In this document: one piece after another, positions 1-64,000 of the stretch
Layout of the letters: every line of letters begins with the position of its first letter
Numbering within the stretch: the first letter of the stretch is position 1
NCBI GenBank assembly: GCA_003134785.1
Contig: PLCN01000015.1
Span: forward strand, 62,001-126,000
DNA: 64,000 nt
Source: Spartobacteria bacterium
Lineage (GTDB): Bacteria > Verrucomicrobiota > Verrucomicrobiia > Chthoniobacterales > UBA10450
Direction: 5' to 3'
Made by a program: the position numbers and the translations under genes
Notes under the pieces: model-generated
The model's input: only the letters and a program-made list of their open reading frames with translations
The model's database searches: none
What the model was told of the DNA's origin: nothing

Positions 1-813
1 TGCTTCGAGGTCCTTGATCGAGAGGATGACGTCTTGGATGCACCGGACGCGCTGCAAATCACAGAGGCGACCGGCGCAATTCGTTTTGAGAACGTTGCCT
101 TCGGTTATGCCAGCAACCAGCCTGTCTTGCGCGGGATCGACCTTTCGATCTCACCAAACCAGATCGTCGCGTTAGTCGGCGGAACGGGTGCAGGAAAGAG
201 CACTCTGCTAAGCCTCGTGCCGCGTTTTTATGATCCGGATGAAGGCCGCGTCACGCTTGACGGTCGCGACTTGCGCCAGATAACGAAAAAATCGTTGCGC
301 GACAAGATCGCGATCGTCCTTCAGGACACGCTTCTTTTTTCCACGACGATCCGCGAGAACATCGCCTATGGACGACCCGACGCGACCGATGTCGAAATTC
401 GCGAGGCCGCCCGTCGCGCCCAGGCCGATGAATTCATCAGTCGACTGCCCGCTGGTTATGATAGCCCGGTGGGCGAACGCGGCGGCCATCTCAGCGTGGG
501 CCAGCGGCAGCGCATCGGAATCGCCCGGGCCTTTCTGAAGAACGCGCCGATCCTGCTTCTGGACGAACCAACTTCCGCGCTCGATCCCACCACGGAAGCT
601 GCCATCATGGAAACGATCAAAGACCTCATGCACGGACGCACTACTCTCATCGTCACGCATCGGCTGGCGACCATTCACGGCGTAGACCGGATCGTTGTCC
701 TCGAGAATGGCCGCATCGTCGAACAAGGCTCGGGCGCGGATCTCCTAACGAAACGCGGCGTTTACGCCACCTTGTACGCGGCCGGCAATTATCCTTCTCG
801 TCCCAATGAGTAA
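1..813 (+). CDS. ABC exporter, C-terminal ATPase part (5' end outside window)
   Basis: The reading frame is open from base 1, so only the end of a fused permease-ATPase (MsbA-like exporter) is seen. The visible part is a complete nucleotide-binding domain: Walker A GGTGAGKST, signature LSVGQRQRIGIARA, Walker B ILLLDEPTSALD and the H-loop THRLATI. Such half-transporters dimerise in the inner membrane and export lipids, glycolipids or peptides. The stop overlaps the start of the next gene (an acyltransferase) by 8 bases, and a glycosyltransferase follows, so a role in exporting a glycoconjugate is inferred. Substrate cannot be read from this fragment. Confidence 0.93.
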   Translation, partial: CFEVLDREDDVLDAPDALQITEATGAIRFENVAFGYASNQPVLRGIDLSISPNQIVALVGGTGAGKSTLLSLVPRFYDPDEGRVTLDGRDLRQITKKSLRDKIAIVLQDTLLFSTTIRENIAYGRPDATDVEIREAARRAQADEFISRLPAGYDSPVGERGGHLSVGQRQRIGIARAFLKNAPILLLDEPTSALDPTTEAAIMETIKDLMHGRTTLIVTHRLATIHGVDRIVVLENGRIVEQGSGADLLTKRGVYATLYAAGNYPSRPNE

Positions 814-1396
814 CGTCAACGCCGACCGCCGCGTGGAAAGCGATTGGTGGGTGCATCCCATTCCACCGAACGTGATTTTCGGCGAAGGATTTTATTGCGA
901 GACCGCGCAGATTTTCCGCCATCTCCACACCACTGCACCGGGAGCGGTCCGGATCGGCGATCACGTTTCCTGTTACGCCGGATGCTCCTTCGCTCTGGGC
1001 AAAAACGGAACGTGCTCGATCGGTGATTTCACGCTCGTGAACGGCGCGCTGATCATGGCGGAAGAACGCATCGAGATCGGCTCGCATTGCCTGATCTCAT
1101 GGAACGTTGGCATCGCCGACTCCGATTTTCATCCGCTCGAACCCGCACAAAGGCTCATCGATGCCCAGGCGCTGGCGCCCTTCTTCAAAAACCGGCCGCC
1201 GCGCCCGAAGCTGCGCACCATGCCTGTGATCATCGCGGATAACGTCTGGATCGGAATGAATGCGACGATTTTGAAAGGCGTGACGATCGGAGAAAATTCC
1301 GTGGTCGCTGCGGGCTCGGTGGTGACGAAGAGCGTGCCGGCCAATGTGGTCGTAGCCGGCAATCCAGCCATCGTGGTCAAGAAGTTCAACGATTAA
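806..1396 (+). CDS. Hexapeptide-repeat acyltransferase (left-handed beta-helix family)
   Basis: 196 residues. The middle and C-terminal parts show isoleucine/valine-rich hexapeptide turns (for example IGDHVSCYAG, IADNVWIGMNATILKGVTIG, VVAAGSVVTKSV) followed by VVAGNPAIVVKKF, the usual ending of the WcaF/maltose O-acetyltransferase group. These trimeric cytoplasmic enzymes transfer acetyl or other acyl groups from CoA to sugars or antibiotics. The start overlaps the ABC exporter's end, indicating translational coupling. The neighbourhood with a glycosyltransferase suggests decoration of a polysaccharide or glycolipid. Acceptor unknown. Confidence 0.85.
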   Translation: MSNVNADRRVESDWWVHPIPPNVIFGEGFYCETAQIFRHLHTTAPGAVRIGDHVSCYAGCSFALGKNGTCSIGDFTLVNGALIMAEERIEIGSHCLISWNVGIADSDFHPLEPAQRLIDAQALAPFFKNRPPRPKLRTMPVIIADNVWIGMNATILKGVTIGENSVVAAGSVVTKSVPANVVVAGNPAIVVKKFND

Positions 1397-1420
1397 GCGT
1401 GCGCTCTTCGATTTTCAGAA

Positions 1421-1526
1421 ACGTCCAACGCTCAACGTCCAACGTCCAACGTCCAACTCCAGAGAGGCAAGCTCTGCCTTTCCTCCAAGTTCGATGTTGG
1501 ACGTTGGACGTTGGACGTTGGACGTT
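1421..1526. repeat. Inverted array of TTGGACG heptamers
   Basis: The left arm (1421-1457) carries several copies of CGTCCAA in direct tandem. The right arm (1493-1525) carries the complement TTGGACG four to five times. A small inner hairpin (AGGCA...TGCCT) sits between them. The whole can fold into a long imperfect hairpin of about 100 bases just upstream of the glycosyltransferase. The 7-base period is regular. The role is unknown: it could be a transcriptional pause or attenuator, or a mobile palindrome. The glycosyltransferase frame can be read into this repeat, but that is not its likely start. Confidence 0.75.
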
Positions 1527-1541
1527 TCCCCCTTCTTCCCC

Positions 1542-2714
1542 ATGAAACGAAAGCGTCTCATCGTCATGGGCTTCATGGGCTCCTGTCCCATCGCGGGCGT
1601 TATCTGGCAGCACATCCACTACATCGTTGGCCTGCAAAAGCTCGGGCACGATGTCTTTTACATCGAGGACTCCGCGCGACTCCCATATAACCCCGACACT
1701 TTCGAGGTGAACAACGAATTCGATTACGCCGCGAAGATCCTCAAACACCTCGCCACGGAGTTCGATTTCAAACAACGCTGGAGCTTCTGCGCCCGCTACC
1801 TGCCTGGCAACCCGACCGCGGGCCTTCCCCTAAAAAGAATTCGGCAACTGTACCGCGAAGCCGACGCAATCCTAAACGTCTGCGGCACGCAGGAATTCAA
1901 TGAAGACCTCCTCACCAGCGATCGCATTCTCTACCTCGAGAGCGATCCCGGCGTGGAACAGATCAAGGTGGATCATCGAGTAAAAGCCACGATCAAGTAT
2001 CTCCGCCGCCACCACGCGCTTTTTACCTTCGGCGAGAGCGTCGGCACGAAGGATTTTCCGGTACCCACTCATAATTTGAAGTGGCTTCCCACGCGCCAAC
2101 CGATCGTAACCGATCTTTGGAAAACCAATCGGCGTCCCCTGCCCGCCGCTGTTTTCACCTCTGTCGCCAACTGGTCCACCAGTGGGCTGAAGGATATCGA
2201 GTGGCGCGGCGAAAAATATCTCTGGAGTAAGTCGCGCGAATTTCTCCGGTTCGTTGCCGCCCCAAAGAGATCCGGAGAGCCATTCGAGCTGGCGACCGAT
2301 ATCAAGGACGAGCGCACGCGCGCGAAGTTCGAGCGTAACGGCTGGCGCTTTCGCGCCCCGCACGATCTGAGCGCGAACTATCGGCTCTACCGGGATTACA
2401 TCCGGCGCTCCAAAGGCGAATTCACCGTGGCCAAGGACCAGTATGTCCGGCTCAACACCGGCTGGTTCAGTGACCGGAGCGGCTGCTATCTCGCCGCCGG
2501 CCGCCCCGTGATCATTCAGGAAACCGGTTTCACAAAAATCTTCGGGAAACACGACGGCCTCATCGGCTTTAAGTCGTTAGGTGAAATCCCCGAAGCTGTG
2601 AAAAGGATCAACGCCGACTATTCCCAGCACTCCCGCGCCGCGCGCGAAATGGCCTCCGAATTTTTCGAAGCCGAAAAGGTGCTGCACTCACTCCTCGAAC
2701 GCGCAGGAATCTAG
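1542..2714 (+). CDS. Glycosyltransferase, GT-B type with CgeB-like C-terminus
   Basis: 390 residues from the ATG at 1542 (MKRKRLIVMGFMGS). Longer readings run into the TTGGACG repeat and are not credible. An N-terminal Rossmann-like half (KRLIVMGFMG, GHDVFYIED) is followed by a C-terminal half with GWFSDRSGCYLAAGRPVI and QETGF, the donor-binding pattern of CgeB-like glycosyltransferases. It is a paralogue of the gene at 41507-42760, sharing the segment around TGW(F/L)SDR, GRPVI and TG. Transfer of a sugar in glycolipid or polysaccharide synthesis is inferred from fold-level motifs and the neighbouring exporter and acyltransferase. The substrate is unknown. Confidence 0.75.
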   Translation: MKRKRLIVMGFMGSCPIAGVIWQHIHYIVGLQKLGHDVFYIEDSARLPYNPDTFEVNNEFDYAAKILKHLATEFDFKQRWSFCARYLPGNPTAGLPLKRIRQLYREADAILNVCGTQEFNEDLLTSDRILYLESDPGVEQIKVDHRVKATIKYLRRHHALFTFGESVGTKDFPVPTHNLKWLPTRQPIVTDLWKTNRRPLPAAVFTSVANWSTSGLKDIEWRGEKYLWSKSREFLRFVAAPKRSGEPFELATDIKDERTRAKFERNGWRFRAPHDLSANYRLYRDYIRRSKGEFTVAKDQYVRLNTGWFSDRSGCYLAAGRPVIIQETGFTKIFGKHDGLIGFKSLGEIPEAVKRINADYSQHSRAAREMASEFFEAEKVLHSLLERAGI

Positions 2715-2761
2715 CGATCACCTCGCCACCTCCTGGCCCCCCCTTTTCTCCTACAACGCGC

Positions 2762-3040
2762 CTAGGTACTTTCCGCTGTGGTTGGGTCAATGATCTGTTT
2801 GACCTCCGCAATGCGGTTTGCGGGGAAGCCGCCTTGCTCAGCATGCTGGCGAACTATCGCTTCATTCGGAGCGATATAGACGCAATAGATCTTGTCGTCG
2901 GTCACGTAACTTTGAAGCCATTGGATTTGCGGCCCCAATTGCTTCAACACTCCGCACGACTTCTGCGAAATGGCCTGAAGTTGCTGTGGCGACAGCTTTC
3001 CCGCTTCAGGAATTTCCCGCTCGATCACATATTTTGGCAT
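2762..3040 (-). CDS. DUF4242 (SCO4226-type nickel-binding) protein
   Basis: 92 residues from the ATG at 3040 (MPKYVIEREIPEAGKL); an upstream TTG in frame is less likely. The pattern PKYVIEREIPEAG...WLQSYVTDDKIYCVYIAPNEAIVRQHAEQGGFPANRI is characteristic of DUF4242. Members form small ferredoxin-like dimers, and one Streptomyces member binds nickel. No signal peptide, so cytoplasmic. It lies downstream of a secreted protein and a carbonic anhydrase on the same strand. The physiological role is not known for the family, so only the family assignment is confident. Confidence 0.82.
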   Translation of the reverse strand: MPKYVIEREIPEAGKLSPQQLQAISQKSCGVLKQLGPQIQWLQSYVTDDKIYCVYIAPNEAIVRQHAEQGGFPANRIAEVKQIIDPTTAEST

Positions 3041-3056
3041 AAGCAATTATTCCATT

Positions 3057-3527
3057 TTAGTCTTGGATGTTATTTAAAAGCATCAGAGCCGCACCGCAAG
3101 GCCGCTCATTTCTTTCAAGCCATACTTGAGCCGGCAACGCTGCGACGGACTCTTTCAGCACGACCTTCCCCTCACCGTCTCTAAAAATGAGGGCCTGTTC
3201 CCGCTCTGACATCTCAGCGGAAAGCGTGGCAGTGTGATCGATCAGCCGGTCGATGAAAACTATCCAGGTATCCTTTGTCTGGTCATGGTAGTAGGCATGC
3301 AGATAACAGGCAGCACGGCCTGAAAACGGGCAGTACCACAGCGCGAGCAGCTCACGCCCAGCAGTTCGAAACTCTGCCCGGTCCACTGAGCCAAAGCCTA
3401 CGGTATTACCGAAATGGCTAAGCAACTCCTCGCGCGTCCTGGCTTCCTTCAGCGGCTTAACGAATTCCCCACCACCGGCCATCGAGCAAAGCATCAGCAT
3501 TGCGAGACAAGCGATGATAGGCCGCAT
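3057..3527 (-). CDS. Secreted protein of unknown function
   Basis: 156 residues from the ATG at 3527, chosen because it begins a clear signal peptide (MRPIIACLAMLMLCSMAGGG). The longer frame up to 3623 reaches into the carbonic anhydrase. The mature part has two cysteines close together (YCPFSGRAACYLHAYYHDQ) and a stretch DTWIVFIDRLIDHTATLS. I do not recognise a family. It sits between the carbonic anhydrase and the DUF4242 gene on the same strand, but no functional link is evident. Confidence 0.6.
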   Translation of the reverse strand: MRPIIACLAMLMLCSMAGGGEFVKPLKEARTREELLSHFGNTVGFGSVDRAEFRTAGRELLALWYCPFSGRAACYLHAYYHDQTKDTWIVFIDRLIDHTATLSAEMSEREQALIFRDGEGKVVLKESVAALPAQVWLERNERPCGAALMLLNNIQD

Positions 3528-3619
3528 CCCAGCGAGTCTTTCTAAATGAAACACAACATCAACTGCGAATGACTTGGGGGACAATGCGATGGCTTTCCCT
3601 GCAAGAAAAAGAGATGAAA

Positions 3620-4264
3620 TCAAGACAAGGCTGAGATCGCTGTTTGATAAGTCGGCAAGGTCTCATGAAAGGCGCTGCTGGTGACATTCAAGTCCCTCAG
3701 CAAACCATCCTGCAATCCGTAAATCCAGCCATGCACCGCCAGGTCCTGGCCACGTTCCCATGCGTCCCGGACGATCGTTGTTTGGCAGACATTCATCACT
3801 TGTTCGATGACGTTTAATTCGCAAAGCCGGTTCGACGTCTCCAAATCACTCCCTGCGCTCGCCAGACCTTGTTCATGCTTCTCCCGCACATCCTGAAGGT
3901 GCCGCAGCCAGTTATCGCTTAGGCCCAGCCGGTCACGCCGAAGGGCCGCTAGCACGCCGCTGCAGCCATAGTGCCCGCAGACGATGATGTGGCGGACTTT
4001 CAGGAGATCGACCGCAAATTGCATTACCGATAAGCAGTTCAGGTCCGTGTGCACGACCAGGTTGGCGATATTCCGGTGGACGAATAACTCCCCCGGCGCG
4101 AGCCCGACGATCTGATTCGCGGGCACGCGGCTGTCCGAGCAGCCAATCCACAGATAAGTGGGCGACTGCTGCTGCGAAAGGTCGCGGAAGAACTCCGGTT
4201 CTTGCTGCCGGATGCGCTCGGCCCAAGCCTTGTTGTTGTCGAAAAGGTGGCTGAGCGTGGACAT
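3620..4264 (-). CDS. can: Beta-class carbonic anhydrase
   Basis: 214 residues, normal length for the beta class. It catalyses reversible hydration of CO2 to bicarbonate in the cytoplasm, supplying bicarbonate to carboxylases such as acetyl-CoA carboxylase (accB and accC lie at 59.9-61.8 kb). The zinc ligands are visible at the expected positions: Cys42 and Asp44 in CSDSRVPA, His98 and Cys101 in CGHYGCSGV. These match the numbering of the E. coli Can enzyme, supporting the ATG at 4264. The gene stands apart from its neighbours with no obvious operon. Confidence 0.96.
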   Translation of the reverse strand: MSTLSHLFDNNKAWAERIRQQEPEFFRDLSQQQSPTYLWIGCSDSRVPANQIVGLAPGELFVHRNIANLVVHTDLNCLSVMQFAVDLLKVRHIIVCGHYGCSGVLAALRRDRLGLSDNWLRHLQDVREKHEQGLASAGSDLETSNRLCELNVIEQVMNVCQTTIVRDAWERGQDLAVHGWIYGLQDGLLRDLNVTSSAFHETLPTYQTAISALS

Positions 4265-4271
4265 AGAGACC

Positions 4272-4802
4272 TTATGCGGACTGCACGGAAGAGCGTGCTA
4301 GTCCTTCCAACCCTCCCGCAAGTAAGCCCGGCTGACTACGTGTTTTCGAACGTCTCTCGCCAATTCGGAGTGCCAGCCATTCGCACCATTCGAAAGCTTT
4401 CGGATCCCCCAGCTCGACCCGCCGGCGCTTGGCCCAGGTCTTCGCGCGCGACCAGAAGAGTAACGTGAATCCACCCATCAACTCATCTACCGCTTCGAGA
4501 TTGACGAGCCGTTCATAAACCATGTAGCCAACCGCTTCTATCCGAATGCCTATCGTAAAGAGAGCGAGTTCCACCTTCGGGACCGTCTGCTCAGAACTTC
4601 CCTCTGCTAATTGCGGCGACCGGTGAATTAGACCCGACGCCTGGGTCCAGGTTTCGCTCTGGGCAGATTGGATCACCGTGATCGCCGCCTGGTCACGGCG
4701 CGCCCGATTTGACGCACGCAATTGCAAGCCGGTAAACACGAGCGCACCCACCAGCGTCAAGGTGGAAATCAGGTTCAAGACGGTGGCGAGATCTAGATGC
4801 AT
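4272..4802 (-). CDS. Membrane-anchored hypothetical protein
   Basis: 176 residues from the ATG at 4802 (MHLDLATVLNLISTLTLVGALVF); a frame extends to 4874 but the 24 extra residues are polar and unlike the family pattern. One N-terminal transmembrane helix is followed by a basic stretch (QLRASNRARRDQAA) and a long, mainly helical cytoplasmic part. This layout recurs in small proteins of unknown function in many bacteria. It ends 8 bases upstream of the carbonic anhydrase start on the same strand, so they may be co-transcribed. No function is assigned. Confidence 0.55.
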   Translation of the reverse strand: MHLDLATVLNLISTLTLVGALVFTGLQLRASNRARRDQAAITVIQSAQSETWTQASGLIHRSPQLAEGSSEQTVPKVELALFTIGIRIEAVGYMVYERLVNLEAVDELMGGFTLLFWSRAKTWAKRRRVELGDPKAFEWCEWLALRIGERRSKTRSQPGLLAGGLEGLARSSVQSA

Positions 4803-4997
4803 GTACGGGTCGGACGGCGATTTATTTTGTTCTTCGTCGAGATCGATCAGGTCTGCAAGTTCCACCAAGCGCATGAAGGAGACATCGTAGGCATCAGGAA
4901 CACAGGAAGCCGAACGGGCGGGTTGTTTTGGGGCAACGCCATTTGCCCGGATCGGAAAGTTTTTCCTATTTTCCTGCTTTTCTGATTAATTGTACAC

Positions 4998-5687
4998 GTG
5001 CCCCAAGCCGAAGAAGTTTTCCAAACTCCAGAGCCTTTCTCGATCGAAGACGAAAAGTTCGACCTGATTTATCCGAGACGTATTCGGCAACTCTCCTCAA
5101 CTTTTTGGACGCCTGTAGCTGAGGCTGCCAAATTCCTGGTCACTGCCCCGGAAACACGCGTGTTGGATATCGGATGCGGGCCGGGAAAGTTCTGTCTCGT
5201 GGCCGCCTCTCTCACGGACGGCCACTTCACTGGCGTGGAACAACGAAGTGACCTTGTCGCGGCTGCGGGACAAGTTGCGACCAATCTAGGGCTTGCCAAC
5301 GTCAGGTTCATTCACGGAAACGTGATTGAGACCGACTTCGCGGATTATGACGCCTTCTACCTCTTCAATCCTTTCGAGGAAAACATGCATTACGGACACA
5401 AGATCGACCGAGAGGTGCCGCTCTCCACCGTCTTGTTCAAGAGGTATACGAGTCATGTCGCCGCCCAATTGGGAGCGAGGCCGATTGGCACTCGCGTCGT
5501 GACCTATGCGGGATACGCTGATGACATTCCGGCATGTTACTCCTGTGAAGCCACGCTCTTTAGCGATGACCTGAAGTTGTGGATCAAACAACGGGAGTAT
5601 GAACCGGACCTTGAACGCCTGGGTCTCGGCATCTCGCGAAGCTATCGCGGCGCTGGCGGCTGGGCGGCGCCCCGGCGCGTTTCGTAG
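4998..5687 (+). CDS. Class I SAM-dependent methyltransferase
   Basis: 229 residues with a GTG start. The SAM-binding motif I is VLDIGCGPGKFCLVAA near residue 55, the acidic end of strand 2 is GVEQRSD, and motif IV is YDAFYLFNPFEENM, where NPF replaces the NPPY of N-methyltransferases. This matches uncharacterised class I methyltransferases acting on small molecules or proteins. The C-terminus (GAGGWAAPRRVS) runs directly into a region containing a permease gene remnant, so the last residues may have been altered by the event that truncated that neighbour. Substrate unknown. Confidence 0.78.
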   Translation: MPQAEEVFQTPEPFSIEDEKFDLIYPRRIRQLSSTFWTPVAEAAKFLVTAPETRVLDIGCGPGKFCLVAASLTDGHFTGVEQRSDLVAAAGQVATNLGLANVRFIHGNVIETDFADYDAFYLFNPFEENMHYGHKIDREVPLSTVLFKRYTSHVAAQLGARPIGTRVVTYAGYADDIPACYSCEATLFSDDLKLWIKQREYEPDLERLGLGISRSYRGAGGWAAPRRVS

Positions 5688-5722
5688 CTCGGCTCGAGCG
5701 AGTTGCAACGAAGCAAGCGTAA

Positions 5723-5842
5723 ACGACCACAACGTTTGCCACGATCTCGCTGGTGCTTATTAGCGTGGCCTTGCTCGCCAGCTATATTCCTGCCCTCCGG
5801 GCCACGAAGGTCGATCCGATGGTCGCCCTGCGATATCAATAG
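5723..5842 (+). pseudogene. 3' remnant of a MacB/FtsX-type ABC permease
   Basis: A 39-codon open stretch ends at the TAG at 5840-5842. It reads through [20 protein letters not shown] and [14 protein letters not shown]. This is the canonical last transmembrane helix and C-terminal tail ([13 protein letters not shown]) of the macrolide-export/ADOP permease family. An in-frame stop (TAA, 5720-5722) lies immediately upstream and nothing of the remaining protein is present. It is too short to be functional and marks a deletion. Confidence 0.8.
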
Positions 5843-5879
5843 ACGCGATCGGAGGAACGTGCAGAAGCATGTCCCTCCG

Positions 5880-5993
5880 TGGTAGGAACACCGCGCCGCG
5901 GTGTCCGCAGAATTTGGCCAGCGCCTCTATCTTCCTAGTAATCGAGCTCGGGGTCCAACGCCTTTCAGACGCCGCAGCGCGGCGTCCTACCAC
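5880..5993. repeat. Palindromic element between converging genes
   Basis: The left arm near 5880-5905 (TGGTAGGA...CGCCGCGGTG) is matched by a right arm near 5969-5993 (CGCAGCGCGGCGTCCTACCA), giving a large imperfect stem. It lies between the permease remnant on the plus strand and a membrane protein gene ending at 6006 on the minus strand. A role as a bidirectional transcription terminator is plausible but not shown. Confidence 0.65.
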
Positions 5994-6005
5994 CCCCCGC
6001 CTTGC

Positions 6006-6683
6006 CTACAAGCCTACGTTCGTTGCTCGCGCCGTGTCGCTGGGTAGCTCTGGGCATCGCCTCAGCATAACGCCGGCGATGATGAACCAGACGGCCTGCG
6101 TCAAGATAACAAGACCGAAGCCATGCACATCGAGAGGAAGGCGACCGATAAAGAGCGCTACAGTTATCGCAAGTCCCTGCACCAGTCCGTAAATCCCGAG
6201 ACCGGCTGACAGCCTTTTGGTTCTCAAGATCCCGACAGACCAAAGGAGGATGGCTGCGCAGGAAGCCACCACGAAGACGGAAGCGAACGCTTGATTGAGG
6301 CGAAAGGTGTAATCCAGGAATAACCTTCTTGTTTCAGTGAGCGGATCGCCCGCGACCAATTGCTGCATCACGCTTGGGAACACCAATCCGCTCATCGTTG
6401 CCGCCATCATCACCGCCACTGCGCCGAAGCCATAGACAACCAGGGCGAGAACGGAAAGCCGATCAGGCGAACCCAATTGTCGCGTCAACGCGAGTGCGCC
6501 CAGGAATGCTATCGGCAGGCTGGCGATGGCAAACCCGTGCACGGCCCGGGTCAGCAGCGCCATCGTCGCCATTTCTTGTTGCGACATCACCCCGCGATGG
6601 CCGGTTGGATGCACAATCATCGTGATCAATCCCGCGATTGCACCTATTACTAGCGCCAGCCCGCCTAAACGGTTATCTCTCAT
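6006..6683 (-). CDS. Integral membrane protein, about six helices
   Basis: 225 residues from the ATG at 6683 (MRDNRLGGLALVIGAIAGLI); the frame upstream of it is hydrophilic and overlaps the promoter region of the divergent TetR gene. Hydrophobic helices are seen around LALVIGAIAGLITMIV, GFAIASLPIAFLGALAL, LVVYGFGAVAVMMAAT, ASVFVVASCAAILLW, GIYGLVQGLAITVALFI and GLVILTQAVWFIIAGVML. I do not recognise a named family. The divergent TetR regulator 75 bases away makes this its most likely target gene, which would be typical of a stress- or drug-responsive membrane protein. Confidence 0.7.
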   Translation of the reverse strand: MRDNRLGGLALVIGAIAGLITMIVHPTGHRGVMSQQEMATMALLTRAVHGFAIASLPIAFLGALALTRQLGSPDRLSVLALVVYGFGAVAVMMAATMSGLVFPSVMQQLVAGDPLTETRRLFLDYTFRLNQAFASVFVVASCAAILLWSVGILRTKRLSAGLGIYGLVQGLAITVALFIGRLPLDVHGFGLVILTQAVWFIIAGVMLRRCPELPSDTARATNVGL

Positions 6684-6758
6684 GTCGAAACTGTGGACGT
6701 GCGAACGCCGGCCTGTCCAGCGTCGCCACGTCGAGAAACCGCACACCCGCCCCGCCTC

Positions 6759-7346
6759 ATGTTCGAAAACACCGATGAAAAGGTCGACCGCCGGGTCACT
6801 CGGACGCGCGATCGCCTCGGCGATGCGCTAGTCGAGTTACTGATCGAGAAACCTTTCGACGACGTGACGGTCCAGGAAGTCCTGACTCGCGCCAAGGTCA
6901 GCCGTTCCACCTTCTACGCCCATTATCGCGACAAGAATGACCTGTTCTTGAGCGACGTGGATGACTTCTTTGCCACCATGTCCAGTTTGTTGACCCGCCA
7001 CGGCGACCAGTCCGATCGCGTCGCGCCTGTCGCCGAATTCTTCGCTCACGTCGCGGAAAGCCGGGACTTCTATAACGCGCTCATAGAATCGGGAAAGATT
7101 CAGGACGTGAGGGAGCTTGGCGAAGGGCATTTTGCGAGAGGCATCGAAACCCGTCTTGCACGGCAGACCTCCTTCTCCGCCCTCGACGCCACGCGACGAA
7201 CAGCGTTCTCGTCCGCGCTGGCCGGATCTCTATTTTCGCTTTTGTCCTGGTGGATCAATCACGGCATGGCTCTTACGCCCCGACAAATGGACGATCTGTT
7301 TCACGAGCTGGTTGCCAGGGGTGTAACCAGTGCGCCTTCAGGCTAG
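6759..7346 (+). CDS. TetR-family transcriptional regulator
   Basis: 195 residues from the ATG at 6759 (MFENTDEKVDRRVTRTR). The N-terminal helix-turn-helix reads VQEVLTRAKVSRSTFYAHYRDKNDLF, the standard TetR DNA-recognition pattern. The C-terminal ligand-binding half is helical and ends with a tryptophan-containing helix (SLLSWWINHG). Regulators of this type repress a neighbouring gene until a ligand binds. The divergent membrane protein gene (start at 6683) shares the 75-base intergenic region and is the inferred target. The ligand is unknown. Confidence 0.9.
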   Translation: MFENTDEKVDRRVTRTRDRLGDALVELLIEKPFDDVTVQEVLTRAKVSRSTFYAHYRDKNDLFLSDVDDFFATMSSLLTRHGDQSDRVAPVAEFFAHVAESRDFYNALIESGKIQDVRELGEGHFARGIETRLARQTSFSALDATRRTAFSSALAGSLFSLLSWWINHGMALTPRQMDDLFHELVARGVTSAPSG

Positions 7347-7515
7347 GGCCGGGGAGGTCGCTCCACGAGAGTTACCGTTGCCGCCGCCAGAAGCGATAAC
7401 TCTGCCGGTGTCAGTGGCCGCAGGGGTTTTCGGCGACCGCAGTCAGTCATCGTTAGTTAACGACGGAGTTTGCGATACCACCTGACAGGTTGCATGCCCG
7501 GGATCTTAAAAAAGG

Positions 7516-10113
7516 CTAAGGGAGCGTATAGATGGCGATGACTCCTACGCCCGAAGTGTTATTCGCTCCGCGCATGATGGCGGTGTAAGCGCCGGGCGAC
7601 AGCCGCGCGATCAGGGCCGACTCCGCCGGATTGAAAGGCGCTAATCCGCTTTGCTGAATCGCTCCAGCTTGATCTGCGGTAATCACTCCGCCGATCTGCG
7701 TGGTTGGCCAGTCGTCATTCGCCGCGATGGCTCCGTTGGCATCGTGCAACTCCAACTGCGGGTCATCCATGGCGTTGCCCACACCAATGGCTCGCAACGA
7801 TGGACCGGCTGCTTCCACGATCACGTTGACCGGTTGGTTCGCCACCGTGAACCCGCCGATCAGAACGCTGTCGCCCAGCTGGACAAAGCCGCGCGTGCTG
7901 ATGTTAGTCAGGTTGGCCCCATTGTTCTGCGACAGATCATATACCTCCACGGTTCCGACGCCAGTGCCGCCACCTACTCCCTGCACAATCGCGGTGTAAG
8001 CCCCCGGCGCCAGAGTGGCGATGATCGCCGACTCCGCGGGGTCGACCGGCGCAAACCCGCTGCTCTGGATGTCGGCGGATTGGTCCGCGGTGATGACTCC
8101 ACCAATCTGGGTCGTCTGCCAATCGTCGTTGGTGGCGATGGTGCTGCTGGAGTCATGGAGTTCTAGCTGGGGATTGGCCAGGGCCCCGGCTACGCCGAAC
8201 TGAGTAAGCGAAGGTCCGGCGGCGCGGATGAACACCTTCTTCGGACCGGTGCCTTGGATGGTGAACCCAGCGAAGAGAACATTCTCTCCCGTTCCCACCT
8301 GCAGCCGGCTCGAGATATTGTTGAGAATGCCGGGAGTAGGTGTAGGCGCAGGGAGCTGGAATTCGAACGCGCCGATGTCAGTGGGGTTATTCCCGCCAAC
8401 GTTGGCAGAGTTCGGATCGTCCACCGGTCGCGGAAATCCGCGCTGGTCGATTGCAAAAATCGAGTTACCCTTATCGATCGCCAGGCTTCCGGGCAGGAGC
8501 GCGCGGGTGAAGGTCGGCCCGCCGTTATCCTGGAGCGGCCCCAGCATCGGGTCCTTACCGTTAAGGTCTGTGGTTTGACTAAGGACCGTATTATCGTTGT
8601 GAGTGCTCAGATTGTAGCCGGGGCTGGACGAGAACGAGCCGCCGTTTGTGCTGGAGAAGGTGGGCCCGCTATCGGCGAAGATGGTGTTATTGAAAGTGAT
8701 CTTCGAAGCGGAGTCTGAATGGACCGAATTGGTGGCGGCATTTCCCGCGATGGTGTCGTTAAAAAGACCGATGATCGTGCCGGATGGTCCGCCTGCCAAA
8801 ATCGTATCTCCGCTGGTAACTGAGTTATCGCTTATCGTGCAGTTAGCGAGTGACAAACTACTACCTCCATTCGCGAAAACAATGGAAGAGTTATTCGGAG
8901 TTCCAGAGTTCCCGGAGATCGTGCAGCCGGTTGCGCTCAACGTGCCCCCCGAGCTGGAGATCGCCACACCAATCCCGTTGCCTGACGTATTACCTGAGAT
9001 CGTGCAGTTTTGGAGATTAGCGTTGGTTGTGCTAAAGACAAGAGCATAGTCAACCTTATTATTGGTTATAAGCGAGTTCGATACATGCACCGTCGAGGAA
9101 GCAGCCTCAACGCCAGCGAATCCGCCGTTTGGTATATCTCTGATAACGACATGGTCGAGAGTCAGATCCGCGTTCATGGAAACAACTCCGAAATTTCCAC
9201 CACTCATGGTTAATGCTTGAATATTTATTTTCGGCTGGAACGAGGCCGTGCCAGAGGCGGAAAACGAGCCAGAGGCATCTCCGAGCGGCTTGGGCTGCAC
9301 CGTAAGAATGTCAGGACCGGGACCGGTGATGGTGAGGTCCGTGGTGATGTCTCGTAGCTCCTGCCCTAGACTGATCACATGCGGCGCGCTGCCAGGAGCG
9401 AAAACTGTCGGATCAAAGGTAATGATAGTGGCTCTTCCGATGGCATCGCGCAGACTGCCTGTCCCGCCGTCCACAGTCGTTGTCACCACGATAGGTCCGC
9501 GCAGGACGATTTGCAGGTTGTCGGCATATCCGTCGTTGTAAGCTCCGCCGTTATTTGCATCGCGAATCATGTAGAGGGCCGCACTAATGGTTCTTACTCC
9601 TGCTGGAAGGTACACCGTTTTTGCCCTGCTTAGTAAACCCGTCTTTCCGCCGCGATCAGCGGGGGTCACCGGACCGAGAGAAATGAATACCAGGTCCTTG
9701 CCGGCGCCATCTAGGAAGCTCACGTCGAATCGCGCACTGTCCCCGTCATTAACGTAGCCACCGAGCCATGCCTCAACGTCGCAAGCGACCTTCCCCGCAT
9801 CGATGTCCGCCGCATTGGCCGAAACATCGATATCCTGGTCGAGAACGCTCAAGGCTATCGAACCACCAGCGAAGAATGCCTTCAAGCGATCGGGAGGGCC
9901 GGGATCGGTCGTCGACGGGAAGCCGCCTTCTGCGCCGGCATACTGAACTACGGCCGGACTGCCGGTCTGGTTCCAGCCGGTAAGCGCGTTTTCGGCATTT
10001 CCGTTAACCAGCAAGTTTACGCCATAACTGGCGGCGCTGGCCTGGGCAGCGCAGGCCAAACCAAAAAAGGCGGCGGCAATGGTGGCTACAATGGATTTAA
10101 TCATTTCTTGCAT
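7516..10113 (-). CDS. Secreted beta-helix (choice-of-anchor Q) protein, copy 1
   Basis: About 865 residues from the ATG at 10113. A signal peptide (IVATIAAAFFGLACAAQASA) leads a domain beginning NLLVNGNAE. Then come the GSLRDAIGRA motif that marks the CSLREA-like/choice-of-anchor Q group, a parallel beta-helix with repeats such as CTISGNSG and CTISDNS, and the closing signature DQRGFPRPVDDPNSANVG...DIGAFE. After a PTPTP linker come two copies of a roughly 125-residue domain (NISSRLQVGTG...; NISTRGFVQLGD...) with GPSL, DPQLELHD and ESA-I-ATL. It lies 38 bases downstream of copy 2, with which it is nearly identical over its second half. A cell-surface or secreted role (adhesion or carbohydrate binding) is inferred. 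Confidence 0.85.
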   Translation of the reverse strand: MQEMIKSIVATIAAAFFGLACAAQASAASYGVNLLVNGNAENALTGWNQTGSPAVVQYAGAEGGFPSTTDPGPPDRLKAFFAGGSIALSVLDQDIDVSANAADIDAGKVACDVEAWLGGYVNDGDSARFDVSFLDGAGKDLVFISLGPVTPADRGGKTGLLSRAKTVYLPAGVRTISAALYMIRDANNGGAYNDGYADNLQIVLRGPIVVTTTVDGGTGSLRDAIGRATIITFDPTVFAPGSAPHVISLGQELRDITTDLTITGPGPDILTVQPKPLGDASGSFSASGTASFQPKINIQALTMSGGNFGVVSMNADLTLDHVVIRDIPNGGFAGVEAASSTVHVSNSLITNNKVDYALVFSTTNANLQNCTISGNTSGNGIGVAISSSGGTLSATGCTISGNSGTPNNSSIVFANGGSSLSLANCTISDNSVTSGDTILAGGPSGTIIGLFNDTIAGNAATNSVHSDSASKITFNNTIFADSGPTFSSTNGGSFSSSPGYNLSTHNDNTVLSQTTDLNGKDPMLGPLQDNGGPTFTRALLPGSLAIDKGNSIFAIDQRGFPRPVDDPNSANVGGNNPTDIGAFEFQLPAPTPTPGILNNISSRLQVGTGENVLFAGFTIQGTGPKKVFIRAAGPSLTQFGVAGALANPQLELHDSSSTIATNDDWQTTQIGGVITADQSADIQSSGFAPVDPAESAIIATLAPGAYTAIVQGVGGGTGVGTVEVYDLSQNNGANLTNISTRGFVQLGDSVLIGGFTVANQPVNVIVEAAGPSLRAIGVGNAMDDPQLELHDANGAIAANDDWPTTQIGGVITADQAGAIQQSGLAPFNPAESALIARLSPGAYTAIMRGANNTSGVGVIAIYTLP

Positions 10114-10151
10114 ATGGGTGAAGCACGGGGGCACGCCCCTAAAAGGCAAAG

Positions 10152-12779
10152 CTAAGGCAGAGTATAGATGGCGATCACTCCTACGCCCGAGGTGTTATTC
10201 GCTCCGCGCATGATGGCGGTGTAAGCGCCGGGCGACAGCCGCGCGATCAGGGCCGGCTCCGCCGGATTGACAGGCGCTAATCCGCTTTGCTGAATCGCTC
10301 CAGCTTGATCTGCGGTAATCACTCCGCCGATCTGCGTGGTTTGCCAGTCGTCATTCGCCGCGATGGCTCCGTTGGCATCGTGCAATTCCAACTGCGGGTC
10401 ATCCATGGCGTTACCCACGCCAATGGCTCGCAACGATGGACCGGCCGCTTCCACGATCACGTTGACCGGTTGGTTCGCCACCGTGAACCCGCCGATCAGA
10501 ACGCTGTCGCCCAGCTGCACAAAGCCGCGCGTGCTGATGTTAGTCAGGTTCGCCCCATTGTTCTGCGACAGATCGTATACCTCCACGGTTCCGACGCCAG
10601 TCCCGCCACCTACTCCCTGCACGATCGCGGTGTAAGCCCCCGGCGCCAGAGTGGCGATGATCGCTGACTCCGCCGGGTCGGCCGGCGCAAACCCGCTGCT
10701 CTGGATGTCGGCGGATTGGTCCGCGGTGATGACTCCACCAATCTGGGTCGTCTGCCAATTATCGTTGGTGGCGATGGTGTTGCTGGAGTCGTGGAGCTCG
10801 AGCTGTGGATTGGCCAGGGCCCCGGCTACGCCGACACTGGCAAGCGAAGGTCCGGCGGCGCGGATGAACACCTGCTTCGAGCCGGTGCCTTGAATGGTGA
10901 ACCCGGCAAAGAGAACGTTGTCTCCCGTTCCCACCTGGAGCCGGCTCGAGATATTGTTGAGAATGCCGGGAGTAGGTGTAGGCGCAGGGAGCTGGAATTC
11001 GAACGCGCCGATGTCAGTGGGGTTATTCCCGCCAACGTTGGCAGAGTTCGGATCGTCCACCGGTCGCGGAAATCCGCGCTGGTCGATTGCAAAAATCGAG
11101 TTACCCTTATCGATCGCCAGGCTTCCGGGCAGGAGCGCGCGGGTGAAGGTCGGCCCGCCGTTACCCTGGAGCGGCCCCAGCATCGGGTCGCGACCGTTAA
11201 GGTCTGTGGTTTGACTAAGGACCGTATTATCGTTGTGAGTGCTCAGATTGTAGCCGGGGCTGGACGAGAACGAGCCGCCGTTTGTGCTGGAGAAGGTGGG
11301 CCCACTATCGGCGAAGATGGTGTTATTGAAAGTGATCTTCGAAGCGGAGTCTGAATGGACCGAGTTCGAGGCGAAATTTCCGGCGATGGTGTCGTTGAAA
11401 AGGCCGATCGTCGTGCCGGATGGTCCGGCTGCGAAAATGGTATCACCGCTGGTAACTGAGTTATCGCTTATGGTGCAGTTAGCGAGCGACAAGCTAGACT
11501 GAGTCGCGTAAACAATGGAAGAGTTATTCGGAGTTCCGGAGTTCCCGGAGATCGTGCAGCCGGTTGCGCTCATTGTGCTGTCCTTCGAGCTGATAATCGC
11601 GACACCAATGCCGTTGTCCGATGTATTACCCGAAATCGTGCAGTTTTGGAGAAAGGCGTTGGTTGCGTCAAAGATAAGAGCATGGTTCACCTTATTATTG
11701 GTTATAAGCGAGTTCGATACATGCACGGTCGAGATTAGAGCTATAAGGCCAGCCTGCCCGCTGGGCATGTCTCTGATAACGACATGGTCGAGAGTCAGAT
11801 CCGCGAGCGAGGAAGTAACCTGACCGCCCATGGTTAATGCCTCGATCTTTATTTTCGGCTGGGACGAGCTGGAGCCGGATGCGTAAAACGAGAATCCAGC
11901 AGCGTAGAGCGGCTGCACCGTAAGAATGTCCGCACCGGGCCCGGTGATGGTGAGGTCCGTGGTGAGCTGCGGTAAATCCTGCGTCAGAGTGATCACGTGC
12001 GGCGCGCCGCTGGCAGCGAAAACTGTCGGATCAAAAGTAATGACCGTGGCTCTAGGGATAGCATCCCGCAGGCTGCCCGCGCCGCTATCAGCAATCGTTG
12101 TCACCACGATGGGTCCGCGCAAGACAACGCTCAGGCTGTCGGCGTACCCGTCGTTGTAAGATCCGCCGTTATTGGGATCGCGAGTCATACTAAGTCTGAC
12201 CTTAATGATTCGAGTCCCTGCTGGAACCGACACCGTTTCAAACCTCGGTAACAATCCGGTTTTCCCGCCGCGATCCGCTGCCGACACGGGACCCAAGGTA
12301 GGAGCGTTCCCGTTGCCATTAAGGGCATCCTGCATGAAGCCCATCATAAATTGCGCGGAGTCGCCATCGTTGAGGTAGCCCCCGAGCCAGGCAGTAATGT
12401 CGCAAACGACCTTCCCCGCATCGATGTCCGCCGCATAGGCTGAGACGTCCATACTCTGACTAAGACTGCTAGAGGCTGTAGAACCGCCGGCAAAGAATGC
12501 CTTCCCGCGATCGGGTGGACCGGGATCGGTCGTCGACGGGAAGCCTTCTGCGCCATACTGAACTACCGCCGGAGAGAAGGCCTGGGTCCAGCCGACAAGC
12601 CCGTTTTCGGCATTTCCGTTGACGAGCAAGTTTACGCCGTATCCCGCGGCGTTCGCTTCCGTAGGCGCGAGAAACGAAAGGCCGGCCGCCAAGACAAGCG
12701 CTGCGGCTGCTCTGGGAATGTTCCTGGGAGAGATGGCAGTGTTAGCGGTATGAAGTCCTCGGTCAAAAACCTTGGTCAT
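10152..12779 (-). CDS. Secreted beta-helix (choice-of-anchor Q) protein, copy 2
   Basis: 875 residues from the ATG at 12779, which follows an AAGG ribosome-binding site closely and opens a signal peptide (AAAALVLAAGLSFLAP); a longer frame to 12968 overlaps the divergent sigma factor. The domain order equals copy 1: NLLVNGNAE domain, GSLRDAIPRA, beta-helix, GFPRPVDD...DIGAFE, PTPTP linker, two C-terminal domains. From about 10166 to 11600 it aligns without gaps to 7530-8960 at a constant offset of 2636 bases, so the pair arose by recent tandem duplication or is kept alike by gene conversion. It is probably first in a two-gene transcript with copy 1. The N-terminal halves have diverged more. 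Confidence 0.86.
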   Translation of the reverse strand: MTKVFDRGLHTANTAISPRNIPRAAAALVLAAGLSFLAPTEANAAGYGVNLLVNGNAENGLVGWTQAFSPAVVQYGAEGFPSTTDPGPPDRGKAFFAGGSTASSSLSQSMDVSAYAADIDAGKVVCDITAWLGGYLNDGDSAQFMMGFMQDALNGNGNAPTLGPVSAADRGGKTGLLPRFETVSVPAGTRIIKVRLSMTRDPNNGGSYNDGYADSLSVVLRGPIVVTTIADSGAGSLRDAIPRATVITFDPTVFAASGAPHVITLTQDLPQLTTDLTITGPGADILTVQPLYAAGFSFYASGSSSSQPKIKIEALTMGGQVTSSLADLTLDHVVIRDMPSGQAGLIALISTVHVSNSLITNNKVNHALIFDATNAFLQNCTISGNTSDNGIGVAIISSKDSTMSATGCTISGNSGTPNNSSIVYATQSSLSLANCTISDNSVTSGDTIFAAGPSGTTIGLFNDTIAGNFASNSVHSDSASKITFNNTIFADSGPTFSSTNGGSFSSSPGYNLSTHNDNTVLSQTTDLNGRDPMLGPLQGNGGPTFTRALLPGSLAIDKGNSIFAIDQRGFPRPVDDPNSANVGGNNPTDIGAFEFQLPAPTPTPGILNNISSRLQVGTGDNVLFAGFTIQGTGSKQVFIRAAGPSLASVGVAGALANPQLELHDSSNTIATNDNWQTTQIGGVITADQSADIQSSGFAPADPAESAIIATLAPGAYTAIVQGVGGGTGVGTVEVYDLSQNNGANLTNISTRGFVQLGDSVLIGGFTVANQPVNVIVEAAGPSLRAIGVGNAMDDPQLELHDANGAIAANDDWQTTQIGGVITADQAGAIQQSGLAPVNPAEPALIARLSPGAYTAIMRGANNTSGVGVIAIYTLP

Positions 12780-12918
12780 ACCCTTGTACTTCGGAAAAAT
12801 CTCCGCCGCGTCACAAGAAAAGGGGCTTGGCCTGAAGAATTTTTGATCAGAGGGCCGGCCGCCCGGAACTAAATCCGTTCTTTCCTTTCTTTGCATCATC
12901 CTGCTAAATGCCGGGCGG

Positions 12919-13671
12919 ATGACAGGGACCGAGGCCACGCCCAGCTTGGGAAATTTATTTGCTTCCACCTGCTGGACGGTGGTGCTCGAAGCGGCGGAAT
13001 CGCAGGAATCTGGCAGGGCCCGCGCGGCGCTCGCCGAACTCTGTAAGACTTATTGGCAACCGCTTTATCTTTACCTGCGGCGGAAAGGATACGACCGGCC
13101 TGATGCGCAGGACCTGACACAGTCGTTTTTCTTCGACCTCATCCAAAGCCGATCGTTCGCGCGCGCGGAGCGGGCCAAAGGCAAGTTCCGCTCTTTCCTG
13201 CTCGGCGCCCTCAAGCATTTCCTGGCTGACGCGCGCGATCATGATGGTGCGCAAAAACGGAGCGGCAATGTGATAACCGTGCCGCTGAGCGAGGCCGCGC
13301 TGATCGAGGCCGAGGCTAGCCACAGTTCCAACAATGGCGGCAGCGCCGAGCAGATCTTCGAAAGGGAGTGGGCCGCGGCACTCCTGCGCCGGACGATCGC
13401 TCGACTGGAACAGGAGTATTCCCTCGCGGGGAAAAGCCCGCTCTTCGATTGCCTGCGCTCGCACGTCTCTCCCTCGATGGGAACGGCTGCGCCCTATGAG
13501 GAGTTGGCAGCCCGCCTGGGACGAAAACCGGCCACGCTGCGAATGGATGTGATGCGCTTGCGCGATCGCTATCGCGCAGTGCTGCGCGAGGAAGTCACCG
13601 CCACCGTGCAGGATTCCGCGCAGACGGAAGACGAACTGCGATACCTTTATCAGGTGGTCACAGTTGGTTAG
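12919..13671 (+). CDS. ECF RNA polymerase sigma factor of the kinase-associated group
   Basis: 250 residues, ATG start. Region 2 reads YWQPLYLYLRRKGYDRPDAQDLTQSFFFDLI, the form of ECF sigma factors common in Planctomycetes and Verrucomicrobia that sit beside Ser/Thr kinases. Region 4 is PYEELAARLGRKPATLRMDVMRLRDRYRAVL. It directs RNA polymerase to specific promoters. No anti-sigma factor is adjacent. Instead a Ser/Thr kinase starts 18 bases downstream, suggesting control by phosphorylation. It diverges from the beta-helix gene pair with 139 bases between start codons, so those genes are likely targets. Confidence 0.9.
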   Translation: MTGTEATPSLGNLFASTCWTVVLEAAESQESGRARAALAELCKTYWQPLYLYLRRKGYDRPDAQDLTQSFFFDLIQSRSFARAERAKGKFRSFLLGALKHFLADARDHDGAQKRSGNVITVPLSEAALIEAEASHSSNNGGSAEQIFEREWAAALLRRTIARLEQEYSLAGKSPLFDCLRSHVSPSMGTAAPYEELAARLGRKPATLRMDVMRLRDRYRAVLREEVTATVQDSAQTEDELRYLYQVVTVG

Positions 13672-13689
13672 CGCGCGAGCATCCTTGTC

Positions 13690-15774
13690 GTGCCCAAAGA
13701 GGATATGACTGATGTCGCCGAGCAGACAGTTTGCCCCGAGTGTGGCTCAACGCTCACGCGGTCTATCGGCTGCATGCCCTGCCAGCTTCGCATCGGTTTT
13801 GAACCGGACGCCGTTAGCGCCGCGAAAGACGATGCGCCGGAGCAGCTCGCGAACTACCGGATCGCGCGACGCGATGACGGCACCGCATGGGAGCTGGGTC
13901 GCGGCGCGATGGGTATCACTTATCGCGCCCTCGACCTTTCGCTCGACCGGGCCGTGGCGATAAAGATTGTGGCGTCCGCCAACGCCGGCGGAAGCAGCGC
14001 CGCGCGCGAACGTTTTCTGCGCGAGGCACGGGTGGCGGCGCAATTACGGCATCCAAACATCGCGACCATCTACCAATTCGGTGTGGACGAAGATACCGGC
14101 CACTTTTTCTACGCCATGGAGTTAGTCGAAGGCGAGACGCTCGAGGAACGCGTGCACCGGACCGGGCCGCTCGATGCGCCGACCACGATCGCAATCGCCC
14201 GGCAAGTGGTGGCCGCGCTCGGCCTCGCAGAAAAGAACGCGCTGGTCCATCGCGATCTCAAGCCGGCGAACGTGATGCTCGTGGCGAGCGACGAAGCCGG
14301 CGGCGTGCCGGGCGTGAAGATCATCGATTTCGGTTTGGCCAAAGCATTGACGGCGAAGATCGATCCGGCCTCGCTCACGCAAGGCGGGTTTGTCGGCACG
14401 CCTGCCTTCGCCAGCCCGGAGCAATTTGACAAGACAACGCTCGATATACGTTCCGATGTTTATTCGTTAGGTGTCACGCTCTGGTTCGCGCTGACAGGAA
14501 CAACGCCGTTTCGCGGAAGGACCGTGCAAGAAATCCGGCAGGCGCAAGAAGCTGGCGCGTTACCGATCGAACAATTACGCGCGGCGCGAGTGCCACCACG
14601 CATCATCGCCCTACTGCGGACGATGCTCGCGCTCGAACCAGCCGCTCGTCCGGGCATAAGTGCGCTCGAGGCGAGGTTACAAAGATTGGCCGTAACGAAT
14701 CGACCTGGCCAACGCCTTCTTGGCGCGGCGGCCGCTGTCCTTGTTCTCACCGTTGCTGCTGCTTTCTGGCTGGTCCATCGCTCCGTCCCTCCCGTGCCGG
14801 CGGTCGCATTCGACGAAGGCGGCACTTCGAATCCGGCTGCCTCTGAAGCCTATTTGAAAGGGATTTACATTTGGAATGCGAGGGATGGAAACCGGTTCGC
14901 CGAGGCGGAAAGATATTTGCGACACGCCATCGCGCTGGACCCAAAATATGCCCGCGCTTACGCGGGATTAAGCTGTGTCCTGCAGTTCATGACATCCGCT
15001 CCTTTGCGAGCTCAAGAGTTTGCCGAGGCGGCAACCGCTGGGCGGAAGGCGTTGGAGTTGGATCCCAAGCTGGCCGAAGCACACGCTTCACTTGGGCTCA
15101 TCGCGATGAATTATTACTGGGATTGGCCGGGGGCAGAAAAGGAATTCCAAAGCGCCATTGCCCTGAATCCGCAGTATCCCACCGGCCATCACTGGTATGC
15201 GGAGTTTCTTGGTTGCCAGGGCCGGTTTGACGAGGCTCTTCGCGAAATAAACCTGGCGATCCAATTGAATCCAACCTTGCCGGTGATCCATTTTGACGCC
15301 GGAAAAATTCTTATCTTCGCGCGCCGCTATCCGGAGGCCGAAGCGCCACTCAAAGAAGGATTGGAGCTGGATCCAAATTACCCCTCAGCCTATTTCTGGC
15401 TGGCCCTCGCTCAAGCGCAGGAAGGGCGATTTCCTGAGGCTATCAGCGAGCTGGGAGAAATGGAGCGCTTGGCCCCCGATGCTTACGCTTCCGGCCTGGC
15501 CGCCTACGTTTACGGCTTGGCTAACGATCATGCCGCAGCGGAAAAGTTGCTCGCTTTGACGCAGGCGCGTCTCGCCGCTCCGGGCGACATGTTACCGCTG
15601 GTTTACGCTTATCTCGGAGTAGGCGATAAGGAGAAAGCGCTGACTTACCTTGCACTCGATTGTGATAGTCATGCTACTACCATGACTTCACTGCGGGTGG
15701 GGCCACACTTCGATTCGCTCCGCTCTGATCCGCGGTTCAAAGAACTCCTGCGGCGCGTCCACCTTTCCCCATAA
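13690..15774 (+). CDS. Membrane-bound Ser/Thr protein kinase with TPR sensor part
   Basis: 694 residues, GTG start. A short N-terminal zinc-ribbon-like piece (CPECG ... CMPC, residues 15-31) precedes a complete PknB-type kinase: glycine loop GRGAMG near 70, Lys92 in AVAIKIV, catalytic HRDLKPANVML around 187-197, DFGLA, and GTPAFASPEQF. One transmembrane helix (AAAAVLVLTVAAAFWLV, near 345) separates it from an extracytoplasmic part made of TPR repeats (for example AEAHASLGLIAMNYYWDWPG, LDPNYPSAYFWLALAQAQEG). It phosphorylates cytoplasmic targets in response to something bound outside. The adjacent ECF sigma factor is the inferred substrate or downstream effector. Confidence 0.93.
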   Translation: MPKEDMTDVAEQTVCPECGSTLTRSIGCMPCQLRIGFEPDAVSAAKDDAPEQLANYRIARRDDGTAWELGRGAMGITYRALDLSLDRAVAIKIVASANAGGSSAARERFLREARVAAQLRHPNIATIYQFGVDEDTGHFFYAMELVEGETLEERVHRTGPLDAPTTIAIARQVVAALGLAEKNALVHRDLKPANVMLVASDEAGGVPGVKIIDFGLAKALTAKIDPASLTQGGFVGTPAFASPEQFDKTTLDIRSDVYSLGVTLWFALTGTTPFRGRTVQEIRQAQEAGALPIEQLRAARVPPRIIALLRTMLALEPAARPGISALEARLQRLAVTNRPGQRLLGAAAAVLVLTVAAAFWLVHRSVPPVPAVAFDEGGTSNPAASEAYLKGIYIWNARDGNRFAEAERYLRHAIALDPKYARAYAGLSCVLQFMTSAPLRAQEFAEAATAGRKALELDPKLAEAHASLGLIAMNYYWDWPGAEKEFQSAIALNPQYPTGHHWYAEFLGCQGRFDEALREINLAIQLNPTLPVIHFDAGKILIFARRYPEAEAPLKEGLELDPNYPSAYFWLALAQAQEGRFPEAISELGEMERLAPDAYASGLAAYVYGLANDHAAAEKLLALTQARLAAPGDMLPLVYAYLGVGDKEKALTYLALDCDSHATTMTSLRVGPHFDSLRSDPRFKELLRRVHLSP

Positions 15775-15873
15775 CCAAGCAGTCGGTTCGCAGCCCGGCC
15801 CATAGCTCATCTGTCGAGAAAAGAGTGAGAACCAAACACTAGTCCTCCTTCTCTCGTTAGGTCCCCTCGCCCG

Positions 15874-17271
15874 TCACTCCTTCTTCCTATAGCCGAAGAA
15901 GCCGCGGTGACGGATGATCTCCGCGACTTGCGGCGGCACCATTTTATCCCAGCTCTCATCGCCGCTGGCGATGCGCTTGAGCACATCGCGCGAGAAGATG
16001 GGAAGATACTGAGAATTGAAATTATCGAGCCGCACAAAGCTGCCCCGGCCCACGAGGTACTTGTAGAGTGGTTCCAACCCAGGCTCCACCTTGAGCGTGT
16101 CGATGGTTTGTAACTCATCGCCTTCACCGCGGCGCAGCGGATAGACATAGATTTTCAAGTCGTTCTTGAAGAGCCGTCCGAAACTCTCCAGCGTCCCGCC
16201 GGGAAGCTGCGCGTAATATTTCTCGTCGAATAATTCGTAAACGCTCGGCACGCCCATGACGATACCGATGCGCTCCTTCGTCCGCACAGCCAGGTAGCCG
16301 GCGAGCCGGTAGTATTCGAAGTAATCGGAAATGAGCACCGTCATGCCGCAGGCCGCGAGCAGGTCCGCGCGTGCGAGGAAATCGCGGCGGTCCACCTCGG
16401 TGCCTCCCGCCAGCAGATTGCGCATGGTCAATTCCATCAGCGGCAGGATCGTTTTGTCGGCCACCGCGGGATCTTCTTTGAATTTCGCCAGCGCACATTC
16501 CAGCATGTCGAGATTGACGTGCGTGGTTGGGCGAAAACTTCCCCGCTCCACCAGCACCGCTTTGTTGTGCAGAATGTCCGACGGCTGCAGCACCTCGCGA
16601 TTTGGACCAAACATGGCTGCGCCGCTCAGCCCGAGCTGCACGAGCTTTAGCGCCATGACGCGATTGTCCACATTGCGAAATTCGATCCCGCGGAATTCGA
16701 GCATGTCGATCTCGACGCGGCCCGTGGTCAGCTTGTCGAGGAGCGACTCGACCAACTCCTCCGGCGCGTGGCTTAAAAAGAACGCGCCGTAGCAAAGATT
16801 CACGCCCACGATGCCGAGCGCTTCCTGTTGGAGCGACGCCTCCGCGTCGAGCATCCGCACGTGCATCACGATCTGGCTCGGCTCGTCGTGGACGCGGCTT
16901 TGGAATTTGATTCCCATCCAGCCGTGACATTCGTTGCCGCCGCGGAAGCTTCGCGCCACCACCGTATCGGCGAAGGCGAAGAACGAAGTGCTATCGCCGC
17001 GGTCCAGCCCGAGCCGCTCCACATCCAGATCGAACTCCCGGTCGAGCATTGCCTGCAGCCGTCCGCGCGAGACATAACGCTCCGCATGCCCATAAATGGC
17101 GTCGCTCACCTTCATGTCGTAGGCCGACATGCTCTTCGCGATCGTTCCCGCCGCGCCGCCAACGCGGAAAAACCAGCGCACTACTTCCTGCCCCGCCCCG
17201 ATCTCCGCGAACGTCCCGTACCAGCGCTGATCCAGATTGATCTTCAGCGCCTTCGAATGCGTATCTACCAT
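15874..17271 (-). CDS. Conserved cytoplasmic protein of unknown function
   Basis: 465 residues from the ATG at 17271 (MVDTHSKALKINLDQRWYG), preceded by GAGGA; an in-frame GTG four codons upstream is also possible. I recognise this as a widespread, highly conserved family (FAEIGAGQEVVRWFFRVGGAAGTIAKSMSAYD..., NECHGWMGIKFQ, FGRLFKNDLKIYVYPL). Homologues carry conflicting database labels such as nicotinate-nucleotide adenylyltransferase or TonB-dependent receptor. Neither fits: there is no signal peptide, no beta-barrel pattern and no HxGH nucleotidyltransferase motif. It stands alone between the kinase gene (converging) and the third beta-helix gene. No function is assigned. Confidence 0.8.
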   Translation of the reverse strand: MVDTHSKALKINLDQRWYGTFAEIGAGQEVVRWFFRVGGAAGTIAKSMSAYDMKVSDAIYGHAERYVSRGRLQAMLDREFDLDVERLGLDRGDSTSFFAFADTVVARSFRGGNECHGWMGIKFQSRVHDEPSQIVMHVRMLDAEASLQQEALGIVGVNLCYGAFFLSHAPEELVESLLDKLTTGRVEIDMLEFRGIEFRNVDNRVMALKLVQLGLSGAAMFGPNREVLQPSDILHNKAVLVERGSFRPTTHVNLDMLECALAKFKEDPAVADKTILPLMELTMRNLLAGGTEVDRRDFLARADLLAACGMTVLISDYFEYYRLAGYLAVRTKERIGIVMGVPSVYELFDEKYYAQLPGGTLESFGRLFKNDLKIYVYPLRRGEGDELQTIDTLKVEPGLEPLYKYLVGRGSFVRLDNFNSQYLPIFSRDVLKRIASGDESWDKMVPPQVAEIIRHRGFFGYRKKE

Positions 17272-17350
17272 TTCCTCTTTCACGTTGTGGAAGCCTTACC
17301 CGTTCCGGCGCCGAAAGGCGAGACTTTCATTTTCCACATGCGCTTTCCCG

Positions 17351-17408
17351 CTGTAGCGGCGGTCTGTGACCGCCGACTCTTTCAGGGTCAGCGCCATTGC
17401 GTGCAACG
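17351..17408 (+). repeat. TGTAG palindrome repeat with 40-base tail
   Basis: The core (17351-17375) is CTGTAGCGGCGGTCTGTGAC followed by CGCCG, a perfect-looking GC stem with a short loop. The tail (ACTCTTTCAGGGTCAGCGCC...) is shared almost base for base with the copy at 20125. It lies in the 260-base gap between two minus-strand genes, where I see nothing else. Confidence 0.8.
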
Positions 17409-17530
17409 TTCTCGTCCTGCGGCAAGACGCTCGATCCCCCGCCCACGGAGCTGCTCGCACGTCACGTGTCTTCGTTCCAGGCCTGTGCGCCGCGTCTCGC
17501 ATTTCAGCGCGGGTTCGCGAGACCGTCCCC

Positions 17531-20002
17531 TTACTGGAGCGCGTATACTTCCACCACCGCGACACCCGTCCCTTCATTCACGCCCCGAAGAATCGCGGTA
17601 TAGTTCGCTGGAGTTAGGGTTCGAATGATGGCCGATTCGAGGTCATTGGCTGGTGGAATGGTACTATCGATGATCGCCTGCTTGTTCGGGCTATCCACCC
17701 AGTTGTCGTTCGCTTCTATGAGTGCGCCATTCGCGTCACGCAACTCGAGAGTCGGGTCGGCCATTGCGCCTGCCACTGGCACGGAAGGCCCGAGGGCACG
17801 GATAAGCACTTTCTGCGATGATTGTCCAATCACGATATTTCCAGCAAACAAGACATTATCCCCGGTCTGGACGAATCCGCGGTTGGAAATATTAGCCAGC
17901 TTCGAATCCAGTGAGCGATCCAGGTCGTATACTTCCACGACTCCTATGCCCGTCCCATTACCGGCTCCCCGCACTATCGCGGTATAACTAGTGCCCGAAG
18001 CGCTGGCAGGCAATGTGGCCACAATGGCTGACTCCAGATCGTTTGCAGGCGGAATGGTGCTATCGATGATCGCTTGTTTGTTCGGCGAATCCTTCCAGTT
18101 ATCGTTCGATTGCAGCAAGGCGCCCGAGCCATCACGAAGCTCGAGCGTGGGGTCAGCCAAACTCCCAGCAACACCCAATGACGGACCAATAGCTCGAATG
18201 ATTACTTTCTTCGGCTGATAGCCCGAAACAATGAACCCAGCGAACAAAGCATTATCACCCATTCCCACCGGAAGCCGGCCCGAGATATTCGCGAGCACCA
18301 CCGGCGGAGTGCCCTGGAACTCGAAGGCGCCGATGTCGCTGTTATTGCCGCCACCGTTGGCAGAGTTAGGATCGTCAAAAACACGGGGGGCACCGCGCTG
18401 ATCGGTGGGCGTCTGGTTGTTACTGCCTTTATCGATGGCGAGGCTTCCCGGGAGGAGGGCCTGGGTCAGTGTGCCTCCTCCATTGTCTTGCAGCGGGCCG
18501 AGCATCGGGTCGGTATTGTTGCGATCGTGCGCCATGGAGAGAGACGCGCTGTCGTCCCGGTTACTGAGGTTGTAGTCGTTGGAGTGAAAGGTTCCGCCAA
18601 AAGAAACGAGGTTCGTCGCCGAAGTGGTACTGAAAAGGATTGTGTTGTCGAGATAGACGTTGGAAGAAGCGCCGCTGTGGTTAGTATCTGCTTGGATGGC
18701 TTGGGATGAGACGATGGTGCAACTACTCATCTGCATCGCGGCCGCGGCTGCAAAACCAAAAACGACGACATCGTTGGTCTGAGTCGAGTTGCCACTGATC
18801 GTGCAATTGATGAGCACGGAAGCTGAATTGTAGGTTTCCAAAGCGGCGGCTTCGGTCGCCGTATTGGCGTTGATCGTGGAGCCGGTCACGCTGCAAAATG
18901 TATTCGCGTCAGTGAAGATACCGCCACCCGACGAAGCGGTGTTGCCAGTAATGCCACAGTCAGTCACGGTCAGAGCGCCGGTATGATTGAAAATCCCGCC
19001 GCCACTGCCGCCCGGCACGCTTCCATTGGCAATGGTTAATCCCGAGATAGTGACTCTAGGTTTTTGCCCGTTGGCTGCAAAGGTGGCGCCGCTATCAATG
19101 GTAAAGACCGCGAAATTGACAGTGCCTGCCGCCGTGCTGCGCTGGACGGTCAGCGCCTTGGCACCTGGTCCGACGATTTGCACATCGCCACTTAAGGCAG
19201 GTAGAGCACTGGCCAGGCTGATGATGTGCGGCGCGGTGTTCGCCGCAAAAACATTTGGATCGAAGGTGATGGTATTACCCGCGGCAAGAGCTGCCCGCAG
19301 GCTGCCGGGCCCGCTGTCCGCAGTCGTCGTCACGACCGTGGGCGCGCGCAAAACGACTGATAGGCTGTCGGCATATCCATCGTTGAACGCCCCGCTCGTG
19401 CGGGTCATGGTCAGTGTTACTCTCAGGGTGACCGTGTTCGCCGGCACTGAAGCCGTCATGGTTCTCAGAAACAGACCGGTCACATTATTGCGATCCGCCG
19501 GGCTGACCGGACCGATCGTCGTGCTACCCTGACTATTCGATGCTCCATTCAGGTAAGTCACGCTGAGTTGGGCAACGTCGGGGTCAGACACGAATCCACC
19601 CAACCAGCCGGATAGATCTAGCGTTACCTTTCCGGTATTGATGTCCGCCGCATTCGCGGAAACATCAATGTCCTGCGTGGCCGTGCTGGTGGCCGCTTTG
19701 CCGCCGGCAAAGAACTGATTGGAGCGATCGGGCGGGCCGGGATCGCTAGCAGTCGGAAACCCGCCCCCGGCGCTATATGGGACCACCGTGAAAGCGCTGC
19801 TTATCGTCCAACCGGGAACCGGGGTCGGACTAGGCAAGGCATCGCCAGTCGATGAACTTGCTCCCTGCTCCGCATTCCCGTTTACGATCAAGTTCGCTCC
19901 GTATGGCACAGCGCGAAGGGACAGAGGGAATAAACATAACAGCCCGGCCAGCATTCCCACTCCCCAGGCCCGTCCGCGGCGAAAATACAACAAGTTCCCC
20001 AT
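17531..20002 (-). CDS. Secreted beta-helix (choice-of-anchor Q) protein, copy 3
   Basis: 823 residues from the ATG at 20002 (MGNLLYFRRGRAWGVGML), chosen because a signal peptide with core MLAGLLCLFPLSLRA follows directly. It has the same architecture as the pair at 7.5-12.8 kb: NLIVNGNAEQG domain, GSLRAALAAGNTITFDP, a beta-helix with many glycine/asparagine turns (CTISGNSTQ), GAPRVFDDPNSANGGGNNSDIGAFE, and two C-terminal domains (NISGRLPVGMGD..., NISNRGFVQTGD...). The C-terminal domains here use the variant SPNKQAIIDSTIPPANDLESAI twice. It is clearly diverged, so an older paralogue. Exported or surface-located; ligand unknown. Confidence 0.84.
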   Translation of the reverse strand: MGNLLYFRRGRAWGVGMLAGLLCLFPLSLRAVPYGANLIVNGNAEQGASSSTGDALPSPTPVPGWTISSAFTVVPYSAGGGFPTASDPGPPDRSNQFFAGGKAATSTATQDIDVSANAADINTGKVTLDLSGWLGGFVSDPDVAQLSVTYLNGASNSQGSTTIGPVSPADRNNVTGLFLRTMTASVPANTVTLRVTLTMTRTSGAFNDGYADSLSVVLRAPTVVTTTADSGPGSLRAALAAGNTITFDPNVFAANTAPHIISLASALPALSGDVQIVGPGAKALTVQRSTAAGTVNFAVFTIDSGATFAANGQKPRVTISGLTIANGSVPGGSGGGIFNHTGALTVTDCGITGNTASSGGGIFTDANTFCSVTGSTINANTATEAAALETYNSASVLINCTISGNSTQTNDVVVFGFAAAAAMQMSSCTIVSSQAIQADTNHSGASSNVYLDNTILFSTTSATNLVSFGGTFHSNDYNLSNRDDSASLSMAHDRNNTDPMLGPLQDNGGGTLTQALLPGSLAIDKGSNNQTPTDQRGAPRVFDDPNSANGGGNNSDIGAFEFQGTPPVVLANISGRLPVGMGDNALFAGFIVSGYQPKKVIIRAIGPSLGVAGSLADPTLELRDGSGALLQSNDNWKDSPNKQAIIDSTIPPANDLESAIVATLPASASGTSYTAIVRGAGNGTGIGVVEVYDLDRSLDSKLANISNRGFVQTGDNVLFAGNIVIGQSSQKVLIRALGPSVPVAGAMADPTLELRDANGALIEANDNWVDSPNKQAIIDSTIPPANDLESAIIRTLTPANYTAILRGVNEGTGVAVVEVYALQ

Positions 20003-20124
20003 ATGGCCCTTCAGTTTTGCGCAAACAAGTCCGACGATGTCCGGCTCGCCCACGAATTTGGCAGATGCTGTTTTGCGAACCGAGGCGTGTAAAGCCAATT
20101 TTCGCGCCACTGGTGCGCATGCCC

Positions 20125-20214
20125 CTGTAGCGGCGGTCTATGACCGCCGACTCTTTCAGGTCAGCGCCATTGCGCGCTGCGTTCTCGCCCTGTAGCGGCG
20201 GTCTATGACCGCCG
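20125..20214 (+). repeat. Two tandem TGTAG palindromes, 65-base period
   Basis: The same core, CTGTAGCGGCGGTCTATGAC plus CGCCG, occurs at 20125-20149 and again at 20190-20214, separated by the tail also seen after the copy at 17351. The unit is therefore about 65 bases and is repeated in tandem. It lies between the start of the third beta-helix gene and the end of the next minus-strand gene. Confidence 0.85.
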
Positions 20215-20255
20215 TTCTTCGTGAACCAACCAGCACCAACCACCGGCCCTTCGTC

Positions 20256-20600
20256 TCAGCCGGCTGCCTTCGGGCGTCCAGCGAATATCGCCACCAACAA
20301 AAAAGTATAAATGACGGCGTGTAGCAACGAGCTAGCAACACCGAGCGCGCTAAACGCCCACATCCGGCTTAGCCGGTCGCCGCTTTGATACACCCAATGC
20401 TGAAGCACCGTCTGACCAAGAGGCATAACGACGCAGAGGATCAAGATAAGCCCAAAGCCCACCAGCGCCCAAATAGCAGCACTGGATGCCTGACGCCATT
20501 TAGTGAAGATGACGATGACAGCTATGCAGCAAACCAGGAGCGTCGGCAGGTTCACCGCAAACAGTGAAAGGAACGTTTTGAGCTGATCAGTGTTGTCCAT
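20256..20600 (-). CDS. Small membrane protein, hypothetical
   Basis: 114 residues with four likely helices: LFAVNLPTLLVCCIAVIVIF, AIWALVGFGLILILCVVM, FSALGVASSLLHAVIY and FLLVAIFAG. No family recognised. It begins 28 bases downstream (in its reading direction) of a GCCTAAC motif, the same arrangement seen at 26.65 kb and 29.0 kb, and is the last minus-strand gene of the cassette-like region 20.2-29.2 kb. Function unknown. Confidence 0.6.
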   Translation of the reverse strand: MDNTDQLKTFLSLFAVNLPTLLVCCIAVIVIFTKWRQASSAAIWALVGFGLILILCVVMPLGQTVLQHWVYQSGDRLSRMWAFSALGVASSLLHAVIYTFLLVAIFAGRPKAAG

Positions 20601-20627
20601 AGAGTTTATTGCGCATGACTTAGTGTG

Positions 20628-20700
20628 GCCTAACGAAAAGGAATTGCGCTACTCTTCGAGCGCCCGTGAGCAGGCGCGCCAGTGAGAGCGAGCGTGATCG
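20628..20700. repeat. attC-like boundary repeat, degenerate
   Basis: Begins GCCTAACGAAAAGG and contains GAGAGCGAGCG near its other end, elements shared with the better copies at 25802 and 29040. It fills the whole gap between the start of one small gene and the stop of the next. The far core site (expected GTTRRRY) is not convincing. Confidence 0.4.
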
Positions 20701-21114
20701 TCATTTCTTGCGCTTGAGGATGAAGAGGATGTGTCCCTTGTCGGAAACCTCCGCTAGTTTCTCATCGGGTGAAGGAAACGCGATCTTGAGCGTGTCACCG
20801 TCCAATTGATACGGGGTCCGATCCGGTTTCGCATCGGGTGCGTGCTGATCTTGTTGCACAACCAGCACTTTCGGGTTGGACGTCGTCTCGAGCGTGAAGG
20901 TAGCCTTCTGCTCCTTGCCGGCCTCTGGACGCACGATCAGCGTTTTCCCCGTGAAGACGTAGACCACGGTTACGCGTGGCAGCGGTTTGCCGTCCATGCT
21001 GCCGGTCTCAAGTGTCCAGGTGCCCTGGATGTTCTCTTGATCGCCGGCTATCGCGGAATCCGCAGCGAAGCCGCAAACGGCGATCAAGGTTAGGACGAGT
21101 GTGGTTGTTTTCAT
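20701..21114 (-). CDS. TIGR03067-domain secreted protein
   Basis: 137 residues from the ATG at 21114, which opens a signal peptide (MKTTTLVLTLIAVCGFAADS). The mature part follows the TIGR03067 pattern: NIQGTWTLETGSMDGKPLP, VYVFTGKTLIV, ATFTLETTSNPKVLVV, TPYQLDGDTLKIAF. Members are lipocalin-like beta-barrels of unknown function, abundant in Planctomycetes and Verrucomicrobia, where they are often multiplied. Located in the cassette-like array between two attC-like boundaries. Confidence 0.82.
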   Translation of the reverse strand: MKTTTLVLTLIAVCGFAADSAIAGDQENIQGTWTLETGSMDGKPLPRVTVVYVFTGKTLIVRPEAGKEQKATFTLETTSNPKVLVVQQDQHAPDAKPDRTPYQLDGDTLKIAFPSPDEKLAEVSDKGHILFILKRKK

Positions 21115-21155
21115 GTTGTGATGTTTACCTCGGTCTGCGGATGCGCGTGGGTGAT

Positions 21156-21249
21156 GCCTTTGTGAGAACAAGATCAGCTACCGCTGGCAAGAGCGAGCGG
21201 AAACTGGTCGGAGATTAGAACTCGGAGAATCAGCGAGCCGGAGTTAGAC
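21156..21249. repeat. attC-like boundary repeat
   Basis: The left end (GCCTTTGTGAGAACAAGATC, then AGC) matches the copies at 25802 and 29040 except in the core site. The right end is GTTAGAC (21243-21249), which fits GTTRRRY and contains the stop codon of the nucleotidyltransferase gene. It also shares the internal GAGCGAGCG. Stop codons inside the attC core are typical of integron cassettes. Confidence 0.5.
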
Positions 21250-21993
21250 GTCCCAAGCAGCCATCAGCTCTCGCAGTCGCGGTTCGACCTTTGCCGCCAG
21301 GTCGGGAACCTCACCTGTTTCGAGCAGCAACCCTTCAATCGCCCTGCACAGCGCGCGCAGAAGCTCGTCTCGTTCCAGCGAAGTCGCCAGCGCGCCCGTG
21401 AAAATGGCGCGCGTCTCAGGAGGGAGATCATCAAAGCCCCGGCCGTGGGATGCGGAAAGACCGCGGCGACGGCAAGCGAGACTCAGCGCGTAATCACGAG
21501 TGCCGCTGATCCAATACTCGGCTTGCCAGTAGCGGCCGCGTTCGATACAAAAACGCGCGCGGACGGCATGGTGCACCGCGTAGCCGAAAAGTTCTGAGGC
21601 CGAGGGTGGTTGGGCGAAGGGCTTCTCGACCGCATCGCCGAAGATCAACTTAAACTTCGGGCCTATAGCCCCAAATTTCGACGCTGGCGTCAATGAGAGA
21701 TCGAATTGAAGGCAGCCGGGAAGCAGGAATACGCGGTAGATTGACGCGCCGCTGGGAAGGTCGAACAACTGGGCGGCGTCAAACTCCTCTACCAGGTGGC
21801 GCGTCCAATCATCGAGCACCTCGAGCATTGGGATGGTATTCGCGACCGCGAAAGTCAGGTCGAGGTCCGACCAGCGATCTCCCTCGCCCTGCGCGAGCGA
21901 GCCGACCTCTGCCCCCGCAACAACCCGTGGATCGGATTCGGCCAGTTGAAGCACACTGAGGCGAACGCGATCCCGGTCTTGAGCGCTAAACAT
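21244..21993 (-). CDS. Nucleotidyltransferase-fold protein
   Basis: 249 residues. Near residue 30 the polymerase-beta-type motif GSLAQGEGDRWSDLDLTF gives the GS...D-x-D pattern of minimal nucleotidyltransferases, and a third acidic residue is available in LQFDLSLTP. The C-terminal half is helical, as in aminoglycoside adenylyltransferase-like proteins and in MNT antitoxins. These enzymes transfer a nucleotide to a small molecule or protein. Its stop codon lies inside an attC-like core site, the position usual for integron cassettes, where such enzymes are common. Substrate unknown. Resistance is possible but not supported by specific motifs. Confidence 0.75.
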   Translation of the reverse strand: MFSAQDRDRVRLSVLQLAESDPRVVAGAEVGSLAQGEGDRWSDLDLTFAVANTIPMLEVLDDWTRHLVEEFDAAQLFDLPSGASIYRVFLLPGCLQFDLSLTPASKFGAIGPKFKLIFGDAVEKPFAQPPSASELFGYAVHHAVRARFCIERGRYWQAEYWISGTRDYALSLACRRRGLSASHGRGFDDLPPETRAIFTGALATSLERDELLRALCRAIEGLLLETGEVPDLAAKVEPRLRELMAAWDV

Positions 21994-22026
21994 GTTGATA
22001 CCTAAGCATGATCTCTCCTTCCCGCA

Positions 22027-22061
22027 GCCTAACGAGCCGTCCCCACCCCGACGACGGCTCG
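22027..22061. repeat. Short GCCTAACGAG boundary element with hairpin
   Basis: GCCTAAC (22027-22033) is followed by CGAGCCGTC, a short loop, and GACGGCTCG (22053-22061), a perfect 9-base stem. It lies in the gap between the nucleotidyltransferase start and the next gene's stop. The opposite GTTRRRY core is missing, so it may be a truncated attC-like site. Confidence 0.45.
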
Positions 22062-22064
22062 CAG

Positions 22065-22415
22065 CTACGGCATTGGTGGTGGCGAGGCGTGGTGAGCGTC
22101 GCTCGGCAGTTTGCGGTGTGCTTTTAATCTTGCGATCGCAACGGGAAAATAGATCAGCACGCTCAAAACGGAAATCGCACTAACTACTTTGAGATTCGTG
22201 TCCGCGCCGAGCTGAGCATGGTCCATCGCGGCGAGAACCCACCATAAAAAACATTCACCGGCCATAAGTCCCGCCGCGACGATACCGCAAATGATGACGA
22301 TAACGAGCAAGCGCGCAAACAGCGCCGAGCCAATCAGGATAAGGACCGCCACGATCTCCAACCCGTAGAAAAGCACGATGCCGATGATGTCCTCTAGGAT
22401 GGATTCCATACGCAC
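22065..22415 (-). CDS. Small membrane protein, hypothetical
   Basis: 116 residues with three likely helices: IIGIVLFYGLEIVAVLILIGSA, LLVIVIICGIVAAGLMAGECF, and VVSAISVLSVLIYFPVAI, ending in a proline- and histidine-rich tail. No family recognised. The first two methionines (residues 1 and 3) are both possible starts. It lies in the cassette-like array, same strand as its neighbours. Confidence 0.55.
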   Translation of the reverse strand: MRMESILEDIIGIVLFYGLEIVAVLILIGSALFARLLVIVIICGIVAAGLMAGECFLWWVLAAMDHAQLGADTNLKVVSAISVLSVLIYFPVAIARLKAHRKLPSDAHHASPPPMP

Positions 22416-22578
22416 ATTCCGCCTGACGAGAAGAAGACCATCCGCCGCCAGAAAGACGAGTATAATCGGAGAGGAAAATCGGGAGTCGGAGAGCGAAGCT
22501 TGGAAGCCCTACGTCGCCCGCAGGGCGATAGCGTTGACAGGGGCGGCAGAAGGGATCGTCTTGGGAAGACCAGTCATC

Positions 22579-22603
22579 CTGTAGCGGCGGTCTATGACCG
22601 CCG
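22579..22603 (+). repeat. TGTAG palindrome repeat
   Basis: A single copy of the core CTGTAGCGGCGGTCTATGAC followed by CGCCG, identical to the copies at 20125 and 20190 but without their 40-base tail. It sits in the 230-base gap between two small membrane protein genes; I see no gene there. Confidence 0.85.
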
Positions 22604-22646
22604 TCTTTTCGGCCGAACCACGACGAGACCACCCCCCACTCCGCCG

Positions 22647-22976
22647 TTACATCATCTTCGGATGCCAGGTAAAAAAGAAGAGGAGGATGAAGGCAAGAAA
22701 GCCGGCCGCGGTGATGACTTGGGCCAGAAACAGGATGAACAGGAGCCGGCTGAGAGAAGCCTTCGGCGTAATCCAATAGGCAATGACCCCAGCGATCGCG
22801 ATAGGCTCGAAGATGGCCAGGGCGAGGTTAACGATATTGGGGTCGTTGAGGTGGTATTGGTTCGTCAGCCAGCCGCCCTTGATGAGATGCCAGTAAACGA
22901 ACGCGCCGATGAGGACGTTGACGATGGAATAGATGACGGGCTTCACCACCGAAGCCGGACGCGGATTGGAAGTCAC
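22647..22976 (-). CDS. Small membrane protein, hypothetical
   Basis: 109 residues. Three or four helices: VIYSIVNVLIGAFVYWHLI, IVNLALAIFEPIAIAGVIAYWI and LLFILFLAQVITAAGFLAFILLFFF. The short region between helices 1 and 2 reads GGWLTNQYHLNDPNIV. No family recognised. It starts 5 bases after the stop of the upstream small secreted protein gene, so the two are very probably co-transcribed. Confidence 0.58.
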   Translation of the reverse strand: MTSNPRPASVVKPVIYSIVNVLIGAFVYWHLIKGGWLTNQYHLNDPNIVNLALAIFEPIAIAGVIAYWITPKASLSRLLFILFLAQVITAAGFLAFILLFFFTWHPKMM

Positions 22977-22981
22977 AGGGT

Positions 22982-23287
22982 TTAGTGACCGGAAGCCGAA
23001 GGCGGGGAATCAGGCCAGGGACGCACCAGAACCGTCTGGCCAGGAGCGATAGGACTAACGTGTTCCAGGATTTTTTTGTATTCGGGATGAGTCGGCGGAT
23101 AAACGAGTTGGCCTTCCCCGGAACCGCCGCCTGGCAGCTCAGCGCGTAACCGCAACACGATGGTCCCATCGGCCTTCATCTCGGCGGTTCCGATGGTCGC
23201 AGGCTCCCTCTTCGGTTCGGCGCCGAAAACGGCGATGCTGAAGCTCAGAATAACCGCGGCAACGATCACCGATTGGAATTTTTTCAT
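22982..23287 (-). CDS. Small secreted protein, hypothetical
   Basis: 101 residues with a clear signal peptide (MKKFQSVIVAAVILSFSIAVFG). The mature part (GTAEMKADGTIVLRLRAELPGG, LVYPPTHPEYKKILEHV, GQTVLVRPWPDSP) is short and beta-rich with no recognised domain. It is followed after 5 bases by a membrane protein gene on the same strand. Downstream of its start, 23297-23366 holds a weak relative of the attC-like repeats (AATGAGATCAGC ... GTTGGCTAAGC). Nothing else is seen up to 23504. Confidence 0.6.
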   Translation of the reverse strand: MKKFQSVIVAAVILSFSIAVFGAEPKREPATIGTAEMKADGTIVLRLRAELPGGGSGEGQLVYPPTHPEYKKILEHVSPIAPGQTVLVRPWPDSPPSASGH

Positions 23288-23504
23288 GTAGTGCAGGACG
23301 AATGAGATCAGCTGCCTCTCGGAAGAGCGAGAAGAATGAGCTGCTCAGCGCGAGAGTTGGCTAAGCTTCCACCGCCAGCAGGATCGCTGCGATGACAGTC
23401 GGGACCGCTTCCCCTCATGGCCAGGTCGCGCGCCTCGCGTGGCGACCGACGGCTTCTACCCCGGCGTCATCATTGCCCCAGCGACTGGGAGTCAACGCGC
23501 CGGA

Positions 23505-23960
23505 TCACCGATTCGGGAAGGGATCAGCTTCCGAAGGGAAGTAAACCAGCCCGCCTACGACGAATACCACCGGCACATCCACCTGACTCCAAGTTCCTGG
23601 CTTCCACCGCCATTGGCGGAGCGCCAGCAGCGATTTTCGATCGAGATCCACATGCCCAGTCGATCGCACGATTGTTACGGTCCGAGCCGCGCCTGTCGCT
23701 GGATCGATGACGACGCGAAACACTCCCAGGCCCTGGTGTCCCCGTCTTTCATTCCACGATGGATAATCAGGCCGCACGACATGGACTGCATCGATAACCC
23801 ATTGCGGCTTCTTTCCGTGATATTCATTCGCCAAGTGGCGAAGGCCCTTGGCGTCGACAGCGTTCGAAATGAAGGCCGGTGTTTCGGCCAGTAATGTCGA
23901 TGAAATGATATAAGCCAGCAGGCCGGCGACTGGTTTCGTCATCATGAGGCTTCTCATCAT
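23505..23960 (-). CDS. Secreted TonB C-terminal-like domain protein
   Basis: 151 residues. A signal peptide (MTKPVAGLLAYIISSTLLA) is followed by a domain with the TonB C-terminal pattern: RPDYPSWNERRGHQGLGVFRVVIDPATGAARTVTIVRSTGHVDLDRKSLLALRQWRWKPG, where GxG-hydrophobic, S-G-x-x-x-LD and ALxxWRxxP are diagnostic. There is no proline-rich spacer or ExbB/D neighbour, so it is unlikely to energise transport. Stand-alone periplasmic versions are common in Verrucomicrobia. Start could also be the third or sixth codon methionines. Confidence 0.75.
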   Translation of the reverse strand: MMRSLMMTKPVAGLLAYIISSTLLAETPAFISNAVDAKGLRHLANEYHGKKPQWVIDAVHVVRPDYPSWNERRGHQGLGVFRVVIDPATGAARTVTIVRSTGHVDLDRKSLLALRQWRWKPGTWSQVDVPVVFVVGGLVYFPSEADPFPNR

Positions 23961-24119
23961 CTCAGGTTAGGAGAGAATCGCTTGGTTTGGACAGTCCGAT
24001 TTCCCGGCTCGACCGCCACCCGCCATTCTCAGTTCTCAATAATCGCCTTGCTTCCGCCTTCCTCCCTCATCCTTTCTTCCCGCGTGAGGAGATTCACAGA
24101 CTGACCCCTTCATAGACTG

Positions 24120-24254
24120 ACCCGCGATAGCACACAGGTGTGGCCGTACCATCAACCCCGCCAATAGCCCTAACAGAACAACGATCGGCAACGCGGCCAG
24201 CAGCGTCGAAAGCCACCAATGCCCCAAAGGATCATAAACTTGTGTCCAAGTCAC
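24120..24254 (-). pseudogene. 5' stub of an L-lactate permease gene
   Basis: The first 45 codons read MTWTQVYDPLGHWWLSTLLA and ALPIVVLLGLLAGLMVRPHL, which is the N-terminus of the LctP/LldP L-lactate permease family (YDPLG..WLSTLLAALP). The full family protein has over 500 residues. Here the frame degenerates after one helix and stops at 24036. The remaining gene is absent. A GTG start codon is retained. Confidence 0.7.
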
Positions 24255-24296
24255 AGGTAAAAGAGCTCTGCTGTAATCGCTAATCTCTGACTTCTG

Positions 24297-25208
24297 CTAG
24301 CTATCGGTGCGAGTGAATCCTCCGGCTAGGACATCTTGGCCTTCCTGCATTGCGATCAGGTCGGAAATATCGACGAAAAGTATCGGCTTGTTTCGCCCGA
24401 AATCGACAGCGCCTTTTGTGAAACCACCGCGCGACACGATAATCCCGAAATCGGCTCCAGAATGGTGAATCACGCCATAAAGATCACGAACAACATGAGG
24501 GCCGACACATGAGACGTGAGCCTTACACTGAACGACTCCCCTGAGACCGTTCCTTGTTACTTCGATGTCGATGCCCCCGTCGCCTGAACCGGGCGTAACT
24601 GTCGGATTAAATTGATGCCGTTTCAGGACCTCGGCAGTCGCTCTTTCAAATGCGTAGCCATCGAGGAACTCCCAGTAGGAGCGTTTGCGCAGCTCGGCGT
24701 CGCGAGCGGCTTGACGTGCGGCTGCTTCCGCGGCGGCCTTATTGTCGTCGTATGCGTGAAGCGCCTGCCAATACGCTATTAGGCCAGGGCTTGCCCGCCG
24801 TCGTAGATCCTTAATTACAACTCCGGGAAGGATTGCGCAGAGCACGCACGCCAAACCCAATCCTAGGGTGACAACGCCACCTAGTCGAGAATCCTTGCTG
24901 GTGGTCGCCAAACTGCCAATAAGCAACAGCCAGAACGCGAGTCCGCCGACAGTGTGCGCTCGCACCTTCCAGTAGTGGAGGATGCAGAACCATCGCCTGC
25001 CTTCTTTATACTCGTCGTCATCCCGCGTTCCGAGGCATCGAATCACTTTGCCTTCGTCTAGCCGGCACGACCACGCGTTAAGTGATTCCCAACTGCTATA
25101 AAGATTCAGGTCATCATAAGTCAGACCGTAATTAGCCGGCTGAGGGCGCACAGCCGCTACCCGGTTGCTACAAATCTGCGCATCGGATTGGCCAGAGGCT
25201 GACTGCAT
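24297..25208 (-). CDS. Mrr-like restriction endonuclease domain protein with membrane anchor
   Basis: 303 residues from the ATG at 25208 (MQSASGQSD), chosen because the longer frame overlaps the upstream gene. Two transmembrane helices lie in the first half (HTVGGLAFWLLLIGSLATTS and VVTLGLGLACVLCAILPGVV). A linker follows, then a C-terminal PD-(D/E)xK domain of the Mrr_cat type: YAFERATAEVLKRHQF, GSGDGGIDIEV (catalytic Asp) and GVVQCKA (QxK), then ISRGGFTKGAVDFG. Mrr-like enzymes cut foreign or modified DNA; membrane-anchored forms are found in defence contexts. A GTTAGGC core-like site lies at 25215, just upstream. Two HEPN-like genes follow on the same strand, so a defence islet is inferred. 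Confidence 0.78.
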   Translation of the reverse strand: MQSASGQSDAQICSNRVAAVRPQPANYGLTYDDLNLYSSWESLNAWSCRLDEGKVIRCLGTRDDDEYKEGRRWFCILHYWKVRAHTVGGLAFWLLLIGSLATTSKDSRLGGVVTLGLGLACVLCAILPGVVIKDLRRRASPGLIAYWQALHAYDDNKAAAEAAARQAARDAELRKRSYWEFLDGYAFERATAEVLKRHQFNPTVTPGSGDGGIDIEVTRNGLRGVVQCKAHVSCVGPHVVRDLYGVIHHSGADFGIIVSRGGFTKGAVDFGRNKPILFVDISDLIAMQEGQDVLAGGFTRTDS

Positions 25209-25236
25209 AGTCTGGTTAGGCCCTTTTTGATTCGGT

Positions 25237-25794
25237 TCACAGAAGGGCGTCTGCGCCCGCATCGAACTCGTAAATCTCTGTTTCTTTGAGATAACTAGCG
25301 CCAATCTCCTTTGATACTGCCCGAATGTCTTCGTCGAGCCTTCGAAATAGTGCGTCAACGAGCTGAAACAGCCAAGCCGAAAACTCCGGGTGCAAAAACT
25401 GGCGCTTCGCCACTGCGTAATAATAGGTGGTCATGGTGTGACCGGTCGCCGGGTGCCTGGAACCGGGGGAGAGCAGAAAAACCTTCGATCCCTCGATAGA
25501 ACTATGTCCAAGAAAATTGTTTCGTATGTCCATCATCCTCTGATGACGAACATTCATCTCGGGATCAGGCCAGTCAGGATAGTGGGGGTACTCGCAAAGC
25601 AGAGAACCGATACCGCGGCTCTGCGTGAACGGGCGGCAGTAGCAGACGACCATCGAAAGGAACAACGAGTAGTCGGCCGGAGTCGAATGAGCATGCTGCA
25701 GAACTCGGTAGGCCTCGATGGCGTAACCCAAGTCCGCGTGTGCGCTGACCAAGCGCAGGAACCTTTTCTGCGGTGGTTTGGGAATGGACGCCAT
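25237..25794 (-). CDS. Hypothetical protein with HEPN-like RNxxxxH motif
   Basis: 185 residues, ATG start. Helical throughout. The segment RHQRMMDIRNNFLGHSSIEG contains R-N-x4-H, which resembles the RNase motif of HEPN domains, where it is usually preceded by a helix and followed by a small loop as here. No full family is recognised and HEPN is suggested by motif only. It sits between the Mrr-like gene and an attC-like repeat, in a cassette-like position. A toxin or nucleic-acid-damage response role would fit but is speculative. Confidence 0.5.
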   Translation of the reverse strand: MASIPKPPQKRFLRLVSAHADLGYAIEAYRVLQHAHSTPADYSLFLSMVVCYCRPFTQSRGIGSLLCEYPHYPDWPDPEMNVRHQRMMDIRNNFLGHSSIEGSKVFLLSPGSRHPATGHTMTTYYYAVAKRQFLHPEFSAWLFQLVDALFRRLDEDIRAVSKEIGASYLKETEIYEFDAGADALL

Positions 25795-25801
25795 GGACGA
25801 G

Positions 25802-25950
25802 GCCTAACGAGAATAAGATCAGCGACGGCTGGCGGGAGCGAGCGCCGATTTCATTTCATCCTTCATAATTCATCCTTCAATCTTGACCTAGAGCTGCCAG
25901 CCAGCCTGCTCGCGAATACCCTCGGAGTTCGCTGCATCGTTGGGTTAAGC
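25802..25950. repeat. attC-like repeat, best-preserved copy
   Basis: Left core GCCTAAC (25802-25808) leads to GAGAATAAGATCAGCGACGG, then CTGGC. The right side runs GCCAGCCTGCTCGCGAATAC to TTCGCTGCATCGTTGG and ends in GTTAAGC (25944-25950). The ends are inverted: GCCTAAC...CAGCGA on the left pairs with the complement of TCGCTG...GTTAAGC on the right, and GGCTGGC pairs with GCCAGCC. The middle is unlike the copy at 29040, while both ends match it. This is the structure of an integron attC site. It exactly fills the gap between two genes. Confidence 0.6.
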
Positions 25951-25952
25951 GG

Positions 25953-26654
25953 TTATGTCGGAGCCAAAACATCGGCAAGGCGGCGGAACAGCGCAAAATA
26001 CGCAGTAAAGTAGGTAGTAATATCCGGATCAGGCTGGAAATAAATGACTGGTGCTGCGATGAGGAGTCTCCCCACATCATAACCCTGTTTCAGCTTCTGT
26101 TGAGGGGTCAGTCGAAGGTGACGTTTCGCGACTGCGACGAAGTCCGCGCGGCACTTGTCCGAAGAGTGAGCAACGCGATTACGTATTGTAAATGCGTCTT
26201 GGAGGCGTTGCTGGGAAGGAATATCTACGTCAGAGAACGGACGCCCGGAGCCAAAATAGATCTTCGCGCGATCGACGACTTCTGACCAAGCGACCCAGCT
26301 CAGAAACGAACGCTCGAAGTCGAACTTGCTTTTGCGCGTGAGCACCTGGCCGGCATGCGCCAGTGTCTCGCATCGACCAATCCGTGAATGAGGTGCGTAG
26401 CCAGAGGGAGCCTGAGCGCCGGCCATGTACCGGATGAAGCAGGCCTGTACAAATTCCTCCCACGCCCCAACGGCAGTCATAAAAGAAAGGGCGATAACAC
26501 GACGCGCCTGTGCGGGGAACAAGAGCTCCCAACCCTGAATATTGTCGTAACCCTCTTCGGCACACTCCAACACCCCAGAAGCTAGTTTCTCCGATGATTG
26601 CAATGCCCAAAGAAAGTCATGTCTAACTGAGATTAGGGTTGGAGTGCGTGGCAT
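25953..26654 (-). CDS. HEPN-type protein, candidate RNase
   Basis: 233 residues. The pattern of an N-terminal helical part with SFMTAVGAWEEFVQACFIRYM and a later motif TIRNRVAHSSDKCRADF (R-N-x3-H) matches the MAE_28990/RiboL-PSP-like HEPN families, whose R-x4-6-H pair cleaves RNA. Such proteins act in abortive infection and toxin systems. The stop codon abuts the right core of the attC-like repeat, and GCCTAAC at 26665 lies just upstream of the start, so the gene fits a single integron-type cassette. Activity and partner are inferred only. Confidence 0.62.
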   Translation of the reverse strand: MPRTPTLISVRHDFLWALQSSEKLASGVLECAEEGYDNIQGWELLFPAQARRVIALSFMTAVGAWEEFVQACFIRYMAGAQAPSGYAPHSRIGRCETLAHAGQVLTRKSKFDFERSFLSWVAWSEVVDRAKIYFGSGRPFSDVDIPSQQRLQDAFTIRNRVAHSSDKCRADFVAVAKRHLRLTPQQKLKQGYDVGRLLIAAPVIYFQPDPDITTYFTAYFALFRRLADVLAPT

Positions 26655-26664
26655 CGGGTTAGCC

Positions 26665-26934
26665 GCCTAACTTGGAATTGGGTAGGACGGGAATGGGAGG
26701 GTGCATCCTTTGCAGCATATCGGAGCGGGGCGCGGCGGGCAATGGGAAACGCGGTGAGGACCCGCCTACGCCAAGACTCCGGCGTGGCAGGCGGAGGGCA
26801 GAGGGCAGATTTCTTTCGTCCCTGCGGGGACTCTTTGGAAGATCACGACCGGTTATCCCCAGCGCTGAAGCGCTGGGCTATTGTCAAGGAGCCGAGAAGA
26901 ATCGCACCTTTCACGAGACGCGATGAGACCTAAC
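26665..26934. other. Gene-free stretch bounded by GCCTAAC and ACCTAAC core sites
   Basis: GCCTAAC at 26665-26671 lies 11 bases upstream of the HEPN gene start. ACCTAACGAGACACAAGATC at 26928 has the attC-like left-end consensus and contains the stop codon of the symporter gene. Between them I see no credible gene, only a CAGCGCTGAAGCGCTG palindrome near 26860. No right-hand core was recognised. Confidence 0.4.
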
Positions 26935-28204
26935 GAGACACAAGATCAGTAGATCCGAGCGGAGCCTGGTCGACGCGATCATCACAGCTTCGCGCGACGA
27001 GCGCGGCTGCAACGAGATGGCCGGTTGTGTTCAGCACCGTGGCGAAGACATCGGGGATCGCGTCGACTGCGATCAGGATCCCGATTCCTTTGGCCGGCAG
27101 ACCGATGGCAAGAAAGAGTGGTGTCAGCATGATGAACGCGCCGCGCGGAATGCCCGGCACGGCGAACGCAAGGAACACTGAAGCGAAAGCGACCGTCGCT
27201 ACGCTGCCGGCGTGGAGCGGCACGCCGTAGAACCAGCCGACAAAGAGCGCGCCGATCGTCCATGACACCGGCGCCGCAATCTTGAACGTGGAGACGGCAA
27301 GAGGCAGGACAAATCCGGTGACCCGCTCGGGCAATCGCAAGTTCTTCTCGGCCGTCTCGACGAGCGCCGGCAGCGACGCGATCGACGAGCTCGAGCTGAA
27401 GGCAATGAGCTGCGGTGGCAGTGCGGCACGCGCGAAGCGGCGCAGCGGAATCCGGCCTGCGATTGCCACAACGGGGTAGAGCAGCAGCGTTACGGCGACG
27501 CTCACGATCGAGTAGGCCGCGACATAAAAGCCAATCGCGCCCGCCAGCGTTCCGCCGGCATGGATGGCCAGGGGAAGGACGAGCGCGAACACGCCGAGCG
27601 GCGCAGCGAGAATGATCCAGCGGACGAGGACGAGCATCGCGTCGCTCAGGGCGCGGAAGAAGCGCGTCAGCGTCTGACGCGATGCCTCGGGGGAGCGCGC
27701 AATTGCCAGCGCGAGGAGCAGCGTGAAAAGGATCAGTGGCATCATCGCCCCGCTCGCGGCGGCGGCGATCGGGTTCGCCGGGAGGAGTGAGACAAGCCAC
27801 GCTGAGAACGTTTGCGCCTGTCCTCCCGCAGACATTTCATTGGCCGCTTCGACCGCGCCGGGCGGGAGTTCCAGCGCACCGTGAGGCGGTAGGAGCCTGA
27901 ACATCGCCAGCGCGACCGGAATGACGATTGCGGCGACTCCAAGGAGAAGCAGCACAAAAGTAACGAGCGTCCGTCCGCCGAGCCGGCCGATCGACTTGAT
28001 GTCCGACACCGAGGCGACTCCGGTGATCAGCAGCGAAATGACGAGAGGGATTACGGTCATGCGAATGCCGTTGACCCAGAGCGTGCCGATCGGCGCGATC
28101 GCGTCGGCGGCGCGGATTAGTGAGGCGTTATGCGACGCCGCGATGAGGACGCCGAGGAGGATCGCGGCGAAGAGAGCGAGAAGGACGCGCGTGCTCTCTT
28201 TCAT
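26930..28204 (-). CDS. Dicarboxylate/amino acid:cation symporter (DAACS family)
   Basis: 424 residues from the ATG at 28204. It has the eight-helix plus re-entrant-loop layout of the DctA/GltP family with diagnostic motifs: serine-rich AFSSSSSIASLPAL, GFVLPLAVSTFKIAAPVSW, and NTTGHLVAA in helix 8. It imports C4-dicarboxylates or acidic amino acids with sodium or protons through the inner membrane. The start overlaps the stop of the upstream dehydrogenase (TGATG), so the two are translationally coupled. The last codons and the TAG lie in an attC-like left end, so the native C-terminus may have been replaced. Confidence 0.88.
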   Translation of the reverse strand: MKESTRVLLALFAAILLGVLIAASHNASLIRAADAIAPIGTLWVNGIRMTVIPLVISLLITGVASVSDIKSIGRLGGRTLVTFVLLLLGVAAIVIPVALAMFRLLPPHGALELPPGAVEAANEMSAGGQAQTFSAWLVSLLPANPIAAAASGAMMPLILFTLLLALAIARSPEASRQTLTRFFRALSDAMLVLVRWIILAAPLGVFALVLPLAIHAGGTLAGAIGFYVAAYSIVSVAVTLLLYPVVAIAGRIPLRRFARAALPPQLIAFSSSSSIASLPALVETAEKNLRLPERVTGFVLPLAVSTFKIAAPVSWTIGALFVGWFYGVPLHAGSVATVAFASVFLAFAVPGIPRGAFIMLTPLFLAIGLPAKGIGILIAVDAIPDVFATVLNTTGHLVAAALVARSCDDRVDQAPLGSTDLVSR

Positions 28205-29007
28205 CACATCATCAAGTCGCCACCGTTAATATCGAATGATGCGCCGGTGATGTAGCCGGCGGCCTCCGAGGCAGCGAAGCAAATCAAGTCGGCGACTTCG
28301 CGCGCGGTGCCGATGCGCGGGATCGGGTAACTTGCTGCGAGGCGTTGCAGTGTCTCGTCGTTGGCGTGCTCGCGCGTCAGCTCCGTGTCAATCATCCCGG
28401 GGCAGACGGCATTCACGGTAATCCCGAACTTGCCGAGTTCCTTCGCCGCGGCGCGCGTGAGGCCGAGCAGGCCCGCCTTGGATGCGGTGTAATGCGCGCC
28501 GCCCAGGGTGCTGACCATCCGGCCGGCGGACGAGGAGATATTAATAATGCGGCCGTAGCGCTGCGCCCGCATCGCCGGAAGTGCCGCTTTCGTGAGCAGG
28601 AATGGCGCGGTGAGATTGACCTCAAGTGCCGCGCGCCATTCCTCCGCAGTCAGATCAGGAAACCGCGTGGAGCGCGCGAGCGCGGCGTTGTTAACGATAA
28701 CGTCGACGCGGCCAAAGCGCTCAAGTGTCATTCGCACGATCTCCTCCGCCGCACCGGGCGCGGCGATGTCACCCGGTACGGCTAGCGTGCGTTCGCCGAT
28801 CGACGCGGCGAGACTTTCGGCACGTGCGCGGTCACGCACATTCACTGCCACCGCAGCGCCGCGTTCGTGGAAGCACTCCGCCGCGGCACGCCCGAGCCCG
28901 CGCCAAGCGCCGGTGACGATGACAACGCGCCCGGCAAAGTCCTGCGCTGAACGCTGCCCGCTCATCTCAATATCCGAACTTCCCATTGCGGTTCCCATTT
29001 GCTCCAA
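28204..29007 (-). CDS. Short-chain dehydrogenase/reductase (SDR)
   Basis: 267 residues as read; a start further in (MSGQRSAQDFAGRVVIVTG) is equally possible. Classical SDR motifs are all present: TGAWRGLGRA for NAD(P) binding, NNAA, catalytic Ser in INISSSAG, YTASK with Tyr and Lys, and PGMID. The TGAxRGxG form with ARS after NNAAL resembles FabG-type 3-oxoacyl reductases. An arginine in RDRARAE suggests NADPH. Coupled to the downstream symporter, it probably oxidises or reduces the imported organic acid. The substrate is not deducible. Confidence 0.88.
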   Translation of the reverse strand: MEQMGTAMGSSDIEMSGQRSAQDFAGRVVIVTGAWRGLGRAAAECFHERGAAVAVNVRDRARAESLAASIGERTLAVPGDIAAPGAAEEIVRMTLERFGRVDVIVNNAALARSTRFPDLTAEEWRAALEVNLTAPFLLTKAALPAMRAQRYGRIINISSSAGRMVSTLGGAHYTASKAGLLGLTRAAAKELGKFGITVNAVCPGMIDTELTREHANDETLQRLAASYPIPRIGTAREVADLICFAASEAAGYITGASFDINGGDLMM

Positions 29008-29039
29008 CGCAACTGGCTTTTCACGACCGATGAAGATAA

Positions 29040-29181
29040 GCCTAACGAGAACAAGATCCGCGACGGCTGGCGGGGCGGCGCGTAGCTGCGGGTTGAGGGT
29101 GGAATTTCATGGAAGGTGAGGAGCCGAAGCTGCGAGCCAGCCTGTTCGCGAAGACTTTCGGAGTTCGCTGATGTGCTTAGA
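29040..29181. repeat. attC-like repeat, second good copy
   Basis: Begins GCCTAACGAGAACAAGATCC and GCGACGGCTGGCGGG. Its right part AGCTGCGAGCCAGCCTGTTC and GGAGTTCGCTGATG matches the copy at 25802 closely, while the middle differs in sequence. The right core is degenerate (GTGCTTAG). It lies 33 bases upstream of the dehydrogenase start and marks the end of the run of minus-strand genes. Confidence 0.55.
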
Positions 29182-29262
29182 TGACATGAAGGGAGTTGTC
29201 GGGTGCGGTTTTGGGACCTACACCCGACAATATGAATAAGTGTTTACACACTGAGTTGTCCT

Positions 29263-29430
29263 CACACGAGGGAAAAATGGATTGTCGTCCGGCGCTTTTA
29301 GTGAGTCTTGCGCATACAGCAGGTTTTGCGTTGCGATTACGGCGGTCATCCCACCAGCGGACGCGCCGGTCAGCACGTAATGCGTTTTTTTTGGGTCATA
29401 ATTTACTGTCGCAAGCGGCCAGATTAGGTA
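29263..29430 (-). pseudogene. Possible fragment of a serine esterase gene
   Basis: A short open stretch reads VNYDPKKTHYVLTGASAGGM and TAVIATQNLLYAQDSLKAPD. GASAGGM with a preceding YDP-x3-YV-LTG fits the nucleophile elbow of PHB-depolymerase or feruloyl-esterase-like alpha/beta hydrolases. Upstream the frame runs into the antisense of the radical SAM gene, and downstream it loses all resemblance, so at most a remnant is present. Chance similarity is possible. Confidence 0.35.
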
Positions 29431-29455
29431 TGATGGCCCGGTCGAGAAACTCACC

Positions 29456-31237
29456 ATGCCAACCCTGACCACCTCCACGCGCGCGACAAAGCGATTTTGC
29501 CTCATCCTCGTCAAGCCGTCGCACTACGACGATGACGGGTACGTGATTCAATGGTTCCGCTCCACCATTCCGTCGAATTCACTCGCGGCAGTTTATGGAC
29601 TGGCGCGGGATTGCGCGCAGCGGCATACGCTCGGGGAGGATGTCGAAATCGAGATCCATCCGTTCGATGAAACGAACACGCGCATTCGGCCGGAGAAATT
29701 GGCGCGGATGATCGAGGAAGCCGGGGCCGGCATGGTGATGATGATCGGCGTGCAATCGAATCAGTTTCCGCATGCGCTCGATCTGGCGAAGCCGCTGCGG
29801 GAGCGCGGGATTCAGGTGGGGATGGGCGGGTTCCATGCCTCGGGAATCCTGAGCATGATGGAGGGCAAGGACGCCGATCTCCAGCGGGCGAAAGCGATGG
29901 GCGTGATGATTTTTGCCGGGGAAGCGGAAGGGCGCATGGAACTGGTGCTCAAGGATGCTTTCGAGAAGAAGCTGAAGCCGCTCTATAATTTCATGGCGGA
30001 CCTGCCGAACATCGAAGGCGAACCGCTGCCGCTCATTCCGGCGATTCGCGCGGCGCGCACGGCGGGCGCGGTGACCAGTTTCGACGCGGGACGCGGTTGC
30101 CCGTTCCAATGTTCGTTCTGCACGATCATCAATGTGCAGGGACGGAAGTCGCGCCGCCGGTCAGCGGACGATGTGGAGAAACTCATCCGCGAGAACGTGG
30201 CCCAGGGGTTGAATCGCTTTTTTATTACCGACGACAATTTCGCGCGGAACAAAGATTGGGAGGTCATTCTCGACCGGCTGATTCATCTGCGCCTGAACGA
30301 GAAGATCAAGCTGTCGTTCCTCATCCAGGTGGACACGCTCTGCCATAAGCTGCCGAATTTTATCGAGAAATGCGCCGCCGCCGGAGTGAAGCGCGTTTAC
30401 ATCGGGCTGGAGAATATCAACCCGGACAGCCTCGCCGGCGCGCATAAGCGGCAGAACAAGATCACGGAATATCGCAAGATGCTCCAAGCCTGGAAGACGG
30501 CACGGATCATTACCTACTGTGGCTATATCCTCGGTTTTCCGAACGACACGCCGGAATCGATCATACGCGACGTTGAGATCGTGAAGAAGGAATTGCCGCT
30601 CGATATCCTGGAATTCTTTTTTCTGACGCCGCTGCCGGGCTCGGAGGATCACCAGACCTTGGTGAACTCGGGAGTCGTGGTCGATCCCGACCTGAACAAG
30701 TACGATCTGAACCACGTTTGCGCCCCGCATCCGAAAATGTCGAGGGAAGATTGGGAAGGTGTCTACCGCAAAGCCTGGGAAACGTATTACACGAACGATC
30801 ACATGGAGGCGGTGATCCGCCGGCTGGTCTCGAGACAGGCCCCGGCGAGCAACGCCATCATGCTGATCGCCTGGTTCTGGGGCGCAATTCAGATTGAGAA
30901 AATCCATCCGCTCGAGACGGGGTTGTTCCGCTACAAATTTCGGCGCGATCGTCGACCGGGGCTGCCGATCGAACCGATCTGGAAGTTTTATCCAAAATAC
31001 GCCTTGGAATCGGTGGTGAAACTCGGGAAATGGATCGTGCTCTATTCCCGGCTGCGCGCCATTTATGTGCGCGTGAAGAAGGACCCGAAGAAGCTCGAAT
31101 ACATGGATCTCGCCATGACTCCGGTCACCGACAACGAGGATCTGGAGATGTTTCATACGCCATCAGCGCCGGCGTTTGTCGCGCAGGAGCAGCGGCGGCA
31201 GCATGCTCACGAGCATGCGCATGGGGCGGTCGCGTAG
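29456..31237 (+). CDS. Radical SAM protein with cobalamin-binding-like domain, copy 1
   Basis: 593 residues. The N-terminal Rossmann-like part (about 1-200) ends in VGMGGFHASG, as in B12-dependent radical SAM enzymes of the BchE/class B type, although no DxHxxG cobalamin motif is evident. The radical SAM core follows: GCPFQCSFCTI gives CX3CX2C for the 4Fe-4S cluster, then FFITDDNFARNK, GLENINPDSL and GFPNDTPESI. The C-terminal 130 residues are basic with YRKAWETYYT and may bind substrate or membrane lipid. The reaction is unknown; methylation, ring closure or lipid modification are options. A close paralogue follows in tandem. Confidence 0.85.
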   Translation: MPTLTTSTRATKRFCLILVKPSHYDDDGYVIQWFRSTIPSNSLAAVYGLARDCAQRHTLGEDVEIEIHPFDETNTRIRPEKLARMIEEAGAGMVMMIGVQSNQFPHALDLAKPLRERGIQVGMGGFHASGILSMMEGKDADLQRAKAMGVMIFAGEAEGRMELVLKDAFEKKLKPLYNFMADLPNIEGEPLPLIPAIRAARTAGAVTSFDAGRGCPFQCSFCTIINVQGRKSRRRSADDVEKLIRENVAQGLNRFFITDDNFARNKDWEVILDRLIHLRLNEKIKLSFLIQVDTLCHKLPNFIEKCAAAGVKRVYIGLENINPDSLAGAHKRQNKITEYRKMLQAWKTARIITYCGYILGFPNDTPESIIRDVEIVKKELPLDILEFFFLTPLPGSEDHQTLVNSGVVVDPDLNKYDLNHVCAPHPKMSREDWEGVYRKAWETYYTNDHMEAVIRRLVSRQAPASNAIMLIAWFWGAIQIEKIHPLETGLFRYKFRRDRRPGLPIEPIWKFYPKYALESVVKLGKWIVLYSRLRAIYVRVKKDPKKLEYMDLAMTPVTDNEDLEMFHTPSAPAFVAQEQRRQHAHEHAHGAVA

Positions 31238-31249
31238 GCATGCGTCCTT

Positions 31250-31316
31250 ATAGGGCGTCTCTGTGAAACGCCACCACGGCAATCTAATGGAGGGCGTCTG
31301 ACACAGACGCCCTACA
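31250..31316. repeat. Palindromic repeat TGTAGGGCGTCTGTGTCAGA (minus strand)
   Basis: 31291-31316 read on the minus strand is TGTAGGGCGTCTGTGTCAGA followed by CGCCC, the same design as the TGTAGCGGCGGTCTATGACC repeats but with a different stem. A second partial arm, TAGGGCGTCTCTGTG, starts at 31251 in the opposite orientation. It lies between the two radical SAM genes. Confidence 0.7.
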
Positions 31317-31381
31317 ATGCAGAGGGAAAATTGCTGTCGGGCCGCGCGATGTTGTGTATGGTGGCGACTTCGGAAAACGTG

Positions 31382-33160
31382 ATGCTTACCCCGACCACAT
31401 CCCCGCGCGCCACGAAGCGTTTTTGCCTCGTGCTCGTCAAGCCGTCGCACTACGACGATGACGGGTACGTGATTCAGTGGTTCCGCTCCACCATTCCGTC
31501 CAACACGCTCGCGGCGCTTTATGGTCTGGCCCGCGATTGCGCCCAGCGGCACGTGCTTGGTGATGATGTCGAGATAGAGATCCATCCTTTCGATGAGACG
31601 AACACGCGCATCCGTCCTAAACAACTGGCGGGAATGATCGAGGAAGCCGGCGCGGGCATGGTGATGTTTGTCGGCGTGCAGTCGAATCAATTTCCGCACG
31701 CGCTCGATCTGGCAAAGCCGCTATTGGAACGCGGCATTAAAGTCGCCATCGGCGGATTCCACGTCTCCGGGACGATGAGTATGCTCGGCGGTAACGATCC
31801 CGATCTTCATCGCGCGAAAGCGATGGGCATTTCGCTTTTCGCCGGCGAAGCGGAAGGCCGGCTGGAACAAGTGCTGCAAGATAGTTTCGCGGGCGCGCTC
31901 AAGCCGCTCTACAATTTTATGGCGGACTTGCCCGGCATCGAAGGAATGCCGATTCCGCTAATCAGCTCCGTCCGCGCCGCGCGCACCGCGGGCCACGTGA
32001 CCAGCTTCGACGCGGGGCGCGGTTGCCCATTCCAATGTTCGTTCTGCACCATCATCAATGTCCAGGGACGAAAGTCGCGCCGCCGTTCGCCCGATGACGT
32101 TGAGGAGATTATCCGCGAGAACGTGGCGCAAGGACTGCGCAGCTTTTTCATCACCGACGACAATTTTGCGCGCAACAAGGATTGGGAGGTGATCCTCGAT
32201 CGGATCATTCACCTGCGGGAAGTCGAGAAGCTGAAGCTGTCGTTCATCATCCAGGTGGACACGCTTTGTCATAAGCTTCCGAATTTCATTGAGAAATGCG
32301 CCGCGGCGGGTGTGCGGCGCGTATTCATCGGCCTGGAGAACATCAACCCCGACAGCCTGGCCGGCGCGCATAAACGCCAAAACAAGATTACCGAGTATCG
32401 CAAGATGCTACTCGCCTGGAAGGCGGCGAAGATCATCACTTATGCGGGCTACATCACCGGGTTTCCGAACGACACGGTCGAGTCCATCCGGCACGACGTT
32501 GAGATCGTGAAAAAAGAATTGCCGGTCGACATCTTGGAATTCTTTTTCCTGACGCCGCTGCCAGGCTCGGAGGATCACCAGAAGCTGGTCAACGCAGGCG
32601 TGGAGATCGACCCGGACTTGAACCGCTACGATCTCAACCACGTCTGCGCGCCGCACCCGAAGATGTCGCGCGCGGATTGGGAACGGGCCTACCTCATCGC
32701 CTGGGAGACTTACTACACCATGGAACACATGGAGACGGTGTTGCGACGGCTGGTGGCCAAGAAAGGGAGGGCCAACAATGCCCTCGTGCTCATCACCTGG
32801 TTTATGAGCTCCATCCATCTCGAGAAAATCCATCCGCTCGAGAGCGGCCTGTTTCGCTTGAAGTTCCGGCGCGATCGGAGACCCGGCCGGCCCATCGAGC
32901 CGATCTGGAAGTTCTACCCGACTTACTGGTTCGAATCGATCGTGAAGATGACGAGATTGGCGGCGTTGTATTTCCGGTTACGCCGAATGTACACCCGCAT
33001 CAAGAAGGACCCGAAGAGATTCAAATACATGGACCTTGCGTTAACTCCTGTGACCGACCACGACGTCGATGATCTGGAGATGTTTCACACGCCATCCGCT
33101 CCGGCGTTTGTTGCGCAGGAGCAGCGGCGGCAACATGCTCGCGAGCATGCGGCCGCGTAA
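31382..33160 (+). CDS. Radical SAM protein with cobalamin-binding-like domain, copy 2
   Basis: 592 residues from the ATG at 31382, chosen because MLTPTTSPRATKRFCLVLV aligns with the start of copy 1; earlier in-frame starts exist. It is collinear with copy 1 over the whole length, with long identical blocks such as TSFDAGRGCPFQCSFCTIIN and LEFFFLTPLPGSEDHQ and the same tail QEQRRQHA. Differences cluster in the N-terminal domain (TMSMLGGNDPDLHRAKAMGI) and in the C-terminal part. All cluster cysteines are kept, so both copies should be active. The duplication suggests related but distinct substrates. Confidence 0.85.
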   Translation: MLTPTTSPRATKRFCLVLVKPSHYDDDGYVIQWFRSTIPSNTLAALYGLARDCAQRHVLGDDVEIEIHPFDETNTRIRPKQLAGMIEEAGAGMVMFVGVQSNQFPHALDLAKPLLERGIKVAIGGFHVSGTMSMLGGNDPDLHRAKAMGISLFAGEAEGRLEQVLQDSFAGALKPLYNFMADLPGIEGMPIPLISSVRAARTAGHVTSFDAGRGCPFQCSFCTIINVQGRKSRRRSPDDVEEIIRENVAQGLRSFFITDDNFARNKDWEVILDRIIHLREVEKLKLSFIIQVDTLCHKLPNFIEKCAAAGVRRVFIGLENINPDSLAGAHKRQNKITEYRKMLLAWKAAKIITYAGYITGFPNDTVESIRHDVEIVKKELPVDILEFFFLTPLPGSEDHQKLVNAGVEIDPDLNRYDLNHVCAPHPKMSRADWERAYLIAWETYYTMEHMETVLRRLVAKKGRANNALVLITWFMSSIHLEKIHPLESGLFRLKFRRDRRPGRPIEPIWKFYPTYWFESIVKMTRLAALYFRLRRMYTRIKKDPKRFKYMDLALTPVTDHDVDDLEMFHTPSAPAFVAQEQRRQHAREHAAA

Positions 33161-33314
33161 GGGGAGCGCAGGCTGCTAGCCTGCACTTCGCGGCAGGTTG
33201 CCGCGAAGCACAGCGGGCCGTGTTGGAAAATAAAGCGTTGAGTGGCGAGACCACGTTGCTGCAGATGCGCCCGGCAAGCTGCCGGGCGCGGCAGGCTGGC
33301 AGCCTGCGCTCCCC
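33161..33314. repeat. Large nested palindrome between converging genes
   Basis: The outer arms GGGGAGCGCAGGCTGCTAGC (33161) and GCAGGCTGGCAGCCTGCGCT plus CCCC (ending 33314) pair almost fully. Inside are further stems: TTCGCGGCAGGTTGCCGCGA near 33188 and CCCGGCAAGCTGCCGGGC near 33270. It starts directly after the stop codon of the second radical SAM gene and precedes a converging gene. It could act as a terminator on both strands. Confidence 0.8.
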
Positions 33315-33384
33315 ATTGCAGAAACGAAGAGAACGGGCGAGACGCTGATCCGCCCCACAGTAAGATGCCTGTGCTAGGGCGGCG

Positions 33385-33948
33385 TCATCGCGGTGAAGCC
33401 GAGGACAGGAAATCGTCGTCGATGCCCACAATCAAATCGACGTGGGTGAGGAATTGATCCCGGGCCAGAACTGATTTCTCGATCTTCTTTTTGAGGGGCT
33501 CGCTGACCGGAATCTCGAAGTCTTTGCGACTGGAGTCTCCTGTTTTCGTCAGAGGATTCGGCATCACTTGCGGAAAGCCGGTAAGCGGCTTGCCCGAATT
33601 ATCGAGAACGTTGACCTCGATCGTTTCGCTGCCGGCATCCTTGGAGCGAATGACCTTGATCAAAAATCGGTAGGGCAGATGTGGCACTCGGCCCTCGATT
33701 TGTTGAGCGCTGTTCCCATTTAAGACCGTCGCTTGCGATAAAGGGAAAACGTCACGCTCATGGGACGGGGCCGAGACGCGTTTTTCTCCGGGCTTCGCAT
33801 CGCGAATTTTTTCACGAAAGTGATACCGAACTTCAGCCGCGAAAGGCTCAGGCTTCTGGGATGGCTCTTCAGCACCGAAGACCGGCCGAGCCAGCATCCC
33901 GCTGAAGAGAAGGCAATACCACGTCAGCGAAGAAATGACCACGCGCAT
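33385..33948 (-). CDS. Secreted protein of unknown function
   Basis: 187 residues from the ATG at 33948, which begins a signal peptide (MRVVISSLTWYCLLFSGMLA); the frame continues far upstream antisense to the next gene and is not used. The mature part is charged and beta-rich (FAAEVRYHFREKIRDAKPGE, YRFLIKVIRSKDAGSETIEVNVLDNSGKPL, VHVDLIVGIDDD) and has no recognised domain. It lies 55 bases downstream of a GH75-like gene on the same strand. Confidence 0.55.
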   Translation of the reverse strand: MRVVISSLTWYCLLFSGMLARPVFGAEEPSQKPEPFAAEVRYHFREKIRDAKPGEKRVSAPSHERDVFPLSQATVLNGNSAQQIEGRVPHLPYRFLIKVIRSKDAGSETIEVNVLDNSGKPLTGFPQVMPNPLTKTGDSSRKDFEIPVSEPLKKKIEKSVLARDQFLTHVDLIVGIDDDFLSSASPR

Positions 33949-34003
33949 CCGCCACACCTCCACGATGGAAGCGTCCCGCACAACCAGAAATTCCCAGCTC
34001 GCT

Positions 34004-34678
34004 CTAGCTTCCTTGGAGCGGATAGGTGACGCCGTTGACGACGGCGGCCGTTCCGGGAAACAGCTGGTAATTGATCGACGGCGCCGACGCGCCGCCGCCA
34101 TTCGCAAGATGAGCGCCGCCGGTCGGAACACCGATGGCTTTCGCGCAAGCGACGCTGATTTCGCCCAAGTGGTTCCTTGGACCTCCATCAGCCACCACTC
34201 CTTCAACACTGCGGCCATTCCGCGTGTTCGTCACCACGCAACGGCAACCCATCACGACGCCGGCGACTCCCTGGGTGATCATCGGCGGCACGACCATGAA
34301 AGGGACCGTCGCCGAATCCACATATTTGAATGGCGACGAATCAGGCAGTTGGTTTCCGTTCTCATCCAACAGGTGGAGTGACGTTGCTGAGACGTAAGCG
34401 CCGGGGCACGGATCGCCGGAGCCCTGGACGATGGGGTTTCCGGATTTATCGGTGACTACTCCGTACCAGTTTCCGGGACTGCCCGCATTTGCGAGGATGT
34501 CGAGCGTAGGTCCCTGGTACGACGAGGGCGCGTAGCAGGGTGGCCCGCCGAACTGACCACTGGCGCCATCGCCGTCGAGCGTGGCGCCCGCGGAGAAAGT
34601 CACGCTGCCGTCATCCTGCTCCATGATGTCAAGATCCAGACCAGTATCCTTGTCTTTAATTGTGCCGATTTTTTTCAT
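34004..34678 (-). CDS. Glycoside hydrolase family 75-like (chitosanase) protein
   Basis: 224 residues. The family pattern is visible: TLDGDGASGQFGG, TLDILANAGSPGNWYGVV, DPCPGAYVSATSL, YVDSATVPFMVVPP, VVADGGPRNHLGEISVACA. In GH75 the catalytic Asp and Glu lie in the D-x-GP and GE-S segments, both present. GH75 enzymes are endo-chitosanases that hydrolyse deacetylated chitin. No signal peptide is seen (it starts MKKIGTIKDKDTGLDLDIME), unlike most secreted members, so either export is non-classical or the domain serves another purpose. A role in breaking down fungal wall material is inferred. Confidence 0.72.
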   Translation of the reverse strand: MKKIGTIKDKDTGLDLDIMEQDDGSVTFSAGATLDGDGASGQFGGPPCYAPSSYQGPTLDILANAGSPGNWYGVVTDKSGNPIVQGSGDPCPGAYVSATSLHLLDENGNQLPDSSPFKYVDSATVPFMVVPPMITQGVAGVVMGCRCVVTNTRNGRSVEGVVADGGPRNHLGEISVACAKAIGVPTGGAHLANGGGASAPSINYQLFPGTAAVVNGVTYPLQGS

Positions 34679-34913
34679 GATGTTCGATTGGGGTTTGGGG
34701 TTTGTAGTCGCGATGATGAGAACGACGAGACCAAACTCGCGAACTTTGCACCGCTTTTGGTTTGAAACGGAGATGATGCTGCCAGAAAGCGGCCGCTTCG
34801 GACAAGCCCATTGTGGCCAACTGATCTGAGAGGGCGGAACGTCAATGCGATCAGCACGAGCGGCGGCAATGATTTGATTTCTGGGTCATCTGTTTCATCT
34901 TCTCGGACTTCCG

Positions 34914-36518
34914 ATGAGGCGCGTCGCATTTTTATTATTCACTTTGCTATTGCTGAGCGGCGGACAAGCGCGCGCGCAGCAGAAAAGCGTGCCGCCCCCC
35001 GCCCCCGCCGGAGAGACGCCCGTTCTCGCCACACCCACGCCCGCAGCACCGCAAAATCCTGTGCCAGCCCCGGCCGTCGCCACGCGCCCGAATGGCAAGA
35101 TCCAGAAAAGTTTGGTGCGCATCACGGCCACCGAAGTCGAGCCCGATTACAAAGCACCGTGGAATTCCGGCGGAATCCAGCGCGGTGTCGGCGCGGGATT
35201 CGTGATCGAAGGCAACCGCATCATGACCAACGCGCACGTGGTCAGCAACAGCCGCTACCTCACCGTCGAGCGTGATGGCGACCCGAATAAATATCCGGCC
35301 ACGGTTTTATTCGTCGCTCACGATTGCGACCTCGCGCTGCTGAAAGTCGCATCGCCGGATTTTTTCAAGAACATGGTCCCGCTTTCCTTCGGTGGAATCC
35401 CGGAGCTCGAATCGGTCGTTTCCGCCTACGGATATCCGCTCGGGGGCGACCGGATGTCGGTCACCACCGGCATCGTTTCGCGAATCGATTTCCAGCTCTA
35501 CACGCATTCGTCGATCGACTCGCATCTCACGGTGCAGATCAGCGCGCAGATCAATCCGGGAAACAGCGGCGGCCCCGTGATGCAAAATGCGAAAGTGGTC
35601 GGAGTCGCCTTCCAAGGTTACAGCGGCGACGTGGCGCAGGGCGTTGCTTATATGATTCCGACGCCGGTGATTCACCGTTTCCTCGAAGACATCAAGGACG
35701 GTCATTACGATAAGTATGTCGACCTCGGCATCGTCTACACGAAGCTGCAAAATCCGGCGCAGCGGCATTTCCTGGGCCTAAAGGATGACGATCTCGGCGT
35801 GCTGGTCGGCACCGTCATCGCCGCGGGGCCGTCCGCAAAGGCCGTGCAGGAAGGCGATGTACTTCTCTCGATCGACGATCATCCGATCGCGAGCGATGCG
35901 ACGGTGGAACTCGAAGGGGAACGAGTCGACATGCCAGAAGTGGTCGAACGGAAATTCAAAGGCGACGTAGTGAAGCTCGAGATCTTGCGCGACAAAAAGG
36001 AGGTCACCGTCAACATCCAGCTCGGATCTGTCTGGCCCTATATGTACCTGGCGCATGGCTACGATGTGCGGCCGCGTTACGTTCTCTACGGCGGTCTTTT
36101 GTTTCAGCCGCTCTCACTCGATCTCATCGACGCGTATCAGCCGACCGATCTGCGGATCAGGCATTACTACGATTACTTCGTCAACGAGCAGATTTATCTC
36201 GAGCATCCCGAAGTGATCATCTTGACGAATATTCTGCCCGATCCATCCAACACTTATCTCGGTGCCTACCGCACGAGTATCGTGGACGAGATCAACGGCC
36301 AGAAAATCCGGACGCTCAATGATCTCGCGAAGGCTTTCTCGCAAAAGGCCGACCGCTTTGTCGTGCGCATGATCGGCGACGGGCCGCCGCTGGTGCTCGA
36401 TCCGAAAGAAGTCGAATCCGCGCGGGAGCGAATCAAGACGCGTTACAACGTGGTCTCCGAACAAAACCTGGACGAAGCGCCGGCGAAGCGTCTCCCGAAC
36501 GATCAGGATAAAGGCTAA
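34914..36518 (+). CDS. Periplasmic trypsin-like serine protease with PDZ domain
   Basis: 534 residues with a signal peptide (MRRVAFLLFTLLLLSGGQAR) and a proline/alanine-rich linker. The chymotrypsin-fold domain carries a full triad: His108 in TNAHVV, Asp139 in DCDLALL, Ser218 in GNSGGP. A PDZ domain follows (GVLVGTVIAAGPSAKAVQEGDVLLSID), and a C-terminal part contains a second PDZ-like piece (SIVDEINGQKIRTLNDLAKA). This is the DegP/HtrA-related arrangement used in envelope protein quality control. The stop overlaps the next gene's start (TAATG), and that gene encodes a paralogue without the triad, so the two products probably assemble together. Confidence 0.9.
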   Translation: MRRVAFLLFTLLLLSGGQARAQQKSVPPPAPAGETPVLATPTPAAPQNPVPAPAVATRPNGKIQKSLVRITATEVEPDYKAPWNSGGIQRGVGAGFVIEGNRIMTNAHVVSNSRYLTVERDGDPNKYPATVLFVAHDCDLALLKVASPDFFKNMVPLSFGGIPELESVVSAYGYPLGGDRMSVTTGIVSRIDFQLYTHSSIDSHLTVQISAQINPGNSGGPVMQNAKVVGVAFQGYSGDVAQGVAYMIPTPVIHRFLEDIKDGHYDKYVDLGIVYTKLQNPAQRHFLGLKDDDLGVLVGTVIAAGPSAKAVQEGDVLLSIDDHPIASDATVELEGERVDMPEVVERKFKGDVVKLEILRDKKEVTVNIQLGSVWPYMYLAHGYDVRPRYVLYGGLLFQPLSLDLIDAYQPTDLRIRHYYDYFVNEQIYLEHPEVIILTNILPDPSNTYLGAYRTSIVDEINGQKIRTLNDLAKAFSQKADRFVVRMIGDGPPLVLDPKEVESARERIKTRYNVVSEQNLDEAPAKRLPNDQDKG

Positions 36519-38023
36519 TGCGCGCCTTTCGTTATCACGCCGCTTTGGTCGCCGCTCTTCTCCTGCCGCTGGGAACGATTACGGCCGCAAAAAAGGAGCC
36601 GGGCCCTGCGACCGTCGTAAAGCCGAAAGAGTTTTCGCTCGTGCGCGTGAACGTAACGGGCCAGCCCTATGATTACGTGCGGCCGTGGCAGAAACGGGCG
36701 CCGTTTTCGAAACGCGCGCTCGGCACGGTGTTGTCCCAGGGCCGCGTCCTTGTCACCGCAGATCTGGTAGCGAATCAGAATTACGTCGAGCTGGAGCGCG
36801 CGGAATCTGGCGAGAAATCCGCGGCCAATGTCGTGGTGGTCGATTACGAAGCGAATCTCGCGCTCCTCGAGCCGACAGAGAAAAAATTCCTCGATGGGCT
36901 GACCCCGTTGCAACTCGCGCTCGATACCGTGGTGGGCGATCGCCTCGCTGCCTGGCAGCTCGAATCCACCGGCGCTCTCGTAGTCACGGAAGGTTTGGTG
37001 ACGACGATCCAGATGACGCGTTACCCGGCCGATCTCGCGCAGTTTCTCACTTATCGCATCAGCATCTCGATGCAGTATCGCGATAACAGCTACACCGTTC
37101 CGCTGGTCAAAAACAACAAGCTCGCCGGATTGCTCCTGCGTTTCGATTCCAGAACGCAAGTCCTCGATGCCATCCCGGCTCCGATCATCGCGCATTTCTT
37201 GAAGGATGCCGAAACGCAGCACTACCGCGGATTTCCTTCGGCCGGCTTCGGATTTTTTCCGACGCGCGATCCACAGCTGCGCAGCTTCGCCGGACAAACC
37301 GGCAAGGCCGCCGGCGTGTACGTGACCAGTGTTGAACCGAACATGCCTGCGGCGAAAGCCGGCATGCAGGTGGGCGATATCGTTGTCGCGGTGGGAAACA
37401 ACGAGATCGATCAAAATGGGAACTACGTCGATCCACTTTACGGCAAGATTGAGTTTACCAATCTGATCACGGCGCGCGCTTACCCGGGCGATACGATGCC
37501 GATTCAGATTCAGCGCGCGGGCAAGCCGATGCAGTTGAATCTGGCGCTCGATCATCGCGACGCGAAAGATTACGTAATCCCGCCTTACAATATCGATCAG
37601 CCGCCACTCTATTACGTCCTGGGCGGCATGATTTTTCAGGAGCTTTCGCGGCAGTATCTCAGGGAATGGGGCGCGAACTGGCAGAAGGACGCGCCGCAAC
37701 GTTTCGTCTATAAGGACCGGTTCCAATCGGAGCTTTATCCTGAAGGGAACCGCCGCGTCATTGTGCTGACTCAGGTTCTCCCCGCGAACGCCACGATTGG
37801 TTACGATGACCTGGCGTATCTGACCGTCACCAAAGTGAACGGCAAGGAAATCAAATCGCTCGCGGATCTGGCCGAGGCCGTGAAGCAACCGCTCGCCGGC
37901 TTCATTAAGATCGAAACCGAAGAAGATCCGAAGCAGATCGAACTCGAAGCCGCGCAGGTAGAGAGCGAAGCGGCCGCCCTTCAACAGAATTACGGTCTGC
38001 CGTCTTTGCAGCGCCTCGAGTAG
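36518..38023 (+). CDS. Catalytically dead paralogue of the PDZ serine protease
   Basis: 501 residues with a signal peptide (AALVAALLLPLGTITAA). It aligns along its length with the upstream protease: TADLV (Asp82) stands where TNAHV has the catalytic His, EANLALL (Asn113) replaces DCDLALL, and the GNSGGP oxyanion motif is lost (DNSYTVP). PDZ-type segments remain (GVYVTSVEPNMPAAKAGMQVGDIVVAVG; AYLTVTKVNGKEIKSLADLAEAV). It therefore cannot be an active serine protease and more likely regulates, scaffolds or presents substrate to the partner translated just before it. Not a pseudogene: the frame is intact and coupled. Confidence 0.87.
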   Translation: MRAFRYHAALVAALLLPLGTITAAKKEPGPATVVKPKEFSLVRVNVTGQPYDYVRPWQKRAPFSKRALGTVLSQGRVLVTADLVANQNYVELERAESGEKSAANVVVVDYEANLALLEPTEKKFLDGLTPLQLALDTVVGDRLAAWQLESTGALVVTEGLVTTIQMTRYPADLAQFLTYRISISMQYRDNSYTVPLVKNNKLAGLLLRFDSRTQVLDAIPAPIIAHFLKDAETQHYRGFPSAGFGFFPTRDPQLRSFAGQTGKAAGVYVTSVEPNMPAAKAGMQVGDIVVAVGNNEIDQNGNYVDPLYGKIEFTNLITARAYPGDTMPIQIQRAGKPMQLNLALDHRDAKDYVIPPYNIDQPPLYYVLGGMIFQELSRQYLREWGANWQKDAPQRFVYKDRFQSELYPEGNRRVIVLTQVLPANATIGYDDLAYLTVTKVNGKEIKSLADLAEAVKQPLAGFIKIETEEDPKQIELEAAQVESEAAALQQNYGLPSLQRLE

Positions 38024-38030
38024 GAGCGCC

Positions 38031-38143
38031 CTGTAGCCGCTTCGCTATGCGAAGCGAGGGATTCTTCTTTCGTCTAACCGATACGGCTCCGCCCACCCGT
38101 CTTCGCCTAGCTTTGGCGTGGCAAGCAGGGCGGCGGCTACAGG
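38031..38143. repeat. CTGTAGCC palindromic element between converging genes
   Basis: Left CTGTAGCCGCTTCGCTATGC then GAAGCG forms one hairpin. The right end GGCGGCTACAGG (about 38132-38143) is the inverse of the left flank. Between them is a mixed stretch with CGCCTAGCTTTGGCG. It fills the gap between the pseudo-protease gene and the converging SGNH hydrolase gene. Confidence 0.75.
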
Positions 38144-38145
38144 AG

Positions 38146-38925
38146 CTACTTCAGCATCTCGGGCAGAATCGATTCCAACGAGCGATACCAAAGCGCATAG
38201 CCCTTTGCGTCCAGATGAACTTTGTCCGGCATGATGTCGGAAGGAATGTCTCCGTTGGCGTCGAGAAATTGGGCGCCAACATCGGCGAAGCGAATATGCG
38301 TTCCATCGTCGAAATGTTGGATCGCACGATTCACTTCGGCAATCGTTCGCCGAACGCGGCTCTCCTTTTCATCACGAGGAAAAATTCCTAAAAGCAACAC
38401 CTTGCTCGACGGCGACCGTTTTCGGATCTCGGCGATAATTTTCTCGATGCCGCTGGCCGTCCATTCCGGTTTTTCATCGGCAAAGTAGAAGACGTTGTTG
38501 CCGCCAATCAGGACCACGATCACCTTCGGGGATATCGCATCCAACTCTCCGTGCTCAAGACGCCAGAGAAGGTGCTCGGTGCAGTCCCCTTCCACGCCGA
38601 AGTTGGCCGGTTTGAACGGTGCCAACTTCAGCCAGCTCCATTCCCCCACCCTTGGCCATCGGTCCGTCAGCGAATCGCCCACGAATAGAACGTCGATATC
38701 TCCCTCTTTCGCTCTTGCCAGGAACTGCGCATGTCTTTCGATATCTTTTGGAACGGCTGTGATCGCATCCCCTGCTTTTCGCGGTTTTTGAAACCTGCGC
38801 TGCAAATGCGACAGAACTTTTCGGTCGCATTCCGAGACGGCGACTACCGCGCCGAGTAAAACCACTCCAGCGATGACCGCGGAAATTGATCCGATGACTC
38901 TCTTCGCCGCCGGCGGCGCAGTCAT
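38146..38925 (-). CDS. Membrane-anchored SGNH/GDSL hydrolase
   Basis: 259 residues from the ATG at 38925 (MTAPPAAKRVIGSISAV); longer frames overlap the upstream ligase gene. One N-terminal helix (GSISAVIAGVVLLGAVVAV) acts as anchor or uncleaved signal. The catalytic blocks follow the platelet-activating-factor acetylhydrolase-like branch: block I FVGDSLTD (nucleophile Ser), block II FGVEGDCTEHLLW, block III GGNN and block V DKVHLDAKG (Asp and His). These enzymes deacylate lipids or sugars. It lies 40 bases downstream of the PafA-like gene. Substrate unknown. Confidence 0.85.
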   Translation of the reverse strand: MTAPPAAKRVIGSISAVIAGVVLLGAVVAVSECDRKVLSHLQRRFQKPRKAGDAITAVPKDIERHAQFLARAKEGDIDVLFVGDSLTDRWPRVGEWSWLKLAPFKPANFGVEGDCTEHLLWRLEHGELDAISPKVIVVLIGGNNVFYFADEKPEWTASGIEKIIAEIRKRSPSSKVLLLGIFPRDEKESRVRRTIAEVNRAIQHFDDGTHIRFADVGAQFLDANGDIPSDIMPDKVHLDAKGYALWYRSLESILPEMLK

Positions 38926-38965
38926 CGCGGGGACTCGAGACCGTGCATCGCGCCGATACCTCGCA

Positions 38966-40423
38966 CTAGATTTCTTCTCTTTCGGGCTGGAATGTTTGAC
39001 CGGGGTCGAGCGCCCGCGGCGGCCGCGGATGGGACAAAAATTTCGCAACATCTGCGCTGTAATTTTCGAATGGATTTCCCATCACGAGAAAATCGCGATT
39101 ATCGCACGCGATTGAATCCCAATTAATCACGTAGGGTTGATCGCTCTTCTGAAACCATGCGACGGCCTGCGCTCGACCCGCGGCGCGCGTGTTCGCCGGC
39201 GGATGATAGCCCGCCTCATGTCGGCGAACGCTGTTGTTCCATTCGCCAATTCGTTTCGCCGGGTTCACGCCAAAGAACAATCCTTTCTCGGGATCGATGT
39301 TGTGATATTCGAGATCCAAACTTTGCAGCCACGGATCGTCCCAGCCGATTCCCTCCGCTTCCATGAAAGTTTCCAAGAGCCATTTCTTCGTGATCCAGTC
39401 CACGCCGCCGATGAGGGCTTCCGGTTTGTTGCCGAGCGCTTCGAGCGTGAAGCTCCAGCTCTCGAGCAACCAATCGGTTTCTTCATTCGCGCCCCCGAGA
39501 TGTTTCTGGGCCAGCTCGTAGAATTGCCATTGAATCTCGAGAGCGCCGATCGTCTTGCCGTTTTCCAACCGCACGATCCACGCGCCCGTCGGATCACGAG
39601 AAATGTCGCGCGTGCTTTGGACGGCATCGCTCAGGCTCAGATTTTTGGGGAGCCGCCCCTCTTCGAGCAACGACAAGACGCAAGCCGTGGTCCCGATTTT
39701 CAGCGCGGTCGCAAATGGACTCATGTTGGAATCGCCGATGAGAAGATGGAGCCGGCGGTATTTGCGATAATCCGCCAGCGGCTCGTCGCGGGCATTGATG
39801 ATCGCGCGATTGAATTGCACCCACTGGTAAATGTCATTGACGATGTGGTCGGCGCGCTGGCTCAACTGGAAGTCCACGTGGACTTCCGGTTGCGGCAATT
39901 GGAAATCGAACGCGAGCGGGTTCGCCTGCCCCACCCGGCCCGCGCCCGTGAAAATCTGGCGCGTGGCGAGAAAGGCCAGCAGCGTGCCCAGGACCGGCGG
40001 AGTGAACTGCGCTTCGCGCTTCATTAAATAATTTTCGTGGCACCCGAAAGTCGCGCCGGTGTTGTGATCGATGTTGTTCTTGATGAAGGAAACGCGATCG
40101 GCCGCCTCGAGCGATTCGAGGGCCGCTTGCAGGAGCTGATCGCCCGCCACGTCGTACGTCACCACATCGTGCAGATGCAAACATTCCGGCGACGCATACT
40201 CGATATGACCCATGTCGAGGTAGAGCCGGCCGCCATTGAGGAGGAAACCACCGTTGCCCGGCGGCTCTTCGTAATCGCGGTAATGCAGATCAATCGCGCC
40301 AACTTCCGCTTTCCGGAAGAGGAAATTCTTCACCCTGACCGGCCAGGCATCGGTATGCCCGCGCCCGTCCTCTCCGCTGACGAGGCAGCCATATTCTGTT
40401 TCGATCCCGGCAACGCGATCCAT
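38966..40423 (-). CDS. PafA/Dop-family ligase (Pup- or UBact-type protein ligase)
   Basis: 485 residues from the ATG at 40423 (MDRVAGIETEYG). This carboxylate-amine ligase fold links a small Pup-like modifier to target lysines (PafA) or removes it (Dop). Visible signatures: GIETEYG, NGGRLYLDMGHIEYASPE with the catalytic Asp, NNIDHNTGATFGCHENYL, FQLSQRADHI, NARDEPLADYRKYRRLHLLIGDSNMS. GDSNMS, LDLEYHNIDPEKGLF and the C-terminal NPF favour PafA over Dop. The roughly 40-residue Dop loop is not obvious. No Pup, UBact, Mpa or proteasome gene lies in this window, so its partner must be elsewhere. Family certain; ligase versus hydrolase less so. Confidence 0.85.
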   Translation of the reverse strand: MDRVAGIETEYGCLVSGEDGRGHTDAWPVRVKNFLFRKAEVGAIDLHYRDYEEPPGNGGFLLNGGRLYLDMGHIEYASPECLHLHDVVTYDVAGDQLLQAALESLEAADRVSFIKNNIDHNTGATFGCHENYLMKREAQFTPPVLGTLLAFLATRQIFTGAGRVGQANPLAFDFQLPQPEVHVDFQLSQRADHIVNDIYQWVQFNRAIINARDEPLADYRKYRRLHLLIGDSNMSPFATALKIGTTACVLSLLEEGRLPKNLSLSDAVQSTRDISRDPTGAWIVRLENGKTIGALEIQWQFYELAQKHLGGANEETDWLLESWSFTLEALGNKPEALIGGVDWITKKWLLETFMEAEGIGWDDPWLQSLDLEYHNIDPEKGLFFGVNPAKRIGEWNNSVRRHEAGYHPPANTRAAGRAQAVAWFQKSDQPYVINWDSIACDNRDFLVMGNPFENYSADVAKFLSHPRPPRALDPGQTFQPEREEI

Positions 40424-40540
40424 TGAATCAATTAGCGAATTAACGAAGTAACCTTGCGATTGAAATTCATCCAATCGGCGGATTGCTCAAAGGAAATTCG
40501 CGGACTTGAAAGCTGGCGCGGAAATCAGACGTTAGGACAC

Positions 40541-40975
40541 ATGAAAGAATTCCCCGCGCGAAGCCCTGCCGCCAAAGTAGGCGGCCTCGTTTACTTCGGC
40601 CGAATGCTCGATAAAATTCGGGCCCACGCCAACGGGGAGTTGCCGGAGGATTACCAAGAAAATCTTGGAAAAAAATTCGACCGTTACTGCGTCGACTTCC
40701 TGGGAGTTGATTACGACGAGCTGGTTCAACGGACCAAAGTGGGTGGAACGGACGAGCAAATTTTCCACTGGTGCTTTACCAAAGGGACGCAGCCAACCGA
40801 GGCTGAGATTCATATTTGGAACGAGTTCATGCGCAAACGCGGCTGGAACGACGAAGCTTCCGAGACGTTGGCGCGCCGCAAACTAGAAGCGGGAATGGCT
40901 GACCGCGTGGATATTGAAACGATGTTTCAGTTTATCGACGCGGACGAAGGGCGTCCCGTCGCCGCCGCTCTGTGA
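40541..40975 (+). CDS. DUF5069 protein
   Basis: 144 residues from the ATG at 40541 (MKEFPARSPAAKVGGLVYF); the longer frame is not family-like. DUF5069 pattern: VGGLVYFGRMLDKIRAHANGELPEDYQENLGKKFDRYCVDFLGVDYDELV and TDEQIFHWCF. A small soluble protein of unknown function, typical of Verrucomicrobia. It diverges from the PafA-like gene. Its last codons (PVAAAL, TGA) are formed by the first arm of a palindromic repeat, so the C-terminus has been set by the repeat. Confidence 0.85.
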   Translation: MKEFPARSPAAKVGGLVYFGRMLDKIRAHANGELPEDYQENLGKKFDRYCVDFLGVDYDELVQRTKVGGTDEQIFHWCFTKGTQPTEAEIHIWNEFMRKRGWNDEASETLARRKLEAGMADRVDIETMFQFIDADEGRPVAAAL

Positions 40976-41036
40976 GCGGCGTTCTTGGAGTGCAGGCCCA
41001 GCGCAGTCGCGCGCCTCACAGAGGCGCGGCTACAGG
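40961..41036. repeat. Paired palindromes that end both flanking genes
   Basis: The first arm GCCGCCGCTCTGTGAGCGGC encodes the C-terminus and TGA of the DUF5069 gene. The second, GCGCGCCTCACAGAGGCGCG followed by GCTACAG, read on the minus strand is CTGTAGCCGCGCCTCTGTGA and encodes the last codons and stop of a small gene. Both hairpins close on CTCTGTGAG. It is likely a terminator between converging genes. Confidence 0.8.
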
Positions 41037-41138
41037 CGGCGGTGGCGGCGGTTGCGTCCGGTAATCGATAAATTTCCAGGTCGCGATCAACGTCAGAAGC
41101 ACAATCGCGCCGGCGAAGAGTAGCCGCCCGCGCGTCAT
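41016..41138 (-). CDS. 40-residue single-helix membrane peptide
   Basis: Reads MTRGRLLFAGAIVLLTLIAT, WKFIDYRTQPPPPPPVAAPL, stop. A basic start, one transmembrane helix and a polyproline tail. It starts 8 bases after the stop of the pterin dehydratase gene, whose end supplies GGAG about 11 bases upstream of the ATG, so co-translation is likely. The last residues and TGA derive from a palindromic repeat. Small size and lack of homologues that I can recall keep confidence moderate, but the layout is that of a real membrane peptide. Confidence 0.55.
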   Translation of the reverse strand: MTRGRLLFAGAIVLLTLIATWKFIDYRTQPPPPPPVAAPL

Positions 41139-41146
41139 CGCGACCG

Positions 41147-41431
41147 TCACTCCGCGAGCGTATCGATTCGCTCCGCGAGGCCGAAATCGAGCTCGGTCAG
41201 ACCGCCCTTGCTGTGCGTGGAAAGAATTAACCGCACCTTGTTGTAGCGGATATCGATGTCGGGATGGTGTTCTTCATCTTCGGCCACTTCCGCCACGCCG
41301 TTCACGAAATCGATCGATTCGGTGAAGTCGTCGAACTCAAACGTGCGCTCGATATGCTTCTTCTCCAGCTCCCATTCCGGGATCTTTTTCAAGCGCGCTT
41401 TCGCCTCGTCCGCTTTCAGCAAATCAGCCAT
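41147..41431 (-). CDS. Pterin-4a-carbinolamine dehydratase
   Basis: 94 residues, the usual length. It dehydrates 4a-hydroxytetrahydropterin, recycling the pterin cofactor; in bacteria without phenylalanine hydroxylase it is thought to act in molybdopterin or folate metabolism. The active-site pattern EEHHPDIDI and the later THSKGGLTELDFGLAERID are present, including the two histidines of the HH motif. It is followed at 8 bases by a small membrane peptide gene. The window contains no hydroxylase gene. Confidence 0.93.
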   Translation of the reverse strand: MADLLKADEAKARLKKIPEWELEKKHIERTFEFDDFTESIDFVNGVAEVAEDEEHHPDIDIRYNKVRLILSTHSKGGLTELDFGLAERIDTLAE

Positions 41432-41506
41432 AACGGGGAACGAGTAACACCCCCAAATCTTTTTGCAATGGGGAATCGCGCAGCTTTTTTTACCCCACGT
41501 CGGACC

Positions 41507-42760
41507 TCAAAGTCCGAGGATTTTTCGCAGGTTTTTCGCTGAATCGAAGGTTTCCACCGCGCAATCGCGAGCCTGCTTTGAAAGTCGCGGCCAATCCGTG
41601 AGAATTTCTTTTGCCGCCGCCTCCGCTTCCTCGAGACCGCGCACAAAGCGAAACCCGCTTTCGCGCGGCAAATATTTTCCCGCGCCGGTATCTTCCGTAA
41701 TTACAGGCCGCCCGAGCGCGAGAAATGCCGCCGCGCGATCGCTCAACCACCCCGTGCGCCAGGCAACGTCCACGCCCTTGATCGCCGTGAATTCCGCCGT
41801 CGCGCCCGCGATGTAGCGACGATAAGCGTGCGGTGTCCGCGCCACGCGATGTGGGAAAACGACGCGCCACCCCCGCCCGCGCAGTCGCGCAATTTCCGGA
41901 TCGTCGGCATTCAGATTCATGGCCAGCTCGAAACGAGCGTCAGGCACGCGGCGAGGCAGGTCGAGATATGGTTCGAACGCGAATTTTTTCGAGAGATCGG
42001 GGAACTCGCCGTCGACTTCGACGCCGCCGCCCCAATACCATTGGCCAATCGTCGTGAACCTGGGCAAACGCGGCCGCGGTTTCGGTTGCAGGAACTCCGT
42101 ATCCGCCAACGGATAGAATGTCCGCCACTGTAGGCGCCGCCCTGCCGGCGGCGAATCGATCGACGCAGCATTACCATCGCTCGTTTGCGCTTCGCACGGC
42201 GAAGCGGCGACCGCTGGGAGCGGAGGGAGCCGGCAATCGGCGGCGTGAACATTTAGACCGATCGTGCAGAACTCGTGGTGATGCGATTGCCCCATCTCCA
42301 TCTTCGTCATCCAAAAAAAGATTTCGCTCGGATCGAGATCGCAAAAAATTCGCCGATCGAAATTCAACAGAAACGGCGGATGCAGCGAGTAACTCAGATT
42401 GAGCAGCGTATTCGGGCCCGCCAAACGCTCGGTCAGTTCGCGTCGCAACATCCCGATGCAACGCATCGCATCGAGTTGGTGCATGTCATTCGCGGCTGTT
42501 TGATAAAGCAAACAATAGCGTCCCCCGAGCCCATGCTCGCGCAGTTGCCGCTGAAACTTTTGGATGCGCGCCTCATCCTCATGCGGGTTGTTGGTCGCAG
42601 GGAGCAATTCCAGCCAGACCGCGTCGAGCCCTAGCCGGCGCAAGCCCAGCATCCATTGCAACGGCACCGAAAAATTGCCGCCGCCTTCGGGATATTTCGC
42701 CGCGAATCCGCAGCCGAGAAAAATCGTCACCGGCCAAGCATCGTCGGTCCCCGACTCCAC
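41507..42760 (-). CDS. Glycosyltransferase, GT-B type, paralogue of 1542-2714
   Basis: 417 residues, GTG start. N-terminal half: VTIFLGCGFAAKYPEGGGNFSVPLQWMLGLRRLGLDAVWLELLP, with a nucleotide-binding-like GCG and a following helix. The C-terminal half GWRVVFPHRVA, TAIKGVDVAWRTGWLSDRAAAFLALGRPVITEDTGAGKYL aligns with the gene at 1542. An insert around residues 185-215 (CRLPPLPAVAASPCEAQTS) is low-complexity. Donor and acceptor unknown. It stands alone, so its context says little. Confidence 0.72.
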   Translation of the reverse strand: MESGTDDAWPVTIFLGCGFAAKYPEGGGNFSVPLQWMLGLRRLGLDAVWLELLPATNNPHEDEARIQKFQRQLREHGLGGRYCLLYQTAANDMHQLDAMRCIGMLRRELTERLAGPNTLLNLSYSLHPPFLLNFDRRIFCDLDPSEIFFWMTKMEMGQSHHHEFCTIGLNVHAADCRLPPLPAVAASPCEAQTSDGNAASIDSPPAGRRLQWRTFYPLADTEFLQPKPRPRLPRFTTIGQWYWGGGVEVDGEFPDLSKKFAFEPYLDLPRRVPDARFELAMNLNADDPEIARLRGRGWRVVFPHRVARTPHAYRRYIAGATAEFTAIKGVDVAWRTGWLSDRAAAFLALGRPVITEDTGAGKYLPRESGFRFVRGLEEAEAAAKEILTDWPRLSKQARDCAVETFDSAKNLRKILGL

Positions 42761-42824
42761 TCAAGCCGGTCGCGACCACGGCATTTGACGGCCCCAGCAT
42801 CATCCGCTAATTAGCAACCGCCAA

Positions 42825-42898
42825 GCACCCGTAGCTCAACTGGATAGAGCATCTGACTACGGATCAGAAGGTTTGAAGTTCGAATCTTCACGGGTGCG
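42825..42898 (+). tRNA. tRNA-Arg (anticodon ACG)
   Basis: A 74-base cloverleaf without CCA. Acceptor GCACCCG pairs with CGGGTGC, discriminator G. D-arm GCTC/GAGC. Anticodon stem TCTGA/TCAGA with loop CTACGGA, anticodon ACG at 42859-42861. T-arm TGAAG/CTTCA with loop TTCGAAT. A34 should be edited to inosine by TadA to read CGU, CGC and CGA. Confidence 0.96.
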
Positions 42899-42999
42899 CG
42901 TCTATGACAGCGCGGCTGATCGCATGGCGTCATGCCTCGCCTTCTCATCGATGGGCCTTCTTTCTTGCAAACAAGACAATCTTTGCCGTATGAACAAAT

Positions 43000-43215
43000 A
43001 TGGCTGAGGCAAAAACGGACCAGAACCCAGTTGGGAAGGGCGGGGCCGGCAAAGAAAAGGGCGAGGGCGACCGCGCTCAGGTATCAGGGCGGGGAGGGCA
43101 ATTAATCTACACTTGCCCTCAATGCGGAGCGCAAAACTACGTCGATCCCAATTGGACGTGGTTCACGTGCTGGCGGTGCGAGTTCAAGAAGCCCATGTCG
43201 CTGCCGGACAGTTGA
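43000..43215 (+). CDS. Small zinc-ribbon protein
   Basis: 71 residues. A lysine/glycine-rich, low-complexity N-terminus is followed by one zinc ribbon: CPQCGAQNYVDPNWTWFTCWRCEFKKP, with two CxxC pairs 17 residues apart. Such small ribbons bind nucleic acid or proteins. It lies directly downstream of tRNA-Arg and about 180 bases before the ECF sigma factor start. No more specific family is recognised. Confidence 0.7.
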   Translation: MAEAKTDQNPVGKGGAGKEKGEGDRAQVSGRGGQLIYTCPQCGAQNYVDPNWTWFTCWRCEFKKPMSLPDS

Positions 43216-43392
43216 GAGCGTCTTCCGTCGCTGCGCGAACGGCCTGACGGCGACTCAGGTCCAAGGTTGCGGACATTGGTTCGTTTCACTGATTTGTTTG
43301 CGACGCCCTTCGGCGATCCCAATATCGGCGAGCACTCGTCTGGCCTAAAACTGTTGACGCCCAAGACGGGGAACTTATCCTCCTGTGTTTTC

Positions 43393-44076
43393 ATGGCGCA
43401 ACCGCAAGCCACACCCACTCACGAGCAGGATCTGAACTTCGTTCAGCGCGTTTTGACTGTAAACGGCGCGGCCGCCGCCGAATTGCGCAGCCGATATCAT
43501 GGCCGAATCGTGGCCGTTCTTTGCGCCAGAGGAGCGAATCCAACCGAAGCGGAAGATTTGGTGGCCGATCTGTGGTCGGACTGTTTCGCGGCACCGCCGG
43601 ACCGCAAGACTTTGCTCGGCAAATACCAGGGCCGCTGCGCGCTCGAATCGTGGCTGCTCACGGTGGCGACGCACCGGTTGGTTGATCTTAAACGGCGACA
43701 GACCTTCCGCGTCGATGTTCCTCCCTCGGAACGGGGTTCGGACGATTTTTTCGATCGAAGGCCGCACCCGGAATCGGTTGCGAGCGAAGCGCGCCTGCTA
43801 AAATTATTGCGCGAGGCAATTCGGAACGCATTCGCCAAGAGAGATTCCGAATCGGTGCTGATGCTAAAGCTCGTTCATCTTCATCAATTGACGCAGCGCG
43901 AGATCGCTCGGATGTGGGGCTGGCACGAATCGAAGGTCAGCCGCGCCCTCGAAGTCGCGCGCCAGAATATTGCGCGGGATATTTTGTCAGAGCTAAAGCG
44001 AATAGACCCTTGGCTCGAACTTCGCTGGGAGGATTTCCTCGAGCTTTGCGCCGGGTCGGCCGATGCACTTTTCTAG
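43393..44076 (+). CDS. ECF-type RNA polymerase sigma factor
   Basis: 227 residues from the ATG at 43393 (MAQPQATPTHEQDLNFVQRV). Region 2: ELRSRYHGRIVAVLCARGANPTEAEDLVADLWSDCFA and YQGRCALESWLLTVATHRLVDLKRR. Region 4: LMLKLVHLHQLTQREIARMWGWHESKVSRALEVARQNI, a clear helix-turn-helix. Divergent from standard ECF groups, with the DLVADLW form common in Planctomycetes and Verrucomicrobia. The following genes (anti-sigma-like, GAF, subtilase) are probably its regulators or regulon. Confidence 0.83.
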   Translation: MAQPQATPTHEQDLNFVQRVLTVNGAAAAELRSRYHGRIVAVLCARGANPTEAEDLVADLWSDCFAAPPDRKTLLGKYQGRCALESWLLTVATHRLVDLKRRQTFRVDVPPSERGSDDFFDRRPHPESVASEARLLKLLREAIRNAFAKRDSESVLMLKLVHLHQLTQREIARMWGWHESKVSRALEVARQNIARDILSELKRIDPWLELRWEDFLELCAGSADALF

Positions 44077-44256
44077 CGTGAGGAAGATAATTCGCAAAAA
44101 CTCTAACCTTATGAGTCTAAGATGAGAGGTAGAAAATAACGCAGTGGCCGCTCTGGTTCTGATGGCGCCGCCCTTCGTTCATTTGCCCAAAAGCACAATG
44201 AATATCCATTTTCCTGCTCGCAAAAGAGCCACGTTCCATCAGCCCGGGTCACGCGT

Positions 44257-44490
44257 GTGAACGACGATTTCCAAATTCTGTTTGAGCTTCTGGAAGGTGG
44301 CGTCCAGGAAGTGTCCGGCCGTGCCGCGGCCACGGTATCATCGGACCTTCGCGAAAAGATTGCGAAATTTGCGGCGGGCACGTGTAATGAAGAGGAGCGT
44401 GATCAAATGAAGAAGTTATTGCGAGAACAGCCGGATCTAATTCCGGTGCTGGTGACCGAGATCCGAGCCCTCCGTCCCGCCGACGCATGA
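44257..44490 (+). CDS. Small helical protein, possible anti-sigma factor
   Basis: 77 residues, GTG start. Wholly helical and acidic. The stretch KIAKFAAGTCNEEERDQMKKLLREQPDLIPVLVTEIRAL resembles the N-terminal segment of anti-sigma factors (a G-x-x-x-EER-x-x-x-x-x-L pattern). There is no membrane helix and no zinc-binding HxxxCxxC, so any such role is inferred from size and from lying between a sigma factor and a sensor gene. Its TGA overlaps the GAF gene's ATG (ATGA). Confidence 0.55.
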   Translation: MNDDFQILFELLEGGVQEVSGRAAATVSSDLREKIAKFAAGTCNEEERDQMKKLLREQPDLIPVLVTEIRALRPADA

Positions 44491-45110
44491 TCACTGTCCG
44501 CGCCAATTTTCTTCCCGAGCAACGATTTCTGCCGCTGCGCCCGGTTCTGCAAGAGCATCTCACGAAAGTGGGCAACGCGGTCAAACCGGAAAATTTCGTC
44601 AGCATCTGCGACGAAGTGCTGCTCAAGCTTCTGAAAGACACGTTTGAACGGATCGGCGCGGACGAAGGCAGCATCTGGCTGATCGACCACGAGAAAAAGG
44701 CGCTCGTGGCCACTTATAATAGCGGGCCGAATTCCGAAAAAATCGTCGGGTTCGAACTGCCCTTGGGTGAAGGCATCATCAGTTTGGTGGTCGCGAGCGA
44801 AAACGCCTTTATCGAAAACAAGGTCTACAAGAACGCGAAGCACAACAAAGTGCTTGGTGAGAAGTTGGGAAAGACCACCTACGCCATGATCGCGGTGCCG
44901 CTTTATTTTCTCAATCAGGTCCGGGGAGTTATCTCCTGCGTTCAGCTTCTTGATGTGCTCATTAAGGAGGGACAAGCCGAACCTACCGGAGAAACGCCAC
45001 CGGGCTTCAAGCCTGCGGATCTCAACGCCGTCCAAACGGCTGCTGCCGTGGTCAGAGACTTGGTCGATTATCGACTCCTTGGAACTGCTGTAGGATGGAA
45101 CCGGCACTAG
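44487..45110 (+). CDS. GAF-domain sensor protein
   Basis: 207 residues. One GAF domain spans about 45-195: GADEGSIWLIDHEKKALVATYNSG, FELPLGEGIISLVVASENAFIENKVYKN, KTTYAMIAVPLYFLNQVRGVISCVQL. GAF domains bind cyclic nucleotides, haem or other small ligands. There is no output domain, so it must act through a partner. It is coupled at both ends: start inside the upstream small gene, last 16 bases overlapping the subtilase start. The most probable partner is therefore the subtilase or the anti-sigma-like protein. Confidence 0.82.
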   Translation: MITVRANFLPEQRFLPLRPVLQEHLTKVGNAVKPENFVSICDEVLLKLLKDTFERIGADEGSIWLIDHEKKALVATYNSGPNSEKIVGFELPLGEGIISLVVASENAFIENKVYKNAKHNKVLGEKLGKTTYAMIAVPLYFLNQVRGVISCVQLLDVLIKEGQAEPTGETPPGFKPADLNAVQTAAAVVRDLVDYRLLGTAVGWNRH

Positions 45111-45898
45111 CTACGGACTTCAGCCCTTTCAGACTGGAGGAAGCCCGTCAGGCTTTGGCCAACGGAACCGGCAAAGGTGTTCGAATTGCCGTGATCGATT
45201 CGGGGATTGAAATCGATCATCCGGAACTGGCCGGTCTCACCTTGGTGGACGACCTCCAGGTCGTCGACGCTGGCGTCCAGATCGAGGTAAAACCGGGAAA
45301 CGGCGTCGATGTTTACGGGCATGGCACAGCGGTCGCGGGCGTGATCCGTCGCATCGCGCCGGATGCAGAGATCGGAAGCATTCGTGTGCTGGGCGAGAAT
45401 CTGGGTTCGCGCACCGTCATTATTCGAGAAGGCGTCCGGCAAGCGATCGATCGCGGCTATCACATTTTGAATTGCAGCTTCGGTTGCGGCTTGGCCGAAC
45501 ACATCTTTCAATACAAAGAGTGGATCGACGAAGCGTACCTCAAAGGCATCCACATCGTCTCCGCCTGCAATAACTATGACTTCACCACGCCGGAGTGGCC
45601 CGGTTATTTTCCAAGTGTCGTAACTGTCAATATGGCGCGTTCGGATGACGATCGGGCCTTCTTCTACAAACCCGGCCACCTGGTAGAATTCGCCGCCCGC
45701 GGGGTGGACGTGAAGCTGCCTTGGAACCACCATTCAGTGAAAGAAGTTACCGGAAGCAGCTTCGCCGCGCCGATTATGAGCAGCTTGCTGGCTCGACTCG
45801 TTTCCGGAATGCCTGGCCTTCTCCCCCTGGAGGCAAAATCGCTTCTGCATCGTTTGGCCATGCCATGGCGAGCTGATGTAACGGGCCCTAACGCGTAA
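45095..45898 (+). CDS. Cytoplasmic subtilisin-like (S8) serine protease
   Basis: 267 residues with no signal peptide and no propeptide, so it should act inside the cell. The triad is complete: Asp35 in VIDSGIEIDHPE, His76 in YGHGTAVAG, Ser222 in TGSSFAAP; Asn159 or Asn160 (SACNNYD) is the likely oxyanion residue. At 267 residues it is a minimal S8 domain. Co-translation with a GAF sensor and an anti-sigma-like protein suggests regulated cleavage of a specific cytoplasmic protein rather than general digestion. Maturation of a peptide is another possibility. Confidence 0.87.
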   Translation: MEPALATDFSPFRLEEARQALANGTGKGVRIAVIDSGIEIDHPELAGLTLVDDLQVVDAGVQIEVKPGNGVDVYGHGTAVAGVIRRIAPDAEIGSIRVLGENLGSRTVIIREGVRQAIDRGYHILNCSFGCGLAEHIFQYKEWIDEAYLKGIHIVSACNNYDFTTPEWPGYFPSVVTVNMARSDDDRAFFYKPGHLVEFAARGVDVKLPWNHHSVKEVTGSSFAAPIMSSLLARLVSGMPGLLPLEAKSLLHRLAMPWRADVTGPNA

Positions 45899-45925
45899 GC
45901 CACTAGGCCTGCGAGTTCTTTCGAC

Positions 45926-47122
45926 ATGACTGCTAGCTCCGCCTTACCTTCCCGAATTCTCCCAGTCTCGATCCTGACCGGACCTTCTACTCGCGCACTC
46001 TTGCAGGACATTGTGACGAGTGATCCGGACGGTCGATTCGGTTTCCTAGCCAGTGCGAATAGTAAAGACGATGCAGGTCCCGCGAGCCAGACAATCCCGG
46101 AAGCACTGGTGTTCCAGGAGTTGGTGGAGGCGGGCGAGCAAGGCGGTTATGACCCGGCACAAGTAAGCGCTCAGATCGCAGCCTTTGCTGAGAACGCTAA
46201 GGTTGATCACCTTATCGTCGAGTGTGACTCCAGAACTCATCCGATTGCATTCGCGTCGCTCTTCTTACCACAGGCGGAAGAGCAAGGTTTGTCAGAGCTT
46301 GCCCGGCTCAGCTCCATCGTGCTGTCGATCGACTCCGAGGCTTTGCTTCACTCGCTTGTTCAAGGCAGGCACGTTCCTGGGCTCGCCTCGCCTTGCATCC
46401 TTGCCGACCAAATCGAAATCGCCAACCTGGTCGTGCTCTCGGGCGACGCTGCCGATGACGACTTCGCAATTGCCCAGGCAATTGTCTTGGCGATCAACCC
46501 GCGCGTCCGCATTGTCCCGCGGTCCTCTGAGAAAAGATTAGTGAAACTGTTGGATACCCAGATTTCATTTGATTTTGAGGCGGCGACAGAAGGCGCTGGA
46601 TGGCGGAAAGTGATCGAGGAGGAAACAGGTGCTGGTGCTAACGACAACAAGATAACGACCTTCGCCTATCGCGCGCGCCAGCCATTCCATCCCGAGAGGC
46701 TATGGAACCTACTGCAGAGTCCCCTAGCCGGTATCCTTCGCGCGAAAGGCTACTTCTGGCTTGCGACCAGGATGAATCTCGTGGGAGGGCTTAACATCGC
46801 CGGCTCTGAGTGCCATTACTCTCCCGCGGGCGAATGGTGGGCCGCGGTCGCTCACAAGGACGGCTCCGAACACCTTGAAATGCCGGACCGTTTCAAGAAG
46901 GTGTGGAAGGAACCTTTTGGCGATCGTCGCCAGGCGATTGCTTTCATTGGGATCGACGTGGATCATGCGGAGCTTTACGCACAGCTTGACGCCTGTCTTC
47001 TAAACGACTCCGAAATGACTGCAGGCAAAAGTAGCTGGCCAAGCTTGCCTGACCCGTTTCCGGCATGGTCCGCTCACACGCACGACCATGAATGTGACGA
47101 CCACGACTGTTGTCACCACTAG
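45926..47122 (+). CDS. COG0523/CobW-related protein lacking the GTPase motifs
   Basis: 398 residues. The start PVSILTGPSTRALLQDIV corresponds to the CobW/YjiA P-loop PVTVLTGFLGAGKTTLL, but GxxGAGKT is gone. The CxCC metal-binding motif and NKxD are also absent. VDHLIVECDSRTHPIAFASL still parallels LLIESTGISEP. The CobW C-terminal domain is intact (FAYRARQPFHPERLWNLL, RAKGYFWLATR, GGLNIAGSE). The tail HTHDHECDDHDCCHH binds metal. It could be a non-hydrolysing zinc or nickel buffer, or a regulator of a true COG0523 protein. It lies 27 bases after the subtilase gene. Confidence 0.75.
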   Translation: MTASSALPSRILPVSILTGPSTRALLQDIVTSDPDGRFGFLASANSKDDAGPASQTIPEALVFQELVEAGEQGGYDPAQVSAQIAAFAENAKVDHLIVECDSRTHPIAFASLFLPQAEEQGLSELARLSSIVLSIDSEALLHSLVQGRHVPGLASPCILADQIEIANLVVLSGDAADDDFAIAQAIVLAINPRVRIVPRSSEKRLVKLLDTQISFDFEAATEGAGWRKVIEEETGAGANDNKITTFAYRARQPFHPERLWNLLQSPLAGILRAKGYFWLATRMNLVGGLNIAGSECHYSPAGEWWAAVAHKDGSEHLEMPDRFKKVWKEPFGDRRQAIAFIGIDVDHAELYAQLDACLLNDSEMTAGKSSWPSLPDPFPAWSAHTHDHECDDHDCCHH

Positions 47123-47236
47123 TTCGACCAAGTCCGGTTAAGTAGCCCTATTCGGTTTCTGATCTCGCGTAGGCGAGGTCCGTCGGCGTCTGACATTCCC
47201 TGCAAAGCCTGGCCGCTCGACCGTCTTTACTCGGTC

Positions 47237-47527
47237 ATGATCCAATCCTCACCCTCGGGCTCATCTGCGTCATTTGATAATTCGAATGACGACCTGCCGG
47301 CGCTTCCTATTTGGTCGTTTGCGCTCGGGGTTCTGGCGCTCCTTACCTTCGGACTTACGTCCGTACCGGCCATCATCTGCGGACATCGGGCGCTTGCGGA
47401 AACGAGAGGGGCAAGTAGCGGATCGCTAGGACGATCCGTTGCGGTTATCGGCCTCGTTATTGGTTACGTTGGGGTGGCGCTCCTTGGAACGTGGATAGCG
47501 GTGGCGGTTAGGTATCTCTGTGCGTAA
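47237..47527 (+). CDS. DUF4190 small membrane protein
   Basis: 96 residues with the DUF4190 pattern: LPIWSFALGVLALLTFGLTSVPAIICGHRALAE...GSLGRSVAVIGLVIGYVGV. Two transmembrane helices linked by a conserved cytoplasmic loop (GHRAL). Function of the family is unknown; it is found in many soil bacteria. It converges with the operon ending at 47554, with only 26 bases between the stops. Confidence 0.85.
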   Translation: MIQSSPSGSSASFDNSNDDLPALPIWSFALGVLALLTFGLTSVPAIICGHRALAETRGASSGSLGRSVAVIGLVIGYVGVALLGTWIAVAVRYLCA

Positions 47528-47553
47528 TAACCAGCCCGGGCCAAAAAGCTCGA

Positions 47554-49425
47554 TTAGTGCCGGCCAGTGTCCTTCTCTAATTTGTCCAGGAGAATCTGAT
47601 ATCTCTTGGTCGATGGATGATCCATACCTAAGACCTCCCGAGCACCTTCCACGGCCTTGCGCGCCAAAGGCAGTGCTTCCCGAAGCTTACCGGCTCGGGC
47701 AAGGCTAAGGGCGAAATTGAAATACGAACTCAAGGTATCAGGGTGCCGGGAGCCCAGCACTTTTTCTTCCAGAGCAGTGACTGCTCGATACTCATTTTCC
47801 GCTTCGCGAAACTTTTCCTGCTTCGCCAGCACATTCGCAAGGTTGCTACGAGTCATCATTGTATCAGGATGTTCAGGACCTAGCACTTTCTCTCTTAAGG
47901 GCAGAACACGACGAAACTCAGCTTCTGCTTCGGCATATTTGTTCTCACGAGAGAGAACGGTGGCCAGATTATGGCGGCTCATCAAGACGTCGCGATGCTC
48001 CGCGCCGAGCACCTTCTCTCTAAGCGCCAGGACCTGGCGATGCTCGGCTTCCGCTTCGGCATATCTCTCTTGATCGCTTAGAGCATTCGCCAGCCCGCCC
48101 CGGCTCGTGAGTGTGGCGGGGTCCTCCGGTCCAAAGAGCTTCTCCGTGATCTTGACTACTTCGCGATATTGTCTCTCGGCTTCCGCTGGGTTGCCCAACG
48201 TTAGCTGTGCTGCCGCGAGGTTCGCGCGAGTTCGTATCGTACCAGGATTCTCCGGACCAAACAAACGAACCCGCAGATCGAGAAGCCGCTCCAATAGCTT
48301 CTCTGCCTCCTGATATTGCCCTTGATCCAGCATCAAATCCGCAATCTCCTGCTGTACCAACGCCCACTCTTTCGGATCGCGTTGAATGTCAGTTAGCTTT
48401 TCGGCTCGGCGAAAGTATCGCATGGCATCTGCATACTGGAGCCGCTCCGTCGCAGACCAGCCGGCTATCTCCAGGGCTTGCAGGACTATCTCGGGTTTGC
48501 CTGCCTTCTCGGCTTCTTCGACAGCGCTCACCGCGGCTTTCTCTGCTTCCGGATAATCCTTGGTAAAATAAGAAGCATTCGCGCGTTCGTAGCTCGTCGC
48601 ATCAGGCGCATGCCTCAGGTTCTCGGCTAGCCGCGGTAACGCCTGTCGCAGGACATTGCCGTCGATCCCCACCTTCTTGCTCAGCTCCTGATAGACCCTT
48701 TCTTGCAAGACCGCCGGATCTTCCGTCTTGGATTGCCGGACCTGAGCCTCCACTTTCGGATAATCCGTCAGCCCCTGCCGAAATTTAGCCATCTCCGTGG
48801 CCATGGCAGTCATTGCTTGCTTTGTTTCCCGCAGCTCCTGCGTAGCCTCTCGCTGGCCCCGGAGCAGCCAGAAACCCAGCGCCACACTAACCACGAGGAG
48901 GACAGCTACTCCCGCAGCCCATTGCTTGACGCCGCGGCGAAGTTTGGTCAGATCGTCCCGCAGTTTGAGCACACCTGTTTCCAACGCTTCACGGCTGGTT
49001 AACGAATGAAAGAGATGCGCGTCGGCCCGAATTCGCCGGCGGTAGGTAGCTTGCAGCTCTCGCAGCTCCTCGGGCTCAGGATCGTGAGCGTCGATGGGGA
49101 AAGCTTCGTCAATAAAAAGATACCACACCTTCTTCCCGCGCTCCCGGGCGCAGAGGGCTTCATATTGGGTATAACTCACCCGGCCATTCTTCACTTCCAT
49201 CGTTGGAGGTTCAGCGCCGTAGCATCGCCCTACGAGCTGGACGACGCCTTTGCATTGATCGATCCGTTGCCGCAACACCTCGCGTAGATCGCCGCCTTCC
49301 GTTCCGAAAATATCCTGCCAAACCGGCTCGTAACCGAGGAAGGTCAACGTGTTAGCTACGAGCTGCCGGGCACTACGTAGCTCGCGACTGACCGCAGAAA
49401 TAAAAATAGGAGGACGCGGCGACAC
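47554..49425 (-). CDS. DUF4062 / TPR membrane protein
   Basis: 623 residues, GTG start. The N-terminal DUF4062 domain (PIFISAVSRELRSARQLVANTLTFLGYEPVWQDIFGTEGGDLREVLRQRIDQCKGVVQLVGRCYG) is TIR-like in pattern and typical of effector or signalling proteins. One transmembrane helix (AAGVAVLLVVSVALGFWLL, near 175) precedes a long helical part and about six kinesin-light-chain-type TPRs (for example AEAEHRQVLALREKVLGAEH). It starts 12 bases after the CHAT gene's stop, so it is the last gene of a four-gene operon. Probably links an outer TPR sensor to a cytoplasmic signalling domain. Confidence 0.83.
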   Translation of the reverse strand: MSPRPPIFISAVSRELRSARQLVANTLTFLGYEPVWQDIFGTEGGDLREVLRQRIDQCKGVVQLVGRCYGAEPPTMEVKNGRVSYTQYEALCARERGKKVWYLFIDEAFPIDAHDPEPEELRELQATYRRRIRADAHLFHSLTSREALETGVLKLRDDLTKLRRGVKQWAAGVAVLLVVSVALGFWLLRGQREATQELRETKQAMTAMATEMAKFRQGLTDYPKVEAQVRQSKTEDPAVLQERVYQELSKKVGIDGNVLRQALPRLAENLRHAPDATSYERANASYFTKDYPEAEKAAVSAVEEAEKAGKPEIVLQALEIAGWSATERLQYADAMRYFRRAEKLTDIQRDPKEWALVQQEIADLMLDQGQYQEAEKLLERLLDLRVRLFGPENPGTIRTRANLAAAQLTLGNPAEAERQYREVVKITEKLFGPEDPATLTSRGGLANALSDQERYAEAEAEHRQVLALREKVLGAEHRDVLMSRHNLATVLSRENKYAEAEAEFRRVLPLREKVLGPEHPDTMMTRSNLANVLAKQEKFREAENEYRAVTALEEKVLGSRHPDTLSSYFNFALSLARAGKLREALPLARKAVEGAREVLGMDHPSTKRYQILLDKLEKDTGRH

Positions 49426-49437
49426 TTTCGATTAAGA

Positions 49438-52400
49438 CTAACGCCAGTCGCCCATGAGAATAAAGGGCGCCCAGTAAAGTGGCCGTGAGAACTTCGGATT
49501 CCGCAGCAGCTTGAGCTCGGCAGTTTGCAGCGCGGCCGCTTTCGTAACACCGGGAATGGCCAGTTGTTTGTAGAACTCAACCATTAGTTCCTTGGTGCTT
49601 TCGTCGCCCACGCTCCAGAGGCTTGCCAGCACGGTAGTAGCTCCGGCGGTTGAAAAGCCTTCAGCCAGCGAAGTGATCTCCGTGCCATCCGGGTCTTTGC
49701 CCCCGACAGCTGATTCGCAGGCAGAGAGGGTGACGAGAGTTACCTTCTTGAACGGCAGGTCCCAGATTTCGTCCACCTTCAAGCGCTCCAAATCCGGCGG
49801 GCCTCCCATGGCCAGCTGAATGTAGCTTTCGGTTGGATTAGTGGCATCGAGTCTGCCGTGCGTCGCAAAGTGAATGATTCGTTTGTCCAGGACTTGCTCC
49901 TTATGCAAGGATGCTTTCGTTACATCGCCTCCCGACATGACTTCAGTAGAAGGGAAGACCTGCGCGATAGCTTTCACTTCCTGTTCTGACGCGGGCAGGT
50001 TTGCACCGGTGGGATTGCCGAACGCGGTCATGCCGCCGGGTGACTTGGACTTATCTGCCCCCTGAATGACACTCAATACGTCAGCGCCTGCGAGGTAGAC
50101 GATCTCCTTATCTTCGATGAGGTATCTGATCTTTCCATCGGCCTGCTTCTTCGCCAGCGCATGGATAGGTAAATAAAAGAGCCTTTGGTTCGGGATGATC
50201 GCCACTGTCTTGATCCCCTCCAACTCAGGCTCGATGGGCCTAATCAACAGGTCGTAAAGGGCGATCAAGTTCTTATCGAGCGGCCCCCCCTTCTCCCCGC
50301 TGATGATCTGCGCGCGGACAGTATCGATCTTCTTCCAAAGATCCTCCGGCTTGGTCGGAGCTACCACGATTTTCACTTCCTTCGAGTTCACGAGGAAAAT
50401 GTAAAGCTGATCGGCCATGGGAGCGTATTGGACCAGCAGGACACCTTCTGGGATGCCTCTTCTCGCAACCTCGAGGGATTTCGGGTTGAACTCCATATGC
50501 TGCGCCCAGTTAGGACTCGAAGACTTTATCTTTTCAAAGACCCGACGCATGTCTCCCTGTCCGGTCACGACGACCCTTTGCAGGTTCTCAATTTTCGTTT
50601 GATCGCGCTGTCCTTCCGGCTTTGTCTTCTCCACCTGGAGTTGAGTGGTAGCTGTCTCCACCTGCTTTTCCAAGGCGCTGGCTTGATCGATGAGGGCCTG
50701 AGTGGCTTTGTCACCGCTCTTCACGCTGGAAAGGCGAAGTGATTCCTGGAGCTTCTTCGATTTAGCCCGGTTGAGATAATCGAATGCTTCGCTCGTTCGA
50801 TTCAGCTTAACCAAGACTCGAACGATCCGTTCGTAAGGGCGGTAGTTTCGCTTCACGTCCGCAAACGCGGTCTCCGATGCGGCGGTCGATCGCACGCTTT
50901 CCACCAGTTTCACCGCTTCCTTGTATGCTTCCAAGGCCTTCTCGTTCTCTCCCTTTCCTTCTAGCATTTCACCTTCAATCCCAAGTGTTCCGATCCGGTC
51001 GCTAACCGAGCCTGTCTTCGCGTCAGCGGCGTGCGCTTCGTCGATTAGCGTTTTCGCTTCATCGAGCTTGTTCTGCTTCACCCGGATGGACGCCAGGGTC
51101 CGGGTCGAGCCGGAGACAGCTCCCAGGTTGCCCGTCTTACGCGCCAGCGCGAGCGCCTCTTCCCCACGACTCGCCGCTTCATCCAACTTGCCTTCATCAC
51201 GCGCGATGACAGCCAGAAAACCTGTAGCTGACACGACACTATTCAGCTTATGCGCCGCAGCAAAAATCTGGCGCGCTTGTTCGAGAAAATGCCGGGCGTT
51301 CTCGGTGTCGCCCTTGCTATGAGCAAGGTCCGCTGCTTGTTGGAGCGACTGCGCGGTCCAATCGTCCTGTCCAATGTTTCGCTTCAGCGCGATCGTCTCA
51401 TTCAACTCTTTCAAAGCCAAGTCGACCTCACCGCTTTCGGCATGCAAGGAAGCCATGTCACCAAGTACTCGGGCACGGATACGTGCGCGGAAGATCTCGA
51501 AGATGTTGATATAACCACCCTTCGGCAGCCCGTCACCGAGCTTAAGTGCCTTCTTGTAATAAGAGAACGCGGTCTTCAGGTTGCCTTCCTCCTGGCTGAT
51601 TCCTCCAAGGTTTGTCAAGGCCAGGGCTTCCGACATGGTGTCCGCCGCAATGGTCATATCCCGAGTCATAGCCTCGGACTCTTCGTGCTTGGCCAGCTCT
51701 TCCTTCGTCATAGCTGCCTTCTGTTCCGGAGTGTAGAAGCGATCCTCTCCCAGCGCCTTCTTGCGCACGGCCGCCGAGGCGTCGATACTAGCCAGCGCCT
51801 GCTGGTAGTAATCGCGCGCTTTGTCCAGATCGCCCACGTTATACACGTACATGCGGGCCAGTGAGTTCAAGCTTTCCTCCAGCTTGCGGTCCGCCATGTC
51901 CTCGGGCAGTGCACGGCGCAGAGCCAGGGCTTCAAGACCATTCTTCTCCGCCTGGTCGAAAAGAGCGAGGTCCGCTTGCGCGCCCGATACTCGCTCCAGC
52001 GCGGTAGCTACCTGGACCTGTTTGTCGTCTATCTCGGCCTTCGGCGCATTCACTTTTTGGAGGTAGCTCATTTCCAAGCGCCGGATTTCCAGTTCCTGTT
52101 GGGTATACTTGAGCAAACTTTCCGCGTCGTCATTTTCGCGAGCGACCTGCTCGAGCTGAGAGATGGTGTTATAACGTGTGATGTAGCGATTTTTCTCAAA
52201 GCCGTGGATGAGCTTTCGCAACATTTCCTTTTTTGATTCTTCCGGGGTCGCGAGCTGGGCTTGGAGTCTCTTGATCTGGTCGTCTACCTTGTTGTCCAAC
52301 TCGACCGCGCCACTGCGCAGGTAATCCTCCAAGTAAGCACGCGCGTTCACATGGCTGTCTTCCTTAAGTTCCGCGCTCTTCGCAAACCAGGTCGCGGCCT

Positions 52401-52695
52401 CGTCAAACTTGCCGGCATCGAAGGCCAGCCATGCGATGTCGGACGCGATCTGCATCGCGCTCCTGGCCGCATCGGCCCGCTCTTTCGTTTTCTCCTTTGC
52501 CGCGGCACGGATCTCGTCCGCTTTCTTAAACTGTGCCTCCAACTGGGCCCGGTCGGGCTTTGCACTCGCCGCGGGCGACGGCTTCGCATCCTGACTCCAA
52601 AGCGCGGACGGAATTCCTAAGGCAATGAGAGCGAAGGCAACGAGGGCAGGTCGAAGAAGAAATCTCATCGCATGTCTAGAAACGTTGCTTTTCAT
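49438..52695 (-). CDS. Secreted CHAT (caspase-like) protease with TPR array
   Basis: 1085 residues; the start may be nine codons later (MRFLLRPALVAFALIALGIP), which opens the signal peptide. Most of the protein is TPR repeats and coiled coil (residues about 60-700). The C-terminal CHAT domain (about 760-1080) has the caspase-type dyad: His in IIHFATHGRLD and Cys in VTLSACESAVGG, followed by GFSTAGATTVLASLWSV. CHAT domains are cysteine peptidases that cut specific partners. In the operon it lies between a CHASE2-cyclase and a DUF4062-TPR gene. A signal peptide implies action in the periplasm, which is unusual for defence-type CHAT proteins. Confidence 0.9.
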   Translation of the reverse strand: MKSNVSRHAMRFLLRPALVAFALIALGIPSALWSQDAKPSPAASAKPDRAQLEAQFKKADEIRAAAKEKTKERADAARSAMQIASDIAWLAFDAGKFDEAATWFAKSAELKEDSHVNARAYLEDYLRSGAVELDNKVDDQIKRLQAQLATPEESKKEMLRKLIHGFEKNRYITRYNTISQLEQVARENDDAESLLKYTQQELEIRRLEMSYLQKVNAPKAEIDDKQVQVATALERVSGAQADLALFDQAEKNGLEALALRRALPEDMADRKLEESLNSLARMYVYNVGDLDKARDYYQQALASIDASAAVRKKALGEDRFYTPEQKAAMTKEELAKHEESEAMTRDMTIAADTMSEALALTNLGGISQEEGNLKTAFSYYKKALKLGDGLPKGGYINIFEIFRARIRARVLGDMASLHAESGEVDLALKELNETIALKRNIGQDDWTAQSLQQAADLAHSKGDTENARHFLEQARQIFAAAHKLNSVVSATGFLAVIARDEGKLDEAASRGEEALALARKTGNLGAVSGSTRTLASIRVKQNKLDEAKTLIDEAHAADAKTGSVSDRIGTLGIEGEMLEGKGENEKALEAYKEAVKLVESVRSTAASETAFADVKRNYRPYERIVRVLVKLNRTSEAFDYLNRAKSKKLQESLRLSSVKSGDKATQALIDQASALEKQVETATTQLQVEKTKPEGQRDQTKIENLQRVVVTGQGDMRRVFEKIKSSSPNWAQHMEFNPKSLEVARRGIPEGVLLVQYAPMADQLYIFLVNSKEVKIVVAPTKPEDLWKKIDTVRAQIISGEKGGPLDKNLIALYDLLIRPIEPELEGIKTVAIIPNQRLFYLPIHALAKKQADGKIRYLIEDKEIVYLAGADVLSVIQGADKSKSPGGMTAFGNPTGANLPASEQEVKAIAQVFPSTEVMSGGDVTKASLHKEQVLDKRIIHFATHGRLDATNPTESYIQLAMGGPPDLERLKVDEIWDLPFKKVTLVTLSACESAVGGKDPDGTEITSLAEGFSTAGATTVLASLWSVGDESTKELMVEFYKQLAIPGVTKAAALQTAELKLLRNPKFSRPLYWAPFILMGDWR

Positions 52696-52726
52696 GATCT
52701 TTGCACGAAATCTTACGCCCGGTTCA

Positions 52727-54835
52727 TTACTTTGTCTTTAGTTCGTAGATTCCGTTCCAATCTTTCGGCGGATCGGCTCTTAGTTCCTGGCATCTCTCCT
52801 CCATAAGCGCACTTGGTTTGTCTCGCTCAACATCGCGGAGAACAGCGAATCTCTCTTCCGCTGCGGCGAAGTCCCCTTGCTCATAGGCAGCGAAGGCTGA
52901 GTTATATTGCTGGGCGATTTTCTCGAAGTTATCAGGGCTGAAGGGATGTCGCACGTCCAACAGCTCCAGCGGAAGCGTCTTACCTTTTACGAGGACCTTA
53001 TCAACCAGGCGGATTAACGCTGGTGCGGAGAGTTTGGCGAAGGCCTCGCGTGTTATCAGGAAGAGTACTCCATAGTGCTTGGTCAGAGATTCGACCCGAG
53101 CCGCGGAGTTGATTAAGTCTCCGACGAGGCCGTAATCAAGCCGTTGCGCTGATCCCTTATTTCCAATCAATGCACTCCCGCTATGAAGGGCCACGCCATA
53201 ACCGAAGAGCGTTTTCACCTTGGGATCTAATCTCGGGCGTAACTCTTCCATTCCTTCAATGAGCGAAAGCGCGGCCCGAAAAGCGCGATCCGTCGCGTCC
53301 GGTTGCGGGTCGGGAGCACCCCAGTAGCTCAGGAACTGGTCGCCGAGAAAATGTTCCATGCTGCCGTCCTCAGCCATTATCGCTTTGGTCTGCGTTTCAA
53401 AGACTTGATTCAAAAGCTGAAAGGTTCCGCCAGGTCCCAGAGTCTCGGCGATGGAGGTGGAGTTGCGGAGATCCGTGAGAAGGAGAGTCAGTTCCGCTTC
53501 CTGCGGTTCCATCGAGCCGGGATTCTTCAGGACATGCTCCATGATGTGCGGCGAAAAATAGAGACCCATGGTGGCGCGAAGCTTCAGTCTCTGCATGAAT
53601 TCGTAGCTCTGCCTTCTTCCCAGTTCGACAAAGGTCACAAGGCTCCAGACTACACTTGCGCTAACCAGACCCGGCACCCAGCCCGCTTTGATGATGAACA
53701 CGGCACTGAGTACCCCGGCCAACGCTACAAGAGCGATCCAAAACAGAAGAAGCGGCAAGGTTCGCCGAAACAGCCTGGCGATCGCGCCAAATAGAATCAG
53801 GGAGAGAATAGCTAAAGCATCCACCCAACGCGGGCTCCGTCTCAGCCAGTTGCGCTGCATTAGATCGTCCAAGGCCGTCGAATGCAATAGGACCCGCGGC
53901 TGATTCGCTGCCAGCGACGTCGTACCCACGTCTCCCAGCCCCGAGCCGTAGTAGGAGACAAGGATGATTGCGTTGGTCAGCGGTTGTGCGTTGATCTTTC
54001 TGCTCGTTTCGTAGAGCTCGCTCAACTGCGACACATTGTAGTGCCTGAAAGCAGCGGGACCAGACCCGGCCCATGGGCTTCGATAGTTCAAAAGAACTGG
54101 AGCGAGATTTACCTCGCGGGGCTCGATCGTGGTGAAATCGCCCGCGATTTCTTCCCATCGCATGAAGCCTGGTCTCGGAAAAGTAACTCCTTTCTCCCAA
54201 TCCACATCCCGCCAGGCCAGATAACAAGCTAGACCTAATGATGGCTCATACTTATCTCCGGAGCGGTAGACATAGTCATAATGGCGCAGGACCCCGTCAC
54301 TATCTGCCTGCACATTGATCAAGCCTGCCGGTGTCACTCTATTTCGAAATGGAAAGGATCGGATTCGCTCCTCCTTTCCGTTATCCGCGGAGGGCAGAAG
54401 CGCTTCAGCGAAGATCACGCTTCGGCTGTCAGCCTTGGCGCGCTCTGCTGCCTTCAAAATCGGATCTGCCATGGCCTGATCTCCGCGCCCGAACACGACA
54501 TCGAACGCTACCACTCGGGCACCGAGCTCAGTCGCCTCCCTGATGATGGTGGCGACGTTTTGATATTCGAGTTCGAGGGTCGGCAGCTTCTCCAAAGCTT
54601 CTCGCGTGACATCGACATGGACAATGCTTGGATCCGCCGGCGGAGCGAGGCCATGCTCATAACGCCAGCGCAGGACCTGGCCGAACCATCGCATCTCCAG
54701 GGGCTCGACCGGACTGCCTGCGACTAGAACCCACAGTGCGGCCAATCCGCAAATCGCGAGGAGCAGCGGCCACGGAGACCTTAACCAAATCCGCTCATCC
54801 GCAGGATTTGTCAGGACCGAATTGCCGGCCATCAC
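52727..54835 (-). CDS. CHASE2-domain class III nucleotide cyclase
   Basis: 702 residues. An N-terminal helix, then an extracytoplasmic CHASE2 sensor (about 60-345: DPSIVHVDVTREALEKLP, VVAFDVVFGRGD, ILVSYYGSGLGDVGTTSL), three further helices (LAILSLILFGAIARLF; LLLFWIALVALAGVLSAVFII; LVSASVVWSLVTFVEL) and a class III cyclase (LLLTDLRNSTSIAE with metal Asp; HFLGDQFLSYWG with the second Asp; GDLINSAARVE). The Lys usual before FxGD is His here, so adenylate versus guanylate specificity is open. Its start overlaps the stop of the secreted protein gene (ATGA). Confidence 0.9.
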   Translation of the reverse strand: MMAGNSVLTNPADERIWLRSPWPLLLAICGLAALWVLVAGSPVEPLEMRWFGQVLRWRYEHGLAPPADPSIVHVDVTREALEKLPTLELEYQNVATIIREATELGARVVAFDVVFGRGDQAMADPILKAAERAKADSRSVIFAEALLPSADNGKEERIRSFPFRNRVTPAGLINVQADSDGVLRHYDYVYRSGDKYEPSLGLACYLAWRDVDWEKGVTFPRPGFMRWEEIAGDFTTIEPREVNLAPVLLNYRSPWAGSGPAAFRHYNVSQLSELYETSRKINAQPLTNAIILVSYYGSGLGDVGTTSLAANQPRVLLHSTALDDLMQRNWLRRSPRWVDALAILSLILFGAIARLFRRTLPLLLFWIALVALAGVLSAVFIIKAGWVPGLVSASVVWSLVTFVELGRRQSYEFMQRLKLRATMGLYFSPHIMEHVLKNPGSMEPQEAELTLLLTDLRNSTSIAETLGPGGTFQLLNQVFETQTKAIMAEDGSMEHFLGDQFLSYWGAPDPQPDATDRAFRAALSLIEGMEELRPRLDPKVKTLFGYGVALHSGSALIGNKGSAQRLDYGLVGDLINSAARVESLTKHYGVLFLITREAFAKLSAPALIRLVDKVLVKGKTLPLELLDVRHPFSPDNFEKIAQQYNSAFAAYEQGDFAAAEERFAVLRDVERDKPSALMEERCQELRADPPKDWNGIYELKTK

Positions 54836-55518
54836 GGTGCGGGCGAGTCTTTCGACGCGCCTTCGCCGGAGAGAATCAACACGCCGGGTCGATCGTCGGC
54901 GAAATTAATACTTTGCGCGAACTGGCGCCAGGGAAAGACTGCATCGGCGCCGCGAAACACGCCGCCTAGCTCGGGTTCAGTCATCGGAGCTTGGTTAACC
55001 TTCTCCTTCTCGTTCGTGATTCGTCCGACGAGTTCCCGCAGCTTGTTTACCTGCATGGCCAGGAGGCGGTCATCGATCGTCGGAGCTTGCATTGCACCAA
55101 CAAGCTTTTTCGCTTCCTCGATCTCTTTCGAACCGGGCGGCAGGAATAAGACATACAAATCGAAAGGACCGTGGGCTCCCGACCACTCCCAGGTAACGGG
55201 CGCTTTCGGCAGTTGGACTTCCTCAAAATCGGCGGGCACTTCCGAGAGTTGTGGCCGCCAGCCATTGGCCAGTTTTCCATCCTTGGTTAGGGCGGCGACC
55301 AGGACGGAGCATTTGGTGCTGGCATCGATGTGAGCCTTGACGGTCGAGCCTGGCCTTCCAGTCGCTGACAACCTGAATGGCTCTTCTTTGGCGGCCGGTC
55401 CAGAGTCGACAATTGAAATACAGACTCGGCCCTGCGGTTGATCCTCATCGGCAGCCCTCAAACTAATGGCCAGGGAAATTGCAGCAACGCACAGCAGGGA
55501 GTAAAGATTCCTAGTCAT
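54832..55518 (-). CDS. Secreted protein, possibly DUF4384-like, first gene of the operon
   Basis: 228 residues with a signal peptide (YSLLCVAAISLAISLRA). The mature part CISIVDSGPAAKEEPFRLSATGRPGSTVKAHIDASTKCSVLVAALTKDG is beta-rich and resembles domains (DUF4384 type) seen near CHAT and peptidase genes; the match is by pattern only. A second half is helical (IEEAKKLVGAMQ...LRELVGRITNEKEKV). It overlaps the CHASE2-cyclase gene by 4 bases, so it may be a ligand carrier or accessory protein for that sensor. Confidence 0.68.
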   Translation of the reverse strand: MTRNLYSLLCVAAISLAISLRAADEDQPQGRVCISIVDSGPAAKEEPFRLSATGRPGSTVKAHIDASTKCSVLVAALTKDGKLANGWRPQLSEVPADFEEVQLPKAPVTWEWSGAHGPFDLYVLFLPPGSKEIEEAKKLVGAMQAPTIDDRLLAMQVNKLRELVGRITNEKEKVNQAPMTEPELGGVFRGADAVFPWRQFAQSINFADDRPGVLILSGEGASKDSPAP

Positions 55519-55715
55519 TGAGATGCTCGTTTAAGACAAAACGCGCCCCCGTGCAACGACTCAACGCACGCTCCTTGCAGGTAAATTTTCATTGGCTCTG
55601 ATTTTTCCCAGGAATCAGAGAAAGGCGAGTCAAAACCTTCAGCATCGAACCGGCTTGCGGATGTTTTCTCGCCATGTTCCAAGATCGTGCGAATGATTAG
55701 CGGACTTCGCGGCTC

Positions 55716-56774
55716 ATGAACGAAACGGTCTTCACCACTATCGCGCTCACTGGATTCAGCATCGCTTTTTTTCACGCGGCCATTCCCACGCACTGGCTCC
55801 CGTTCGTGATCACGGCCAGGGCACAGCGCTGGAACCGGAACAAAACGATCTGCGTCACGGCGTTGGCCGGCACGGGGCACGTGCTCTTTACAGCGCTCCT
55901 CGGCGTGCTCATCGCCTGGTTTGGAATCGCGCTGCACGAGAGGATCGGCGGCTGGTTTTCCTGGATAGCGGGAGGGGCGCTGCTGCTCTTCGGACTCTTT
56001 TATGTTTATCGCCAGCTTAGCGGAGCGGGTTGCGGCCATAGCCATTTGTTCGGCGGCCATTCGCATCACGGCACTACGCCTCATCTGCATGTGCACGAAA
56101 GAGCCGCTTTGCTCCCCGGTCCGCACGGCGGGGCGCTAATCGAAACCGGAAACGGGGTGGTCGAACTGGCAATCGTCAAGGAAGCCGATCTCGCGAAGTT
56201 TCGTCTGTACCCGGTCAGTTCGCCGAAGCAGCCAGCTCCTGCCCTGCCGGAAGCGACCATAAGCCTGGAGACGGTGCGCCCTGGTGAGGAGCGTCAAAGC
56301 TTTTCCTTTCGGAAGGCGGATCGTTACCTGGTCTCGGTCGAAACTATTCCGGAGCCTCATGAATTTACCGCGATTCTCAGCGTGCCGCATGGGGATCATG
56401 TGCATGCTTATGAATCCCACTTTCACCAACCGGGCGAACAGAAGCCGGAAGAAACAATCGAAGTGGTCGCGCCGCAGCGTGGCCGCGTCTCGGATCGTGT
56501 GGCTATCACCAGTCTCCTGGCGTTGCTCACCTTCTCGCCCTGTGAAAGCTTTCTACCCGTTTACGTCTCGGGGGTTCGCTATGGCTGGATGGGTTTTGTG
56601 TTGCTCACGGCCATCCTATCGATTGCCACGGTGCTGGGGATGGTCATCTTCACCTGGCTTACCTTGACTAACTTGGAAAAGCTTAACCTTCGGTTCCTCG
56701 AGAAATACGAAAGCGGAATCATAGGAGGTTTGCTCTGCACCCTTGGGGTCTTGATCATTGTCCTGGAGAAGTAA
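55716..56774 (+). CDS. NicO/UreH-like metal transporter with an inserted extracytoplasmic domain
   Basis: 352 residues. Helices 1-3 (FSIAFFHAAIPTHWLPFVI; ALAGTGHVLFTALLGVLIAW; GGALLLFGLFYVYR) contain His residues in the HxxxPTHW pattern reminiscent of NicO/RcnA-type transporters. A histidine-rich insert follows (GCGHSHLFGGHSHHGTTPHLHVH), then a soluble domain (about 130-245) with GPHGGALIETGNGVVELAIV resembling the periplasmic part of CzcB-like adaptors. Three more helices complete it. It probably exports or takes up Ni, Co or Zn. The next gene is a CDF zinc exporter. Confidence 0.65.
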   Translation: MNETVFTTIALTGFSIAFFHAAIPTHWLPFVITARAQRWNRNKTICVTALAGTGHVLFTALLGVLIAWFGIALHERIGGWFSWIAGGALLLFGLFYVYRQLSGAGCGHSHLFGGHSHHGTTPHLHVHERAALLPGPHGGALIETGNGVVELAIVKEADLAKFRLYPVSSPKQPAPALPEATISLETVRPGEERQSFSFRKADRYLVSVETIPEPHEFTAILSVPHGDHVHAYESHFHQPGEQKPEETIEVVAPQRGRVSDRVAITSLLALLTFSPCESFLPVYVSGVRYGWMGFVLLTAILSIATVLGMVIFTWLTLTNLEKLNLRFLEKYESGIIGGLLCTLGVLIIVLEK

Positions 56775-56785
56775 CGAACCGACGG

Positions 56786-57733
56786 ATGAGCAGCCACAGG
56801 CACGACCACACCGATGATTCTTGCGGACACTCTCATAGTCCAGTGAAGCACAGTCATGCTCCTGCCAGCTTCGGGTCCGCCTTTGCCATCGGAATCGCTC
56901 TCAATCTGGGCTTCGTTATTCTCGAGGCGGTGTACGGCGTCTTTGCTCATTCACTCGCGCTTGTCGCGGACGCCGGTCATAACATGGGAGATGTCCTGGG
57001 CTTGTTACTGGCTTGGGGCGCTACCTTTCTGGCGCGGACGGCGCCTACCGAACGCCTCACCTACGGACTAAGAAGCTCATCCATTCTTGCCGCCCTTTTC
57101 AACGCCATCTTCCTGCTGATAACTGTCGGCGCCATTGCCTGGGAAGCGATCCGGCGCTTCGGCGATCCGACGGTAGTTGAAGCCAGGACAGTTATCTGGG
57201 TTTCCGCCGTTGGGATCCTAATCAACACAGTTACAGCTCTCCTGTTTATGTCAGGCCGCAAGAAGGATTTGAATATCCGGGCGGCCTTTATGCACATGGC
57301 GGCCGACGCCGGCGTTTCGTTGGGCGTCGTCGTCGGCGGTTTTCTTATTATTGCCACGGGCTGGCTTTGGATTGACCCCGTGATAAGTCTCGCGATCTCT
57401 GCCGTTATTACCTGGGGCACCTGGGGCTTGCTGCGTGATTCGGTCAACCTGGCTCTCCACGCCGTGCCGCAAGGCATTGAGTTGGGGGAGGTGCGCCAGT
57501 ATCTCTCCGGCCTTCCTCATGTGACCGAAGTGCACGACCTCCACATCTGGCCGATGAGCACCACGGAGACGGCCCTCACGGCTCACCTCGTCCGCGATGT
57601 GGACGACTGCGACTGCTCGCTCCTGGACCAAGCCGCGCGGGACTTGCATCGCAAGTTCGAGATCCAGCACGCTACCTTGCAATTCGAAACGCTGGATCAT
57701 CATTGCCACCTCGCGCCGGAAGAGAAGGTGTAA
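56786..57733 (+). CDS. czcD: CDF-family zinc/cobalt/cadmium efflux protein
   Basis: 315 residues. Six helices with the CDF metal sites: a His-rich N-terminus (HRHDHTDDSCGHSHSPVKHSH), VADAGHNMGDVLGL (HxxxD) in helix 2 and AFMHMAADAGVSLG (HxxxD) in helix 5. The C-terminal cytoplasmic ferredoxin-like domain (VTEVHDLHIWPMSTTETALTAHLV) forms the dimer. It exchanges cytoplasmic Zn for protons. It starts 11 bases after the NicO-like gene and the two form a metal-transport operon. Confidence 0.92.
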   Translation: MSSHRHDHTDDSCGHSHSPVKHSHAPASFGSAFAIGIALNLGFVILEAVYGVFAHSLALVADAGHNMGDVLGLLLAWGATFLARTAPTERLTYGLRSSSILAALFNAIFLLITVGAIAWEAIRRFGDPTVVEARTVIWVSAVGILINTVTALLFMSGRKKDLNIRAAFMHMAADAGVSLGVVVGGFLIIATGWLWIDPVISLAISAVITWGTWGLLRDSVNLALHAVPQGIELGEVRQYLSGLPHVTEVHDLHIWPMSTTETALTAHLVRDVDDCDCSLLDQAARDLHRKFEIQHATLQFETLDHHCHLAPEEKV

Positions 57734-57806
57734 TCTAAGCCGTCGCCGCCGGCCCAACAAATTGCTTGAACACCTCGCCGCCGTTTGTCTTTAATAGTAA
57801 CCAGAT

Positions 57807-58205
57807 ATGAAAACCATTCGCATTTTGAGCGCAGTTATCTTGATTGGTGTAGCCCTGCTGAAAATCACCTCGTGCACTAACTACGGCAAGAAGCTCACGT
57901 TTAACGGCGGCGAGCTGTATTACACCACGCAAGTGACCGAAGCTGATGCAAAAAAGCTGGGCGATTATCTGGTGAAAGAAAAGTTCTTTGACGGAAACAA
58001 GAAAACCGTTCAGTTGAACAAGAACGGCGAAACGTATGAGTTTCGAATGGTCGTGATAAAGGACGGAGAGAAAGGTCCCGACACCGTGGCGACATTTACC
58101 TCGGTAGCCAAGGAATTAAGTGAAAACGTTTTTAGCGGCGCCAAGGTGGTGGTGCATTTGTGTGACGACCATTTGAAAACCTTGCGGGTCATTCCCGAGA
58201 AGTAA
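57807..58205 (+). CDS. Probable lipoprotein, hypothetical
   Basis: 132 residues. The N-terminus MKTIRILSAVILIGVALLKI ends with ITSC, a lipobox, so it is probably a membrane-anchored lipoprotein. The rest (LTFNGGELYYTTQVTEADAKKLGDYLVKEKFFDGNKKTVQLNKNGETYEFRMVV) resembles a recurring small domain seen in other bacterial lipoproteins, of unknown function. It follows the metal exporter genes by 73 bases on the same strand and may be part of that operon. Confidence 0.68.
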   Translation: MKTIRILSAVILIGVALLKITSCTNYGKKLTFNGGELYYTTQVTEADAKKLGDYLVKEKFFDGNKKTVQLNKNGETYEFRMVVIKDGEKGPDTVATFTSVAKELSENVFSGAKVVVHLCDDHLKTLRVIPEK

Positions 58206-58280
58206 TCGCTGAACCAATCTGTCAACGCGCCGATGAACCGCGTTGAAAGTAACTGGCCCTTTAGCGCGCGGAGCGCTGAC

Positions 58281-59198
58281 TTATACAGATATCTCCTCGA
58301 ACGCGCTCATCGCCTTGAACATTTGATACCGTTCGGCGATCTCGTCCATGGTCAGGGTGCGTAAGCGCTCGAGGCTGAATGCTTCGACGTTGAAACTTGC
58401 GAGCACGCTCCCGTAAATAGTCGCGCGCCGAAGATCGGCAAAGGTCGGATCTGTTTTTCTCGAGGCCAGGTATCCGGCCAATCCGCCGGCGAACGTGTCC
58501 CCCGCCCCGGTCGGATCGTGGATGTCCTCGAGCGGATAGGCGCCACAACTGAAGAATTCATCCTCGCCGAAGAGCAAAGCGCCATGCTCCCCCTTTTTTA
58601 TCGCGACGTATTTCGGGCCCGATTTGCGGATCTTTCGGCCGGCTTTTATCAGGCTCGTTTCCTTCGTTAATTCGCGGGCTTCGCTGTCATTGAGGATGAG
58701 CAAGTCTACTCGCTGCAGCAGTGCATCGAGATCGGCGCGCGTGGTTTCGATCCATAAGTCCATCGTGTCCGCGACGACAAAACGCGGGCGTTTCATTTGA
58801 TCGAGCACGTGCGCTTGCAGAGCCGGGGCGATGTTCGCGAGCAAAACGAAATCGGTCTCGCGATATGATTGCGGCAACGCCGGGCGAAAGTGCTCAAACA
58901 CATTCAGCGCCACGGAACGCGTCTCGCGCGTGTTCATATCCCAAGCGTATTCTCCCGACCAACGGAAAGTCTTGCCCTTCACGCGCTGCACTCCTTCCGC
59001 CTCGATGCCGCGCGATTTCCAGAATTCGAATTCCGAGGCCGGGAAATCATCCCCGACAATGCCGACGAGTTTTACCGGCGAAAAAAAGCTCGCGCCCAGG
59101 GCGGCGTAGGAAGCTGATCCGCCTAACAAGTCCGCGTGTTCTTCCACGGGGGTTTTGACGGTGTCGAGCGCGATGGAACCAAGAATGAGGACAGCCAT
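58281..59198 (-). CDS. PfkB-family carbohydrate kinase
   Basis: 305 residues. PfkB signatures: start LILGSIALDTV, GGSASYAALGASFF (substrate binding), and the C-terminal DPTGAGDTFAGGLAGYLA carrying the catalytic Asp and anion hole. The mid part lacks motifs specific for ribokinase or fructokinase, so sugar or nucleoside substrate is open. It lies 9 bases downstream of thiE, which raises the possibility that it is an HMP/ThiD-like or ribose kinase serving that pathway, though ThiD signatures are absent. Confidence 0.85.
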   Translation of the reverse strand: MAVLILGSIALDTVKTPVEEHADLLGGSASYAALGASFFSPVKLVGIVGDDFPASEFEFWKSRGIEAEGVQRVKGKTFRWSGEYAWDMNTRETRSVALNVFEHFRPALPQSYRETDFVLLANIAPALQAHVLDQMKRPRFVVADTMDLWIETTRADLDALLQRVDLLILNDSEARELTKETSLIKAGRKIRKSGPKYVAIKKGEHGALLFGEDEFFSCGAYPLEDIHDPTGAGDTFAGGLAGYLASRKTDPTFADLRRATIYGSVLASFNVEAFSLERLRTLTMDEIAERYQMFKAMSAFEEISV

Positions 59199-59207
59199 AA
59201 GTCAGAG

Positions 59208-59846
59208 TCAGATAACGAAGGTCAGCAATTTTTTCGCGGAACGCGCATACTCTGCCTTATCACGAGCTTGCAGCAAGCCGGAGACGATGACGACACGCCG
59301 AGCGCCTGCTTCGATCACTTCTGGCAGATTCTCCAGCTTGATTCCGCCGATGCAAAAGATCGGTATGCTCACCGCGTCGTGAACTTTCCGAATCTCGTCC
59401 AGACCGATTGGCGGGTAATCTGGTTTCGTCGGCGTCGCGAAAATCGGGCCGAAGCCGATGTAATCCGCGCCTTCGCAGAATGCGCGAATGGCCTGATCGA
59501 CGCTGTGAGTCGATTTGCCGACGACGCAGTTAGCACCGGCGATTTCCCGGACCGCAGCGACCGGAAGATCATCCTGGCCCACGTGTGCACCTTCCGCGCG
59601 CACGCGTCGAGCGATCTCGGGATAATCGTTGATCACAAGTGGAACGCCGTGTCGCGATGCGAGGTTGTGCAGCGTCGCGCCAATCTTCGCGATTTCCTCG
59701 AGCGACCGCGCCTTGGCGCGCAACTGGATGAGATCCACGCCACCGTCGATCATTTGTTCAGCGACGTTCTCGGCCTCCGAGCTTTCCACGTAGCTCAGAT
59801 CGAGAATGCCATAAAGCCGGCAACGACCTAGATCGGCGGGGGTCAA
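59208..59846 (-). CDS. thiE: Thiamine-phosphate synthase
   Basis: 212 residues, TTG start. It joins HMP-pyrophosphate to thiazole phosphate, giving thiamine phosphate. TIM-barrel with family motifs: DLIQLRAK, PLVINDYPEIARRVRAEGAHVGQDD (phosphate site), GKSTHSVDQA, YIGFGPIFATPTK, IPIFCIGGI and the closing RRVVIVSGLL. It sits 6 bases after accC and 9 before the PfkB gene, so it is in an acc-thi operon. No other thi genes are in the window. Confidence 0.93.
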   Translation of the reverse strand: MTPADLGRCRLYGILDLSYVESSEAENVAEQMIDGGVDLIQLRAKARSLEEIAKIGATLHNLASRHGVPLVINDYPEIARRVRAEGAHVGQDDLPVAAVREIAGANCVVGKSTHSVDQAIRAFCEGADYIGFGPIFATPTKPDYPPIGLDEIRKVHDAVSIPIFCIGGIKLENLPEVIEAGARRVVIVSGLLQARDKAEYARSAKKLLTFVI

Positions 59847-59852
59847 GGCAGA

Positions 59853-61238
59853 CTACTCGTGCAACCGCGTCGGCGTCGGTTTGATCTCGAAGTTATCCGA
59901 ATTCATGACGCGATCCACAAAGCCGGTGTCGTACCTGCCATTTTGGAAATCCGTGTTGCGCATGATGGCGCTGTGGAACGGGACCGTCGTCTTGATGCCG
60001 GTGATGTAATACTCCTCCAAGGCGCGACGCATGCGCGCGATCGCGGACGCGCGAGTGGCGCCGACCGTGATCAGTTTCGCGATCATCGAGTCGTAATAGG
60101 GCGGCACGACGTAACCGGTGTAAGCATGCGAATCGATTCTTACCCCTCGGCCTCCCGGTGCGTAATAAAACGCGATCCGTCCCGGCGACGGCTGAAAATT
60201 CTTCTCCGGATCTTCGGCATTGATGCGGCATTGGATGGCGTGGAGCCGCGCAGTTGCGTTAGCCACGTGCGGCGAGAGTCGTTCGCCCGACGCGATCAGG
60301 ATCTGCTCCTTGACCAGGTCGCAGCCGTAAACCTCCTCGGTGATCGTGTGCTCGACCTGGATGCGCGTGTTCATCTCGATGAAATAATAATGGCCGTCGT
60401 TATCGACCAGGAACTCCATTGTGCCGGCATTTTGATAGCCCACTGATTCCGCCAGCTTCACCGCGGCGTGGCCCATTTTCTTGCGTAATCCCGGCGAGAT
60501 CAACGGCGACGGACATTCTTCGATCACCTTTTGGTTGCGGCGTTGGATCGAGCAGTCCCGCTCCCCGAGATGGACGGTATGGCCATGCGCATCCGCCATG
60601 ATTTGGAATTCGATGTGATGCGGATTGATGATCAGCTTCTCGATGTAAACATCCCCGTTACCAAACGCCTTTTCCGCTTCCGTGCGGGCAGCATGAAACG
60701 CGGAGCCGAGGCTGGCTTCGTTGTGCGCGGCGCGCATGCCGCGGCCGCCGCCGCCAGCCACCGCCTTGACCATGAGCGGGTAACCGATCTTGCGCGCGAG
60801 CTTCAACGCGTCTTGCTCGGTCTCGACGATCCCGTCACTCCCCGGTGTGACCGAGACGCCGGCTTTGCGGGCGTGGGCGCGCGCCGAATTCTTGTCGCCC
60901 ATCGCGTGCATCGCGCGCGCGGGCGGACCGATGAACTTGATTTTGCAGCTCTCGCACACTTCGGCAAAGTGCGCGTTCTCAGAAAGGAACCCGTACCCGG
61001 GATGAATTGCATCCACGTCACCGACTTCGGCCGCGCTCATGATTCGATCGATCTTGAGATAACTCTCCGAGCTGGGAGGCGCGCCGATGCAAATCGCCTC
61101 GTCCGCGAGCTGCACATGGAGCGAATCGACATCCGCTTCCGAATAAACCGCGAGGGTGCGGATCCCGAGTTCCTTGCACGCGCGAATGATGCGTAGCGCG
61201 ATTTCGCCGCGATTAGCGATGAGAATTTTCTCGAACAT
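59853..61238 (-). CDS. accC: Biotin carboxylase subunit of acetyl-CoA carboxylase
   Basis: 461 residues, normal length. It carboxylates biotin on BCCP with ATP and bicarbonate, the first step of malonyl-CoA synthesis. Motifs: start [23 protein letters not shown]-grasp loop [26 protein letters not shown], and [14 protein letters not shown] with catalytic Glu, Asn and Arg. Downstream of accB after 91 bases holding an inverted repeat. Carbonic anhydrase at 3.6-4.3 kb could supply its bicarbonate. Followed by thiE. Confidence 0.96.
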
Positions 61239-61249
61239 CAGCTGAGAGT

Positions 61250-61330
61250 CGTTGGTTGAACGTTGAGAGAGTGGCGACTCAGACCAGTTCGGTTGGAACG
61301 CGTGCGATCTCTCAACTCGAAACTCTCAAC
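61250..61330. repeat. Imperfect inverted repeat between accB and accC
   Basis: On the plus strand GTTGAACGTTGAGAGAG near 61257-61273 is partly complementary to CTCTCAACTCGAAACTCTCA near 61311-61330. It lies wholly in the gap between accB and accC and may form a stem in the mRNA that sets the ratio of the two subunits. It recalls the heptamer array at 1421 in style. Confidence 0.5.
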
Positions 61331-61782
61331 TATTTCACCCGAAAAAGCACCTGGCCGAACTGCACTGGTTTTCCGCTCTCGGCCACGACTTCGGCAATCA
61401 CGCCTTTCGCTTCCGCCTTGATCTCGTTCATGACTTTCATCGCCTCGATGATGCAAACGACGGTTTCTTCCGTGACCTCTTTGCCCACGTCCACGAACGC
61501 CGGCGATTCTGGCGAAGCCGCGCGATAAAATGTTCCGACCATCGGAGAAACGATATCGCGCAGGGCGGCGCTTCTTTCGGCAGCTGCCGTTGTCGCCGGC
61601 AAAGGCGCAGCTGACGTGGTCGATGCCGGCATGGCCGCGGCCGGCGGTGGCGCGGTGAAAACAGTTTGCTCGCCTGCACCCTTTTGGAGTTTGAGCTTGA
61701 ACCCGTCCTTTTCCATTTCGAAGACCGACAAGTCGTTCTTCTTCATGAGGTCGATGACGGCCTTGATGTCTTTTAATTCCAA
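61330..61782 (-). CDS. accB: Biotin carboxyl carrier protein of acetyl-CoA carboxylase
   Basis: 150 residues, TTG start, supported by the family-typical opening MELKDIKAVIDLMKKNDLSVFEMEKDG. The alanine/proline-rich linker (APPPAAAMPASTTSAAPLPA) leads to the C-terminal biotinyl domain, SPMVGTFYRAASPESPAFVDVG and the biotinylation site EAMKVMNEI (Lys of AMKV). It carries CO2 from AccC to the transferase. Gene order accB-accC is normal for bacteria. Confidence 0.94.
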   Translation of the reverse strand: MELKDIKAVIDLMKKNDLSVFEMEKDGFKLKLQKGAGEQTVFTAPPPAAAMPASTTSAAPLPATTAAAERSAALRDIVSPMVGTFYRAASPESPAFVDVGKEVTEETVVCIIEAMKVMNEIKAEAKGVIAEVVAESGKPVQFGQVLFRVK

Positions 61783-61882
61783 AGTGGCTCCGTGGTCGAG
61801 GCTGGGCGTTTAGGTAAAGCGGTTTTCGGGGTGAGGTCAAGCAAACGAATGTGGGCGGGGTCTCAGTGGCCGGACTGGATCG

Positions 61883-62590
61883 TTATGGTCGCGGCACTAA
61901 GGCCGGTCCCACATTTTGATTTGAATCGCGTACCACTTTGCCATCGCGCATTTCCACCCGACGCGATGCAGCCCGCGCGACTTCGTCGCTGTGCGTAACC
62001 ACAATTAACGTCGTCATCTGTTCCGCGCTGATCTTCTCCAGCAATCGCATCACCGTCGCCGCCGAATGGGAATCGAGGTTGCCGGTCGGTTCATCCGCAA
62101 TCAACAACACGGGGTGGTGAACCAGCGCTCGGGCGATCGCAGTCCGCTGTTGTTCGCCGCCACTGAGTTGATGAATGAAATGCTTCGATCGATCGGCGAG
62201 GCCGACTAGCGCGACTAGCTCCGCTGCTCTCTTTTCACTTTCTTGCGGCGAAACTCCCTGCAAGAGCAAGGGAAAGCTGACATTTTCGAGCACATTCATC
62301 GTCGGCAAAAGATTGAAGAACTGAAAGACGAGACCCACTTGCCGGCGGCGGTATCGCGTGAGCGCGCTGTCTTCCGCGGTGTGCAGCGCGAGACCGTCGA
62401 CAAAAATTTCGCCGGCGGTCGGATATTCGAGTCCGGCCAGAAGATGGATGAGCGTGCTCTTGCCGCAACCGCTCGGGCCGCTCACCGCGACAAATTCGTT
62501 TCGCGCAATTTCGAGCGAGACTCCGTCCAGCGCGTGCACCGCCCGTTCGCCGGTCTTATAATGACGGGAAATGTTCCTCAGCGAGATCAA
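61883..62590 (-). CDS. LolD/MacB-type ABC transporter ATPase
   Basis: 235 residues, TTG start. Typical LolD/FtsE-like ATPase: GPSGCGKSTLIHLLAGLE (Walker A), VGLVFQFFNLLPTMNVLENV (Q-loop), LSGGEQQRTAIARAL (signature), LLIADEPTGNLDSHS (Walker B), THSDEVAR (H-loop). Such ATPases power lipoprotein release or MacB-like efflux and need a permease. None is next to it here, although a MacB-type permease remnant lies at 5.7 kb. Its start overlaps the divergent pseudouridine synthase gene by 20 bases. Confidence 0.88.
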   Translation of the reverse strand: MISLRNISRHYKTGERAVHALDGVSLEIARNEFVAVSGPSGCGKSTLIHLLAGLEYPTAGEIFVDGLALHTAEDSALTRYRRRQVGLVFQFFNLLPTMNVLENVSFPLLLQGVSPQESEKRAAELVALVGLADRSKHFIHQLSGGEQQRTAIARALVHHPVLLIADEPTGNLDSHSAATVMRLLEKISAEQMTTLIVVTHSDEVARAASRRVEMRDGKVVRDSNQNVGPALVPRP

Positions 62591-63356
62591 GGAAGTCTTA
62601 TCCGCCGCGTCCGCGCGCCGCGCAAACGATGCGCACGATTTCTCGATCGTGGCCGAGCGTGATGATTTCCTCGTGGTAGAGAAACCGCCGTTCCTGCTCG
62701 TTCATCCGAGCAAACCGAATGGGGCGCGCACGCTCTGGGGTGAGCTGAAACATCTTCTCGCCTTCGAGATCGCGAACGGCGGACAGGTTTCCATCGTTAA
62801 CCGGCTCGATCGAGAAACCAGCGGGCTCGTGCTCGTGGCCAAGAACGCGGCTGCCGCGCGCCGTTTCGGATTGCTGATGCAGGAACAGCGTATCGCCAAA
62901 GAATATCTGGCGATCGCTTGGGGCTGGCCGGAATGGGATCGCAAGATCGTGGATGCGCCGCTCGCTCGACAAGGAATTCATGCGCGGTCACCGATCTGGC
63001 TCAAGCAAGCGATTCATCCCACGGGCGCTCCGGCACGCACTGGATTGACCGTGGAGAGCCGGTTCTCTCGCCACGGGAACGGCGATCGGTTCAGCATTAT
63101 TCGAGCGGTTCCGCAGACGGGCCGCACCCATCAGATTCGCGTGCATCTGGCGTCGTTAGGCCATCCGATCGTAGGCGATAAAATTTACGGGCCGGATGAA
63201 AACCTGTATCTGGAGTTCATCGAGACCGGCTGGACGGCGGAACTCGAGCGACGGCTTCTGCTTCCGCGCCACGCGCTTCATTCCGCCTTGCTGGAAATTG
63301 AAGGTGAAGAAAGATGGACCAGTCCGTTGCCGGTGGATCTTGCGTCCTTCCTGTAG
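62571..63356 (+). CDS. RluA-family rRNA/tRNA pseudouridine synthase
   Basis: 261 residues as read. It converts uridine to pseudouridine in structured RNA. RluA motifs: VVEKPPFLLVHPS, catalytic VNRLDRETSGLVLVAKN with Asp, and QTGRTHQIRVHLASLGHPIVGDKIYG. No S4 domain. The 20-base overlap with the divergent LolD-like gene raises doubt about the start; a GTG at about 62649, just before the conserved region, is an alternative. Its stop TAG is the start of a CTGTAGCC palindrome. Target site in RNA unknown. Confidence 0.87.
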   Translation: MFLSEIKEVLSAASARRANDAHDFSIVAERDDFLVVEKPPFLLVHPSKPNGARTLWGELKHLLAFEIANGGQVSIVNRLDRETSGLVLVAKNAAAARRFGLLMQEQRIAKEYLAIAWGWPEWDRKIVDAPLARQGIHARSPIWLKQAIHPTGAPARTGLTVESRFSRHGNGDRFSIIRAVPQTGRTHQIRVHLASLGHPIVGDKIYGPDENLYLEFIETGWTAELERRLLLPRHALHSALLEIEGEERWTSPLPVDLASFL

Positions 63357-63427
63357 CCGCGCCTCTGTGAGGCGCGCGAGATAGCCGTCGCAGCTCCCAC
63401 GGCGTCGCTCATAGAGCGGCGGCTACA
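63354..63427. repeat. CTGTAGCC paired palindromes between converging genes
   Basis: CTGTAGCCGCGCCTCTGTGA then GGCGCG (from about 63353) forms one stem whose TAG is the stop of the pseudouridine synthase gene. The second, GTCGCTCATAGAGCGGCGGC then TACAG (63404-63427), is the inverted partner. The outer flanks CTGTAGCC and GGCTACAG also match. It lies between two converging genes. Confidence 0.8.
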
Positions 63428-63434
63428 GGAAACG

Positions 63435-64000
63435 CTACTTGTCCGTGATAACTTTGATGTCCGCCAGCCTGATCGTCTTGCCGTTGAAGTTGTGTTCGGT
63501 CGCGAGATTCAAACCGCCGAATGTTTGATACTTTTCCCAGGTCGCCTGCATTCCCTCGCCGGTTTTGGGAATGTAATCCCACGCGTGCACCAGCTTCGTC
63601 TTCGGGTCGAGGTAAAGATTGTATTGATCGGTCGGAGTCATACCGACCTGATCGAAACTCAGATGCAGCGTTTCGTAGGTGACACCGTTTATTTCTTTCG
63701 GTCCGGTCGCTTCCACCTTCACGCCTTTGTCGCGGATCTTCAGCGGCGCCAGGAACCAATAGGAATCGTTGACCCAGCGCGCATAAGCAGTTTTCCCATC
63801 ACCGTCGGGCGCGGGAGTCTTGAGATTGGACGTGGCATGGTGATCTGTCCCCTGCTTGTCCTTCCATTTCACTTCGTCGGTGTTGGCCGCGACGTTCCAG
63901 ATGTGTTGCGCGCTGAAGAGCGGCTTTCCTTCGCTTTCAACCACGAAAGTGAAATGCACCTCTTTCACTTTCGCCCAATTTTCACCACCGCTTGCTTTCC
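63435..64000 (-). CDS. Hypothetical protein, partial (5' end outside window)
   Basis: The frame is open through the window's right end (KASGGENWAKVKEVHFTFVV), so at least 188 residues are present and the start is missing. The visible part is beta-rich: PLFSAQHIWNVAANTDEVKW, ARWVNDSYWFLAPLKIRDKGV, YNLYLDPKTKLVHAWDYIPK, ATWEKYQTFGGLNLATEHNF. It resembles LolA/LppX-like periplasmic proteins of unknown function (DUF6503-like). No catalytic motif seen. Confidence 0.6.
   Translation of the reverse strand, partial: KASGGENWAKVKEVHFTFVVESEGKPLFSAQHIWNVAANTDEVKWKDKQGTDHHATSNLKTPAPDGDGKTAYARWVNDSYWFLAPLKIRDKGVKVEATGPKEINGVTYETLHLSFDQVGMTPTDQYNLYLDPKTKLVHAWDYIPKTGEGMQATWEKYQTFGGLNLATEHNFNGKTIRLADIKVITDK

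Follow-up and report, generated by a model that had tools for sequence, protein, structure and literature searches.

The arrangement of an ECF-type sigma factor gene, a gene for a small protein, a GAF sensor gene and a gene for a cytoplasmic subtilase (family S8) at positions 43393–45898 of the 64,000-nucleotide stretch analysed here (contig PLCN01000015.1 of a Spartobacteria bacterium; hereafter the window) raises the question of whether the protease controls the sigma factor and, if so, which protein it cuts. An earlier note on this DNA had read the arrangement as a sign of controlled proteolysis within the cell, with the small, anti-sigma-like protein as a possible target. Its coordinates for all four genes hold, as do both gene overlaps, the start of the GAF gene overlapping the end of the 77-residue gene (ATGA at 44487) and the GAF and S8 genes sharing 16 bases from 45095 (Table 1). 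The sigma gene starts with ATG, with a longer TTG start at 43267 being possible, and the 77-residue gene starts with GTG, as does its homologue in locus L023. The description of the four genes as one run stands for their positions, but the sigma gene and the small–GAF–S8 genes are probably two transcription units, because the gap of ~180 bp between the sigma and 77-residue genes contains its own ECF promoter-like element (44093–44118). A Zn-ribbon gene begins 393 bp upstream of the sigma gene, at 43000, just downstream of a tRNA-Arg(acg) gene (42825–42899). The same tRNA gene precedes a Zn-ribbon gene away from the S8 locus in two further genomes (G006 and G004), so the adjacency of the Zn-ribbon and sigma genes in the window may be incidental.

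Table 1 Features of the sigma–subtilase locus, in window coordinates.
Feature	Position	Strand	Remarks
Zn-ribbon promoter, ECF-type, TGCAA-N16-CGTAT	42966..42991	+	Spacer exactly 16
Zn-ribbon protein, 71 aa, multi-copy family, motif form QVSGR	43000..43215	+	~9 copies in this genome
Predicted cleavage motif Q-V-S-G-R of Zn-ribbon protein	43078..43092	+	From alignment
ECF-type sigma factor, 227 aa	43393..44076	+	TIGR02937 and Pfam Sigma70_r2 above cut-off
Small–GAF–S8 promoter, ECF-type, CGCAA-N16-AGTCT	44093..44118	+	One of 10 strict genome sites
Soluble anti-sigma-like protein, 77 aa	44257..44490	+	N-terminal helix, disordered EVSGR linker, three-helix bundle; weak NCBIfam match
Predicted cleavage motif E18-V-S-G-R22 in disordered linker of 77-aa protein	44308..44322	+	
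Stand-alone GAF sensor, 207 aa	44487..45110	+	Pfam GAF_2/GAF; AF2 pLDDT 93
Cytoplasmic subtilase (S8), 267 aa	45095..45898	+	Triad D35/H76/S222; Glu167 = subtilisin position 166

The ECF sigma, GAF and S8 identities given in the earlier note are borne out by domain scores above cut-offs: the sigma protein reaches 50.6 bits against TIGR02937 (sigma70-ECF, cut-off 42.9) and 25.2 against Pfam Sigma70_r2 (cut-off 24), with a weak r4_2 match, the GAF protein exceeds the Pfam gathering score of GAF_2, and the subtilase exceeds that of Peptidase_S8 (PF00082, 1e-26). No hydrophobic signal segment is present at the N-terminus of the subtilase, and the computed pI of the 77-residue protein is 4.6. The catalytic triad (D35, H76, S222) is invariant in 28 S8 sequences. 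Residue 167, an invariant Glu, aligns with Gly166 of subtilisin BPN′, and all S8 proteins checked that are linked to the motif described below have Glu at this position, which is occupied by G, T, S, R, A, N or V in outgroup subtilases, with the exception of the Gemmatirosa S8 (E). As Glu would lie at the base of the S1 pocket, a basic P1 residue is predicted. The BPN′ substitution Gly166Asp shifts preference to P1 Lys, and a related S8 protease takes an aliphatic residue at P4 and only Gly/Ala at P2, with P3 turned towards the solvent (PMC3378952). Several known subtilase families were considered and rejected, namely the T7SS mycosins (score 95.8, cut-off 278.75), IetS (weak PADLOC matches only) and QhpE, likewise a small subtilisin-like protease (NCBIfam QH_SP, 7e-22), for which the score is 77.8 against a cut-off of 165 and no quinohemoprotein amine dehydrogenase genes were seen near the window S8. 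A defence-system reading was also set aside, PADLOC subtilase matches being general or weak and its models giving no match to the partner proteins.

Scanning 84,980 species genomes with the S8 protein yielded 42 loci, nearly all in Verrucomicrobia, with the remainder in Gemmatimonadaceae, Acidobacteria and two weak Saprospiraceae matches. Conservation of the neighbourhood, which the earlier note had named as a check on its idea, was found: the GAF and S8 genes are neighbours in all 41 loci examined (the window's and L023–L062), and the sigma and small genes accompany them in ~23, including Verrucomicrobiaceae in which the latter pair is on the opposite strand. No sigma or small gene lies within reach in ~17 of the 41, some of these being on short contigs. 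The subtilase is sporadic in the phylum, given its presence (E<1e-35) in 8 of 387 evenly sampled genomes. Miltoncostaea (Actinomycetota) and Gemmatirosa (Gemmatimonadota) carry sigma–S8–GAF sets too, on plasmids. A phage origin was set aside, as phage matches were absent and plasmid matches were limited to two distant ones. A few genes upstream of the Miltoncostaea set, a 186-residue protein (L152, 78–635) carries many ETEAHAxRxGRD repeats, which resemble the motif variant EVEAH.

Other genes of these neighbourhoods include a CobW/ZigA-like gene directly 3′ of the window S8 (45926–47122), which is kept in the genus. Its product has a degenerate P-loop (ILTGPSTRALL), the L032 homologue having an intact GxxGSGKT, and is possibly a pseudo-GTPase metallochaperone. 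A Pup ligase family protein (PF03136, 1e-126) is encoded on the minus strand of the window (38966–40474), and a large protein with a CHAT-like C-terminus is encoded near the S8 gene of L095.

The 77-residue protein has no family match apart from a weak one to an N-terminal part of a putative anti-sigmaE protein (NCBIfam, 0.008). Its AF2 model comprises a helix (4–13), a disordered linker (14–28) and three helices (29–72), and the best PDB match, a weak one, is the RskA domain 4nqw_B (E-value of 8.1 in Foldseek; Z-score of 3.5 in VIA, with an rmsd of 2.5 over 49). Class I anti-sigma domains carry an extra helix C-terminal to a three-helix bundle. No such C-terminal fourth helix, which contacts sigma2 in the class I domain (ASDI), is present in the AF2 model, and the extra helix (4–13) is N-terminal. 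As modelled, the protein resembles a soluble anti-sigma domain that lacks zinc and has its EVxGR linker exposed. The distant locus L110 (G151) has the gene order sigma, zf-HC2-type anti-sigma, GAF, S8 and ABC transporter, so that by sequence (zf-HC2-type match, E 2e-4, just below the Pfam cut-off) the slot of the small gene is occupied there by a recognisable anti-sigma factor. The small gene is present three times in tandem behind the sigma gene of G056 (L096), the copies carrying the motifs DVSGR, EAFGR and EVSGR. In L108, the only counterpart of the motif in the small protein is the degenerate SALAH.

Alignment of 23 small proteins revealed that the linker motif is their most conserved element, above the helical bundle, with G21 being one of two invariant columns and V19 nearly invariant; AlphaFold assigns this linker pLDDT values <50. 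The motif follows the consensus [ED][VIA]x[GA][RH] across families. Of the 17 protein families represented in these loci by ≥5 non-redundant members, only two carry it at one column in every member, the small protein (18/18) and a YkuD L,D-transpeptidase precursor (14/14). The S8 family reaches 60% by coincidence, through its catalytic D-x-x-G-H, and the remaining families do not exceed 20%. Across the genome, the EVxGR codon pattern shows no enrichment (162 occurrences, 184 in the control), and the motif is therefore informative only in combination with family conservation. The CobW-like protein was rejected as a substrate, the genus copies lacking the motif. Residues of the motif map to protease subsites as E(P5), V(P4), x(P3), G/A(P2), R/H(P1). 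The cytoplasmic S8 leader peptidase ElxP has the site (D/E-5)(L/V-4)x2(Q-1), and the NisP site ends in R-1 (PMC10885120). EVxGR is thus probably, on sequence grounds, the cleavage site of the S8 protease, which would cut after the basic residue.

Two other roles for the motif and the protease were weighed against this evidence. EVxGR could instead serve for docking, with the GAF protein or RNA polymerase as possible partners and the target of S8 elsewhere, and the invariance of its central Gly is known from some docking motifs; we regard this as improbable, given that the pattern fits subtilisin subsites S5–S1, that Glu166 predicts its basic last residue and that it is located in a disordered linker or directly before a hydrophobic signal-like segment. 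Alternatively, the target that the subtilase degrades or inactivates might be the sigma factor and not the small protein; such targeting of sigma was proposed for ECF54-type neighbourhoods on the basis of subtilase and CHAT genes nearby (PMC8999054). The window likewise contains a TPR-CHAT gene (49438–52695), a few kb from GAF–S8 and next to a CHASE2 adenylate/guanylate cyclase gene (52727–54835). The column-conserved motif is, however, found in the small protein and not in the sigma family under the same family control, and ECF54 is described as having no anti-sigma factor, which makes sigma degradation a very remote prospect. The two systems share an ECF sigma factor beside a subtilase and the proposal of proteolytic control; they differ in the inhibitor, and neither a GAF partner nor a common motif is mentioned for ECF54 (PMC8999054).

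The motif extends to two further protein families. Zn-ribbon genes are present in ~9 copies in this genome and in 4–9 copies in each genus member, and essentially all members carry the motif or a close variant at a fixed place that separates the ribbon from a charged N-terminal tail. They occur in 9/9 genomes with S8 and in 1/49 without (p = 9e-10, with fewer independent events behind this value, as the genomes are mostly of one genus). The single exception, G004, has eight Zn-ribbon genes and neither an S8 nor a CobW gene, perhaps due to an assembly gap. Two marginal matches in S8-less genomes (G025 and G427) lack the motif. In G306, from another family, the S8 and Zn-ribbon genes are 0.7 Mb apart, and the Zn-ribbon protein carries EVGGR and is encoded next to an ABC transporter. 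In 12 loci the L,D-transpeptidase precursor gene immediately follows S8, and in two more it is close by. In the nine proteins checked, the motif precedes the start of the most hydrophobic segment of the entire protein by 9–10 residues, and this segment resembles a signal peptide with A-x-A at its end.

These Zn-ribbon genes also allow a reading in which peptide maturation comes first, S8 being the leader peptidase of RiPP-like Zn-ribbon precursors, which the adjacent ABC transporter would export, with the sigma pair only regulating the cluster and the motif of the small protein serving as a secondary feedback site. The layout of EVxGR equals that of lanthipeptide leader sites, and outside the genus of the window Zn-ribbon genes usually adjoin an ABC exporter (close by in L027, L028, L062, L094, L095, L131 and L138). 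The sigma–small–GAF–S8 genes of L041 are followed (7076–10446) by genes for a 111-residue peptide ending in WFHRD repeats, two radical SAM proteins (one with SPASM) and an 81-residue peptide, a stretch that looks like a RiPP cluster. Most loci, however, have no modifying enzyme, the ribbons resemble folded Zn ribbons, the Zn-ribbon copies within the genus are scattered with no ABC gene recognised beside any of them, and the anti-sigma-like protein and the L,D-transpeptidase, neither of which is a peptide precursor, keep the motif just as strictly. We therefore consider this reading unlikely.

A shared promoter element places the small gene and the Zn-ribbon genes in one predicted regulon. GCAA-N16-.GT[AC] is found in 37/66 of their upstream regions (small gene, 10/15; Zn-ribbon within the genus, 20/38; Zn-ribbon in other families, 7/13) and in 9/703 controls, at least three of these nine being system genes themselves, although the associated Fisher value (2e-36) overstates significance because many of the sequences are related. 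Spacers other than 16 are at background level, and the element recurs in different bacterial families. The strict form has 10 sites in the genome (5 in the reversed control), six of which precede small–GAF–S8 (one), Zn-ribbon genes (four) and a Zn-ribbon relic that protein searches had missed (one). This truncated relic (L147, 2760–3041; G000 C8) was found only via its intact promoter. The strict sites at C2, C4 (264637 and 359183) and C17 fall inside or next to unrelated genes and seem to be chance occurrences. In the window, a strict GCAA-N16-CGTCT site also occurs 36 bp upstream of a gene for a 96-residue DUF4190 membrane protein (47201–47527) and is not kept in most genus relatives.

The core idea of the earlier note is thus supported by the linker motif, the matching S1 residue of S8, the common sigma-type promoter and the zf-HC2-type anti-sigma factor in the corresponding slot of the distant locus; it was incomplete in that the motif, the other likely substrates and the separate promoter had been missed.

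The candidate switch for the protease is the GAF protein, whose gating of S8 is suggested by gene adjacency and overlap. The confident GAF model (AF2) has the GAF domains of PDE10A, PDE2A, CyaB2 and Lcd1 as its closest solved folds. The NKFDE signature of cyclic-nucleotide GAFs is absent, the N and K positions not being kept, F174 being invariant and D178 being present in 19/37. Class III cyclase genes adjoin some loci (L034; L052–L061), and one is present in the window. The fold matches and nearby cyclases therefore speak for cAMP or cGMP as ligand, and the missing signature speaks against it.

From the conserved neighbourhood, the shared motif, the shared promoter and the pocket residue, we infer a circuit in which sigma binding and inhibition, cleavage, GAF gating and export are the predicted steps. 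A small cytoplasmic signal would activate the GAF protein, which would turn on the translationally coupled subtilase. S8 would then cut the anti-sigma-like protein after R22 in its flexible linker, separating the N-terminal helix from the three-helix bundle and releasing the ECF sigma factor. Freed sigma would transcribe the small–GAF–S8 operon from GCAA-N16-GT[AC], giving both positive and negative feedback, together with a set of small Zn-ribbon genes behind the same promoters, whose products the same subtilase may trim between the charged tail and the ribbon. The ABC exporters near such genes outside the genus suggest that these products are exported. In related systems, the L,D-transpeptidase precursor would be cut before its internal signal-peptide-like segment, which would thereby be exposed for export. 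That a GAF-gated subtilase cuts the anti-sigma factor at EVxGR, frees sigma and processes regulon products is, from sequence, a reading we consider more probable than not. The broader proposal that one ligand-gated cytoplasmic subtilase reads the EVxGR tag in the anti-sigma factor as a gene switch, in Zn-ribbons for maturation and in the L,D-transpeptidase for protease-triggered export is more tentative, and we give it slightly less than even credence.

The four-part combination was not found described in a search of the open-access literature. The closest parallel is CalpL–CalpT–CalpS of type III CRISPR, in which a signal-sensing cytoplasmic protease cuts a soluble anti-sigma factor and frees an ECF sigma factor (PMC11417357), as predicted here. 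CalpL, however, combines Lon and SAVED in one chain, senses cA4 and is CRISPR-linked, whereas in the window system the protease is an S8 enzyme, the GAF sensor is a protein in its own right and there are several more candidate substrates with the tag. The lanthipeptide leader peptidases ElxP and NisP are also S8 proteases, ElxP being cytoplasmic, with a similar site layout (PMC10885120). The window system differs in its linkage to GAF and sigma genes and in candidate substrates that include the anti-sigma-like protein and the L,D-transpeptidase, and no lanthionine-forming enzyme or lanthipeptide precursor gene was recognised among the part of the neighbours that was scanned. Regulated intramembrane proteolysis of RseA and RsiW similarly frees sigma by anti-sigma proteolysis, predicted here with a soluble inhibitor and no membrane step. 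For soluble anti-sigma factors, the review that describes ECF54 lists only conformational change, partner switching and mechanosensing as modes of control and does not list proteolysis (PMC8999054).

The analysis yields a testable candidate cleavage site of five residues and a predicted regulon promoter. If the proposed circuit is correct, it would represent a second, non-CRISPR route by which a cytoplasmic signal-gated protease frees an ECF sigma factor. Under the broader proposal, one protease would couple gene activation, product maturation and secretion, the last possibly because the cut uncovers a signal peptide hidden within the precursor.
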